Positions 1 to 64,000 of a stretch of DNA of 64,000 nucleotides are shown here, piece by piece (positions within the stretch are counted from its first letter, which is position 1; every line of letters begins with the position of its first letter). Position numbers and translations under genes: made by a program. The stretch is from Mesostigma viride (Eukaryota; Streptophyta; Mesostigmatophyceae; Mesostigmatales; Mesostigmataceae), in the NCBI GenBank assembly GCA_009746045.1, contig RPFO01000084.1:1356176-1420175 (forward strand). The letters run 5' to 3'. A model generated the notes under the pieces. It did no database searches and was not told the DNA's origin. It saw nothing but the letters and a program-made list of their open reading frames with translations.

Positions 1-2100
1 GTCAGCCAGTTTTTCAGCTGTCCAAGAGCGAGAAGAACGAGATCTGTGGTGAGTTGTGCGGCTGAGCATGGTTATGATTTCATAGTCCATGCTGCTTATA
101 AAAGTTTATTTCAACAGAATGCTTATTCCAAGTACTCGTCTTTTCCATTTCAAGGCAAGACTTTTCCATTTCAATGCATGTCCTTGTAGCTATACTTAAT
201 CCTTGTTTTATTAAATGGATCAAAATGTCTGAAGCTAACTCTCACTTTTCCTGTTGTTAGCTGTTTCTAGTTTGTTGCATGTTTAAGTGTTTTCCGTTAA
301 AAGATGTGGCTTAAATCTCACAGTTTGTGTTGCTATTTTATGTGGGCATGTTCTTTTATGCAGATCTTGAGAGGCACATCAACAAGTCCTTGCCAGACTG
401 CTTCACGGGAAACATCGTTGGGCTGCTGGCGCAGGGGAAGCCAGAGCACAAGGCCAAGACCCACGATAAGATTGTTTATTGGTGCAAGTATCTGCCGGTT
501 TTGCTGCGCGGTCGTTTGCATCCGCGCGCACGGAGCGCGTTCCTTGAAGCTTCCGCAGCCTGGGACTGTGCCTTCAGCGGCCGCAGGGGCAGCTCGATGA
601 AGTAGGGAAGATGATGGTGCGGTCAGCGGTGGCCATGGAGCGGGTGATACCCGCCAGTGAAATGTCCCGCTCCATGCATGCTGCAACACATTTGGCAGCC
701 CAGATATCTGAGCTCGGCCTTCCTGACGGTCGGAACATGGCCTGGGGTGAGCGTGAGATGCAGGCGGTCACAGCGGGCCATATGTCTAATGTAAATGTGG
801 AGAAGTCAATCCAGCGTTCATTCAACGAGTTCGAGGAGCTGACGTACCTGTCATACTTCATCCATGAGCAGACCGGGGTAAGTAATTTCTCACTGTATAT
901 GATTGTTTTGATTGTGATTTTTTTTTGTTCGGTTGAGTCGTTTGCAGTTTTGCTTGGTTTTTTCTTGCCATGCATCCTTTCTGATAGCATGTCTTCTTTT
1001 TCCCTCCATGCCTGGATGCATCTGATGTCACATTGTGCAGATTAAGAGCAAGTACTACATTTGGGATGTTTTGACCACCGACCCCTCGCGCATGGTTGAG
1101 CTGGGCCGCCGCCGACGCCAAAATCATTACCGCTTTTCTTCAGGCGAGCTTGAGGAGGTGCGGGCGCTGTTGGTGGGGGATGCACTGCAGCGCGCGACTT
1201 ACACCGATCCGGAGAAGAATGGTGACCAGGAGTACTGGTAAGCTCGCCCCTTGTTTTGGACATTTTCTTGACATTTGCTAGTTAAAGTTGATCAGGCTTT
1301 GCGGATGTGGACTCCATACGTTGTTTATTGCACAGTAGTCCAGCTGTTTGAGTGTTTTGGTGATGACAAGCTTTGCATTTTTGGCCCTCAAACTTAATTG
1401 TTGACCATAGTAACGCTGTTGTGTACCTGCTATTGTGCTTGCGTGCATGTTCTGTATGCAGGGCGCACTACTGCAAGGAGTTGGGTCACGTGCAGCATTG
1501 GGCTGCGTTGAACAAGGCGCCTCTGGTGCCTGAGCGCATCAAGGCAGCTGTGGCAGGCGTGCGAGACAAAGCGGATGAATTCGACAAAGTGCGTATGTAT
1601 GGGTTCAACTATCGCACGGAGCACGCTGATCGCACGCAAGCTCGGCGGCACCAAAATTCTGGCATCGCGTACCACCAGCCTGATGGCGCGTTGCAGTTTG
1701 GGCACATAACACACATTTTGCAAACTGCCCTAGCATCGCCCATGCCAGCATGGGGATCGCAGTTGGTGCTGCATGAGGGTTGAGCTTTTCGACCCTGGTC
1801 ATGTCGCTCACCTTCCTAGTGAGAGGTTGATTGTGATCAGCAGTGCCGACGCCCCACGTAGCCCCAAGTTTGTTTTGCCAACATCGGTCAGTTCATGCAG
1901 TGGGGTATGTGGTCGACAAGTCGTTTGCGCCTGAAATGGTGGTGATTCCAGCCAAGCTGCCGTGGAACATGGTCAATGACGCGCAGGGCCCTTTGAGTAA
2001 TGTTGTGACGCGCTCCCTCGAGGCTGATTGGGATCCTCTGCCTGTGCTTGATATCCCTGATGATGAGGTGCCGGCGGAGACTGTCGAGAAGACGATGACG

Positions 2101-2157
2101 AAGAAGAAGAAGAAGAAGAAGAAGAAGAAGAAGAAGAAGAAGAAGAAGAAGAAGAAG
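2101..2157 (+). repeat. (AAG)19 microsatellite coding for poly-lysine
   Basis: Nineteen AAG triplets lie inside the transposase tail and would encode an uninterrupted lysine run. The matching tail of the second CACTA copy (40790-40971) lacks it, so it is a local expansion. Confidence 0.9.
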
Positions 2158-2360
2158 GCGGGTCAAACCAAAGCACCCAAGCCACCCCTTGGCAAGGGCA
2201 AGGCACCTGCAGCGCCAAGGGCTTGGCCAGGCACAAAGCGCAAGGGGACTTATGCCCCGGAGGCAGGTCCAAGTTCTGCTCCAGCAGCGGTGCCACCACA
2301 ATCTGTGGGAACGCGGTCGAGTGGGAGACTGCGTGCTGATGTGAACTATAGGGAGACAGA

Positions 2361-2667
2361 ACAAGTCTCGCGTGCAGACACCTGTGTAGTACTCCTACAC
2401 ACAGATCTCGAGTGAATTATCTAGTACCAAATCCGAAAGGCTTGCATCACTCCCCGGAAAGGAGAACTTTTGCGGATGACTGTAGGTGTAAGTTGGCGAT
2501 GCCCTATAGGATCCGGAGACGTCCGTCCTATAGTCAGCGAAAGTTGGTGCGAGAGGTCCCCAGTTCGATTCCGGTCGGATTCATTTGCAGATCGCGTTTT
2601 TCCGCGTTTTCCGCGGACCGGCACTGAACGCAAATGGTTTTCACCTTTGCGGCGTGCCTGATCAGAA
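2361..2667 (+). mobile_element. SINE-like insertion with tRNA-related segment
   Basis: The 14-base sequence TATAGGGAGACAGA is present on both sides (2347-2360 and 2668-2681), which is typical of target-primed retrotransposition. Removing the insert rejoins the basic and acidic parts of the transposase tail. Inside, 2522-2579 looks like a shortened tRNA. TCCGTCC can pair with GGTCGGA (6 of 7 positions), and GTTCGATTCC at 2563-2572 fits a Pol III B box. At 58 nt it lacks room for a full D arm and anticodon arm. The last 20 or so bases resemble two sites in the downstream CACTA region (2811-2835, 3155-3179). No protein is encoded. Confidence 0.6.
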
Positions 2668-2806
2668 TATAGGGAGACAGATGATGAGAATACTGATGAG
2701 GATGATGGGTATCAAACCAGTGATGAGTCTGAGGAAGACTTTTGATTTTTGGCATACGGCTGCACACAACGCTATTGTTTCAGTGGTTATTTTGCACCTT
2801 CCAGAG

Positions 2807-3573
2807 CATATTTGCGGCGTGCCAAATCAGAATATAATTTTAATAAAGTTTGCAATGCTCGTTTCGCTGTGATGGTTTTCTTGGGACTTGTGTTTTTCTC
2901 CGTTTTTAGGGTCCTTGTGTTTTTCTCAGTTTTTTGGGTCCTTGTGATATTCTCAGTTTTCTCGGGTCGTTGGGTTTCCCTGAGAATATTGGACCTGAGA
3001 ATATTGAGAATATATTCTCAGCTTTTTTCAGTCATTCTCAGGCAAATTCTCAATTATTCTCGCAAAACTGAGAATATTGAGAAAAAACTGAGAATTATTC
3101 TCATTTATTCTCATTTATTCTCAGTAATTCTCAATATTCTCAGAAAAATTCATATTTGCGGCGTGCCAAATCAGAATATAGTTTAATAAAGTTTGCAATG
3201 CTCGTTTCGCTGTGATGGTTTTCTTGGGACTTGTGTTTTTCTCCGTTTTTTGGGTCCTTGTGTTTTTCTCAGTTTTTTGGGTCCTTGTGATATTCTCAGT
3301 TTTCTCGGGTCGTTGGGTTTCCCTGAGAATATTGGACCTGAGAATATTGAGAATATATTCTCAGCTTTTTTCAGTCATTCTCAGGCAAATTCTCAATTAT
3401 TCTCACAAAACTGAGAATATTGAGAAAAAACTGAGAATTATTCTCATTTATTCTCATTTACTCTCAGTAATTCTCAGTTATTCTCAATATTCTCAGAAAA
3501 ATTCTCAAAAATTCTCAGATATTCTCAATTTTTTGTTGATTTTTGAGAATATTGAGAATTTTTTGAGAATAAT
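2807..3573. repeat. CACTA subterminal array: tandem 344-bp duplication rich in TTCTCA/TGAGAA
   Basis: Two nearly identical units (2807-3150 and 3151-3494) start with CATATTTGCGGCGTGCC and run into dozens of TTCTCA and TGAGAA hexamers in both orientations, so the strand can fold on itself at many registers. Subterminal short repeats are the usual transposase-binding region of CACTA elements (family knowledge). The array continues to 3573, is interrupted by the LINE, and resumes at 6035-6062. Confidence 0.75.
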
Positions 3574-4015
3574 TAATTAATTATCAACATCACTCCGTTG
3601 GGAGTCAATGTAGCACATATCCCTGAGAAGGGGCATATGGCTTTTGATACATCCTAGGCTACTTCATGCAAGGGTGGGAATGTAAGCAACACTTGCTCTA
3701 GGTGCCGCAAGGGCACCTGCACCACCATGCTGTCTCAGGTTCAACCCAGCGAAGGGGATCCTGGCACGGGGGAGGAAGATCATCATGGCTATACAAGGGC
3801 TAGGGCATGGCTTCTCGACAGAGAGCATCTCTCTGCATGGCATAGCATGGCTAAATTCTTAATGCAACATCCATGGGGTTCCCATTATAGGCATGGCTTG
3901 GCTAAATTCTAAAGGCAACATCCATGGGGGCCATTATGGGCGCACATGCGCGTGGGCCACATGCTAGGCTAAGCCTTACTAATCTACACTACTGGTATAT
4001 ATATTCCTAGTCTGA

Positions 4016-5292
4016 CTCGTGCCGCCCGGCTGGCCCCAGCAGCCTTTTTGGGCTCCGTCGCTCAGTCGTGGGCGGAAAGCTGCCGGCTCCTGCCCCTTTT
4101 GGCAACGGCAGCGCCTGACCTCCTGGACCCCAGCAGCCCTTTGCCCTTCGTCACTGCCATCCAGGAGGCCTATGCTGAGATCCAGCAGGCCTGTTCTCCC
4201 GTCCGTGCCGCTCAGGCGGTACAGCGCCACCTCCCTCGCGGCACTCCCTCGGTCGCCTCCGTTCAATCTCCCGCCGCATTCCCTGCTCGCGTCATCGATA
4301 AACACCAGAAAACCTACGCGGGTATTCTGCACACGGCTGATTGGATTGCTCTTTTCGCGGACCTCAACGCTCAGGGACGTGCGTGGCTGTTCTCGCTTTC
4401 CTTGCGGAGTGTGGGCTCGGCGTACCTTCGTGCTCTTCCCATGGCCCCCCATTCGCCTTGGCTCCCAGCCACTACTCGGTGGCGCTCCGGCACCAGCTAT
4501 TTGCCCCGCAGCCTCTTGTTCCGGCCGGGCGGCCTTGTGGTAGCTGTGGGCAGCCGCTGGATCCCACGGGGACTCACTACCTTGCCTGCATGGGGGGCCA
4601 ACAGAATCAGAATTGGTATTTGTATTTGCACACTGTCCTCCTGACGGTGGTGCTCGCCATGATTCGGTCGGTTTTCCCCCACGCGAACATCCGGTCCGAG
4701 GATGCGGATGGCGCTGCCTTCTATTCCCCCAACCACCGGCCTGACATCGTGGTGCTGGACTTTGAGGGGGGTGGCCGGCATCTGCTTATTGACGTTTCGG
4801 TGGCGCGGCCCTTGGCTCTTAGCCACGTGGCTGGGGCCTCCCTCACGGCAGGTTACACGGCGGACCGGGCGGAGCGGGCCAAGCTCCTGGCCTACGGCGA
4901 CGTCGGGCACCATCGTGTGGTGCCCTTTGTCCTGGAGGAGTTTGGGGCCATGGGGCCCCTGACCTCCGCCTTCGTCAAGGAGTGTTGCCGGCTCCGGGAG
5001 GACCGGCTGGACCTGGAGGGCCAGCGGGCCCCATGGTCGGCGCGGACCTGGACGTCATATTGGCGTCAGCGCTTGTCGGTGGCGCTGACTCGGGCCATGG
5101 CTGACATCATGCTCCGCCGTACGCGGGCTGATTTTGCGGTGCAGCAGGGCTATTAGGTTCCTCCCGTTAGGCGTTTCCATTGGTCTTATCGTAGTATAGA
5201 GCTTTGACATGGCTCTGTATATAGGTTTATAGCTGGGCGTTTGCTTTGGTTTGAGTGATTTCACTCTGCTGTAAGTAATTATATTTTTAATA
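4016..5292 (+). mobile_element. 5'-truncated RLE-type non-LTR retrotransposon (copy a)
   Basis: This copy is nearly identical to the last 1.28 kb of the fuller element at 6467-9262. It starts within the region C-terminal to the RT and ends with the same 3' UTR. A perfect 20-bp duplication, TATATATATTCCTAGTCTGA, flanks it (3996-4015, 5293-5312). Its frame (to TAG at about 5156) contains the zinc motif CGSCGQPLDPTGTHYLAC and the PD...D endonuclease region, with one small shift near 4450 (a C-run difference) relative to the fuller copy. 5' truncation plus a long target duplication is the signature of target-primed reverse transcription. Confidence 0.85.
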
Positions 5293-5343
5293 TATATATA
5301 TTCCTAGTCTGAGGTGGCAGGAGGGGGCTGCCAGGGCTTGTGG

Positions 5344-6030
5344 TCAACGTGGATGACCGCCCCCTCCAGTATACCGGCTTCCCCTTGCGCTCTGCCGGAG
5401 CTGAAGGTAGGTCGGCCATAGCTCGCGTCGCCGCTGTTGCTGGGCCAGGGTCAAGTCGTCGTCCAGCGTGAAGCGAGTCTCCGAGAGCTTCTTGCGGCAT
5501 TTAAGGAACGCCAGCTTGTCCGCCATGTACTTAAAGGTGAGGAGCACGGGTGCCGGGCCAGCCTTCCCCCGCGCGCGGGGGAGGCGGACAGCCGACATGT
5601 CCAGCTCACCAGTGAGTAACATGGGGGCAAGAATGGCGCGCTTAAATGCCTCAAGGAGGCTCGTGGAGGTCTCACCTGCCTGCTGGTCGAAGTGCTTGAC
5701 GATGACATTGTGGCTGCGCCGGGCGATGTCGGCTTCCTCGCGAAGGTCGAGGGCTTGTTGCTTGAGTTGTGCCGAGATGGTGGAGGTGGTGGAGGTGGTG
5801 TGCTGCTTAAGCAAGTCCGCCCAGGTGGAGGGAGCATCGCCGGCCGGGCCAGCAGGCGCCGGCTGGGCGGCGATGTCCTTCACCGCCTGGGCGGTGAGGC
5901 CGGCGGTGTCATGCAAGCTCTCAAGGGCGTTGGCGGTGGCTTGAAGGCGTTGGTCGATGTCGAGGAGCTGGGCTTTGATGTCGGCAGTGGAGGCGGAAAT
6001 GGCAGTGGAGGTGGATGCGGCGGCGGTGGA
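5344..6030 (-). CDS. LINE ORF1p-like protein
   Basis: A long minus-strand frame runs from the CACTA junction to a stop at 5344. It begins with a low-complexity Ala/Ser/Thr stretch, then heptad-like segments (ADIKAQLLDIDQRLQA), then a region with RPR-like GKAGPAPVLLTFKYMADKLAFL and FTLDDDLTLAQQQRRRELW. Coiled coil followed by an RRM-like fold and a DxDLT...RR motif is the layout of L1-type ORF1p (family knowledge). ORF1p is an RNA-binding chaperone that coats LINE RNA. The true start codon is unclear because the 5' end meets the CACTA boundary. Homology is judged by motif only. Confidence 0.5.
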   Translation of the reverse strand, partial: STAAASTSTAISASTADIKAQLLDIDQRLQATANALESLHDTAGLTAQAVKDIAAQPAPAGPAGDAPSTWADLLKQHTTSTTSTISAQLKQQALDLREEADIARRSHNVIVKHFDQQAGETSTSLLEAFKRAILAPMLLTGELDMSAVRLPRARGKAGPAPVLLTFKYMADKLAFLKCRKKLSETRFTLDDDLTLAQQQRRRELWPTYLQLRQSARGSRYTGGGGHPR

Positions 6031-6045
6031 AATGTTGAGAATAAT

Positions 6046-6077
6046 CTGAGAATAAATTCTCAGCCGAGTTCCTAGTG
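6046..6077 (+). other. Right terminus of CACTA copy 1
   Basis: After the LINE target duplication the sequence resumes with CTGAGAATAAATTCTCAG and ends GAGTTCCTAGTG at 6077. It is followed by TAA, which may be the 3-bp target duplication. The 12-base end is identical to that of the copy ending at 41418. Confidence 0.7.
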
Positions 6078-6234
6078 TAACAGTGGCTGAGCTATATACC
6101 CCTGCATGGCTGAAATTTCATGGCCGGAGTCAAAAGTTGTGAGCATTCTTGTATATTGCATTCCGTCACCGCATTTTTTCCGCATTTGGTCATTAATTAA
6201 TTAATTACTAACATAACTCCGTTGGGAGTATATA
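6078..6234. other. Flank of the CACTA copy and the start of a minus-strand LINE 3' end
   Basis: 6078-6185 shows nothing recognisable. From about 6186, CATTAATTAATTAATTAC followed by AACATAACTCCGTTGGGAGT is the 3' tail and hairpin of a minus-strand LINE copy. It is interrupted at 6235 by RLE copies b and c and resumes at 9263. Confidence 0.5.
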
Positions 6235-6457
6235 TGCGGCGCTGACTCGGGCCATGGCTGACATCATGCTCCGCCGTACGCGGGCCGACTTTGCGGTGCA
6301 GCAGGGCTATTAGGTTCCTCCCGTTAGGCGTTTCCATTGGTCTTATCGTAGTATAGAGCTTTGACATGGCTCTGAACATAGGTTTATAGCTGGGCGTTTG
6401 CTTTGGTTTGAGTGATTTCACTCTGCATGCTGTAAGTAATTATATTTTTAAATATAT
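6235..6457 (+). mobile_element. Very short 5'-truncated RLE element (copy b)
   Basis: It carries only the last coding segment (ADIMLRRTRADF...QQGY then TAG) plus the 3' UTR shared with copies a and c, ending in TTTTTAAATAT. It lies next to the insertion point of copy c, in an AT-dinucleotide stretch before GTAGCAC. Confidence 0.8.
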
Positions 6458-6466
6458 ATGTAGCAC

Positions 6467-9262
6467 TGTGGGGGGACTGTGAGGGGCTGTTTGGCGTGCC
6501 GCCCCCGCGCACGGCCCGGCTGTCGGGGGAGGTCAACTTCGAGCGGGTTGCCGCCGACGTCATCCGCCTCGTCCGCGAGGGGCAGCTCAGCCGGGCCATG
6601 ACCCGCTTGGAAATGGCCAAGCTGGCCCCCGCCAATGCGGCTACTACCCTGGCGGCCTTGGAGGCTCTTCACCCTGCGGAGCCCGGATTCCAGCTGCCCG
6701 TGCCGGACCCCCTGCCGGCCCCCCTCCGGCTGGACCGCGACTGCTTCCTGGAGGTGATGCGTGCGGTCCCGCGGGCTTCCTCTACCGGGCCGTCGGGCTG
6801 GCGCTACGAGCACTTGGAGGTCCTGGTGGGGCATGGGGGCGAGGACATTCTCTTTGACACCCTCATTGACCTGGCGGCTGGTCGCGTTCCTCCCGCTGCG
6901 CGCGAGTGGTTAGCGGGCGCTCGCCTCCTCGGCTCTGCTCAAGGGTGTCTTGCCCCCCCCCGAGGGCAAGGTGCGCCCGATCGCCTGCGGTGAGGTGCTC
7001 CGCCAGCTCGTGGGCAAAGTGATCTGCCGCCAAAAGGCGCCCGAGCTCCGTGCCTTTTTCTGCCCGCCCCTCGCAGCGGGTGAGACCCCGGTGGCGGCCC
7101 AGCTGGGGGTGACGACTCCAGGCGGGGCGGATATCCTCATCCATTCGGTGCAGGCCTACCTCGAGGCCCACCCCACCCACGCTGTCGTCAAGGTCGACTG
7201 CCACAACGCGTTCAACAGTCTGTCCCGCGCCAGCATGTTTGCGGCAGTCATGGAGTCCTTCGAGGACTTGTACGCTTGGACAGCCGTGTGCTACGGCCAG
7301 CCCGGCCAACTGGTTCACATCATGGAGGACGGCACTCGCGGCGGCCTGCTGTCGCGGTCGGGCACCCAGCAAGGGGACCCCCTGGGACCCCTGTACTTTG
7401 CCGCCCCTCTCCAGGGTTGCCTCCAAGCGGTCCATGCTGCCCACCCGGCGGTCGCTATTCAGGCCTACTTGGATGATATCTACCTTCTGGGCCCTGTGCC
7501 GGACACCACCGCGGCTCTGCTGGCACTGCAGACCGCGGTGGCCGACATCAACCTCCAGTTGACCCTGGCCAAGTGCGCGGTGTACTCGCCCCAAGGTGAT
7601 TGCTCTGGCTTTCCGCCCCAGCTCTTGGGCCGGGACGAGCGCCTCCATGGGTTGGATGTCCTCGGCGTTCCGGTTGGCGACCCCGAGTTTGTCATCGATG
7701 CTCTGCGGGCCGCCCTTGAGGCACGCACTGAGGAGGTACTGCCCTTGATTGCGCGCCTTCATGATTCGCAGACCAAGGGTCTGCTTCTGTGGTTTTGCGC
7801 TCACCCTCGCGTCGTTCACTGGCTCCGGGGCGCTCTTCCGGCTCAGGTCCGGCTGGCCGCCGAGGGCCACGACGAACGCATCCAGTCGGCCTTGGCGCAG
7901 CTGGTCCCGGGCCCCGACCTCCCGCCACATGCTATTCGCATTGCCTCCCTGCCTGCACGGATGGGTGGCTGTGGTCTGACTCGTGCCGCCCGGCTGGCCC
8001 CAGCAGCATTTTTGGGCTCCGTCGCTCAGTCGTGGGCGGAAAGCTGCCGGCTCCTGCCCCTTTTGGCAACGGCAGCGCCTGACGGCCTCCTGGACCCTAG
8101 CAGCCCTTTGCCCTTCGTCACCGCCATCCAGGAGGCCTATGCTGAGATCCAGCAGGCCTGTTCTCCCGTCCGTGCCGCTCAGGCGGTACAGCGCCACCTC
8201 CCTCGCGGCACTCCCTCGGTCGCCTCCGTTCAATCTCCCGCCGCATTCCCTGCTCGCGTCATCAATAAACACCAGAAAACCTACGCGGGTATTCTGCACA
8301 CGGCTGATTGGATTGCTCTTTTCGCGGACCTCAACGCTCAGGGACGTGCGTGGCTGTTCTCGCTTTCCTTGCGGAGTGTGGGCTCGGCGTACCTTCGTGC
8401 TCTTCCCATGGCCCCCCCATTCGCCTTGGCTCCCAGCCACTACTCGGTGGCGCTCCGGCACCAGCTATTTGCCCCGCAGCCTCTTGTTCCGGCCGGGCGG
8501 CCTTGTGGTAGCTGTGGGCAGCCGCTGGATCCCACGGGGACTCACTACCTTGCCTGCATGGGGGGCCAACAGAATCAGAATTGGTATTTGTATTTGCACA
8601 CTGTCCTCCTGACGGTGGTGCTCGCCATGATTCGGTCGGTTTTCCCCCACGCGAACATCCGGTCCGAGGATGCGGATGGCGCTGCCTTCTATTCCCCCAA
8701 CCACCGGCCTGACAACGTGGTGCTGGACTTTGAGGGGGGTGGCCGGCATCTGCTTATTGACGTTTCGGTGGCGCGGCCCTTGGCTCTTAGCCACGTGGCT
8801 GGGGCCTCCCTCACGGCAGGTTACACGGCGGACCGGGCGGAGCGGGCCAAGCTCCTGGCCTACGGCGACGTCGGGCACCATCGTGTGGTGCCCTTTGTCC
8901 TGGAGGCGTTTGGGGCCATGGGGCCCCTGACCTCCGCCTTCTTCAAGGAGTGTTGCCGGCTCCGGGAGGACCGGCTGGACCTGGAGGGCCAGCGGGCCCC
9001 ATGGTCGGCGCGGACCTGGACGTCATATTGGCGTCAGCGCTTGTCGGTGGCGCTGACTCGGGCCATGGCTGACATCATGCTCCGCCGTACGCGGGCTGAT
9101 TTTGTGGTGCAGCAGGGCTATTAGGTTCCTCCCGTTAGGCGTTTCCATTGGTCTTATGGTAGTATAGAGCTTTGACATGGCTCTGTATATAGGTTTATAG
9201 CTGGGCGTTTGCTTTGGTTTGAGTGATTTCACTCTGCTGTAAGTAATTATATTTTTAATATA
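6467..9262 (+). mobile_element. RLE-type non-LTR retrotransposon (copy c, near full length)
   Basis: This is a 2.8-kb element bounded by ATGTAGCAC at 6458-6466 and 9263-9271 (9 bp; longer if the AT-rich tail is counted). It has a very short 5' UTR, one long coding region (6496-9124) and a 3' UTR ending in TTTTTAATAT. The 3' UTR occurs three times in the window (about 5157-5292, 6314-6457, 9125-9262). All three copies landed in AT-dinucleotide tracts, which suggests target preference. RLE elements are often site-specific in rDNA or microsatellites (family knowledge). No rDNA is present here. Confidence 0.85.
6496..9124 (+). CDS. Non-LTR polyprotein: reverse transcriptase plus restriction-like endonuclease
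   Basis: The protein is about 870 residues. The N-terminal frame (6496 to about 6930) and the main frame (about 6930-9124) are joined by one shift close to a C-run at 6953-6960, possibly a sequencing error. RT motifs are visible: VKVDCHNAFNSLSRA (motif A), SGTQQGDPLGPLYFA (B) and QAYLDDIYLLG (C, YLDD-type). Near 8503 a CxxC...H...C zinc motif is followed by HRPDNVVLDF and HLLIDVSVARP, the R-PD-(X)n-D pattern of the C-terminal restriction-like endonuclease of R2/R4-type elements. It nicks target DNA and primes cDNA synthesis from the nick. No N-terminal zinc finger is seen. Homology is assigned by motif only. Confidence 0.85.
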
Positions 9263-9377
9263 TGTAGCACATATCCCAGAGAAGGGGCATATGGCCTATA
9301 ATACATTCTGGGCTACTTCCTGCTTAAGGGTGGAATGTAAACAACACTTGCTCTAGGTGCACCAAGGGCACCTGCAC
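9263..9377 (-). mobile_element. LINE 3' UTR fragment (continuation of 6186-6234)
   Basis: GTAGCACATATCCCAGAGAAGG... ending GGGCACCTGCACCACC continues the minus-strand LINE 3' end that RLE copies b and c split. The next copy starts at once with ATTAATTAATTAG. No coding capacity. Confidence 0.6.
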
Positions 9378-10142
9378 CACCATTAATTAATTAGAAACAT
9401 AACTCCGTTGGGAGTACATGTAGCACATATCCCGGAGAAGGGGCATATGGCCTATAATACATTCTAGGCTACTTCCTGCAAGGGTGGGAATGTAAACGAC
9501 ACTTGCTCTAGGTGCACCAGGGCACCTGCACCCTCATGATCGATCACGCTATGCCCAGCTAAGGGGGAGCATGTCACGTGGGAGTGCACCACCATGGTGT
9601 CTCGGAGCTCAACCCAACTATGAAGGGGGGGCCGGCTTGGGGGCCGGAAGATCATCATGGCCGTATACAAGAGCTAGGGCATGGCTTCTCAACAGAGAGC
9701 GTCTCTCTGCATAGGCATAGCATGGCTTATTTCTTAATGCAACATCCATGGGGGGTCCCATTAGAGGCATGGCTTGGCTAAATTCTGAAGGCTGCCATCA
9801 TCGAATGGGGGCCATTATGGGCGCACATGCGCGTAGTGGGGGTGCAGGTGCCCTGGCGCACCTAGAGCAAGGGTAGCTTACATTCCCACCCTTGCAGGAA
9901 GTAGCCCAGAATGTATTAAAAGCCATATGCCCCTTCTCAGGGATATGTGCTACATGTGACTCCCAACGGAGTCATGTTCCTAATTAATTAATTAATTAAT
10001 TAATTAATTAATTAATTAATTAGTTAATTAATTAATTAATTCATTAATTAATTAATTAATTAATTAATTAATTAATGCGCGTAGGCCACATGCTAGGCTA
10101 AGCCTGACTAATCTACACTACTGGTATATATTCCCTAGACTG
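9378..10142 (-). mobile_element. LINE 3' end copy with (TTAA)n tail, hosting a nested insertion
   Basis: This has the same family and order as 3586-4015: tail, ACTCCGTTGGGAGT hairpin, GTAGCACATATCCC, then the GGCATGG-rich stretch up to CTACACTACTGGTATATA. It is interrupted by a plus-strand relative at 9837-10074. It is 5'-truncated and has no reading frame worth calling. Confidence 0.6.
9837..10074 (+). mobile_element. 238-bp 5'-truncated LINE/SINE 3' end with long (TTAA)n tail
   Basis: ATGCGCGTAG at 9827-9836 and 10075-10084 is a 10-bp target duplication. The insert reads the same 3' UTR as its host but in the opposite orientation. It has the hairpin GACTCCCAACGGAGTC and then about 95 bp of almost pure TTAA repeats, showing that the repeat is the retrotransposed tail. 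With 9386-9535 it forms a long inverted repeat. Confidence 0.8.
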
Positions 10143-10394
10143 AGGCATTTGGTCATTAATTAATTAATTAATTAATAGACACGTGACTGTGTCACGTGAG
10201 CATAAGTCCTCAGTGGGAGGGGAACATGGGATGGAATGGATGGTGTAAGCTATCTACTAGGTCCTAGTTACAGGGGTGTGGGCACCGCGGCCCGAATCGC
10301 TATGAATGCCATACGCGGTCACACGCGGAGCCCCCACAGACTTGGGGGTGGTCTCCTTCATCACTACTTGCCATCTATCATTGCGTACCATGAA
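10143..10394 (-). repeat. Truncated 3' end copy with CACGTGACTGTGTCACGTG hairpin
   Basis: (TTAA)n at 10157-10176 precedes AATAGACACGTGACTGTGTC, a hairpin, and about 200 bp that recur at 10406-10640 and 12676-12860. The orientation implied by the tail is minus. This looks like the 3' UTR of the LINE that follows. Confidence 0.55.
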
Positions 10395-10718
10395 GTAATT
10401 CATTAATAGACACGTGACTGCGTCACGTGACCATAAGTCCTCAGTGGGAGGGGAACATGGGATGGAATGGAGGGTGTAAGCTAATAATAATCTAGGTCCT
10501 AGTTACAGGGGTGTGGGCACCGCGGCCCGAATCGCTATGAATGCCATACTTGGTCACACGCGGAGCCCTCACAGGCTTGGGGGTGGTCTCCTTCATCACT
10601 ACTTGCCATCTATCCTTTCGCACCAATGATGATCTGCCTCCATATTACAGACAAACCAGGAGGCTGCCCGGGTGTGAACCCGTCATGTCTAGTGTAGCAC
10701 ATGTCCATGCCGAGTCTA

Positions 10719-12472
10719 TCACGAAAAGTCCACGGGTGGCGGCCCTGCCGCGCGCGGCCTGGGGCACGCCAGGTGAGGACATATCGCCCACCACTGAGGC
10801 TGGGCGGGCTTGGTGCCAGCTAGTCTATCTGATGTGTCTACCTGATCTGTGCGGGCCAGGTGCCCGACTAGGCCCATGCGCCTGTGCCTACTAATAATGT
10901 GGGAAACATAGGGCAAATCAGCGTACAAATCCTGAGTCATTACTAATGTGCAAACCAAAGGGGATGTTAAGGGCCTTGCGCAGCATCTTGGTGACGTTGC
11001 CGTCGAGTCGTTGCTCCAGCTCCTGCGTCGGTGTCCAGGTCTCGGCGCCTTATAGGTCAGGATCGTCAGAATGACGACCTTGAAGAGGTCACGCTTGACG
11101 ATCCGGGGTAGGGCGGGGTTGCTCCACCAGCGGCGGTGGTCATGGAGGTGCGCCCACGCCATGCCGATCCGTGTCGTCAGGTCGTCCTCGTAGTCGGGAA
11201 GCCAACTGCCGAGCAGCTTGAAGCGGCCTGAAGTAGGGTAGTTGACCTCGGTGTCGTCTAAGAGGCGGAGTGTGGGTGGGGGCCCTGCCATGCCGAGGGC
11301 CATGCAGGGCCTCCGTTTTGGGGCTGATTTCTAGACCAACGGCCCGAGCCTCGAGCGCCATGCAGTCCAGCCAAGGTAGGGCAGACTCCGGCTTCTCGAT
11401 GAGCGTGATGTCGTCGGCATAAATGAGGTCAGCTAGTAAATTCTGCTTGTTAGCCGGGGGCACGGCCTGCAATGCTAGCAAAATGGTAGACACCTCACGT
11501 GGCCCCCCCGCGGGACTGCGACCAGCTCAGCCTGGCCGGCACCTCCTGACGTGGGCCGGGCCCAGCGATGTTAGACGCCGCAAGGCCCGCACCTTCAAAG
11601 AACAGCTAGTAGAGAACATGGGGGGCCTAGGCCTCTCCGTGATTTGGAAGAAGATCATGGACAAGGCCAAGTGGGCCCAGGTCATAGAGGACAACGAGCC
11701 CCCCCCTGTGGGGAAGCGCCCGCGTGTGCACACCCGTGGGAGGCACGCCAGTGCTGTATAGATAGATGCTGTAGGCCGGTAGTAATGCTGTTAGATGGAG
11801 TCGGTAGCTGATGTAGATAGCTTAGACCGGTAGGATTGTATGCACCCACCCATCCATCCATCGGGGTTCATGCTCCGTGACTCCCCAACGGGAGCACGAG
11901 TCTAATTAATTAATTAATTAATTAATGCTAGCGAAGCGAGCACGTGCCTGGCGCATAACATAATCCACTACAATAATAAACAGGTACGGCGACAGGACGC
12001 AACCCTGCCAGACGCCGGTCTGCAGTGGGCATGGCGGGGTAAAGCCGTGTTGAGTGCGCACCGAAGTGGTCGACCCCCCATACAGCGTGCGGATGACGGT
12101 AATCAGGGGAGTGGGGACGCGAGCGCGAGCAAGTACAGCCCATAGAGCGTCCCAGAGGACAGAATCAAAAGCCTTGATGAAGTCGACGAAGATCAGGATG
12201 GCGGGAAACTCACCAGGCTGCAGGAGAGCGAATTCCTCGAAGAGGCGACGCGCGACGAAGATGGCCATGACAGTGTTGCGCCCAGGACGAAAGCCCATTT
12301 GACTTTCCCCTAGGTGACGGTCGAGAGCAGAACGAAGGCGGTTGAGGATCATGCGCATGAACAACTTGAGTGCGGTGCTCTGGATGCAGACTCCTCGGTA
12401 GTTGGCGGGGTCGTCAGGGTCCCGAACCTTTATTTTTGTACAGCATGCATAATACGGTAGCTGTGCTGCCAC
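10719..12472 (-). pseudogene. pol: LINE reverse transcriptase, interrupted
   Basis: The minus frame 12472-11933 contains DDPANYRGVCIQSTALKLF, MGFRPGRNTVMAIF, LIFVDFIKAFDSVLW (motif A) and GVWQGCVLSPYLF (motif B). After the insertion it resumes at about 11470-10719 with LADLIYADDITLI (motif C, YADD) and C-terminal segments such as GLVGHLARTDQVDTSDRLAG. Close relatives lie at 17330-18640 and 18560-19520. Two or more frameshifts and the 444-bp insertion make it non-functional. It would have been a LINE RT; the endonuclease is not in this fragment. Confidence 0.75.
11480..11923 (+). mobile_element. 5'-truncated LINE C-terminus plus 3' UTR nested in the minus-strand LINE
   Basis: AATGCTAGC at 11471-11479 and 11924-11932 flanks the insert. 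It encodes the last 80 or so residues of a related LINE protein (QPGRHLLTWAGPSDVRRRK ... stop at 11759-11761). It has a 3' UTR with the hairpin GACTCCCCAACGGGAGC and a TTAA tail. Removing it rejoins the two halves of the interrupted RT. This dates the two LINE insertions relative to each other. Confidence 0.8.
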
Positions 12473-12640
12473 TCAGGAATCGGCGGCGCGTCGGCTTGCA
12501 GGATCCAGTTGCAGACGTCAAGCAGGAACCCCGTGAGCGCCGTCAGCTTAATCACCGGGGCGGGGAGCTGGTCAGGTCCAACGGCGGCATAGAAGCGGAT
12601 TTGGTCATACAGTGGTTTAATATGTTAATGCATGCTATCT

Positions 12641-12860
12641 GGTGGGTAATTGGTTCCATTAATTCATTAATTCATTAATAGACACGTGACTGCGTCACGT
12701 GACCATAAGTCCTCAGTGGGAGGGGAACATGGGATGGAATGGATGGTGTAAGCTATCTAGGTCCTAGTTACAGGGGTGTGGGCACCGCGGCCCGAATCGC
12801 TATGAATGCCATGATACTTGGTCACATGCGGAGCCCCCACAGGCCTTTGGTTCCATAGCC
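12641..12860 (-). repeat. Third copy of the CACGTGACTGCGTCACGTG 3' end repeat
   Basis: TTAATTCATTAATTCATTAA then the hairpin and the GGTCCTAGTTACAGGGGTGT block match 10406-10640 closely. The copy stops near CCCACAGGCC at about 12845. No coding region. Confidence 0.6.
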
Positions 12861-13627
12861 AACACCATCTTCCCCATATACCAAACATCGCCACCCACAA
12901 CGGGGGAATGCTCATCCAAGCAATTGGCCCAATCAAAATAAAGGATCCAGCAGTTGGTCCAATCAACAACTAGCAGCCAATGGGATCAGTTCCTTTCTTA
13001 TTATCCACGACTTGGCCACACTTCAGAATTGACCTTGGGATTCAGAAGACCTCCTAGTGGCTCTGTTTCACCGCATCAATTTACACGTAGACTCCGGTGG
13101 CTCTGAACGTACACAGATCCACAGATTTTTCGCGCATCAGCGCTCGGCAGCGTTTAGTTTACTACTTGCTGCTTGTCTCGACAAAATACACAGATCCGTA
13201 TGTATGGCATATCTGACCACAGGGCTGGACCCATAAAGAAAAGACTGAACAGTTTGAAGGTCCTGTACGTCCTTACAATAGTCCTTGTACCAGACAAACC
13301 ATCGCAGGACTATCAGATCTCACTTGCTGAAAAGGTACAATCAATAATCCCAATACTACTGAACTACTATAAAACAATAAATACATTACATGACCTAAGT
13401 TCCTTGCGTGTATGATGATTCTTCCTTCGTAGGCGATCTCTGGAACTCAAAAGTATCACTCCATCTGGATGTCACAGTCACTTTTCACTGTTACAGCGAC
13501 CTTGCTGATCTACTGGCCTATCTAACTTTCAAATTGTAGTTATTGATTTGTGGTTGTTCTATACACTACGGGCAGGGCCCTGCTGAGTGGCTCGGTTGCG
13601 ACCGTGGGAGGTGATGCGCGCCTTCCC

Positions 13628-13631
<4 letters not shown>
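12861..13631. other. No recognisable feature
   Basis: No convincing reading frame, splice pattern or repeat was found in this stretch. Local direct repeats such as CACAGATCC are short. Confidence 0.4.

Positions 13632-13670
<39 letters not shown>
13632..13670 (+). repeat. Poly-G tract of 39 bases
   Basis: A pure G run lies between CTACC and CGCGGCGCG. It can form stacked G-quadruplexes, and its length is unreliable in any assembly. The following 750 bases (to 14425) show no gene I can support. Confidence 0.9.
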
Positions 13671-14425
13671 CGCGGCGCGTAAGCCTCGACGACACATTCA
13701 GCCACACCGTTTTTGTCCTTTGTGCATCTTCCTTAAAACAAAGGAGAGGCCTATAAGTCCCTAGCTGCTCACGAAGTGTGCGTGGGCTCCCCTGACGTTG
13801 TGCGTTCTCCGCCCCCCCTCCCAGCAAGTCCTGAGGTGCCGACCTGGTTGGGCAGGCCGCAGCCGGCCCGCATTCACTCCTAGGGCCTCATGACGTGTCT
13901 ACCTCAGTGGTTAGTGCGTGCCCAGTGCTAGATGTAATCAACGTTGCTGCATGGTGCTAGAATGAGTGGCACTTGCCCCAAGTATAATTTCTCCAAGCGC
14001 ACTCGCGCAGCATACCGAACCCTGAAAATTTATATTCGGGTGACGGTGCCATCGAGCCCAGCCCCTAACGTTGCCGTGAGCGTCCACGTCTTTCAGGACG
14101 GAGAGGATGAGAACCTTGACGGTCTAGATCCTGTTTCTCAAGCATGCCCAAGGGCTTGCATGCGCCACCCTGTGTAGGGTAGCACCACAGGACTGGACCA
14201 GGAGTGCCCATTTGGGTGTCGATGTCATCCTCACAGTTGGGAAGAACCCTCTGGCTGCATGCGCCCCCTTGACACGACGGAATATTTACTTCCCGGGAAA
14301 AGGAAAGCCCCATCTGGGCACCTGTACATGGGTTATTGATCGCATCTGGGCAGGCTGTTCAAACAGCGCGCGAGTTATGCAAGGGCCCGCCTGGATTGGA
14401 TAAATCACGCGACTCCATGGGTCCG

Positions 14426-15589
14426 TCAAGCGAGGCCCCGCATGAGCTTGCGTGTCGCTGGGGTCTTCAGCTCGGCCAACGCAGCCTCCAGCTGCTGGCA
14501 GATGTCCCTGAGGGTGGCGTAGTCCGCCTCCAGCAAGCATTGGGACGCTTCCCCGCCTTGAGACGTGTGCACCTCCAGCAGGTAGGAGGGGCATGCCTGC
14601 TTCCTGACGCTGGATACCCAACGACAGTTATCGATGCCAACAATGATGTCGCCCGCAGGTGCCACATGGCGACCCGGGTAGGCATAAGATGTCCCCAGAG
14701 ACAGCCACCGAGCAATGAACCACGAGGCAGCCAGCAACAGGGACTTTGCCAGCAGCATGTTTGGCCAAAGCTCGCACACTGCCCCCAACCCGGAGAAAAA
14801 ACACAGGGTCTCTGAACTAGATCAGCAGAGCGTACAGTAAGCTACTACAGTCCCCACTCAGCTTGTGAAAGACGTGTGAAGGTGCTATCACATGGCACAA
14901 AAACTGCGAACCAACATCAAAAAACTGCGAGCCAAAATCATCAAGGGCATCCAAATAACCAGCAAATGGGAAGTCCCCCGGACTTGACCTACCTCCGGCT
15001 AGCAACTTGCAGCTGTAGTCTCCACTCCAGGCCACGGAAGCACGGCATTGCTTCATGCCCAGGTGCATCCACGCCTTCACTAGACAGTGGCGGTTGCAGT
15101 TTGGCGACGAGTTCCGTGAAGCTGCTGGCATAAAATTTTGCGAGCTGTTCAGCACTCTGAGAGGCCAGCCCCGCCTCACCCACGCACACACGCAGGAAGT
15201 CCGTTTCCTGCAGATTTAGCGCAGCGGCCCGCAAAAAAAGGAAACACAGCCCCTTGATGGCGAGGTCGACGGACTCCGGGGTGACACCCAGACGAGACGC
15301 TGCTTTGCTCAGGCCTTTAGCGGATGCCAGCGCATTCTTCTGGATGCACCCATGGGCCATGGTCGCAAACTCGACAAGCGCTGCAAAGCATTGAACAACG
15401 GCGCATAACAAAGAAAGAAGATGTAGTCAACGTACGGTCTTTGCAGGAATGCCTCTTCCTTTGCTACGATGTCCAAGAATACTACCAACCTGTAAAAACT
15501 TAGTGAATGAGTCCCTTTAACTCACCATTCAGATCCAGCGCTGTCAGCAATTTCAGATCCCTTCTGTGTAGCTCCGTAAGGAGTGCCAT
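14426..15589 (-). CDS. COMMD-family (COMM domain) protein, host gene
   Basis: Exon 1 is 15589-15526 (ATG; MALLTELHRRDLKLL; donor GTGAGT). Exon 2 lies near 15495-15440 (LDIVAKEEAFLQ). Exon 3 runs about 15381-14993, carrying FLFLRAAALNLQETDFL and ending FRGLEWRLQLQVASR before donor GTAGGT. Exon 4 is 14603-14426 (acceptor CGTCAG; KQACPSYLLEVH ... ADYATLRDICQQLEAAL; stop TGA). The exon 3/4 join keeps frame. L(D/E)WRL..QVASR followed by YLLE and a final ADYATL...LE.AL.E...R..MR is the COMM domain, which dimerises in Commander/CCC endosomal-recycling complexes (family knowledge). The exon 2/3 junction is not resolved. At roughly 220 residues it has the usual family length. Confidence 0.75.
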
Positions 15590-17311
15590 TGAACACAGAC
15601 GAACGCAGTGAATCTCCTTGCTAGGCCTATCGCCCTGATCCCGGTAAAATACCCTGTTATTTGCTATCGTATCCTACGGAGACATCTGACACTGCCGTTG
15701 GAACGGCTGTGCATATTCTGATGAGACTAATAGCGGCAGCGCGATCAAACCGCGCTGGCGTCTGATTCGCAACCGCGCACCGTTTGGGGCAGAAAGAGAA
15801 CGAATCAAGCATAGCCAGACACCTAAATGGACACAAACTTAGTGCTTCAGCAGGCTGCAAGCGTCAATTTCATAGATGCGCAAGGCTAAGACTTCACAGC
15901 TGTGTCTGCAAGAGTCGCCATACGACTGATCAGTCATCGCAGTGCGCTTTATGGTCTCAGCGTCACATACGTGATACGTGATTAGTGATACGTGATACGT
16001 CGATGTTGTTGTTGTTGTTGTCTGCGCAGTCAGCAGCAGAGATTACTCAAGTGGATACGTGATACGTCGATGTATGTAAATTTTTTTCGAAAAAAATTTC
16101 CTTACTCCATACTAAAGTGCAATTAGGTCTGCAGCCCGGTCCTCGCGAACCTTTGGGATCTCCTGCGACAGCCGTAGCGGTCCGTGCTGCTTGGTTGGAC
16201 ACTTGGACTAGTGTCAGATGCTGTCCTCTGGAATCTTTCGCGTCGGCGCCTTGGCCGATCCCCGCTGGTCCCAAAGTTGTCGGAAAAAAAAGAGTGACGA
16301 TATGAAAAGTGTCAGGCGTTAACTACTGGCTATATTTGGAATAAACGTACACCTATTTACCTGGAAAAGTGTCAGGCGTTTGGCGGTTACGAAATGGCGT
16401 GTCGTACCTCGTCGTGCTGACGAGTGTCCTTTTCCTTAAGTCGTGCTATCTGTGCGGACAGATTCCTTAAAGCGTGACATGTGTGCCGATTTGTTCGTTT
16501 GTTTTTTTGTAACGCTCGAGTCCACTTACGGACGCTTTGCGAGTTTCGGGTGGTGAACAAGTAAGCAAAGTTGGGGGCAACCCTTCAGGTGTTCACAACT
16601 AAGAAATGCTTGAAACAGGTGTTGGAACTAAAAACCGGTTGCACGATGAGCTCTGGAGTCGGTCGGGATCGACACTCCAGTGACTCCGCGGCTCGAGTGA
16701 GGCTGTCTTGCGTTCGGTAATCGGTGCGCTGATGCGGGATGAGGGAGGCGGGCGTGTGTACATGTTGATTGCGTCAGATGAGTCGCGTTCTCTTGTGCTT
16801 ATAGTTTGCCAGATATCGTCGCTGGAGCAAATGCAAGCGCACTTGATCTTGATCTTGATCTTGGCGGGTGGAGTTGATGAGGGCGCTGCTGATGAGGCGC
16901 GCATGATGACGCAAAGGGAGGTTGATGAGGCTCGTGGTGCCCTTGATGAGCACGTTTTGGAGGATGCCGTTGACGTGGCCAGAGAATGTGACCAAGCCAA
17001 CCGAGAAGATCGTCTGTGCCACTTGCGGCGCCACTGGTATTCATGACGACAAGTAGGGCACGTTTCTGACCTTTCTGCCCTTTTGTTTGGCAAGCTAGTG
17101 TTCGCTTGCACTCGTATATAATCCTTTCAACCAATGCATGTTTCAACTTATAATGCATACGATTCTCTCAACATGTCCCTGCAGCCACAACAACGAACCA
17201 CCTCAACCACACCAACCGTCTGGTAAACAACAATTGACACTCCAATTAAAACAAACAGATTCAGAAGACATCCCAAATACTGAAAAGCTCTCAGAACATA
17301 TATACAATCTA
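15590..17311. other. Intergenic or unrecognised sequence
   Basis: There is a (GTT)n run near 16003-16020, repeated GATACGTGAT words (15965-16070), and GAAAAGTGTCAGGCGTT twice (16303-16319, 16364-16380). Frames at 16600-17158 on both strands are compositionally odd, and none shows a domain I recognise. The 5' part may hold the promoter of the COMMD gene. Confidence 0.35.
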
Positions 17312-18548
17312 TAGAAGGGCTCTGCTGCTGACCCCAGTAACTACCGGGGTGTCTGCCTCCAGAGCGCCGCGCTGAAGGTCTTCATGCGCATGATGCTGCA
17401 CAGGCTCCGCGCCGCGCTGGACCCACACCTGGGTGAGTCTCAGATGGGTTTCCGTCGTGGTCGTAACACTGTCATGGCTGTGTTTGTCGCGCGCCAGTTG
17501 ATGGAGGAGGTGCGTCGCCTTTGCCCTGACAGTTTGCCGCTGGTCTTCATTCTTGTTGACTATATCAAGGCCTTTGACACGGTCCTTTGGGAGGCTCTTT
17601 GGGCCATCCTAGCTCTGGATCGGGTGCCACCAGCGTTTATTGCTGCCATTCGTCGACTGTATGAGGGCTCACAGGCAGTAGTGCGGGCTGCGGAAGGCAC
17701 CACCCCACCATTCCCCCTTCACCACGGGGTGTGGCAAGGTTGTGTCCTGTCCCCATACCTGTTCATTATTGTCGTGGATCACGTCATGCGCCGGGCACGT
17801 GCGCGCTTTACTGCTCTTAAGGGGTTCGAGCCTGGCTTGGACATCCTTAACGAGCGCGAGCACGGCGGGGTTGGCACTGGCTACCGCCTCGCCGACCTGA
17901 TTTATGCGGATGATACCACCCTCATCGCGCGCCCCGAGCACATTCAGACCTGGGGCTGGACTGTCTGGGCCTGGAGGCGAGGGCGGTGGGGTTGGAGATT
18001 AGTGTCAAAACTGAGGCGATGGTGATTGGGGCCTCCAGTAGCCCACCGCTGCCGCGCCTGCTCGACGGGACGGAGGTCCCGTTCCGCGATCGCTTCAAAC
18101 TGTTGGGGAGTTGGCTCCCTGACACCGCCGACGATGTGGACATCCGCATCGGCCTGGCTTGGGCCAGGCTCCGTTCGCTCAACACCTACTGGCGCTCCAA
18201 GGGCCTGGGCGAACACCGCAAGCGCATGCTCTTCACGGTCCTCGTCCTCACGGTGCTCATGTATGGCGCCGAGGCGTGGACACTCACGCCAACACTGGCA
18301 GCTAAGCTAGACGGCACCGTTTACAGGATGCTCCGACAGGTCCTGAACGTAGGGTTTTCCTGAAGCGTAGGTCATTAGAGTCTTTGTATCAGGGTATGCC
18401 TCGTATTTCGGACGAGATTAGGCAGCGTAGGATAGCATTTGTAGGACACCTTGCTCGCACCAGCCAGGTCGACACCGCCCTTGGTCTGGCCGGCCCCCAG
18501 CGGCTTGGCCAGCCAGGGCGGCATATTTTGACCTGGCCTGGCCCCAAG
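17312..18548 (+). mobile_element. LINE fragment A (RT to C-terminus), plus strand
   Basis: It starts abruptly inside the RT (SAADPSNYRGVCLQS) and carries MGFRRGRNTVMAVF, FILVDYIKAFDTVLW, GVWQGCVLSPYLF and LADLIYADDTTLIARP. After a frame change near 17945 it continues VGLEISVKTEAMVIG, then MPRISDEIRQRRIAFVGHL and GQPGRHILTWPGP. It is closely related to 10719-12472. 5' truncation is evident. No tail is seen because fragment B follows directly. Confidence 0.75.
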
Positions 18549-19520
18549 GGCAATGATTCCAAAAAGGGTAGGGAAACATGCCACGAACTACACTCAGGTG
18601 TTGCTGGCCGACCTAGTGGTCCCAGCCCAATTTGAACACCGCATCCACTCTCTCGACGAGCCTCCGCGTGCTGAGTGGCAGACGGCCATCCGCGTCATGC
18701 TGTACAAGAAGGGCTCTGCTGCTGACCCCGGTAACTACCGGGGTGTCTGCCTCCAGAGCGCCGCGCTGAAGGTCTTCATGCGCATGATGCTGCACAGGCT
18801 CCGCGCCGCGCTGGACCCACACCTGGGTGAGTCTCAGATGGGTTTCCGTCGTGGTCGTAACACTGTCATGGCTGTGTTTGTCGCGCGCCAGTTGATGGAG
18901 GAGGTGCGTCGCCTTCCCCCTGACAGTTTGCCGCTCGTCTTCATTTTTGTTGACTATATCAAGGCCTTTGACACGGTCCTTTGGGAGGCTCTTTGGGCCA
19001 TCCTAGCTCTGGATCGAGTGCCACCAGCGTTTATTGCTGCCATTCGTCGACTGTATGAGGGCTCACAGGCAGTAGTGCGGACTGCGGAAGGCACCACCCC
19101 ACCATTCCCCCTTCACCACGGGGTGTGGCAAGGTTGTGTCCTGTCCCCATACCTGTTCATTACTGTCGTGGATCACGTCATGCGCCGGGCACGTGCGCGC
19201 TTTACTGCTCTTAAGGGGTTCGAGCCAGGCTTGGACATCCTTAACGTGAAAGAGCACGGCGGGGTTGAGCCTGGCTACCGCCTGGCCGACCTGATTTATG
19301 CGGATGACACCACCCTCATCGCGCGCCCTGAGGACATTCAGACCAGTGGCTGGACTGTCTGGGCCTGGAGGCGAGGGCGGTGGGGTTGGAGATTAGTGTC
19401 AAAACTGAGGCGATGGTGATTGGGGCCTCCAGTATACTGTATACACCGCCGCTGCCGCGCCTGCTCGACGGGACGACGGTCCCGTTCCGCGACCGCTTCA
19501 AACTCTTATAGGGAGCTGGG
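18549..19520 (+). mobile_element. LINE fragment B (RT), head-to-tail with fragment A
   Basis: It overlaps fragment A in content (about 18705-19510 matches 17315-18105 with few differences) and adds upstream residues ending RVMLYKKGSAADPGNYRGV. Motifs A, B and C (FVDYIKAFDTVLW, GCVLSPYLF, YADDTTLI) are intact in one frame to 19419. It ends within FRDRFKL. A small insertion at about 19432 (GTATACTGTATACACC) distinguishes it. The arrangement could be tandem duplication or two insertions. Confidence 0.75.
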
Positions 19521-19752
19521 TGGTCCCACGCGGAATGGGGTCATTTTTCGCGCATTTTGCAAGAAAAAAACGCTAGTTTCAATCGTCCGATCGCGTTTTT
19601 TTGCGCGAATTTGGCGTCCGATCGCGTATTTTCGAGCTAATTTGGTGTCATAATGCTTAATATTTCATGTCAATTTGAGCGTACATTCCACATCGAGAGG
19701 CTTGAAAGTTAGTAATTCATGTAAATTTTACGTGGAGAGACTCGACATCATC

Positions 19753-20300
19753 CTAACCTTTGTATAGGACGAGCACTACCAGCGCATGTCCAAGTGCTAA
19801 CTTCCCCTCAAGCTTTCGAGGGCCTCTTCCGTAATTTCGCTTCCGCGATCTGCTGTTCCGTTTTCGAGTTCCTCCTGACTTCTTATCGATCTCCTCTGCA
19901 GGCGCCCAGACTTCCACATCCTTCCAGCTCTTGCCATCCGTCAGCTTTACCACCTTCATCGCGTAGTCCAGCGGCATCCACAACAACTTGTTCTTCAACT
20001 TCCCTCCCTTCTCCCCCTCAGCGAAAAACTTAAATGCGACGTCCCTCCACTTGGTGTCGTATCCAGACACCTGCCCATAAAGCATGACGTCTTCTAGCTT
20101 GGCATACATTGGCGTAGCCGTATCCTTGTTCCCTGCTTGCATAATGGCTGAAGTCCACCCATCACACCAAAAGGCCTCTGGTGCTCCGAACCCCATTTCC
20201 CCGTCCATAAGTCTCATTTCCAACGTGGGCTTCTCATCATCCTCATCGCCCGCCTGACAGTCTTCCGCCCCCTTAGGCTAGCTCCTCCCCTCCGGAAGTG
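19753..20300 (-). CDS. Unrecognised protein-coding exon(s)
   Basis: A minus-strand frame with balanced composition reads AGDEDDEKPTLEMRLMDG, then GFGAPEAFWCDGWTSAIMQA, KWRDVAFKFFAEGEKGG and NKLLWMPLDYAMKVVKLT, ending in an Arg/Ser/Lys-rich tail. A possible acceptor (CTGTCAG) precedes AGDEDDE near 20255. Upstream, about 20335-20280, SDQRLYMLTLPEG could be another exon. I do not recognise the family. It may belong with the acidic/basic protein at 20440-21320 as one gene, but no junction was proven. Confidence 0.4.
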
Positions 20301-20659
20301 TCAGCATGTACAGCCGCTGGTCCGAAGCCCACCGCCATGCACATTTGCCAAGCGAAGTAACTGCTCCACATCCTCCTTACCTGCGCGCAAACCGATCATG
20401 CCATCAACGCATGACTAAAATCGAGTTATAGTAGAAATCGGACTGCCAACCGTAAAAAATCAAAACACTCGACATACCAGAATTCACTCGCAGATTTTTT
20501 CTTACCCTTTTTGGCCTTTTCCTTCGACCTCTGCTCGCAGGTAGACCCCGTCTGGGGGTGGGGGGCAGGCGCCGGGGCGGGTTTGGCGGGCTCGGCAACC
20601 TTGGCAGTCTTCGCGGTCTTGGGTAACTTCTTGGAAGCAACGCGCTCCTTTCCCCCGTC

Positions 20660-20865
20660 AGTTACGTTAAATAGTGACGGAACCTTTTGCCGCCTGAGGC
20701 AAATCGGTCCGTAACACTATTTTGCCCGGAATAACCACTTCCGAGCACCCAAGTTAATTCGGCCGAATTAACTTGGGTGCTCGGAAGTGGTTATTCCGGG
20801 CAAAATAGTGTTACGGACCGATTTGCCTCAGGCGGCAAAAGGTTCCGTCACTATTTAACGTAACT
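20660..20865. mobile_element. Perfect 206-bp palindrome (foldback MITE-like) with 5-bp duplication
   Basis: The two 103-base arms are exact reverse complements with no spacer (centre 20762/20763). The ends read AGTTACG...CGTAACT. CCGTC flanks both sides (20655-20659, 20866-20870), showing insertion rather than a local inversion. No coding capacity. The terminal AGTTA and 5-bp duplication match those of the copia-like LTR elements E1-E3 in this window. Confidence 0.85.
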
Positions 20866-21058
20866 CCGTCCTCCTCCTCTCAGCCGCCATCCTCCTCCTC
20901 CTTCTCCTCCTCATCATCCGAATCTGTAAGCACAACTGCTCTTCGACGCCGTTTCTGAGGCAGGGCAGGCTTGGCAGCCTTCCCCCCCTTGGCCGATTTC
21001 TTGGAAGCAACGTGCTCCGCAGCCTTCCCACCCTTGGCGGATTTCTTAATTGGTAGCA

Positions 21059-21246
21059 ACGTGCTGCTCCTCCTCCTCCTCCTCCCCCTCCTCCTCCTCC
21101 TCCTCCTCCTCCTCCTCCTCCTCCTCCTCCTCCTCCTCCTCCTCCTCCTCCTCCTCCTCCTCCTCCTCCTCCTCCTCCTCCTCCTCCTCCTCCTCCTCCT
21201 CCTCCTCCTCCTCCTCCTCCTCCTCCTCCTCCTCCTCCTCCTCCTC
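21059..21246 (-). repeat. (CTC)n / (GAG)n microsatellite coding for poly-glutamate
   Basis: About 60 triplets, nearly pure, lie within the acidic/basic protein frame on the minus strand. The copy number is probably unstable. The frameshift just after it may reflect this. Confidence 0.9.
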
Positions 21247-21346
21247 ATCAGCATCATCGTCCGAATCAGCCACTGCCACAAGTTGCTTACGAAGCTGCTT
21301 CTTCGGTACCTGAGAAATGGGCAGAGTCGGCTGTTATGAGCCGCAC

Positions 21347-21837
21347 CAGCGGCTCTGAAAGACCCTAGTCTAGCGTGGGTTACACCTGAATAAACTCGGA
21401 ATCTGCTATCCGCCCGGACTACGTGAATGTAGCCCTGAATTCTAGCTGGTACGCGGAATTACTAGCTAGGCCCTGAATGCACAACTAGATAAATTATGCA
21501 TATACATGGAATGCACGAAGGGCGTTAGTGCAGCCCAGATTTGACCCCTGGTTCGGCAGACGAGTTTTACTCAAGTCGATTTTATTCCAAACCAAAGATA
21601 GGAAGCCATTGTCACCTACGACATTTGTCCAAGATGGCGTGCATGCCAGCGGGTCGGCCGGGGGCCGAACCTCTAGCGCTGCAATTAATATCAGCCGTAG
21701 ATGTACATAGTATCCGCCAGTCTGGCACCCGGTACCTGGCAGTCCCGGGTACAGACCAGTAACACACCAAACCGAAAGCAAAGCCACGGGTACCTGGCTC
21801 CTTCGTCCCAGCACTCTCCGGCCAATCTCCCGGAAAA
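21347..21837. other. No recognisable feature
   Basis: This lies between the Glu-rich exon and the minus-strand block ending at 21838. Neither a 3' LTR for the Ty3 element nor a splice pattern could be identified. Confidence 0.35.
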
Positions 21838-24261
21838 TTACTGGAATCCCTGCTGCGCGCGATGCCGCCGCAATGCGTTGTAGCCGTGCTCAGTCATGAT
21901 CTCCGGGATCTTGCCAAGGGGAGCCGCGACCACGTCGGCGTTGAACGCCACCTGGTAGTCATTGCGCGTCTGCTGACGCAGCGTGGACTTCTCAATCCAC
22001 ACATCCGGCGGCCAGTACGACAGGAAGGCCGCCATGTAGGGGAGCCGGGTGAACCTGATGAACCCCCATGCTCCACATCGACCTCCCCGCACCCAGTTTC
22101 CGCGAAGTACCCGGCAGCCATGAGCAACAGCTCCTTCTGGGCCTTCTCGCTCTCGCAGTAGAACCCCGGAGCTGCCGCAATCTCAGGGAGCTGCTTCCGC
22201 ATGTAGATAGCTCCCGGGATAGGCATGAGCTTGGGATACGCAATCCGTCGTAAGTGGTGCTCAGCGCGGTATTGCGGCAGAGGCGGCGGGTGCAGATCGT
22301 ACGTGGTGGTAGTCCCTACTATCACCGGCTCGTAGCGGGACTCAGATGGCACCGGCGCCGGCACAATGATGTGCGTGCAGGAGAAAGCTGACCGAGTCGA
22401 AGGTGCCTTCTCGCTGAATAAGCACGCTGGAGCCCCCACGGAAGCGCAGGCTCGCGGGGTAGTAAAACCCGGATGGCGGGGGAAGGCTCGGGCGTGGGTA
22501 TCCCACGTCAATGTCGACCACGAAGCCAGCCACCGGATGCAAGGGGACAATGACCCGATTACGGGCATACGTGCCCCGTACCCATTCCTGGGCCGGTATC
22601 ACGTCCCGTCGCGGAGCGATCTCCTGTACCGGCGTCTCTGCGGAGCGGGCCAGGACAGGTTGAGGCTGCACTGGTGCAGGCTGGGGAGCAAGGGCCGGTT
22701 GAGGCTGCTCTGGTGCGGGCGCGGGGATAAAGGCCGCGCCCTGCTGACGCAGCGGTCGGTTGTTGGCACCTCGAACGGGTGACCGTTCGCGTTCCCGAGC
22801 TCGGCCGGGTTGTCCGGGCCCAGCGGCCGCCCCTGTCAAGTCCGAAGCTGAGCCGGTGTGCTCGACACGGTCCAGGGGACCGTGATTGTCCCTGGGGTGG
22901 AACGGCGCCTGTCACGTCTCGCGCTGGCGTGACTCCCGCAGCTCTTCTTGCTGACGAGATTCCCGCGACGTGTGCCGGCGTCTCTCCCGCGCCCCGTGAG
23001 CGTGGTACAAGTCCTGTGCCGAGTCCCGACGTGCTTCCCACCAATCGCCACGCTCGTCGCGCCGTCGGATAGACTCGCGTGGCGTTTCATGACGTGCCGA
23101 TTGTCCGCCGCGCTCGTGGCGCGGGGCAGGGCGGCTCTCATGCACCGTGTCTCTCCCCGGACCTGTCCCGCGGGGCCACCACCACACTTGGTCGACCCCG
23201 AGGACGCCCTTTAGTAGGGAACCTCCTGGTGCGAGCCATCACCGCCTCACGGTTGTACACAATGAGGCGGCGGGGCGGCCGTGTACCGACCTGCGCCGCC
23301 CAAGGGACACCATCCTCCTCAGGATCATCACGGCGGACCCGTGGCAGGTCGTCATCCGACCCGTCGTCAGCCAGCTGCCTGTCACCCTCGCCTTCGGGGT
23401 CATCTCCCTCCGCCTCATCCATCTTCCAGATCCTCCGGCACGCCTCCCGCAAGGACCACTCCCAGCACCCCGTGCAGAGCGCGCCTCGTAGGGTAACTCT
23501 CCTAAACGCGTCCGGCAATCGGTTGCGAACGCGTTCAGGGATCAGTAGCAGCGCCAGGCGGGGGTACGCTATTAGAGCCTCCAGAACGTCCTGGCACTGC
23601 CAGTCGCCGCAAGCACAGAGTGGCGGATGCTGCTCCCACGCCACGGCCACCACCTGGCCCTCGACCGAGGTTGTCCTCCACTCCACCTCGATCAGGAATC
23701 CCACCTGTCTGCTGATACACAGCTTGAGCTCGGATACCGGATCTGACTTGGAACCGGGGGCGCGGTCAGGACAATAGGGTTTAGAAACGAAGTCGGATTC
23801 CGCCCGCCCATGTCTCTTGCGGCGACGCCATAGAACCTCGTCAGAGTCATAACCGGAGACATGCCACTTCGGATGTAACATTCCTGATTCTCCCGGGACG
23901 AGGTCTCCCGTTGCCGAATCTCCTCTTGCAGCCGAGCCTGTGCCTTCAGCTCCTGGGAGCCGCTGGCACCAGGCGTCGAGTGTCGCAGCTGGCTGATAGA
24001 AGGCACTGCAGCCGCCTGAGCCCGCCCTATCTGCCCATCGTCATCCGTCCCTATATCCACCATGTCTGCGAACAACGAAGAGTCCTCGTCTCCCGACGGC
24101 TCCATCTGCAACCGCCAGGTGAGGGGCACCCAGTCGGGAACAGTATCGGGACCATAGCGTCTTGTAAGAAAGCCTGTACAGCTGTCTACATACCCACCTA
24201 CCCTGTCAATATGGACATACCTGTACATACCTCGTGCAGGACCCAGCTGGTCCCCTGACAT
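21838..24261 (-). pseudogene. Unrecognised minus-strand coding block downstream of the Ty3 chromodomain
   Basis: Consecutive minus frames, separated by apparent frameshifts, run from MSGDQLGPARGMYRYVHIDR (24261) to NALRRHRAQQGFQ (21838). Visible parts are an acidic segment, PPLCACGDWQCQDVLEALI with a CxC...C pattern, an Arg/Glu-rich charged stretch (about 22900-23190), a Pro/Gln repeat region (about 22650-22720), then PHPPPLPQYRAEHHL-like and PYMAAFLSYWPPDVWIEKS segments. It starts about 90 bp after the chromodomain stop on the same strand, so it may be an extra 3' ORF of the Ty3 element. A separate host gene or another gag is equally possible. Confidence 0.35.
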
Positions 24262-24352
24262 ACGTGTCCTGCAGCCCGTGGCGGCTGCCTACGTACCTTA
24301 CCTGGACCTGTACGGCCCTGCATGATGAACACCTTTCTTACCATCTACCGCC

Positions 24353-24427
24353 CTAGTGTAGGGCACACCTCTTCTTGTATTCCCGTAGCAGGCGCTCACA
24401 TCCGCCTAGCTCGTTCTCCGTACGCCA
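24353..24427 (-). pseudogene. C-terminal end of the Ty3 chromodomain, displaced by E1
   Basis: WRTENELGGCERLLREYKKR followed by CALH and TAG is in frame with the DYEDS end at 32872 once E1 and one copy of the TGAGT duplication are removed. Acidic-Ser-Trp followed by E.EL..C..LL.EY is typical of the chromodomain third strand and helix. Confidence 0.8.
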
Positions 24428-24432
24428 TGAGT

Positions 24433-25083
24433 AGTTAGCGAGCAGCCAGAACTGTGAGTTCCTGGTCTCTCACGCACACAACGGGATGAGCCAAAGTTGC
24501 AAGGCAGCAACCTTTTAACCCGTGCACCAAGCCACGACCACGGTGAGCGTTTCCACTTCCAATGTGGGAGCCTCGGTTCGTGCTTGCCAAGATAGCTGGT
24601 CATCCCCCATGACCAAGCTATATCCTTTGGCAGCGTTGTTCCTCGTTCCCATCGGCATGACGAGGCACGTGCAGGCAGGCAAGCAAATCCTCAACGTCCA
24701 CTGGCATCAGTGCAGAACCAGGACGAACTGGATTTGCCTAGACTCTGCAACCTAGGAAGTACAGGACCTGTCACAAGCCTGCAAAGGCCTAGTATCCTTG
24801 CAGACCTGTGCCAGTCCTGTATTCCACCAGCCACAGGCTGCTGCTCCTCTGGTCTACGTGGACCACAGTCACGTGATAGCCAGGCTAAGCCTGTGCAGGC
24901 ACGGCCTGCCACGTGTCCTGTCCACTATACCAGAGGACTGTATCCTAGTCGGCCACGGACGGCTAGGACTTCGGGACCTCATATCTTTCTTGTCCCTTGT
25001 CTGTTTCAGGCGGTCAGCACGGCGTTGGAAAGGTCTTTCCAAACTGCATCCACTTAGCATATTGGTTGCCCAAAATGCTAACT
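24433..25083 (-). repeat. E1 3' LTR
   Basis: 651 bp. It matches 32220-32866 along its length and is bounded by AGTTAGC and GCTAACT. On its inner (minus upstream) side a purine-rich stretch ends GGGTTGG. Confidence 0.9.
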
Positions 25084-26092
25084 CCAACCCTTTCTTCTTT
25101 TGGAGCTGGACCAGCTTGAAACAAACCTAACCTTGCTTGTGCCCACTCAGCCACAGACCGCTTGGTCCCTTGAGGTTGATCAGACCTTTGAGGGCCCAGG
25201 TTCCTGCCTCCTTTGGGTAACAACATATCTGCCCTTGGACCAGGCTAGGTGTACTGGCCAGTGAATCAGAGGTCACCCCAGGTTATCCCCTGACCCCTTG
25301 GTCAGCTCCCAACCTTTCCTTGGGAACTTGGTGCTAGATTAAAGTCAAGGCACATTACCTAGTCCAATGGCTGGGATTACAGGATGCCAAGAACGTACTA
25401 TTGTGAGTTCCTGATCTTTCACAGTTATCACAGGCGCCCGTTCTTATGGCGCCCGCCTTGGCCAGCCTTTCCCTTTTATGCTCAAAGAGACTCAGGTAGC
25501 ACCTATACAAATACTGCCTTATTGGGGAGCCCATGTCTTCACTGGGTGTTAAGCCCAGGAATCACTCATGCCAGGCTGTGGCTCTGCTGGGGAATTGAAC
25601 CCCACCCCAACCTCCAGGTTTATAGGTGACCTGGAACTTTACACAAGAGAAACATTACAACCATGGAACAACATGAGAATGACATGACATGATTATGTTT
25701 TATTCAAGCATTATATAACCCAGAATGTGGCCCCCTGGCAACCATGTTCCACATGGTCACACAACCAGGTTCTTTATTAGCAACAGGTTGGAAACAAGCA
25801 CTAGAAAACATATGTACAGCAACCTGTAAGAACCAACATTCGGGTTGCCCTTGCATGGCCTAACTGTTTGAGGCCAAAGGCGTCGACTTAAGTCCTGGCG
25901 ACTCTTCTGAACCCCATGGGGAGGGCCAGGCATGATTCTCAGCTGGTAGGAGTGACATTCCACACCAACTCCTGTCCAGGAGGGTGTACCTAACCCTGAA
26001 GGACCGGCTGTCAACCAGTAAGCACCAGTCACCACTTGGTACTTTGGTCAAGCAGCCCACTGGGGCACCCAAGCTGAAGCAAGGCCTGGTCT

Positions 26093-29000
26093 CTATGGCC
26101 GCCCGTGTAAGGGGTCCATGAGCCCACGGAGCAGGGGGTACTGCCTCTCCGCCTTCTCCTCCAGCTTGGTGAGGGCATCTGCAGGGTTGTCCACACCAGG
26201 CACATGTTCAATGTGAGCTAGGTAGGACATCTCCTTGAGCAACAAGTAGTCAAGGTCCCTGCTCCTGGCCAGCTGCCTGTGCACAAATTGCACCATGCCC
26301 ATGCTATCAGTCCTCACCAGTGTGTGCAGCTGCAACCTACAGGAAGCCACTTGACATAGCTGGTAGAAGAGCTCCCTCAAGTAAAGAGCAGTATGCAGCC
26401 CTTCACAGATTGCCCTGCACTCAGCAATATCACTGCTGGGTGTAACCCTGTTCTGCAACCGACTGTACCAGGTAACAAGTGAGGTGTGATCTTGCTCCAG
26501 GGTAACTAATGCTGCTGCCCTGCCCCTGACCTCTGTGACCTTCCTATTATCCATAGAACTGTCCACATAGAGAACCATGTCAAGGGGCTTGTACAAATCC
26601 ACAGGACCCAGTATGAGAGGGGGAGACATCATGACAGCCTGCACCACACTCTCAGCACCCACCTCAACCAGCTGGGAATCAGTAAGTCGACTCAGAACCA
26701 GCAAGTCAGGGGCACATATACTTGCAAGCCATGCCAGCATGCCCCTGATGGTAGCACACCTAGCCTGCGTGATGGGCTCCTGCAATGCATCTACAATCTG
26801 CTGTGGGTAGTCCTTACCACCCTCCATCCTGATGAACCACGAGCCCTTGGCTTGGAACAACGTAGCCTGCATGCCACAGAAGACCATAGGCTCATTCTCC
26901 ACCATGTGCTGTATCTTACCCAGCTCAAACCGCTTCTGGATCTTAGCCAAGACAGCCTCAACCCAGTCTGGTGGACCTATGAGATGCAGGTCATCACCAT
27001 GCAGTGAGGCAAAGACAGGAAGGCCATTGTGGGACCCTTGGAACAAACAGGGATCCACTGGAGACACAGAAAACCCACAAGTATTCTTCAAGAATTTCTC
27101 TAGGCTCTTTCTCCAGATAATGGGACTGGACCTGAGACCTTCCAACCCTTTCAGAATTCTCAGGTACCTGGCCTTTATCTCTGCTCTCCATACAGCAGGT
27201 ACAGTCACAAAGAAAGGAGGGATATCTCTCCAAGTCTGCCTAGCCTGATCTTGGTCACCCTTGAGAAAAGCCCTCTTGAAATCAATCAGCACAGAGCTAT
27301 AGGGCACACCCTTAACCAGAAAAGACAGAAATATACACAGCAGAATCCTCCACGTGTCATGCAGCATCCCTGGAGTATAGAGCTCCTCATCTAACAACTG
27401 GCCAGTGCCATGATACTCGGTTACAACTGGTCTGACATGTGGCACCTGGACACCATCAACCTCCTTGAGCTTGAGGACAAACATCAATCTGAGCAGCTGG
27501 TGAACTTCTGGCAGCTCATCCACAGGTTCTGCACAGTTGGAAACTATCCACTCATGCCCAGAAGCAACAAAGCCAAGAGTCCATGCCTTAGCCATCTTGG
27601 GGCTTGCATCATCTCGACTAGCTGGCGCCAGGGAATAGGACTGTGAGCAGCTATCTGGTACCTGTTTACCCCTAACTGCCTTGGATCAAAGGTGGTTGGG
27701 ATTATCAACAAGTCCTCAGCTATGGGCTCCTGACTTGAGGACCCTCAGCTGGCTGACTCCTAACAGCCTTCACCGCCACTGCAAGACCCTGGGAATAGTG
27801 ATATCTTTCAAGGGGGAGGCTGCCCCTGCCTTCTAGTGCCAACTCATCAGAGGTCAAAGTAACCCCTGGCATGCACAAGAAGTTCTGTCCCAGAATGGCA
27901 GGCCCCTTATAGCCCTCTACCACACAGAACGTGGTGGGCACCCCTAAGATAGGCACACTCACTTCCCCAAGGATCTTCATGGACACCTTTCCTGAGAAAT
28001 CAGACACAGCAAGGCAACTGGGATGGGACATCTGTAAGCCTACAGCATCCTCTTCCCTGATGACAGACACCTGTGAGTTGGTATCTACCTCCATTGTAGC
28101 TGCCCAGCACGACCCCCACCCCGTGAGCTTGGATACCTTGGGATCATGTTTGCTGCGCATGAGTGCTCGGATGACGTCCGCCATGAGAGGCCCCCGGGCC
28201 TTAGGTGGCTGCCCCGTCCCCTCTGGCCTTGTGACAGTTGCTTCAGCAGCCTCCTGCTCGTCATCTTCCAGCAGGGACAGACCATCATCCACCACCAGAG
28301 GATTGTTAGCTGCTGCTGCCTGGCTCTGGCCTGGCTCCTCAACCCAGCTGGGAGGGCCTGGCCCGTCTGCAGGCCAGATTGCATGTGGCCTTCTTTCCTT
28401 GACATGAGCCCAGGACAACCTGTACACGTGCCTTGGATCCTTTTCCAAAGCCACCAGGCAAGATCTGTTAGCTTCTTCCACACGAGTGACAACCCCATCC
28501 TGCCACTTCCCCCGCTTGCCTGGAATAGATGGTTCCTTCCACATCCTGACCTTCAGCCCCACCTGAGGCCTCAGCACATTCCAGTTCTTGTCCTTACGTC
28601 TCAGCTGGGCAAATAACCTATCTGCCTTCCTAAGACTGGCCTGCACCACGTTCTCAGGCAACAAGCTATACTGCAGGGCCAGGGGAGAGACAGCCACACC
28701 ATCAAAGTAATAGTTAACCCTGTGGTTCAGCTGCTCTTCTATCCCCTTACACCAGGCTGCCCTCTCTAAGGCAGATGCCACAAGTGGCACTGACTCTGCT
28801 GCTAGCACCACTGTCTTCACTTCACGTATGGATCTCTCTACAGCCCCTTGCTGCCCATGACTCTCCCTGGGGACTACTACCAGCTTACAAGGCAGCTGGT
28901 CCTGATGCTTGAGCAAACAGTCAAACTGCAAGTCTGCCTGCACACTCTTGCACACCCCAAAGCCTGGGATCAGGGCCTTCATACCCAACAACAAGTGGTG

Positions 29001-29657
29001 CTCCTGCATACCAGGCAGAACGTCTATCAGCCTGTATCTGCTGAACCTGTCCACCCCACCAATATATACAAGCCCCTGATATGCTGGATATCCATCTGGA
29101 TGTCGCCACGCTCCCTAGCAGGCTCCCTAGCATGGGACTGAGGTGGGTGAACAGCATTCTCCTGGCAACCACAGTTCTCAGCAGCAGCCTGGCATGCCTC
29201 CCACAAAGGCTCCCTACCTAGCTTCCAAGCAAACATTGCTGCCTGCCCAGAATGCCCAAACATGTGATGCAACTATGGCCAGCCTCAGCATAGCTCAGCA
29301 CTCTGTCAGTACTGACCTGGCGAGACGTCTGAACCGTGTGTGGGGACACATGATCCACTCCTGAGGTTCCAGGGCTTCCCTGCAGGCCATCCTGACGCCC
29401 CAAGCCAGGTCCTGCACCCTGGACCGCTCCAGGCCCTTCCAGCAAGGTCCTTGGCCCTCCAGGCCAGCACCTGCTGGAGACCCACCACCTGCATGAGGCA
29501 TAGGGAATTCAGCTGCAGCATTGTTATTGCAATCCAGTGGAAGAACAACATCTTTACACCCTTGGTGCTGCACAAGGGGCACACCCCCATCCTTATGTAC
29601 ATCCAGCACACCTTCCCCAAGGGGTGATTGACTATTTACAGGGGATGATGTAGCTAG
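26093..29657 (-). pseudogene. pol: E1 Pol: integrase, protease-like, RT, RNase H
   Basis: Directly after the UGA the same frame stays open (LATSSPVNSQSPLGEG...). Integrase HHCC (MHHMFGHSG ... CGC) and core residues (DIQMDIQHIRG; SVQADLQF; RESHGQQGAVERSIRE) lie at about 29270-28820. A retropepsin-like segment follows at about 28100-27870 (MEVDTNSQVSVI ... PAILGQNFL). Then come RT (SVLIDFKRAFLKG; ASLHGDDLHLI at about 26990) and RNase H (MVLYVDSSMDNRK; AECRAICEG; RTDSMGMVQF; VDNPADALTK). Frameshifts occur near 29290, 29050 and 27600. Relative to known copia elements, PR is displaced to between IN and RT. Confidence 0.85.
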
Positions 29658-30580
29658 TCACTGCTGCCCAGACTGGCCCCCTGCCCCAGCAGGCTTGGCC
29701 TTCCTGTCAGGACACTCACGACGCCAGTGACCTTCCTTGCCACACACAAAGCATGCTCCACCCTTCTTCCCAGACCCAGCCCCACCCTTGCCAGGCTTCC
29801 CTGGCCTCCCTGAGACTGTCCACCCTGCTTGCCCTGGTTGCCTTGAGCTTGGCCCTTGCCTTGCCCTTGGCCACCCTTACCCTGCTGACCACCAGCTTGC
29901 TGGCTCCCAACCCCTCCTTGGGAACCTGCACCCTTGCCACCCTGAGCCCCCTGCCTCTGGCGCCTGAAGCGCTTACGCTTGTTGGGCCTTGCCCCATCAC
30001 GGGCTGGGTACCCGGGGACATCACCTTGGCCCTGCACAGCGGAGGTGGCATTGCTGCCATGGGACTGGATAGCTTTGCAGGCAGGATCTGGCTTCCTTAT
30101 GCTGAGGATTACAAGCTCCAGAGCACGCAAGGAGCCATCAGTCTGGTTAAGAAACATGCGGGCACTGTTCCTCCCATCCACACTCAAACCCATACGGTCC
30201 AGGAAATAGTCTGCCAAGGCCCTATCTGTGACCAGGAAGCCATACTTGGCCCCCTTGTCCCTGATACGGTTGAGCCTAGCCCATTCCTCTGCCACAGGGC
30301 CCACTATCTCAAAGGTGTCATACTGATGTTTATAGTAGTTGGTGAGGTTGAGAACCTTGTCAGAGAACTCCTCCCTCAACCCATCCAGGAACTGTGCCCA
30401 GGTTAGCTTATCCTTGACAGCAGTCCTAGCCTTTCCCTGACACGCTCTGACGAGTCCCTGTTGCACGTGGACGAGTGAAACACTTGCACTAGGTTGACAG
30501 TGGGGTCCACGGAGACACAACAGCTCCATGTCCTCTAGCCACTTGTCTAAGCTTCCTGTGCTAGTGGTGGGTTAAGAGGC
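29658..30580 (-). pseudogene. gag: E1 Gag
   Basis: The minus frame reads KDKLTWAQFLDGLREEFSDK, VLNLTNYYKHQYDTF, ALADYFLDRMGLSVDG and a long Gly/Gln-rich tail. After a one-base shift near 29830 the knuckle CFVCGKEGHWRREC follows, and the frame ends ...GQQ at TGA 29660-29658. FxxxLxxxF...Y..F copia capsid spacing and a CCHC knuckle support Gag. The start is unresolved because of a TAA about 55 nt upstream of the ATG at 30529. Confidence 0.75.
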
Positions 30581-31782
30581 TTTTGTCCATTCATAACAGT
30601 GACTGCACTCATGTGAGGTCTCGACCCTGGCAGCGCCTTCACGGCTCCACCACAGTGGGTGTCACAACAACGCACCACTTGGCCAGCAGCACAGGGGAGA
30701 GCACATCCACGTGAGGCCTCTTACCATTGCCGTCAGCGGAGGGTCCCTCTTACGCTTCTCCACGGCAGGTTGCCCATTCGCCACCGTTATTGCATCAGAT
30801 GGCCGTCGCCCGCACCTTGCGCGCCTCCTCCACCGAGTCTTCGTGCCGTCTCTTGCTGCCTGGTCTCTTTCCCCCATCGCCGTCGCTGGCTGGGATCGCC
30901 TCCCCCACCAGCTGCTCCTTGTCTTGCCGAGGCTCCTGGCTTGCCCAGCCGGTGCCTCCATCTCGCCCTTGTCGCCGTCTCCCGGTTTGCCACGAGGCAT
31001 TATATACAGTGGGATGGCAAAACAAAACAGGCGATAGACAAGGAAAACAGGCTCAAGCGCTGGTGCTGCCTGAAGAAGCCGCTGGCTGCTCTCCAGCTAT
31101 GCCTCCTCCTCACGCTCCTGCGCTGTGCGTGCCACCGGTGTCCCCACGCGTGGAACTGAGCGGACCTCCTCCGCGTTGTAAGGACCTAGCACACGGCTCA
31201 CCGGCCTCCCGGCTGCTGTCTGCTCTACCGGCAGTCTAGGCGCACTGCCACGGCGATACCACTGAAGATTTCTGACCCACCGACTACCACCACCCCGGTC
31301 GTTCCGTGACCCCCGACCAATCTCAGCGAAATCGTGTTCCGGCTCAAACGGTATGTGTAACTCTGCCCTACGCCGAGCTGAGTATCCTCGTTTGTGCCGT
31401 CACCCTCGTCAATCTGCTGTGACGACGGGCTATGATGCCCGTTGGCGGTCCACGAACTGATCGTGAAAATCCTCGTCGGTGACGTCCCGACCGGTGATGA
31501 CTGTCACCGTTGGCCCAGTCGCCCCTGGCCTGCTCTGCAACCTCGGGTGTCCAAGGTCGACCAAATGCCCGGCGGACGCGTAGTGATCACCCAGTGATCG
31601 GCGTGACCACGCGCCTCTTGGATCAGAATGTTGACCAGGTGCTCACACGTTTGAGCCACCACCTCGGCCGAATCCCACGGGCTATCGGCCTCGCGCGTCT
31701 GCGCGTCCCGTATGATGTGACGCGTCGGTCCCCTCCCCCAGCGAGCTTGTCGCCACCCAGTGATTATACAATCTGGTTCCAC

Positions 31783-32187
31783 CTAAACAGATGGCCACCA
31801 GTTGGCCCAGCGTTCACGCGCTAAGTCCAGCGCCTGGATGGTTACGTGCCCGCCCTGGTACGCAACTTCTAAACTGTAGATCAACGAAGCAATTTCGTCG
31901 CGAATGGCGACGAGGCGCTCCGTGCAGACCCGCCCTGTTTCCCCTGGCGACGTCGTCGCCCTAATCCTCATCACCACAGGGTCGTTTGCCGACGGCCCTG
32001 CTGCGTTACCGAACACAGCGACCCAACCTCCTTCCGCAAGGCCCCTCGCAACGTAGGCCCTTGCACAAATGTAGAAGCGTTGGATGGTGAGTATAGGGGT
32101 AGAATGCGTTTCGCGCGCCGGCAACTCTGGAGCTGCTTCGCGCCTGGGAGATGACTCAGGTGTCTCAACCCGAGCCTCGGCCGACAT
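31783..32187 (-). CDS. E1 extra 5' ORF of unknown function
   Basis: 134 codons starting 32 bp inside the 5' LTR border (MSAEARVETPESSP...) and ending ARERWANWWPSV. The middle is helical in character (RLVAIRDEIASLIYSLEVAY). It occupies the same position as the 236-codon ORF of E2 and the corresponding ORF of E3, without obvious sequence similarity. No known domain is recognised. Between it and gag (30600-31780) lies 1.2 kb with only weak minus frames. One of them (31000-30662, Arg/Gly-rich) may be a degraded Gag N-terminus. Confidence 0.55.
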   Translation of the reverse strand: MSAEARVETPESSPRREAAPELPARETHSTPILTIQRFYICARAYVARGLAEGGWVAVFGNAAGPSANDPVVMRIRATTSPGETGRVCTERLVAIRDEIASLIYSLEVAYQGGHVTIQALDLARERWANWWPSV

Positions 32188-32219
32188 GAAAACCCCGCGA
32201 ACAGTAATGCAATAGTACG

Positions 32220-32866
32220 AGTTAGCGAGCAGCCAGAACTGTGAGTTCCTGGTCTCTCACGCACACAACGGGATGAGCCAAAGTTGCAAGGCAGCAACCT
32301 TTTAACCCGTGCACCAAGCCACGACCACGGTGAGCGGTTCCACGTCCAATGTGGGAGCCTCGGTTCGTGCTTGCCAAGATAGCTGGTCATCCCCCATGAC
32401 CAAGCTATATCCTTTGCGTTGTTCCTCGTTCCCATCGGCGTGACGAGGCACGTGCAGGCAGGCAAGCAAATCCTCAACGTCCACTGGCATCAGTGCAGAA
32501 CCAGGACGAACTGGATTTGCCTAGACTCTGCAACCTAGGAAGTACAGGACCTGTCACAAGCCTGCAAAGGCCTAGTATCCTTGCAGACCTGTGCCAGTCC
32601 TGTATTCCACCAGCCACAGGCTGCTGCTCCTCTGGTCTACGTGGACCACAGTCACGTGATAGCCAGGCTAAGCCTGTGCAGGCACGGCCTGCCACGTGTC
32701 CTGTCCACTATACCAGAGGACTGTACCCTAGTCGGCCACGGACGGCTAGGACTTCGGGACCTCATATCTTTCTTGTCCCTTGTCTGTTTCAGGCGGTCAG
32801 CACGGCGTTGGAAAGGTCTTTCCAAACTGCATCCACTTAGCATATTGGTTGCCCAAAATGCTAACT
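32220..32866 (-). repeat. E1 5' LTR
   Basis: 647 bp. Immediately inside (minus strand) the sequence is CGTACTATTGCATTACTG. It has no TGG start, so it is not a standard tRNA 3'-end primer site. E2 and E3 have CGTATTAC at the same place. Confidence 0.85.
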
Positions 32867-32871
32867 TGAGT

Positions 32872-34287
32872 CCTCATAGTCGTGCTGGGTAAAACGCCAT
32901 CATACTCGGTACTGTCGCTGTCTGCTTCTCCCGCGCTGGATGTCCCGGTGGTCCACAATCTCGGCCACCTCGTCTTCCTGTTCGCCGGTCTCAGGGTTGT
33001 ATTCGACGGGGGCCGGCGGATTGAGGCGACCTTGGATGGAGTTCTGGTGATACAACTTGAGTTGATCGCGATGGAAGTTGGGTGAAGTGTTCCAGGAGCT
33101 TGGGATGTCGACCTTGAACATCACATCGCCCAGCTTCTCCAAGACCTTGTGAGGCCCCAGGAACATAGGACGGAGCTTGGTCTTGAGCTCACCTCCTACC
33201 TTCTCGGAGAAACGTCCTATAGTCAGGGGCCTTCCACCAGAACCCAGTCGCCTGCCTCAATCGACGGGGTGCGCGCGTCCAGGCGACTAGCGGTCCTCGC
33301 CATATAGCGCGCGGCTGCGGCTCGGTAGCCCCTGACCGCGCTGTCATGGGCCTGACGCATCTGAACCAACAGCTTCTCCACCCCTTCCAGGGTGTCCCGC
33401 CGGACTGTTTTCTCTGCCAAAGCGGGGCTCGTGAGAAGGTCGGTCGGCGTAAGCGGGTGCCTGCCAGTGTTGAGGAAGAACGGCGTGAAGCCATGGGCCG
33501 CCTGGGGGGCGTTGTTCAAGGAGAATTCCACCAAGCCCAGAAACTCCTCCCAATTGCCTCCCACCGCGTCAGTGTAGTGCCGCATGGTCTCTTGCACTGT
33601 GCGGTTCAGTCGCCGCTCCACCAGGTGAGAGGACGAGCTGTGGTACGCTGTCCCCAATGACACCTTGGTGCCCAGTCGTTCAAAGAACTCCTGCCAGAAG
33701 CGAGCCGTGAACAACTTGTCACGGTCCGATATGAATTGCCGGCTGAGTCCGTGGTACCGAAACACGTGGTGGAGATACAACTTAGCGCAAGCCTCAGCCG
33801 TGAGCTCGGCCGGGCATGGGGCCGAGTGACACATGCGCGTCAGGCGGTCCAAGAAAACCAAGATCATGCTGTTGCCGTGCTTGGTCTTCCGGAAGGGGCC
33901 AATAAAATCCATCATCAATGAGTCCCAAGGCGCCATGGGGTCAGGCAGCGTCTTGGGGATCGCTTGTGACCCCGTGTTGCGAGACTTCATGATCTGGCAT
34001 GATGGACACTCGCGCACGTACGTCTCGATGTACTCCCGCATACCTGGCCAGTAGAAGTTCTTTCTGGCCCGCGGCAGCAGGCGATGGATTCCTTGGTGGC
34101 CACCGGTGAGGGAGTCGTGGAGCTCATGGAGCAGAGCCGCTCTACATATCTCCGGGACGTACAGGCGCCAGCAGTCAGGTCTCACCATGACATGGAGTCG
34201 TCCGTCCTGGAACTTGCACGGGAGCTTGCCCATCTGCTGAGGGTGCGACCTGATCGCCTCCAGGGCTGCTGCTTCCGTGACGGTGAA
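32872..34287 (-). pseudogene. pol: Ty3 integrase and first part of chromodomain
   Basis: In the frame after the TGA the zinc-binding HHCC is seen (ELHDSLTGGHQGIHRL ... CPSCQIM). The catalytic core follows: MMDFIGPF (D), FISDRDKLFTARFW (D), and LVERRLNRTVQE (E). A frame change near 33222 leads to LGPHKVLEKLGDVMFKVDIP and the chromodomain start EIVDHRDIQRGRSRQRQYRV, then a TGA. The chromodomain then reaches the E1 insertion point at 32871 and continues at 24427 on the other side. The chromodomain TGA is followed by an in-frame continuation, so it looks like a point mutation (CGA to TGA is plausible). Confidence 0.8.
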
Positions 34288-36437
34288 TCAGCTGATCAGC
34301 GTCTCCAGAACGGAGGTGACGGTGTACGCATCCGCCTCCTCTTCAGTCTCGAGGGTTTGGTATACGTACTCCGAGAAAATGGTGGGGGACCCAATGGGCT
34401 GCAAGTGAAAAATTCCCTGAGCCGGGACCACGTGGCTGAGTGGCAAGCGCGAATGGGACCCCTCCCCTTCCCCGGGGGCGCGCACGTCCTCGTGCGAACC
34501 CCAGTTGGGGGATAGGTCGTCCATGGTGGTACGACCCGTGTGAAACAAATAACGAGCCTGCGGCGACCGCGGAAGGTCACCATAGGACGTGCCGGGCGCC
34601 TGAGCTGGGACGCAAGTGGTATGTAGTACTCCCAGATCTTCATAGAACCAGTGGTCCGCCCGCCGGGAAAGGGCGTCTGGGACCACGTTCTCTGCACCCT
34701 TGACGTACTGAATCTTAAAGGGGGCGAACTGGGACAAGTACTCCAGCCAGCGTGCTTGACGGGGCACCAGGTTGGGTTGGGCGAGCAGATGCGTGAGGGG
34801 CCGATGATCCGTGTGGATGATCAGCCGGTGGGGATCAAGATCCCCCTGCTCGCTGATGGCAACGTCAAACTGGGCCCCGAGAAGATGATGGCGCCAGGTA
34901 TGGCAGCAGTAGACCACGGCAAGAAGCTCCTGCTGGTGTACCGGATAGTTGCGCTCGGCAGGGATCATAGTCCGGGAGATGTACTCGACCGGCTGCAACC
35001 CCTGACCCTGGTCCTGCAATAGGACACCGCCGATTGCAACCTTGCTCGCGTCCGTTGCGACCACAAAGGGCTTGGACGGGTCCGAGAGAACGAGCACGGG
35101 GGCCGTGGTCAGGCTGCGCTTGAGGGCCTCAAAGGCCTGTTGGCACGGTTCCGACCAAACGAAAGGAACACCCTTCTTGAGGAGGGCGTTAATGGGGGCA
35201 GCGATCGTCGCGAAACGGGGGATGAAACGTCGGTAATACGACGCGACACCCAAAAAGCTGCGCACGCCCTTGACGTTGGTCGGGGTCGGCCACTGCTGGA
35301 TGGAGGCGATCTTGGAGGGGTCCGTCGCAATGCCGGCAGCGGACAGGGTATGACCGAGGAACGGTACGCTGCGACCAGCGCGGACCTTGGCCTTGCGGAC
35401 CGAAAGATTCTCCTCCTCCATGATGCGCAATACCGTGGCGACGTCCTCGAGATGATCCTCAAAGGTCTTGGAGTACACCAAGATGTCGTCCAGGTATGCG
35501 AGCGCACAAGTGCGCTTGTAGGACCACGGGGGCTTCGCGCCCCGGTTGGGGTCCTCGAGGTCACGGGAAACCTGCGGGAGATGCGCGGTTCCCATGACTG
35601 GGCGGAGGATGTCATTCATGAGCATCTGAAAGCTCGCAGGGGAATTGCACAACCCCATGGCGGCCACACGGAACTGATAGTGGCCGAACGGCGTGTTGAA
35701 CGCCGTTTTATGACAGTCCTCCGGCGCAATCCTTAACTGCCAGAACCCGTCTGCGCAATCAAGGACGGTGAAACATGTGGCGCCCTGCACGCGGTTGAAG
35801 ATATCGTCGATGCGGGGGAGAGGGTACTTTGACTTTACCGTAATAGCGTTCAGCTTACGATAGTCCGTGACGAGCCGCCACTTGCCCCCAGGCTTGGGGA
35901 CCAACAGCACGCCTGCTGAGAAGGGGCTGTTGCTGGGCTCGATGAGACCCCGCTCCAGAAGCGCCATCAAGATCTTCTTGAGCTCTGCACCAGCTCCACC
36001 GGACCCATGCGGTACATAGGGGACGTCGTAGGGCCATAGCCCTCCTGCAATTGGATGCGGTGGAGCACCGAGCGCGGCGGGGGAAACTCTTGCTTACTCT
36101 CATCAAAGAGCTTCGCGCGTGCTGCCAACACCGCATTGTAGCGCTCGGTCTCCTCGGGGGTGAAGCCCACACCGATCTCATTGAGCATGAGCTCCACGGC
36201 AGCGAGGTCGAGGCGATACATGTAGTATTCCTTGCCCTGACGCAACTTGCCCTCCAAGGACTTGATGCTCATGAGGATCTGTGAGGCTTGGCGGGGTTGG
36301 GTAAATTCCCGCTCATGCGTGACGTTGTGCACAGTGGGACCCTGCGCCTGATATTCGCCAACCGGACTCCAAAAGGAGCCGTCGGGGAACCACACCACGC
36401 GACGCTTAATGCTGATGTCAACATCCTGAGCGTCCAT
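34288..36437 (-). CDS. pol: Ty3 linker, reverse transcriptase and RNase H
   Basis: After a linker frame (36437-35967) the 560-residue frame 35970-34288 contains the classic motifs. These are LLVPKPGGKWRLVTDYRKLN, FTVLDCADGFWQLRI (motif A), AFNTPFGHYQFRVAAMGLCN, ALAYLDDILVYSKTFEDHL (YLDD), FLGHTLSAAGI, and RNase H residues in VVATDASKVAIGGVLLQ and IHTDHRPLTHLLAQP. It would copy the element RNA and degrade it in the hybrid. It ends at a TGA at 34288-34290 that reads straight into the integrase in the same frame. Confidence 0.9.
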
Positions 36438-36441
36438 CCAG

Positions 36442-36687
36442 TCAATGCCAATAATGATCGATATCGGCTGCGCCCAGCGGCGCGACAGTGGCGGTAAGCT
36501 CCACAGGGATGCCCTGAATCACCGCCTTGATGTCGACTAGACCTGGCGAGGGGTTCTTGCGACCATCTGAGTAAGTCACATTTACCACTGTCGCGTGTGG
36601 CCGTATAGTGTAGCCAGCGCGACGCGCCAGTGCCTCATTGATGAATGACGTGGAAGCGCCCGTGTCGACCATGAACTGCACGTCCAT
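36442..36687 (-). CDS. Ty3 aspartic protease segment
   Basis: MDVQFMVDTGASTSFINEAL contains the retropepsin DTGA(S) active site. It continues GYTIRPHATVVNVTYSDGR. The usual ILG-type flap partner is not clear, and the frame shifts before the RT linker (36437-35967). Confidence 0.75.
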   Translation of the reverse strand: MDVQFMVDTGASTSFINEALARRAGYTIRPHATVVNVTYSDGRKNPSPGLVDIKAVIQGIPVELTATVAPLGAADIDHYWH

Positions 36688-36994
36688 GACAGTCTTCCCT
36701 TGAGGAAGGGGTCCAGTGCTGTTGATGGCACTGCCAGACCCCCTCGAAAGAGGAGCAAGCTGCGGGCCGCACTCCTCGGGGCTGCATGCGTCAGCGGGGC
36801 GTCCGCGTTGCTGCCCGAAGCCAGAATTGTAGCCGTGGCTGGAGCCTCACCAACTGGCTCCATACTCGCGCCGGTATCCGCAACTAACGGTGCCTGTACG
36901 GCGGAGCTACTGCTATCTACACTATTTACTCCTACTACGCTATCTACCCTATCTACCTGAGCTACCGCTACTTCTACCCCCAAGGGGAGGGACA

Positions 36995-38491
36995 CTACGC
37001 GCGAGGAACGGATGGCCGGGAGTCCGCCTCGTTCGACCGCCCGGTCCGCTCTTCCCCCTCCTCCGCCGGTTCCTCCTCATCGTCGTCGCCATACGCATAG
37101 CCTGGGATGGCCTGGGCATCCAGCCGCCCACTGTCCGAGTCGTGATCGGCCGCGCCTCGTTGCTGCGCTAGCACCTTGTTCACCTCGCGGGTCACCCGTT
37201 GGAAGGATGGACCTGAGGCCCGAGGCGTTTGATACTGCGCGGGCTGGCGGCGGGCATCCTGCAGCTTGGCTGCACGTGCTCCCGCATTACGGGGCTGATC
37301 GCCGCGCTGCGCAGGGTCCGGACGTTTGCCGAAGGCGGGGCCAGAGAACTGGGGTACATGCGTCTCCTCATCCTTGCGGGCGCGCAGGCGAGGGCACTCG
37401 CGCTTGAGGTGGCCAACCTCCCCGCACGCAAAGCAGCGGGACGTGGCCGGATCGATCGCATTGACCTGGAAATCAGGGTCATAATCGCTCTCCGCTGGCA
37501 GCTCGTAGCCATACGCCGGCGTCCTCCTGTGCGACCTCAGGGTCCGCGGTGGTGAAGTGGACGCGCCGGGGTGCCGCAAGCGGGAAGCGCCGTGTAGATG
37601 CTGCACGGCGGCGGGCGATCACATCCGAGACTTGTAGCAGGTACTGCTGAATTTTTATCACATCCCACTCCTCCCATGGGACCTCGGCATAGTGCTTGAG
37701 CACCTCATCCAAGAGGTCCGGGTGCAGCGCCTCGATGAACCGTGCCTTGTACTCGGTCCAGGTCATGTCGTCAAGCCGGGCAGTGTACGCCTCAAACTCG
37801 GTGAGGAATTCGCGTGCTGCCCTGACGGAACTTGCCAAAGGCCAGGCGCTCATGGAGCTTGTAGTCCGGTGGCACCAACTTGCGCCGGATGCGGGCCATC
37901 AGCTCCTCGACCGTGCGCGGGTAGGTGCGTGACGCGACGCTCTCACAGTGGAGGATGCCGACAACGGACGGATCCATGCACATGGCTACTAGATAGGGAA
38001 TTAGCACATCAGTGGCCAACTCCCAATCGTGATGCTCGCACCATGCCCAATAGACCGCCAACACCATGCGTTCTCACTCATCGATCTCGCGCGGGGTCAT
38101 GTCCGCGCGCAACTTGGGCACGGTTTTGAAATCGGGCATGGGCGGAGCCTTGACCGTGGCCGCCCGCGGGCCTCCTTTAGCGCAAAAGGGCGGACGGTTA
38201 AAGGACGCCGGCAGCGATGGGGGCCCAGCAGCCCGCGGCTGGCTGCGCGAGGTCTCAGCTCCTCGCCGCAACCAAACGGATGTCGGGTGTTCGTAACCGG
38301 GATCGTTGAGGTCTAACCGGCTCGATCAGATTCAGGTTGGGGCCATGCGCCATGCTAGGACGCGCGGGGCCCGTCGCTGGGAGGGACTGACCCAGGCGCG
38401 TCTCAGGGCGCTCCTCGGCATCCTCATCGTAGCGGGGGGGAAGTTCGACCTCCCCCTCCTCCGTCGACCAAATTTCGCCGCGCGTAACCAT
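36995..38491 (-). pseudogene. gag: Ty3 Gag (capsid and zinc knuckle)
   Basis: Frames on the minus strand in series: EIWSTEEGEVELPPRYDEDA (start), MPDFKTVPKLRADMTPREID, then AVYWAWCEHHDWELATDVL and VEELMARIRRKLVPPDYKL, then FLTEFEAYTARLDDMTWTEY and FIEALHPDLLDEVLKHY. The last frame ends with CFACGEVGHLKREC, a CCHC knuckle (about 37391-37432). The order and the EFxxYxxxLDDMTW...FIxALHPDL pattern fit Ty3 capsids. Three or more frame changes are present. Confidence 0.7.
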
Positions 38492-40242
38492 TAATCATTT
38501 AATGAATCATCTATACAACACTGTTACGGCTTTATGACACATCCGTCATTGCCTTTCATCAAATACGATGACAGCTGGTTATCTTCAGCTGGTTATCAAA
38601 TCTGGTCGCTTGCTAGGGCATCATGCTGACCGCTCCCATTTCATTCTCGTGGTGCCTGCATGATCGAATCCAAGCAAACCGCGACACAATATGCAAGAGA
38701 AAAAAAAGATATCAGATCCTTGACATAGACATCACCATTCTACAAGGAAGAGCTCACCAGCACCTAACGGTCCAATCATGCAGCAAATGTGTAGAACACG
38801 ATTTATGACCCAACACTCACTCTTATGGCAAAGCAGCCCATACACATGAATCATACCATGCGCCAGATGTCACACGAGCAATTAAGCCACAATGTTGTCG
38901 TCGGATCAGAAAGCAACAAACGTGAAAACGCTAGCGGCCCAAATCTGAGATTCCGCGGAACACAGAAAATAAGAAAGCTCAGAAGCTACCAGCAAGGGAT
39001 CGAACATAGGACCTTTGGCATGATTTCGCGGCTGTGTGAGTCTCCTGATCCGAAGGCATCTCACTTAATAAACGTTTCGAAACAGCCAAACTGCGAAAAA
39101 TCTCTTACCGGAGAGAGTTGCCAATATCAAGGAGACAACCAGCGCAGGCCAGAAATCGGGAGAATCCGGACCATGGGAGCTCGAGCCTGCCGTTATCTTG
39201 TCCGCGTTTTCGAGTCGTGCAGGATTATGAATATGAATGGAGATGGAAATGTGTAGCCTTGTGCATTGAAATTATGGCTGGCTGACGTGAAGAGCGACTA
39301 CATGACCTAGACGGTGGCGCCGGAAACAGCTTGCTTGATTGTGTTTCATCGTTGGCAACGAGTCCATCGACTACTTTCTCTGGGCGGCAAACTGCGGCAA
39401 ATTGAACGCAAACCTCATCATGAAATCTTGACCGTCGAAACGTAACGATCCGACGACTTATGCAGTATGCCGCGTAATTTTCTGTTGCGGGAGAGCCGTT
39501 GGGCCGGTTCCCGACGCGGGCGACCAGTGGTTTGCATTAAGTTAACTTACCTGAAGTTCTCCAACAGAAGTGACCCAAGCCGCATGATGGCGCTCATCGA
39601 CGGCCTCAGTCTATTGACGCGTCGGCCCGATTTTGGCGGCACCCAATTTGACACCAACGGCACCTACCGACAAAGGGCATACGTACGTTTCACGCGCACC
39701 ACGACCTTCGAGCTCTGCTATGGCGGTGGTGCCGTGGGGCCCGCATCAGACTGCGCCGGCGGGCCCTTATCTGCTATGGCGGTGCTGCCGTTGGGCCCGC
39801 ATCAGAATTCAGGCCCTTTATGCAGGCGGGCCCTAATGCATGTTACTTTTTTATTCTTCTGCATACAAATATGAAGCAATGAGGTCGTGTCCTCCGGATT
39901 TTTGCATTTGCACTGTGTGCAGTTCTTGGACGTTTGGAAACATGCATGATGGCATGTGGCTAATGTAATGACTGACTAGCTAGACCGTTTCAGTGGTTTT
40001 TCATTTGCGGGTTTTTCCTCGTAAATGGTGGGAAAGCGACCGCAGCAATGGTTCTCACCACTAGACACTCCCGGCCAGTGTAGCTCGAAAAACACGCCCT
40101 GATCAAGCAAGCTGTTTCCGGCCCCACTGTATAGGTCATCTTACAGTCGCTCTTTGCGTAAGCCAGCCATAATTCCAATGAACAAGGCTACACATTTGCA
40201 TACTCTTTTCTTGGTTATCGGTGTGCCTTTGTTTGGATGCAG
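38492..40242. other. Unexplained region between the Ty3 element and CACTA copy 2
   Basis: No LTR, terminal repeat or gene could be identified. A B-box-like GTTCGATCCC (minus, about 38994-39003) is not backed by a tRNA fold. The plus frame 39467-39874 has a duplicated GGGCCCGCATCAGA motif and no known domain. 40200-40268 is a near-copy of 40588-40656 (intron end plus exon start of the transposase). Confidence 0.35.
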
Positions 40243-40971
40243 GGGGGATCGCTGTGCTGACACAACGCGGCAAGGGATTTGCTGGTAGAAGATGCCCTTC
40301 CCATGGCTGATTACAGCGACCCTGTGAATGGCGACGAGGCCTACTGGTGAGCCTTGTTTTTTGCAAATGCTACTTACGTCGTCTGCTTTGGTTATTTTAA
40401 TTCAGTCCAGTTGAAAGGCGCCTTGGGATTAGCCAATCATGTTTTACTGTCACAAAGCCAGCCCTAGTAATTAACATCTAGTTTGTTTGGTTTCACCCAT
40501 CCGGGTGCCATGATCTTGCCGCCAGTAAAAGCGTCCTGTGTTGTATCTGTTCTAATTTTTTTAATAACCAATACTTGCAATAATAATACTCTTTGCTGGG
40601 TTATCGGTGTGCATTTGTTTGAATGCAGGCGAGATCGCTGTGCTGACACAACGTTCAACGTGATGGCATGGGCATCATTAAACCTGACGCCGCTTGTGCC
40701 GCAAGGCATTGTAGCGGCGTGTGGGGGCGTGAAGCGCTACGCGGATTCTTTCCACAAAGTCAGGATACATGGGTTCAACTACCGCACGGAGGCTGCTCCT
40801 ACGGATGCTGGACCTAGCCAGCCCACCGTTGTAATTGAGGAGGTCCCTATGGCAAAGAGGGCCAGTGGAAGGCAGCGTAAAGCTGTGAACTATTGCGACA
40901 CTGGTGGGGATGACACTATGTCATCAGAAGATGTTGATGCAAGCAAGTTACCCCTCGGACAGCAGTTCTGA
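40243..40971 (+). pseudogene. CACTA-like transposase C-terminal exons (copy 2)
   Basis: Exon one encodes LLVEDALPMADYSDPVNGDE before donor GTGAGC. Exon two starts after acceptor GAATGCAG and encodes LNLTPLVPQGIVAACGG, VRIHGFNYRTEA and a C-terminal KRASGRQRKAVNY, with a stop at 40969-40971. The corresponding copy 1 exons are 1041-1237 and 1462 onward, with the same intron position and phase. This supports a real spliced gene family. It is truncated at the 5' side. Confidence 0.6.
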
Positions 40972-41418
40972 AGAAGATGACTTTTGATATAATGGGCATG
41001 ACAGCACTGTTTATGGAATGATGTGCTGTTTTATATTGTATGATAACCCCATAATGCACCTTAGTGGTGTTGAGTTTTTTTTAACGTCAAGGACTTAATG
41101 AAATAAAGCTCATGATTTTTCTCGTGTTACACTCTTGGTGAGAAATTTCTCACCATGTTGACTTGTGAATTTTCTCGTGTTATACTCTTGATGAGAAACT
41201 TCTCACTTTTCTCACTTTTCTCACTTTTTCTCACCCATTCTCACCTTTTTTCTCACCCATTCTCCCCCTTTTCTCACCAAAATCTCACCCTGGCGAGATT
41301 TTTTTGCTAGTGTTTGCGGGAAAAAATTGAGATTTTTCTCAATTTTCTCAAAAAATTCTCACAAAGGGTGAGAAAATTGAGGGTTTTGAGAAAATTCTCA
41401 GAATCTGAGTTCCTAGTG
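40243..41418 (+). mobile_element. CACTA-like transposon, copy 2 (right end)
   Basis: Two transposase exons (40243-40347 and 40629-40971) match copy 1. Then comes a subterminal region (41110-41410) dense in TTCTCA/TGAGAA-type repeats and the terminus GAGTTCCTAGTG at 41407-41418. It is followed by CAC and then the reading frame of an older RT element, showing it inserted into that element. The 5' part of this copy was not found. Confidence 0.65.
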
Positions 41419-42411
41419 CACACCGAAAGCATGGGGCGGCACAGCAGATGCATCCACACCCACTTCCCAAGCACAGAACTAAGTTCGCGGTAGTATGTAA
41501 ACCCGCGATATAAGATTCTATGAGTAGCAGCGATAACTGCCACCGCACGCTCAGGAACAGGCACCACGTCACCATCTCTTTGGTGAATGACACCCACCGC
41601 CTGCACACCAGTCTGCTCTGCTGTCGCCCGTACCACCTTGTCAGACTTCTGCACCAGCCCAACAGCGGCGTAGGCAGCCTGAACACAATCTAGCTGCTGA
41701 TTCACCCCATCCACCGACGCACAGTGGGTAAAATGGAGGTCATCGATCGTCACAGCATGCATACCTTCCAGATCCTGCCGAGATTCGAATTAAGCACGGC
41801 GAGGGCGCCAATTAAGGGCGCAGCAGGGTCCTCCTCCAGCCTCAGCCGGACGGTCTCCCCCGCCTCGTTGGCCTCCGCCACCAGGATCAGCGCGGACATA
41901 TTGATGCTCAGCCCACGACTAGCCTCCAACGGCGGCTTGGGGCCACAGCGGTATACAACACAGACTGATGCACACACTGGGCCACGGCGACGGCCACCTT
42001 GTTGCCCATTGGCCAGCACAACATCCACGGCCACACCTTCCGACGAGCCCCACTCAGGCCCACCAGATCCGACCACACCGGCATCCACGCACAGTACCGC
42101 CGCATCCAAACTGGCAGGCGGAGTCTGTTGTAGTACGAATCCAAATCTGATACGCCCCCAAAAACATCCTCCCCAGCGCGCGTGGGCAAATCGCAAATCA
42201 CGCCAAGGTGTGGTAAAAAAGCGGGCATAGGATCTGGTAGTGGCATGTTGCCACACCGGTTATCCACAATCAGCCGTATACGGCCGTCGGGCTTTCCGAC
42301 CCCAAAAGTACCGTTCACCATAGGCGGCTCCTCCTCAAAAAATCCACCCAAAATCCCCCTCTCCACAACACCGTGCAAACCCGCGCGAACTCCTCCATGC
42401 TACACCCCCGC
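41419..42411 (-). pseudogene. Older RT element, segment 3 (reverse transcriptase core)
   Basis: Minus frames read MVNGTFGVGKPDGRIRLIVD, VFGGVSDLDSYYNRLRLPVW (motif A-like), then, after a shift, AVTIDDLHFTHCASVDGVN (motif C, IDD). This is an RT of the Ty3/DIRS-like type; the exact family is uncertain. CACTA copy 2 cuts it at 41418/41419 and E2 cuts it at 42411. Its N-terminal continuation is at 50228-50660. Confidence 0.6.
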
Positions 42412-43028
42412 AGTTAACGTAAAGGATTTACGTTAGATGGATAGAGATTGTTACGCTCTTTCCAGCGGCACCTTGAACGCCTCATTTGGTTAAGGAACGT
42501 AAAAGTTATGACGTTTCCTAGGCTGTGCCGACAGTACCCGGCGCGCCACTGTGGGCGCGTACGGACACAGGATGTACAAGTGTCACTTTGATAGTCCGCA
42601 GGACGTTGACAGGACTTGTACAGGACTTGATGGTCAATTGATAGGTAGGCGTGCTGTAGCGCGCCAGGACCTATGAGACAATTGATGCTGAGTAGTGTAC
42701 GGATAGGTCCACAGGACTAGCCGTATGGACAATTGATAGATCTCCGCGCCAAAGGCGTGCCAGAGCTCTGTGTAATCAATTGATTGACAGTTCAGCTGTG
42801 ACAGTGCAGCTGAATACTTGGACGCGTCCCTAACAACCTATATGTGTGACTTGGTCGCACCGGGACGCTAGTTCTTGCGTGCACGTTCTCTTGGCACTGC
42901 GACCCTGTCGTCTGTGCTGCGTGCAGTCTTGGAAGTGACGTGACTTACGTCTGTGTTTCCTGTTATTAATAAAGGCAACTTCCTGCAAGAACCATGGCGG
43001 AATTCGTGGCATTCACTCTCATACAACT
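42412..43028 (+). repeat. E2 5' LTR
   Basis: 617 bp. It begins AGTTAACGTAAAGG, with a short palindrome TAACGTAAAGGATTTACGTTA split across its first 25 bases, and ends CATACAACT. Immediately inside is CGTATTACACGC, not TGG. Confidence 0.9.
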
Positions 43029-43052
43029 CGTATTACACGCTTCGTTCCAAAT

Positions 43053-43763
43053 ATGCCAAATTCTGAAGAATTCCGGATTCCCGACGATGAGGAATTAGCC
43101 GCTCCGCCGGCTGATCCTTTGCCAAGAGCGGCTGCGCCGTCGTGGCAGCAATTGCTTGACGAGGTCACGACATCGCTGGACGAACTTCATCGTCAGCAGC
43201 GCGCAGCTCACGCATTGCTCGGGGATAACCCCGAGGACCCCGATTTGCCAGCACTGGTGCCGGCTATACGCGCACTGTTGGACCAGATCCGCAACATTTT
43301 ATCGACTTTTACGGTCCAGGTGCGGGGAGGATTGCGGTCGGTGAACGAGGTCACGACTGCCATTGAGGAGGTGGACAACGCCATCTCTTCACTCACCGGT
43401 TACCAGAGAAACTTACAAAACTGGGCATCGCTACGCACGGGGGGCGCGCCGGCGGTGTCGACAAACTTGTTTCAAGATCTTGCGTTGCTATCGCTGCTCA
43501 CACGCGGCGTACGCAGTCGCGAGCGCCAGGTTCTAATTAACCTGGTGGCATTTCTCGCATCTGTGCGAGAGTGGATTCCCGCGGGGTGGGAATTGTTGAC
43601 GATCTTTACACATCCTCTGCGCCTCGTAGCGCGTCGGCGCATCGCAACTTACGCGGCGGGGAGCACACCGGTTTTAATACATACCGGTGCAGGTCCAGAG
43701 CTGGATATGGAGGATCGTGAGTTCGCATACACGTACTGCGACTTCAGGGGCCTTGACTATTAA
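43053..43763 (+). CDS. E2 extra 5' ORF (ORF0) of unknown function
   Basis: 236 codons starting 25 bp after the LTR. N-terminal part: MPNSEEFRIPDDEELAAPPA. Helix-rich middle with heptad character: LLDEVTTSLDELHRQQRA and VNEVTTAIEEVDNAISSLTG. Hydrophobic segment: LALLSLLTRGV and VLINLVAFLASVREWIPAGW. The end reads YTYCDFRGLDY, conserved in E3. E3 keeps the whole frame apart from the inserted LTR element. I recognise no domain. It could be a coiled-coil, membrane-associated or RNA-binding accessory protein. Copia elements normally begin with gag here. Confidence 0.75.
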   Translation: MPNSEEFRIPDDEELAAPPADPLPRAAAPSWQQLLDEVTTSLDELHRQQRAAHALLGDNPEDPDLPALVPAIRALLDQIRNILSTFTVQVRGGLRSVNEVTTAIEEVDNAISSLTGYQRNLQNWASLRTGGAPAVSTNLFQDLALLSLLTRGVRSRERQVLINLVAFLASVREWIPAGWELLTIFTHPLRLVARRRIATYAAGSTPVLIHTGAGPELDMEDREFAYTYCDFRGLDY

Positions 43764-43774
43764 GTCGGCTAATT

Positions 43775-43789
43775 TTCTTTTCCAGTACT
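43775..43789 (+). promoter_or_regulatory. Splice-acceptor-like site between ORF0 and gag
   Basis: CTAAT followed by TTTCTTTTCCAG and TACTCGTCG lies just after the ORF0 stop. E3 has a T-run, CCAG and TACTCGTCGG at the equivalent place (near 59080-59095, minus). A spliced leader that skips ORF0 would let gag be translated efficiently. The donor was not identified. Confidence 0.35.
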
Positions 43790-43924
43790 CGTCGACATTT
43801 TTGTCGAATTTTCAACGGCGATTCGCGGGGGGGGCGACACCGGCGCAGGCGGCAGTGCGACAATTTTTGTACATACTTTTTCTGCTGCTTTGCTGAGGTG
43901 TTTTTGAATAGCTTGTAGTGCAGA

Positions 43925-45040
43925 ATGGCAGACGGGCGCCGTAGCAAAGGTGCCCCAGCCAGTGGGAATAATGGTGGTGCTGGTAGTGGGACCGCTCACG
44001 TAGATGACGTGGGGGTTACCGGAGAGATTACCAACCTTCATCACAATAATAATAATGCACAAGCTGTTCTTGGTTATGATCTCACTACCCAGGGTTTGCT
44101 TATTGTGAATCAACTGCAACCTGTCACGTCAGACACAAAGCCCAAGCAGGCTGAGGAGTTTGTGGAGGGGCTAGAGGGGTTTCCAAGTTTGTACGGTGGT
44201 ACAAACTATTACCAGATCTGGATAGGTAGCCAGACTTTTGGCAAGTGTACAGATCAGATAAAGGACCTCACTAGAGAGTGTAAGAAGGCCAACAAGGCCT
44301 GGTCCAGCTACGTGGCAGAGTTAAAGGAGCTGCTGGAGGATCAGAGGAAGAAAGTGGGGATCCATTGGCAGGATAAATACCAGGGGTGGGAGGTCAAGGG
44401 GGACCTGATCCAGAACTTCCTTAACTATTGTAAAATGGTTGAGGAGGGCAGGGCTCACGGCTTTAATGTTGCTGATAACATAGCCCTGACCAACTGGCTC
44501 AAGGTTTCTGGGCTGGATAAGGCGACACGTGGCTCCTTAAAGGTCATGTGTGCCCCACACTCAACCCTCAAGGCCTACAAGGTCATAATCAAACAAGCAC
44601 TCGAGGCAGAGGAGCTGTTTGAGGGTGGAGTGCCAGCAGTGAAGGCTACCCAGGCAGGTGGGCGTACCCAGGGGGCTCCAAGACGTCTGAGGCTGACAGA
44701 AGCCAAGGAGGGCGAGGGGCAACCATAACAAGCGCAAGGGCGATCATTCACCTGACTCTGACAGGAGGTCACACTCCAAGTCGGTGTTCAGGCGGGTGGG
44801 TGGTCAGCCCAAGCAGGGCAACGCGTCTGACAACGGGGGAGTGGCCAGGGCAAGTCAAAGATACAATGCTACCTGTGCAAGGGGTGGGGGCACATCAAGA
44901 AGGAGTGTCCCAGCTTCAAGAAGTCCCAGGGCCAGGGCAGCAACAAGAATAACAACAACAACAACAAGAAGAACAACAACAAGTCCCAGGCAGGCCAGCC
45001 TTCAAAGGGCAGTCAGCAAGAAGACAACAAGGAGCAGTGA
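43925..45040 (+). CDS. gag: E2 Gag, ending at a UGA that separates it from Pol
   Basis: It starts MADGRRSKGAPASGNNGG. The capsid region includes FVEGLEGFPSLYGGTNYYQI, VAELKELLEDQRKKVGIHW and LTNWLKVSGLDKATRGSLKV. After losses of single Gs in G-runs near 44675 and 44715 (E3 has the longer runs) and a further shift near 44840, the knuckle CYLCKGWGHIKKEC and an Asn/Lys-rich tail follow. The frame ends EDNKEQ then TGA (45038-45040), next codon CTG. Downstream codons stay open in the same frame into Pol. Gag forms the particle shell and packages RNA. Confidence 0.8.
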
Positions 45041-48000
45041 CTGTCTGAGGCAACCCCTACACACCTTAATTCACCCAAGGGGGAGGCCAGGTGCTCCAAT
45101 GCAGATTTTATATCTGGGCAACAAGAGGGTGATCTCCAGGTTCAGGGTGGCCCCAGGTCACCTGGAGAGGTACAGGTTCCTATGAAGACGTCCTTGACAG
45201 CTGATGCAGCTGTAAGAATGTCTGACCCATGCATCCTCGTGCTGGGCACGAGGGTGGACCTCTCATTTTGAGAGAAACCAATGTACAACCACAGAGGGGT
45301 GTGAAGGCCTCTGGTGGTATGCATGTGGTCCCTGCTGGCGGTCCAGGTGTTGGGCATGAGCAGGGTGACTCAGGCTCTGAGTCAGAACAGGATGGAAGTC
45401 AGCATGGTGATGCTGGACAACCTGACAGCACAGTCCTGACTGTGCCAGGGACTGCTTCCTCTGTGTACCAGGAGTTGGGTGCCCGAATCCACAACATGTT
45501 TGGGCATGCCACTTCTCTGTCAAACAACTTTGCCTTCCGTATGGGCAGGGCACCCCTTCTTAAGGCGTGTCAGCAAGCTGCCTCACGGTGTAAGTGCCAG
45601 TTGTCCTCCAACAAGCCCAGGAAATCACATGCCAAAGCTCTACCTCAGAGCATTGGTGATCTGCAGTGTGATATCCAACACATCAGGGGCATGCAACTGT
45701 TGGTGTGCGTGGACAGGTACACGAAATACAAGGTGCTAGAGCATTTACCTTCTATGAAGAACAGGTACTTGCTGGCTGCCCTGCAGAATGTAAGAGCCAA
45801 GTTTCCTACCACAAGGATCCAGGTGGACATGCAGTTTCAGCATCTCAAGGGTGATCCTACCCTTCCTGAGTTGCTGGTTACACCTAGGGAGGCTCATGGG
45901 CAGCAGGGTGCTATCGAGAGGGCAATCCAGGAGGTCAAGAAATTGATCATCTCTGAAGACTGGGTACCCTTGTCTGCACCTGCACTTGTCAGGAGTGCAT
46001 GGCTGAGGAACGTGGAGCAGCAGCTGAACAGCAGGGTTAACTTCTACTATGATGGAGTTGCTGTCAGCCCAATGGGTCTATATCATGGCCTGTGCCCACC
46101 ACATGTGCTGGAGGGCTGGAAACATGCTGCACATGTCACCTTTGCCAAGCTGAGGGAGAAGGACCGGGGTTGGAAGATGCTGGAGCCACAAGTGGGTCAG
46201 AAGGTCCTAGCTTGGAAGGAACCTAGCCTTTATGGCAAACGTGGTAGCTGGAGTCCTGGGGTGGTTACCCAGGTTGATGAAGCTAGCCACGCATGCTTGG
46301 TCAGCATGGAGGACGAACCAAAGCATGTGCACCGGCTGAGTTGGTCATATGTCAAGCCTAACCTGATGAATGAGGGCAGTCAGGCACAAGGCTCACAGGA
46401 TCTGCAGGATTTTCAGGTCCCAGGTGACATCACTGACGCAACGACCACATCTGTTGCAGGGGAATCTGTCAGCCCTGGCCAGGTTGCAGAGGTACTTGTT
46501 GAACAGGCTGCAAGGTCAACAGCTGGGGAGTCAACTGTCAAGCCCAAGGCACTAACCAAGCCCAGGGGGACAAGTTTGGCTGGATTGATTGGGGCTCTAC
46601 AAAGAGCCAAGAAGCAGCCCAAGGTAGCCAAGCTCAGGTGGCATGGCAATCTGGGGCTGGACACTGCCTTAGAGGTAGACACTAATTCTCAGGTCTCCAT
46701 CATTGGGACCAGGGCTGCAGCAGGGTACAGCATGTCTGAACCCAGCTATCAGTTTGTGTCTGACTTCAGTGGCGGGGTACACGTGAAGGTACTGGGTGAG
46801 GTATTCATTCCTATCCTTGGACAGGACACTGCTTTTTGTGTCTTGGAGGGCTATCAAGGACCTGCTCTTCTGGGGCAGAATTTCCTATGCCAGGATGGGG
46901 TAGTGATCACGTCCTCTCTCCTGACTAAGGAAGGGGCTGGTCAGGTCCCACTGATTAATTTCAGGACCACTCACCTATCACGTGCAGTAACCAGGACGGT
47001 TAAGCGTGTGCAAGTGTGCCAGGGGCAGGAGCCCTTGGTTGATGACCTCATACTGCCAGCTGCTAGTCATCCAAGCAGTTTGGGCATTGGTCCTCACTCA
47101 CTTGCTGGACACAGCCCTATCAACTACCAAGGCCTGGTGAAGCTCATGTCCTCTCCCATTATGTGTCCCCAGGTCACACTGGGTCTGATTAAATCTGGGG
47201 AGGACTGGATCTCCAAGAAATGCGTGGAACCTGTCAATGACCTGCCTCCTGCACGACGTCTACTCAAGCTCAAGTTTGTCATCAAGATGAAGGAGGTGGA
47301 CGGGGTCAAGGTACCACATGTCAGGCCAGTGCTGAATGAGTTCAAGGGTACTGGTGAGTGCACTGCTGAGGAGTTGTATACCCCTGGCATGTTGCATGAT
47401 ACTTGGAGGCTGCTGCTGTGTGTATTTCTAGGCCTTCTCAACAAGGGCTTGGACTATGGCTCAGTGGTGGTAGACTTCAAGAGGGCATTTCTGGAGGGGA
47501 TGCAGATGTGGCACAGGAAAAGTGGGAGGGCAAGACGCCTTTCTATGTTAGGGTGCCTGCTGTATGGAAAAGGGACATCCACACGGAGTTCCTTAAAATC
47601 CTCAAGGGCCTGGAGGGCCTGAGGTCAAGTCCAATAATCTGGAGGGAGACTCTCAACCGTTTCCTGAAGGAGCATTGCAACTTGAAGGTCTCTCCTGTAG
47701 ACCCCTGTCTGTTTCTGGGGCAATGGGAAGGCCTGCCAGTGTATGCTTCGCTGCACGGGGATGACCTACATCTGATAGCTCCCACGTCGTGGCTTAAGGA
47801 GCTGATCTCCATCATTAAGTCCAAGTTTCCTCTGGGTAGGGAGCAATGGCAGGTGGAGAATGAGCCTCTGCTGTTTGTGGGCATGGAGGCCACACTGGTG
47901 AAGAAGGGGGGGAGTGGCGTATGCTGCTGGTGGGGGGCAATGATTATCAAGAGACCCTCATTAGCAAGCTTCCTCCAACCATCACACAGGCACTGTGTCC

Positions 48001-48664
48001 CATGGTGAGGGGCATGGTTGCTTGGGTGGCAGGCATTTCCAGGCCAGACCTTATGGTCATAGCCAGGTTGCCTGATGACATGCTGGTGGAGCTAGGGTCT
48101 GCCAAGGTGGCTGATCAGGTCAGGGCTTCATCTGGCATTCTGTTGTCTGCAGTGGATTTATCACAACCCATTTGCATGGAGCTGTATGTGGATAGCTCAA
48201 TGGACAGCAGGCAGGTCTCCAAGGTCAGGGGCAGGGCTGCAGGGCTCTTTGTGCTCAGACAGGAAGGCCTGGGGAGTTTGGTGAGCTGGTTTAGTCGCCT
48301 GCACAAACGGGTGGCTGTCAGCAGTGATGTGGCAGAATGCAGGGCTATTTGTGAAGGCATTCACACAAGCCTTTATCTGAAGGAGTTGCTTCATCAGATG
48401 ACTTCTAACACTCCTTGGCCACTTCAGGTTACCACTCTTCTAAAAACAGACTCCATGGGGATGGTGCAGTTTGTGCACAGGCAGATGGCCAGAAGTAGGG
48501 ACTTGGATTATCTCCTTCTTAAGGAGTTGTCCTCCTTGGCCAATATTGAGCATATCCCTGGGGTTGACAATCCTGCTGATGCTTTGACCAAGCTAGTGCA
48601 GAAGGCAGCAGTGCAATACAAGGTTCTTCAGTCTCTGATGGACCCATCTCAGCAAGCTGTCTAA
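45041..48664 (+). CDS. pol: E2 Pol: integrase, protease-like domain, RT, RNase H
   Basis: Numbered from 45229. Integrase zinc residues are H88, H93, C121 and C123 (CxC, not CxxC). Core acidic residues are D148 (QCDIQHIRG), D200 (QVDMQF) and E230 (GQQGAIERAIQ). A retropepsin-like domain starts D484 (EVDTNSQVSII) and ends near L547 (ALLGQNFL). RT has VVVDFKRAFLEG (motif A, about 47470) and LHGDDLHLI (47754-47765). RNase H has ELYVDSSMDSRQ, AECRAICEG, LKTDSMGMVQF and VDNPADALTKL, with stop at 48664. Single-base shifts near 45222, 47500 and 47905 are absent or different in E3. PR between IN and RT is opposite to the known copia order. Confidence 0.85.
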
Positions 48665-48948
48665 GCTGGTGCATGGTTATAGGGCATTGGAGAGCAGATT
48701 GTGTGGTAGTGTCAGCATTGTGACTGGCATAATACCTGTATTTTAGTCTGTACTAAGGCTCATGGACCATGGTACACTCACTCTGATTTTAATCAGGATA
48801 CAGCCAGGTTTTGGCTGGGGTTCATGCTGTTGACTACACAAGGTTGACAGGTCCATTACAGACCATGTATTCTATTTTAAAAGAAATGTATATTTGTACA
48901 TACTCTCACAATGGTCTGGGAACCTTTATTCTGGGGTTTATAGGGCGG

Positions 48949-48959
48949 GGTTCGATTCC
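48949..48959 (+). promoter_or_regulatory. tRNA T-arm / B-box-like motif upstream of the E2 3' LTR
   Basis: GGTTCGATTCC within GGGGTTCGATTCCC fits the Pol III B-box consensus and can form a short T-arm-like hairpin. Equivalent motifs occur in E3 (51943-51953, minus) and in diverged E1 (25591-25601, minus, GGGGTTCAATTCCCC). No complete tRNA surrounds it. Confidence 0.5.
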
Positions 48960-49613
48960 CTGGTATTATGTTTCTACAAGCTGGCCTGTTCAGGTGTTTG
49001 CCTGTTCAGACTTCCCTAGTTCCCCAGGGCAGGATTTAATTGTTGCCTATGTGTTTCATTTTGTCATTTGTTTGCTGTGGCAGTTTACCATCTGGCAAGT
49101 AGACGGGCGCCGTAAGACGGGCGCCAATAGACCCCTGTTGAGAGAATGACAGGCAAACTATTGTAATACGCCTTACTTTGTCAAGTGGTATTTTAATTGT
49201 CATGGATTTATTGTACTTATATTGAATATGTACTGGGTTTTATGGGATTAGTATCTGGGATTAATGTAACTCACCGCCAGAAGGTCATTGTACTGGAGGC
49301 TCTACCGAGGTGATGGGATTAATTCCTGGAGAAGACCTCATAGAATTAACCTGTATGTATTTAATTTTGTGTGCTTCTAATATCTGGTGGTACTCTGTAA
49401 TGCCACTTCCATAGGTTTTTATCCATTTCTCATGGAATGGTTTTCCCTGTGGCAGATCTGTTTCTTTTCCAGTTCCTTAAAAGAAAGGGCTGGGGGAATG
49501 GCAATGGCCATTAAAGACATCTGTTCAAGCTTCAAGCTGGAGTGAAGGACATTTCAAGCTACTTCAAGGGTCCCTGGCAGGGGATGTGATCCCTAAAGAA
49601 AAGAAGGGATTGG

Positions 49614-50227
49614 AGTTAACGTAAAGGATTTACGTTAGATGGATAGAGATTGTTACGCTCTTTCCAACGGCACCTTGAACGCCTCATTTGGTTAAGGAAC
49701 GTAAAAGTTATGACGTTTCCTAGGCTGTGCCGACAGTACCCGGCGCGCCACTGTGGGCGCGTACGGACACAGGATGTACAAGTGTCACTTTGATAGTCCG
49801 CAGGACGTTGACAGGACTTGTACAGGACTTGATGGTCAATTGATAGGTAGGCGCTGTAGCGCGCCAGGACCTATGAGACAATTGATGCTGACTAGTGTAC
49901 GGATAGGTCCACAGGACTAGCCGTATGGACAATTGATAGATCTGCGCGCCAAAGGCGTGCCAGAGTCTGTGTAATCAATTGATTGACAGTTCAGCTGTGA
50001 CAGTGCAGCTGAATACTTGGACGCGTCCCTAACAACCTATATGTGTGACTTGGTCGCACCGGGACGCTAGTTCTTGCGTGCACGTTCTCTTGGCACTGCG
50101 ACCCTGTCGTCTGTGCTGCGTGCAGTCTTGGAAGTGACGTGACTTACGTCTGTGTTTCCTGTTATTAATAAAGGCAACTTCCTGCAAGAACCATGGCGGA
50201 ATTCGTGGCATTCACTCTCATACAACT
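49614..50227 (+). repeat. E2 3' LTR
   Basis: 614 bp. It is preceded by the polypurine tract ending GGGATTGG and followed by TSD CCCGC. It differs from the 5' LTR by a few substitutions and one- to two-base indels. Confidence 0.9.
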
Positions 50228-50660
50228 CCCGCGAGATCCGCATCGACTTCTGCAAGATCCGCTCTGCTGGGCTCAGCGTCCGTACCATCCTACTCTCATC
50301 ATTCAAAATTGCTCCCCAAGAGGGGGGTAGTAAGTTCAGCACATCCACTTGGCCACCTTCCCCCGGACCAGGCAAGGCCAAGCGTGCGGCCACTAACGGT
50401 TCGTAAGGGGCTCCTTCAGCATATTCACCCCCATCCACTACAGATCCTGCCATTGCCGCTACGGAACCACCGTTCCGGCGGACAAAGGACCTGCAAGCAT
50501 CATCGATCCCATCTAGGGCCGCCTGCTGCAGAGGCCCGGGCACACGGGCTGAATCTACAGCAGGCGGGTCTCGCCCCCCCCCCCATCCAGTTTAACGCCC
50601 TAACCGTCTGACAGGCTAGTGTGCGAGCATTAAAAGCCCGACTCATCCTATCGCGCCTAC
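50228..50660 (-). pseudogene. Older RT element, segment 2 (between gag-like and RT core)
   Basis: Minus frames MSRAFNARTLACQTVRALNW and LQQAALDGIDDACRSFVRRN, then QVDVLNLLPPSWGAILNDES and LSPAERILQKSMRISRE, lead into segment 3 after E2 is removed. VDLLNLLPP...I..D..R...L is a pattern I associate with the N-terminal part of algal/protist retroelement RTs (inference). It lies between the E2 and E3 target duplications (CCCGC; CCTAC). Confidence 0.55.
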
Positions 50661-51279
50661 AGTTGTGAGAGAGAAATGCCGAAGTTCGCCATGGCTCTTG
50701 CAGGAATGTTGCCTTTATTAGAATAAGGGAAACACAGACGTAAGTCACGTCACTTCCAAGACTGCACGCAGCACAGGCAACAGGGTCGCAGTGCCAAGAG
50801 AACGTGCACGCAAGAGCTAGCGTCCTAGAGCTACCAAGGCACACATATAGGTTGCTAGGGACGCGTCCAAGTATTCAGCTGCACTGTCACAGCTGAACTG
50901 TCAATCAATTGATCACACAGACTCTGGCACGCCTTTGGCGCGCAGATCTATCAATTGTCCATACGGCTAGTCCTAGCTGTGGACCTATCCGTACATTACT
51001 CAGCATCAATTGTCTCATAGGTCCTGGCGCGCTACAGCACGCCTACCTATCAATTGACTATCAAGTCCTGTACAAGTCCTGTCAACGTCCTGCGGACTAT
51101 CAAAGTGACACTTGTACATCCTGTGTCCGTACGCGCCCACAGTGGCGCGCCGGGTGCTGTCGGCACAGCCTAGGAAACGTCATAACTTTTACGTCCCTTA
51201 CCCAAATGAGGCGTTCAAGGTGCCGTTGGAAAGAGCGTAACAATCTCTATCCATCTAACGTAAATTCTTTACGTTAACT
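50661..51279 (-). repeat. E3 3' LTR
   Basis: 619 bp, ends AGTTGTGAG on the plus strand (CTCACAACT in element sense) and GTTAACT. The internal neighbour (plus strand CCAATCCCTTCTTTTC) is the reverse complement of the polypurine tract. Confidence 0.9.
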
Positions 51280-52009
51280 CCAATCCCTTCTTTTCTTTAG
51301 GGATCACATCCCCTGCCAGGGACCCTTGAAGTAGCTTGAAATGTCTTTCACTCCATGCAGCTTGAAGCTTGAACAGATGTCTTTAATTAATGGCCAATGC
51401 CATTCCCCCAGCCCTTTCTTTTAAGGAACTAGAAAAGAAACAGATCTGCCACAGGGAAAACCATTCCATGAGAAATGGAGAAAAACCTATGGAAGTGGCA
51501 TTACAGAGTACCACCAGATATTAGAAACACACAAAATTAAATACATACAGGTTATATTCTATGAGGTCTTCTCCAGGAATTAATCCCATCACCTCGGTAG
51601 AGCCTCCAGTACAATGACCTTCTGGCGGTGAGTTACATTAATCCCAGATACTAATCCCATAAAACCCAGTACATATTCAATATAAGTACAATAAATCCAT
51701 GACAATTAATATACCACTTGACAAAGTAAGGCGTATTACAATAGTTTGCCTGTCATTCTCTCAACAGGGGTCTATTGGCAACCGTCTTACGGCGCCCGTC
51801 TACTTGCCAGATGGTAAACTGCCACAGCAAACAAATGACAAAATGAAACACATAGGCAGCAATTAAATCCTGCCCTGGGAAACTAGGGAAGTCTGAACAG
51901 GCAAACACCTGAACAGGCCAGCTTGTAGAAACATAATACCAGGGAATCGAACCCCGCCCTATAAACCCCAGTATGAAGGTTCCCAGACCATTGTGAGAAG
52001 TATGTACAA

Positions 52010-53972
52010 TCGGGGTTCTTTGAACGGAGTTTCTTCTATACGTGAATGCGGGAACAAGAGGCCGCTGGATGAGCGGCTTATAGGTCGCAGTGTTTACTCG
52101 TAGCTGTTTGGCTAGAGCTTTTGTGATTAGTAGATGCAATATAGTGCATGGTTGAAAAATGAATTAAATAAAATGTGCGTTCCGCGCTTGGGTTGATTAT
52201 ACCCGGGCGGAACGGGGCGTGAGGTGCAGTGCCCCTGAAAAGAACAACCTACGCATTATTTAATACTAGCCGTGCAGATTCGGGATATTCTACCCCCGGT
52301 CTGTACGGTTAGCGTCTTACTAGCATCCACTAAACATAAGGGTTTAATGACGTCAGTTAGCTAGGGATAAGGGAGGTTTTGCGACTAAAAGCCGCTCTGG
52401 CTGGTTTTGTCGGCCTCTTTCTTTGCTCGTTGTCGTTGCGGCGGCAGCCGCAGCTATGGGTGCTGCGGAGCAAAATCCCAAAAGCACTGGTTGCACTGGC
52501 CACTTGGCCAGTGGTGAGACTTCCAGTTGTTAACCGGCCAGGCGTAGTTCCTCGCCCGGTTAACTAAAAGAAAAGAAAAAGATTACCTCCGGTCCGCACC
52601 TTTTCCCCAGCTTGGGGTCTTTGGTGGGCCGGATGCCGTGACAGGTGCTCAACTGTCGCTTGGTCGGCCCAGTGCGCGAGCTGGTGCTCCGTACCTGGGG
52701 ATGCTTGCACCCCGGGTTGGAGCCGGATGGCTGGCACTGGCGACCCGTGTCTCGGTCCGCGGCCTGCGGCTTTTTCTTCGGAAATTGCTGCTGGCCAGCA
52801 AACTTTGCAATTGCCTTCCGCCGAGGGGGGGGTGGTTGGGGCTGGGGACGGCGATGGGAAAAGCGTCTAAGCTAGAAATTTTTTCCCCACGCATAGAAAC
52901 CTCGGGGGGGAATGCGGTCTTGGCTGAACGGACTCTCGTTCAGCCAGGTGCCTGGGGCTGTGGCCTCGGGCATCCGGGCTGGCGGGGCCTGGGCTAGGTC
53001 CACGTTTTTTCTCGAAGCACCCCGGGTCTATGGGGAGACGGCCATAGCGGTACCGACTCGGGGCCCCGAGAGGGGTCATGATAGGCTGGCCGTGCGCAAT
53101 CGCAGTGCAAATGCGCTGGGCCTTTTTGGGCCTGGCCATGCATCCACAGCCGCCGGGCACACGCCTCCCGATGTGGGGGGCTCCCGTTTTGCGGCAGGGC
53201 GGTCACTTGTGACAACAAGCAAGGTGGAGTGCGGCTTCAAGGGAAAGCCAGGGCGGGGGTGATTGGGCAACGTACTTCATGAAGGGCCTTGAACGGCGTG
53301 CCTCCGGGCATGTCAATTAGTGTCACATGTATGCTTCCACTTATTGTTTTAATGAAGATGCTGGTTTTTGTGGGAGCTACGTGGGACATGAATCGGGGTT
53401 CTTTGAACGGAGTTTCTTCTATACGTGAATGCGGGAACAAGAGGCCGCTGGATGAGCGGCTTATAGGTCGCAGTGTTTACTCGTAGCTGTTTGGCTAGAG
53501 CTTTTGTGATTAGTAGATGCAATATAGTGCATGGTTGAAAAATGAATTAAATAAAATGTGCGTTCCGCGCTTGGGTTGATTATACCCGGGCGGAACGGGG
53601 CGTGAGGTGCAGTGCCCCTGAAAAGAACAACCTACGCATTATTTAATACTAGCCGTGCAGATTCGGGATATTCTACCCCCGGTCTGTACGGTTAGCGTCT
53701 TACTAGCATCCACTAAACATAAGGGTTTAATGACGTCAGTTAGCTAGGGATAAGGGAGGTTTTGCGACTAAAAGCCGCTCTGGCTGGTTTTGTCGGCCTC
53801 TTTCTTTGCTCCCCCCCCACCCACCCTTGTCTTGGTTGCCTCTAGGGCAACGTACTTCATGAAGGGCCTTGAACGGCGTGCCTCCGGGCATGTCAATTAG
53901 TGTCACATGTATGCTTCCACTTATTGTTTTAATGAAGATGCTGGTTTTTGTGGGAGCTACGTGGGACATGAA
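52010..53972. mobile_element. Head-to-tail dimer of an unclassified non-coding element
   Basis: Unit 1 (52010-53392) is B(419)-V(836)-A(128). Unit 2 (53393-53972) is the same B(419) and A(128) with only 33 bp between them. B starts TCGGGGTTCTTTGAACGG and A ends GTGGGACATGAA. Comparison with E2 shows the insertion point GTACAA/ATATAC with no target duplication (at most an ambiguous AA). B includes GCGTTCCGCGCTTGG and GGGCGGAACGGGG, which can pair. V contains GTTAACCGGCCAGG and CGCCCGGTTAAC, another hairpin. No reading frame of interest. Rolling-circle or circular-intermediate integration would fit tandem units without duplication. Confidence 0.6.
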
Positions 53973-54202
53973 ATATACATTTCTTTTAAAATAGAATACA
54001 TGGTCTGTAATGGACCTGTCAACCTTGTGTAGTCAACAGCATGAACCCCAGCCAAAACCTGGCTGTATCCTGATTATGATCAGAGTGAGTGTACCATGGT
54101 CCATGAGCCTTAGTACAGACTAAAATACAGGTATTATGCCAGTTACAATGCTGACACTACCACACAATCTGCTTCTCCAATGCCCTATAACCAGGCACCA
54201 GC

Positions 54203-57200
54203 TTAGACAGCTTGCTGAGATGGGTCCATCAGATACTGAAGAACCTTGTACTGCACTGCTGCCTTCTGCACTAGCTTGGTCAAAGCATCAGCAGGATTGT
54301 CAACCCCAGGGATATGCTCAATATTGGCCAAGGAGGACAATTCCTTAAGAAGGAGATAATCCAAGTCCCTACTTCTGGCCATCTGCCTGTGCACAAACTG
54401 CACCATCCCCATGGAGTCTGTTTTTAGAAGAGTGGTAACCTGAAGTGGCCAAGGAGTGTTAGAAGTCATCTGATGAAGCAACTCCTTCAGATAAAGGCTT
54501 GTGTGAATGCCTTCACAAATAGCCCTGCATTCTGCCACATCACTGCTGACAGCCACCCGTTTGTGCAGGCGACTAAACCAGCTCACCAAACTCCCCAGGC
54601 CTTCCTGTCTGAGCACAAAGAGCCCTGCAGCCCTGCCCCTGACCTTGGAGACCTGCCTGCTGTCCATTGAGCTATCCACATACAGCTCCATGCAAATGGG
54701 TTGTGATAAATCCACTGCAGACAACAGAATGCCAGATGAAGCCCTGACCTGATCAGCCACCTTGGCAGACCCTAGCTCCATCAGCATGTCATCAGGCAAC
54801 CTGGCTATGACCATAAGGTCTGGCCTGGAAATGCCTGCCACCCAAGCAACCATGCCCCTCACCATGGGACACAGTGCCTGTGTGATGACTGGAGGAAGCT
54901 TGCTAATGAGGGTCTCTTGATAATCATTGCCCCCCACCAGCAGCATACGCCACTCCCCCCTTCTTCACCAGTGTGGCCTCCATGCCCACAAACAGCAGAG
55001 GCTCATTCTCCACCTGCCATTGCTCCCTACCCAGAGGAAACTTGGACTTAATGATGGAGATCAGCTCCTTAAGCCACGACGTGGGAGCATCAGATGTAGG
55101 TCATCCCCGTGCAGCGAAGCATACACTGGTAGGCCTTCCCATTGCCCCAGAAACAGACAGGGGTCTACAGGAGAAACCTTCAAGTTGCAATGCTCCTTCA
55201 GGAAACGGTTGAGAGTCTCCCTCCAGATTATTGGACTTGACCTCAGGCCCTCCAGGCCCTTGAGGATTTTAAGGAACTCAGTGTGAATGTCCCTTTTCCA
55301 TACAGCAGGCACCCTGACATAGAAAGGCGTCTTGCCCTCCCACTTTTCCTGTGCCACATCTGCATCCCCCTCCAGAAATGCCCTCTTGAAGTCTACCACC
55401 ACTGAGCCATAGTCCAAGCCCTTGTTGAGAAGGCCTAGAAATACACACAGCAGCAGCCTCCAAGTGTCATGCAGCATGCCAGGGGTATACAACTCCTCAG
55501 CAGTGCACTCACCAGTACCCTTGAACTCATTCAGCACTGGCCTGACATGTGTGGTACCTTGACCCCGTCCACCTCCTTCATCTTGATGACAAACTTGAGC
55601 TTGAGTAGACGTCGTGCAGGAGGCAGGTCATTGACAGGTTCCACGCATTTCTTGGAGATCCAGTCCTCCCCAGATTTAATCAGACCCAGTGTGACCTGGG
55701 GACACATAATGGGAGAGGACATGAGCTTCACCAGGCCTTGGTAGTTGATAGGGCTGTGTCCAGCAAGTGAGTGAGGACCAATGCCCAAACTGCTTGGATG
55801 ACTAGCAGCTGGCAATATGAGGTCATCAACCAAGGGCTCCTGCCCCTGGCACACTTGCACACGCTTAACCGTCCTGGTTACTGCACGTGATAGGTGAGTG
55901 GTCCTGAAATTAATCAGTGGGACCTGACCAGCCCCTTCCTTAGTCAGGAGAGAGGACGTGATCACTACCCCATCCTGGCATAGGAAATTCTGCCCCAGAA
56001 GAGCAGGTCCCTGATAGCCCTCCAAGACACAAAAAGCAGTGTCCTGTCCAAGGATAGGAATAGATACCTCACCCAGTACCTTCACGTGTACCCCGCCACT
56101 GAAGTCAGACACAAACTGATAGCTGGGTTCAGTCATGCTGTACCCTGCTGCAGCTCTGGTCCCAATGATGGAAACCTGAGAATTAGTGTCTACCTCTAAG
56201 GCAGTGTCCAGCCCCAGATTGCCATGCCACCTGAGCTTGGCTACCTTGGGCTGCTTCTTGGCCCTTTGCAGAGCCCCAATCAATCCAGCCAAACTTGTCC
56301 CCCTGGGCTTGGTTAGAGCCTTGGGCTTGACAGTTGACTCCCCAGCTGTTGACCTTGCAGCCTGTTCAACAAGTACCTCTGCAACCTGGCCAGGGCTGAC
56401 AGATTCCCCTGCAACAGATGTGGTCGTTGCGTCAGTGATGTCACTTGGGACCTGAAAATCCTGCAGATCCTGTGAGCCTTGTGCCTGACTGCCCTCATTC
56501 ATCAGGTTAGGCTTGACATATGACCAACTCAGCCGGTGTACATGCTTTGGTTCGTCCTCCATGCTGACCAAGCATGCGTGGCTAGCTTCATCAACCTGGG
56601 TAACCACCCCAGGACTCCAGCTACCACGTTTGCCATAAAGGCTAGGTTCCTTCCAAGCTAGGACCTTCTGACCCACTTGTGGCTCCAGCATCTTCCAACC
56701 CCGGTCCTTCTCCCTCAGCTTGGCAAAGGTGACATGTGCAGCATGTTTCCAGCCCTCCAGCACATGTGGTGGGCACAGGCCATGATATAGACCCATTGGG
56801 CTGACAGCAACTCCATCATAGTAGAAGTTAACCCTGCTGTTCAGCTGCTGCTCCACGTTCCTCAGCCATGCACTCCTGACAAGTGCAGGTGCAGACAAGG
56901 GTACCCAGTCTTCAGAGATGATCAATTTCTTGACCTCCTGGATTGCCCTCTCTATAGCACCCTGCTGCCCATGAGCCTCCCTAGGTGTAACCAGCAACTC
57001 AGGAAGGGTGGGATCACCCTTGAGATGCTGAAACTGCATGTCCACCTGGATCCTTGTGGTAGGAAACTTGGCTCTTACATTCTGCAGGGCAGCCAGCAAG
57101 TACCTGTTCTTCATAGAAGGTAAATGCTCTAGCACCTTGTACTTTGTGTACCTGTCCACGCACACCAACAGTTGCATGCCCCTGATGTGTTGGATATCAC

Positions 57201-57827
57201 ACTGCAGATCACCAATGCTCTGAGGTAGAGCTTTGGCATGTGATTTCCTGGGCTTGTTGGAGGACAACTGGCACTTACACCGTGAGGCAGCTTGCTGACA
57301 CGCCTTGAGAAGGGGTGCCCTGCCCATACGGAAGGCAAAGTTGTTTGACAGAGAAGTGGCATGCCCAAACATGTTGTGGATTCGGGCACCCAACTCCTGG
57401 TACACAGAGGAAGCAGTCCCTGGCACAGTCAGGACTGTGCTGTCAGGTTGTCCAGCATCACCATGCTGACTTCCATCCTGTTCTGACTCAGAGCCTGAGT
57501 CACCCTGCTCATGCCCAACACCTGGACCGCCAGCAGGGACCACATGCATACCACCAGAGGCCTTCACACCCCTCTGTGGTTGTACATTGGTTTCTCTCAA
57601 AATGAGAGGTCCACCCTCGTGCCCAGCACGAGGATGCATGGGGTCAGACATTCTTACAGCTGCACCAGCTGTCAAGGACGTCTTCATAGGAACCTGTACC
57701 TCTCCAGGTGACCTGGGGCCACCTGAACCTGGAGATCACCCTCTTGTTGCCCAGATATAAAATCTGCATTGGAGCACCTGGCCTCCCCCTTGGGTGAATT
57801 AAGGTGTGTAGGGGTTGCCTCAGACAG
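54203..57827 (-). CDS. pol: E3 Pol
   Basis: Minus frame 57827-55531 carries integrase and the protease-like domain (VDTNSQVSIIGT at about 56200, ALLGQNFL at about 56000) and the start of RT to KVPHM. After a one-base shift the frame 55537-55061 carries VVVDFKRAFLEGDADVAQ and ASLHGDDLHL. The 54946-54203 frame carries RNase H (LYVDSSMDSRQV; KTDSMGMVQF). The residues are almost identical to E2. The Gag UGA is TCA at 57828-57830 on the plus strand. E3 lacks the base loss that E2 has near 45222. Confidence 0.85.
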
Positions 57828-58935
57828 TCACTGCTCCTTGTTGTCTTCTTGCTGACTGCCCTTTGAAGGCTGGCCTGCCTGGGACTTGTTCTTGTTGTTT
57901 TTGTTGTTGTTATTCTTGTTGCTGCCCTGGCCCTGGGTCTTCTTGAAGCTGGGACACTCCTTCTTGATGTGCCCCCACCCCTTGCACAGGTAGCACTGGA
58001 TCTTTGACTTGCCCTGGCACCACCCCCGTTGTCAGACGCGTTACCCTGCTTGGGCTTGCCACCCACCCTCCTGAACACCGACTTGGCATGTGATTGCCCG
58101 TCAGGGTCGGGTGAATGGTTGGCCTTCCGCTTGTTGTGGTTGCCCCCACGCCCTCCTTGGCTTCTGTCAGCCTCAGACGATTTGGAGCCCCCCTGGGCAC
58201 GCCCACCTGCATGGGTTGCCTTCACAGCTGGCACCCCACCCTCAAACAGCTCCTCTGCCTCGAGTGCTTGCTTGATGATGACCTTGTAGGCCTTCATGGT
58301 GGAGTGAGGAGCACACATGACCTTGAGAGATCCACGTGTGGCCTTGTCCAGCCCAGAGACCTTCAACCAGTTGGTCAGGGCTATGTTGTCTGCCACGTTG
58401 AAACCGTGGGCCCTGCCTTCCTCAACCATTTTGCAATAGGAAATTCTGGATGAGGTCTCCCTTGACCTCCCACCCTTGATACTTGTCCTGCCAATGGATC
58501 CCCACTTTCTTCCGTTGATCCTCTAGCAGCGTCCCTCAGCTCTGCCACGTAGACTGCCCAGGCCTTGTTGGCCTTCTTGCACTCTCTATAGTGAGGTCTT
58601 TAATCTGATCTGTGCATTTGCCAAAAGTCTGGCTGCCTATCCAGATCTGATAATAGTTAGTACCCCCGTACAAACTTGGAAACCCCTCTAGTCCTTCCAC
58701 AAACTCCTCTGCCTGCTTTGGCTTAGAGTCTGAAGTGACAGGTTGCAGCTGATTAACTATAAGGAGACCCTGGGTGGTGAGATCATATATATCCAGAGAC
58801 AGCATGTGTATTATTATTGATAGGCACATTGGTAATCTCGCCAGTAACCCCCACGTCATCTACGTGAGCGGTCCCACTACCTGCACCTCCATTATTACCA
58901 CTGGTTGGGCCCTTACTACGTCGCCCATCAGCCAT
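57828..58935 (-). CDS. gag: E3 Gag
   Basis: ATG at 58935-58933 (MADGRRSKG-type start; the next codons are diverged). The parts match E2: EFVEGLEGFPSLYGGTNYYQ, TNWLKVSGLDKATRG, GGSKSSEADRSQGGRGGNHN, then the knuckle CYLCKGWGHIKKEC after the shared shift and a tail ending EDNKEQ-UGA. Frame breaks occur near 58840-58790, 58590 and 58435. Confidence 0.75.
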
Positions 58936-59107
58936 GGTTGACTACAATGCTGTTACAATGCACAGGAGCTAAGCAGCAAAACAAAATCCTGACAGCAAAA
59001 TATCCTGCCAACAAATCTGTCAAGTAATGCCGCCTGCACCGGTGTCGATGCCGCCGCGAAATGCCGCCGAAAGGCCGACGAGTACTGGAAAAAAAAATGT
59101 CCGACGT

Positions 59108-62100
59108 TTAGTAGTCGAGACCACGGAAGTCGCAGTACTCGTACGTGTATTCTGCGTCCTCCATATGTAAGGCGTAAGAGCCGGACCTGCGACGGCGTGA
59201 ATTAACACAGGCGTGTTCGCCTGGTTTTGCGTCGGCAGAAAAACTGCGATGCGCCGACGGGAAACGATGCGCAGAGGATGCGTGAAAATGGATAAGAGTT
59301 CCCAGCCAGCTGCGATCCACTCACGCAGTGCAGAAAGGAACGCCACCAGGTTAATGAGAACCTGGCGTTCTCGCGTGCGAACGCCGCGCGTGAGCAGCAA
59401 CAGCAACGCGATATCTTGGAATAAATTTGTCGAGACTGCGGGCGCGCCTCCCGTGCGCGTCGCAGCCCAGTTTTGCAGATTCCGCTGGTAACCGGTGAGA
59501 GACGAGATGGCGTTGTCCACCTCCTCGATGGCGGTTGTGACTTCGTTAATGGAACGAAGCCCTCCACGGACCTGGACTGTAAAGGCCGATAAAATCGACC
59601 GAATGGAGTGTCAAGAATCCTGTCTTGAATATGCCCATTATGCTGACCGTGCAGAAATCTATAATACGGGCAATTGTATTCGAGCCCTAATTAACAAATA
59701 GATATATGCTCGGATAGTAGTACCTAAGTGGGATTTGTCCTACGTGAATGGACACTATGACTATGTGCCAAGTTGTACAATGGCACTAGGACCATTGGTC
59801 ACTATCTTCACCAGATTATAGTATTGTGTCATGTGCATGTCATACCATGCCGTACCGAGTCATGCATGCGCATGCACCATGTTCCAACATACCAGCTGTC
59901 GTTATCGACCCATTGTCGGCCCATGCCCATACCAGGGCCGCCGCCACCACTCACCTACCATAATTACCAATGTTCACGCTACCTTGAGGGAGCCATGGAA
60001 AGCCACACCATATGGACGTAATAAATAATTTTCCTGGCTCCTGACGCTTAAGTTGGCAATGATTCACCACCTACAAATTATTCATTTAAGTCCCCATAAT
60101 AATCACACATGCCTTTAACATGGCATCGGAGGTCCGGGGCAAGATCTTTCAACGGAATTAACCAACCTCTAAGCGGCAGCTCACATTTTATTGAGCGCCT
60201 TGATCATAGTTTATATTTTCATATACGGAGCAGCTTGGTCGAATTCTTGTACTTGATACGACCATGATTATGGCGCAGATGCTACCGTGAAATTCAAGGC
60301 TTTCAATCGACTTACTTCAATGTGTGGTAACACCAAATATTCGGGGTGACACCTACCGTCGCTAAAATCCGTCAAGAATTTCCCAAGCTCCGGTGCGCAG
60401 GCCAGATCTACGCTTTTATACTTATATATGCCCGAAACTGATCAAACGCCAACATTTCGGTGATGGGGACGTCGGCACTCAAGCCTGGCACTCAAAAGGT
60501 GCCGGCTCTGGTTCCAGGCAGCGCCAGTGATTTTTTACCTGGCAGCACATTTTTTGGCCGAGTGCAGTGCGTTCAATCGGCGCGGGGTCACTGACGGGCT
60601 CCCACTGAGCCGCGCGAGCTGTGAGCATCGACGAGAAATCGGCGGAGCTGTTTACCTCAAGAATTTTTCATGAGAACCGGTCTTTCTTTTGTACCGGCAC
60701 CATTTCGCGTGGCATCAACATTCTTTTGGGCGCATTCTTTTAAACCGGAATTCTTTTTTAACGGTCATCACTTCAAGAGCCCAGAGCCTGCCATGCTCCA
60801 AGTTTCCAAGAAAAAAGGGAACATTCCCTGGGTCCTGCTCTCAAGGCCAGCCTGCTGACACAGCTGCACACCACACTAAGGAGGGTGCTCACTAACTCCC
60901 CACGTTGTTTTCAGCACTAGTTGCAGTTTTATAATTCAGTCACATTTAACTAGTTGCAGGCACCACTAGCAGCAGTAACAGCTAGTTGCACTATCACGTG
61001 CCAGCACTAGACACCCACTAGCAACCAGTTGCCCCATACTGTAATGTAGGCAGCAGTAACAGCACAGTCCCATCAGCACCATCACACTGGCATCAACAAG
61101 CACAGCAGGCAACACCAGCAGGAACAGAGTACACTGCATAGTCCATGCAGGCAGCTACCCACACTTGCCTAGCCAGCAAGGAGAAGTAGTAGCACCCAGC
61201 AGCACATGCATGACTCTCCACCACAGGCGTAGAGTAGATAGTAGCTGCAGTCAGCTGCACGCACTTGTCTAGCTAGCAAGTAGCAGTCCAGCAACCAGCT
61301 CTACATCCTCACGTCACAGTTCACCTTGTAGTAGTTGCAGTAAGTTGCACCAAACCCTGTTGGCAAACAAGTCAAAGTAGCACTACCAGCACCACACAAG
61401 ACACTGTACCCACACACAGCATAGATCGTGTGTGCACACACAACAGCTGACGTCACCGGTTTACCAGCAGCTACCAGTACCCAACGTTTCCAGCTGCAAC
61501 CCTGGCATCAACCAGTACCGGCTACAGTCTGCATCCAGACTCAACACTGAGCAACCAGTCCTTACAGTTTAAGAGCCTGTTTCCAGTTTGGCTCCACCCT
61601 CGTGTGGCGCACTCCATGTGACAATATGGGGCTACACAACCTTGCCCTCATTTTTCTTGCTGTTTTATATCAAGACCAGGGTGTCGTGTAAGGAGGGAAT
61701 CCACTTAGGTACCCGACTACCCTCGCCCAGGATCTAGCATTTGTATTTATAGACAGCATCATGTGCAAGGAGGGTGTCAAGAATCCTGTCTTGAATATGC
61801 CCATTATGCTGACCGTGCAGAAATCTATAATACGGGCAATTGTATTCGAGCCCTAATTAACAAATAGATATGCTCGGATAGTAGTACCTAAGTGGGATTT
61901 GTCCTACGTGAATGGACACTATGACTATGTGCCAAGTTGTACAATGGCACTAGGACCATTGGTCACTATCTTCACCAGATTATAGTATTGTGTCATGTGC
62001 ATGTCATACCATGCCGTACCGAGTCATGCATGCGCATGCACCATGTTCCAACATACCAGCTGTCGTTATCGACCCATTGTCGGCCCATGCCCATACCAGG

Positions 62101-62540
62101 GCCGCCGCCACCACTCACCTACCATAATTACCAATGTTCACGCTACCTTGAGGGAGCCATGGAAAGCCACACCATATGGATGTAATAAATAATTTTCCTG
62201 GCTCCTGACGCTTAAGTTGGCAATGATTCACCACCTACAAATTATTCATTTAAGTCCCCATAATAATCACACATGCCTTTAACATGGAGTCCAACGGACC
62301 GCGAATTGCCGGCACCAGCTGCGGCAGGCGCGGGTCTTCCGGGAAATCCCCCAGGAACGGCAGAGCTGCCCGCTGTCGACGATGTAATTCGTCGAGCGAT
62401 GTAGTGACCTCGTCAATTAGACTTTGCCACGGCGCAGCAATCGGCTGCGGATCGCGCGATGGCGGAACCGGTAAGGGGTCGGCCGGCGGAGCAGTTATTT
62501 CCTCCTCAGTGGGAATCCGGAAATCGAAGGAATTCGGCAT
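59108..62540 (-). pseudogene. E3 extra 5' ORF (ORF0), split by an LTR element
   Basis: The frame starts at 62540 (MPNSFDFRIPTEEEITAPPA) and runs to the insertion at 62285. It resumes at 59608 with SAFTVQVRGGLRSINEVTT and ends YTYEYCDFRGLDY at 59108. Removing the insert and one TGGAG copy restores the frame exactly. It keeps the E2 ORF0 sequence with many conservative changes, for example LDELHRRQRAALPFLGDFPE, which suggests protein-level selection before insertion. Confidence 0.75.
59609..62284 (+). mobile_element. Non-autonomous (non-coding) LTR retrotransposon nested in E3
   Basis: Direct repeats 59609-60120 (512 bp) and 61775-62284 (510 bp) are nearly identical and start TG (TGTCAAGAATCC), ending CA (CCTTTAACA). 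TSD TGGAG is at 59604-59608 and 62285-62289. Directly after the first LTR is TGGCATCGGAGGTCCGGGG, which resembles an initiator-Met tRNA primer site (TGGTATCAGAGC is the usual plant form, from memory). Before the second LTR is the purine tract GCAAGGAGGG. The 1.65-kb interior has no gag or pol, only CAGTAGCA-type short repeats. It must use proteins of another element, probably Ty3-type or a conventional copia type. Confidence 0.9.
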
Positions 62541-62564
62541 GAGTGAGATTCGGCGAGTAATACG

Positions 62565-63359
62565 AGTTGTGAGAGAGAAATGCCGAAGTTTGCCATGGCT
62601 CTTGCAGGAATGTTGCCTTTTTTAGAATAAGGGAAACACAGACGTAAGTCACGTCACTTCCAAGACTGCACGCAGCACAGGCGACAGGGTCGCAGTGCCA
62701 AGAGAACGTGCACGCAAGAGCTAGCGTCCTAGAGCTACCAAGTCACACATATAGCTTGCTAGGGACGCGTCCAAGTATTCAGCTGTACTGTCACAGCTGA
62801 ACTGTCAATCAATTGATCACACAGACTCTGGCACGCCTTTGGCGCGCAGATCTATCAATTGTCCATACGGCTAGTCCTAGCTGTGGACCTATCCGTACAT
62901 TACTCAGCATCAATTGTCTCATGTAGCTTGCTAGGGACGCGTCCAAGTATTCAGCTGTACTGTCACAGCTGAACTGTCAATCGATTGATCACACAGACTC
63001 TGGCACGCCTTTGGCGCGCAGATCTATCAATTGTCCATACGGCTAGTCCTGTGGACCTATCCGTACATTACTCAGCATCAATTGTCTCATAGGTCCTGGC
63101 GCGCTACAGCACGCCTACCTATCAATGGACTATCAAGTCCTGTACAAGTCCTGTCAACGTCCTGCGGACTATCAAAGTGACACTTGTACATTCCTGTGTC
63201 CACGTACGCGCCCACAGTGGCGCGCCGGGTACTGTCGGCACAGCCTACTAGGAAACGTCATAACTTTTACGTCCCTTACCCAAATGAGGCGTTCAAGGTG
63301 CCGTTGGAAAGAGGGTAACAATCTCTATCCATCTAACGTAAATCCTTTACGTTATAACT
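62565..63359 (-). repeat. E3 5' LTR with internal tandem duplication
   Basis: 795 bp. TAGCTTGCTAGGGACGCGTCC starts at about 62752 and again at about 62925. The duplicated block covers the region up to CGGCTAGTCCT. The outer end has AGTTATAACG instead of AGTTAACG (two extra bases). Confidence 0.85.
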
Positions 63360-64000
63360 CCTACGGCCTGAGCGTACCTGCTGCCACCAGTCACGAGGTG
63401 GCAGGGGTGCTGGAAGAGGTAGTGGAAGAAGGCACCGCTCCCTCACTTGTTGTTGTTGGACGGGCCGCCCTGCCCCTTCTTGCCGGGACCCTGCTCCAGC
63501 TTGTGCTGCAGCTTCCCCATGCTCATCGCCGCCCGCACCGCCGGAGACGCCAGCATTGCTCCACCCTCCTGGAATGGCAGCATTGCCGACGGAGTCCCCT
63601 TCCACCCCGTCGACCCCACATCCACCAGCTGGCATGCCGTGATCAGCTTTGCCAGGTACTCGGCTGCTGCCAGCTCCAGAATTACTTCGGAGCGTGGCGT
63701 GGCCCAGTAGCCAAATTCTGTCACCATCGTGTCCAGAATTCCTGCCATCTGCAGGATCAGCATCCACCTCTCCCCGCTGGCTGAGCTGCCGTGCATCGTC
63801 AGCTTTAACGATGTACCGATGGACTTCCCCCCCACGCTCTCCGCGTAGTCCAGCATCCCAGGCAGCACCGCCTCCAGCATGTTGCTCACCAGGACCGGCA
63901 CTGCATGCCCACTCAGCGCCACCCCCTTCGTGCGCGCCAGCCTGCCAGCAGTCGTCGCTGCGGCTGGGCTTGCAGCTGCTGGAGTCTTTGCCTGGTCCAG
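63360..64000 (-). pseudogene. Older RT element, segment 1 (gag-like), running off the window
   Basis: The minus frame is open from the window edge: KTPAAASPAAATTAGRLART, then SNMLEAVLPGMLDYAESVGG, MLILQMAGILDTMVTEFGYW, EVILELAAAEYLAKLITACQ and a basic end GPGKKGQGGPSNNNK with a TGA at about 63443. A second frame carries on to the E3 junction. Position upstream of the RT and composition suggest a nucleocapsid-like protein, which is an inference. It joins segment 2 across E3. Confidence 0.5.

Follow-up and report, generated by a model that had tools for sequence, protein, structure and literature searches.

LTR-element superfamilies are defined by the order of their domains. The ordinary Ty1/copia features and order are set out in the ICTV profile and the REXdb survey, and integrase is described as the last domain in Ty3/gypsy and BEL/Pao elements and retroviruses (PMC12440569). 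The Gmr1 lineage of Ty3/gypsy has a known copia-like integrase position (PMC2774666), and Tca2, a copia element of Candida albicans, has an in-frame UGA between gag and pol (PMC2194720). At least one reference survey discards elements that break the domain order (PMC6317226). Searches of a library of open-access papers, some of them for the order itself, gave no description of IN-PR-RT (integrase-protease-reverse transcriptase) elements among the papers listed; two Mesostigma genome papers mention LTR elements or retrotransposons without the word copia. Here we describe what appears to be an undescribed Ty1/copia-type variant with permuted Pol.

Three elements and the order of their Pol domains

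The 64,000-nucleotide stretch of the Mesostigma viride genome analyzed here (the window) contains three elements of this family, E1, E2 and E3, each a complete LTR retrotransposon insertion (Table 1). E2 and E3 together make up exactly the interval marked in the initial annotation (42412-63359), and E1 lies outside it. All three share the Pol order integrase, retropepsin-like domain (PR), copia-type reverse transcriptase (RT) and RNase H. In E2, the motif EVDTNSQVSII begins with residue 483 (D485, nt 46678), and ALLGQNFL follows from residue 547 (nt 46864); E3 carries both motifs, and the E1 counterparts, MEVDTNSQVSVI and AILGQNFL, start at nt 28091 and 27899 (-). The initial annotation had placed this domain after integrase and before RT (FKRAF and HGDD downstream), an order that also held in intact relatives. 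Its residue numbers D148, D200, E230 and D484 were off by one and are corrected to D149, D201, E231 and D485, with the integrase positions taken from L006, whose frame is likewise 798 aa.

Table 1 Coordinates of E1, E2, E3 and their parts within the window
Feature	Position	Strand	Details
E2, complete LTR retrotransposon	42412..50227	+	TSD CCCGC
E2 5' LTR	42412..43028	+	ends AGTT...AACT
E2 extra ORF between 5' LTR and gag	43054..43763	+	counterpart in E3
E2 gag, frame broken in this copy	43925..45037	+	CCHC knuckle ~44867-44908
E2 gag stop, candidate readthrough site	45038..45040	+	context CAG-TGA-CTG
E2 Pol frame	45226-47622	+	798 aa
E2 integrase	45478..46353	+	HHCC box, D149, D201, E231, C-terminal domain; limits from L086 phmmer match
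E2 retropepsin-like domain	46666..46917	+	D485-T-N ... ALLGQNFL; limits transferred from L086
E2 copia-type RT and RNase H, frame broken	47185..48661	+	FKRAF, HGDD; start from L086
E2 3' LTR	49614..50227	+	polypurine tract just before
E3 element	50661..63359	-	LTRs 50661-51279, 62565-63359; TSD GTAGG; extra internal repeats
E3 Pol frame, integrase and retropepsin-like domain	55531..57735	-	EVDTNS from 56196, ALLGQNFL from 56004
E3 gag stop	57828..57830	-	context CAG-TGA-CTG, as in E2
E1 element, diverged family	24433..32866	-	LTRs 24433-25083, 32220-32866; TSD ACTCA
E1 integrase and retropepsin-like domain	27720..29114	-	motifs from 28091 to ~27876
E1 RT and RNase H	26093..27685	-	
E1 gag stop	29658..29660	-	context CAG-TGA-CTA

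The permutation is genuine and is found again in subfamilies with intact frames. It was present in two separate database records, P0001 (ENA) and P0002 (EukProt), and in uninterrupted Pol frames of 1194-1320 codons that represent five subfamilies in the genome to which the window belongs, in support of the permuted-Pol reading proposed at the outset. Six genomic stretches of ~10 kb were read, five of them picked for long frames. Across the five uninterrupted Pols, integrase started at 54-147, PR at 512-639 and RT-RNase H at 678-809; in the sixth stretch, L085, the frame stopped after PR. Because unbroken frames in five subfamilies show the same order, it is not due to broken copies.

All three elements had perfect 5-bp target duplications (that of E1 was read off its flanks), and their LTR pairs were 99.0% (E2), 98.8% (E1) and, in two pieces, 95.9/98.3% (E3) identical. 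Two LTRs, a target-site duplication and a polypurine tract were found in E1, E2 and E3 as well as in L081 and L082, the two intact subfamilies for which near-identical LTR pairs were seen. LTRs ended in AGTT...AACT instead of TG...CA in E1-E3 and L081, and in TGTT...AACA in L082; one E3 LTR started with AGTTATAACG. The primer-binding site of Ty1/copia elements is complementary to a tRNA, mostly initiator Met. Here the sequence 3' of the 5' LTR was CGTATTAC, CGTACTAT, TGTACTCA or TGTACTAG, with the pattern [CT]GTA[CT]T and no TGG start.

The frames of E1-E3 are broken, and other genomic copies are unbroken. E2 and E3 form a mosaic, with pol ~99% identical (14 synonymous and 4 nonsynonymous changes over 688 codons), gag ~88-93% and the leader ORF ~79%, as if from template switching or recombination. 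The E3 counterpart of the extra ORF occupies 59241-59594 plus 62288-62539 (-) in the interval from 5' LTR to gag and, at 46-53% (tblastn), is far more diverged from that of E2 than pol. E3 has additional direct and inverted repeats at 51556-53972 and 59608-62167, between its coding part and its LTRs, among them blocks of 300 bp and 128 bp that are duplicated. Next to E1 is a Ty3/gypsy element (33223-37200, -) that encodes RT, integrase and a protease of the ordinary D-T-G kind.

Protease-like domain, integrase and reverse transcriptase

Upstream protease. The initial annotation had reported no DSGA-type protease between the Gag knuckle and integrase in E1, E2 or E3, and Pfam and D[ST]G motif searches of the pieces scanned agreed, save for an acidic DSGS of E2 type ~40 residues ahead of the HHCC box. 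This was the only D[ST]G before integrase and was missing from the P0001 and E1 pieces; the DSGT of L081 lies between integrase and PR, and L083 has 64 Pol residues ahead of its integrase HHCC box. Pfam found no protease family in the pre-integrase pieces of P0001, E1, E2 and E3 or the first part of the E2 Gag, a scan in which neither the tail of the E2 Gag nor the frame-broken part of E1 next to integrase formed a piece of its own; the sole match was DUF1302 in E3 (E 0.02). From other copies, four pieces of the Pol N-terminus and two Gags likewise matched no protease family in Pfam, and a PDB search with one E2 linker piece returned no protease. With nothing found by Pfam, motif or PDB in the pieces covered, the idea that Gag or the linker ahead of integrase hides a protease was rejected.

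Active site. Of the retropepsin hallmarks first claimed for the domain, the D, the T and the I-L-G element are kept, while the third triad residue is N, not G. The hydrophobic-hydrophobic-Gly (I-L-G) element near the C-terminus is defining for retropepsins, and it was present as [IL]-L-G-[QL]-x-F-L in 7/7 members. D and T were invariant in 7/7 aligned members and 20/20 fetched copies. The third residue was N or Q in all seven members; the triad was D-T-N or D-T-Q in 19/20 fetched copies, D-T-H in one and D-T-G in none. The D-T-N/Q triad departs from the D-T/S-G motif that defines retropepsins (clan AA, family A2), so we call the domain retropepsin-like and infer catalysis.

Homology. Retropepsins accounted for 6/6 and 7/7 matches in PDB profile searches, every one weak, and the best profile and structural matches were ASPRV1, Ddi1 and the HIV/FIV proteases. 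The catalytic D was in register in the PDB-profile and hhalign alignments seen, the 50 structural matches listed were of one fold class throughout, and the shuffle control gave 0/200 shuffles. No sequence match of PR to a known protease reached E<=0.001 or passed a Pfam cut-off; the E2-type PR piece matched no Pfam family, the L082 PR piece alone had no PDB match, and the hhalign probability against gypsy protease was 8-9%. The AlphaFold model was poor (pLDDT 52), and Foldseek with it gave no match at E<=0.001. Among the 50 of 291 viral structure library matches listed, none was at E<=0.001 either, and some protease- or RT-bearing viral proteins stood high, mixed with unrelated ones. These weak E-values are not decisive, because the D-T-G protease of the window's gypsy element also matches the PDB poorly (a single match, E 0.077, 'Exported protein'). 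A relocated retropepsin explains the middle domain best.

Conservation. PR was conserved to much the same degree as RT, with a mean identity of ~47% for each (ten pairs, five members). E2 was 50% identical to P0002 in PR, 39% in RT and 32% in integrase; the values against P0001 were 48%, 68% and 48%. Between sister subfamilies, dN/dS over ~103 codons was 0.13 (dS 0.98) and 0.05 (dS 1.7, near saturation), while two closer pairs, with 2 nonsynonymous and 0 synonymous differences each, were too close to inform. These ratios show purifying selection on the domain in both informative pairs, out of four compared.

Integrase and RT. Integrase lies upstream of RT, as in Ty1/copia. Fold support for the integrase was obtained on P0002, and the L081 and L082 integrases, which matched no Pfam family, were assigned via P0002 (E 5e-89 and 1e-45). 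The only family member above the RVT_2 cut-off was L082 (1.9e-12, 47.8 bits against 31.6); other family pieces were below it or unmatched (L084, P0004, P0007). In hhalign, the family RT-RNase H matched ordinary copia at 97.7% probability, and the values were 0.1-0.4 against the gypsy RT of the window and two LINE-like ORFs. These profiles class the RT with copia and not with gypsy. An 11-row tree set 8 family rows apart from 3 copia rows at 100/100; with three outgroups, it does not tell a clade inside copia from one next to it, and domain order was not seen in several of the family rows, which are RT fragments. The RT box was H-G-D-D, H-A-D-D or H-V-D-D in E1, E2, P0001, P0002 and P0011.

Gag-Pol junction, genomic copies and relatives

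In four of the six subfamilies looked at, an in-frame UGA lay between Gag and Pol; in the other two, the frames overlapped. The UGA after the knuckle was kept in E1, E2 and E3, and Pol continued in frame behind it in L086 (CAG-TGA-CTG; an E2-type copy with a 1208-codon Pol frame), L082 (CAG-TGA-CTA), and L084 (CAT-TGA-TAT) and L085 (CAA-TGA-CGT), which belong to one subfamily. In L081 (3830-3866) and L083 (3956-3995), Pol lies in the -1 frame relative to Gag, with an overlap of 37-40 nt, which suggests that related elements may use two different gag-pol strategies. By its sequence context, the gag UGA is a candidate site of translational readthrough in an element of copia type; readthrough and frameshifting are both predicted events. 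When the gag UGA of Tca2 was tried in yeast, its flanking sequences failed to direct readthrough (PMC2194720).

A 117-residue query that took in the E2 domain and its surroundings found 4,576 candidates in the genome. The best 150 of 4,576 were scored, and all were 100% identical and stop-free (the ranking favours such rows), 59 of them inside a 1208-codon open frame. With the P0011 domain, the best 150 of 4,149 included 36 rows identical over the whole query, 25/36 in a 1233-codon frame; lower down were rows of other subfamilies, whose frames have 1194, 1196 and 1320 codons. Twenty picked PR stretches, sorted by eye, comprised at least seven types.

P0003, labelled Mesostigma viride, shared 90% of aligned residues with the RT frame of E1, and P0002 and P0011 are further family members so labelled. 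Two EukProt rows labelled Prorocentrum lima, a dinoflagellate, also carry the family (P0005, 86% identical to E1 RT, and P0007), through either contamination or horizontal transfer. A 739-codon frame adjoining an element (L084:292-2508, +) is probably a fragment of a further member; it has a motif of the D-T-N/Q type at position 64 and an H-x-D-D box at position 436. Scans of viral contigs and genome contigs found no relatives.

Interpretation and comparison with known elements

We hold with considerable confidence that the order is permuted and that the middle domain is homologous to retropepsins. The E1-E3 frames are broken and E2/E3 are mosaic, as might be expected if an ordinary PR-IN-RT order only seemed permuted through decay, recombination or misassembly, but P0001 (ENA), P0002 (EukProt) and the unbroken 1194-1320-codon frames of five subfamilies have the same order, and we regard that explanation as highly improbable. 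Misassembly or decay as the cause was rejected on the unbroken frames and is refuted for the five subfamilies read. Chance resemblance of an unrelated beta domain, for example an RT-accessory or chromatin-binding module, would fit the absence of any match past a curated cut-off, the low-confidence model and the L082 piece without a PDB match; against it, all PDB profile matches and the 50 listed structural matches belong to one fold class, the catalytic D is in register in the alignments seen and the shuffles gave 0/200, so that we rate it improbable.

Given the order and the homology, the domain is probably a working protease despite its D-T-N/Q triad, a view we hold with less assurance. The retropepsin fold may instead have been kept and proteolysis lost, leaving a structural or dimerising module ahead of RT, with Gag-Pol cut by a host protease or that of another element, or working uncut. 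The N or Q in place of the triad glycine (seven aligned members, 19/20 fetched copies) and the weak matches to active retropepsins speak for such a loss. A dead domain would not require the D and T that are invariant in 7/7 members and 20/20 copies, however, and with no other protease in the scanned Gag and Pol pieces and purifying selection in two pairs we consider the loss unlikely, though less so than chance resemblance.

A minority of ribosomes would read through the UGA, or slip into the -1 frame, and so produce Gag-Pol. Two protease-like domains would then pair in the particle and cleave Gag-Pol, with cleavage starting beside RT, as in retroviruses, rather than from the Pol N-terminus, as in known copia. 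RT-RNase H would copy the RNA and integrase would insert the product. Tentatively, the family could be a separate LTR-retroelement lineage deep beside Ty1/copia, with a D-T-N/Q retropepsin and an H-x-D-D RT, in which integrase was put ahead of an old protease-RT-RNase H core and not into it. Were that so, integrase position would be an independently shuffled character among LTR-element families.

A clade of several subfamilies in which protease follows integrase, and in which LTR pairs are near-identical, means that domain order is not fixed, and it can be used to test how RT came to be joined by integrase and protease. It is also a warning that order-based filters hide such elements. An active D-T-N/Q domain would widen the accepted aspartic-protease active site; an inactive one would mean that the Gag-Pol of these elements is matured another way.

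The family resembles Ty1/copia (Pseudoviridae) in its RVT_2-type RT, integrase upstream of RT, RNase H in last position, CCHC Gag, LTRs and 5-bp target duplication. It differs in that the protease-like domain follows integrase, whereas copia protease is ahead of it, and in its H-x-D-D box, against Y-V-D-D in P0008-P0010. A protease directly ahead of RT is shared with Ty3/gypsy, BEL/Pao and retroviruses, including foamy virus PR-RT, whose structure 7o0g was Foldseek rank 2 for P0002; unlike these, the E1-E3 family has integrase first and a copia-type RT. Gmr1 has a gypsy RT, and its protease remains upstream. As in Tca2, an in-frame UGA separates gag and pol. At the active site, Ddi1 and the HIV/FIV proteases have D-S-G or D-T-G, and ASPRV1 has D-S-G, visible in the alignment, where this family has D-T-N/Q.
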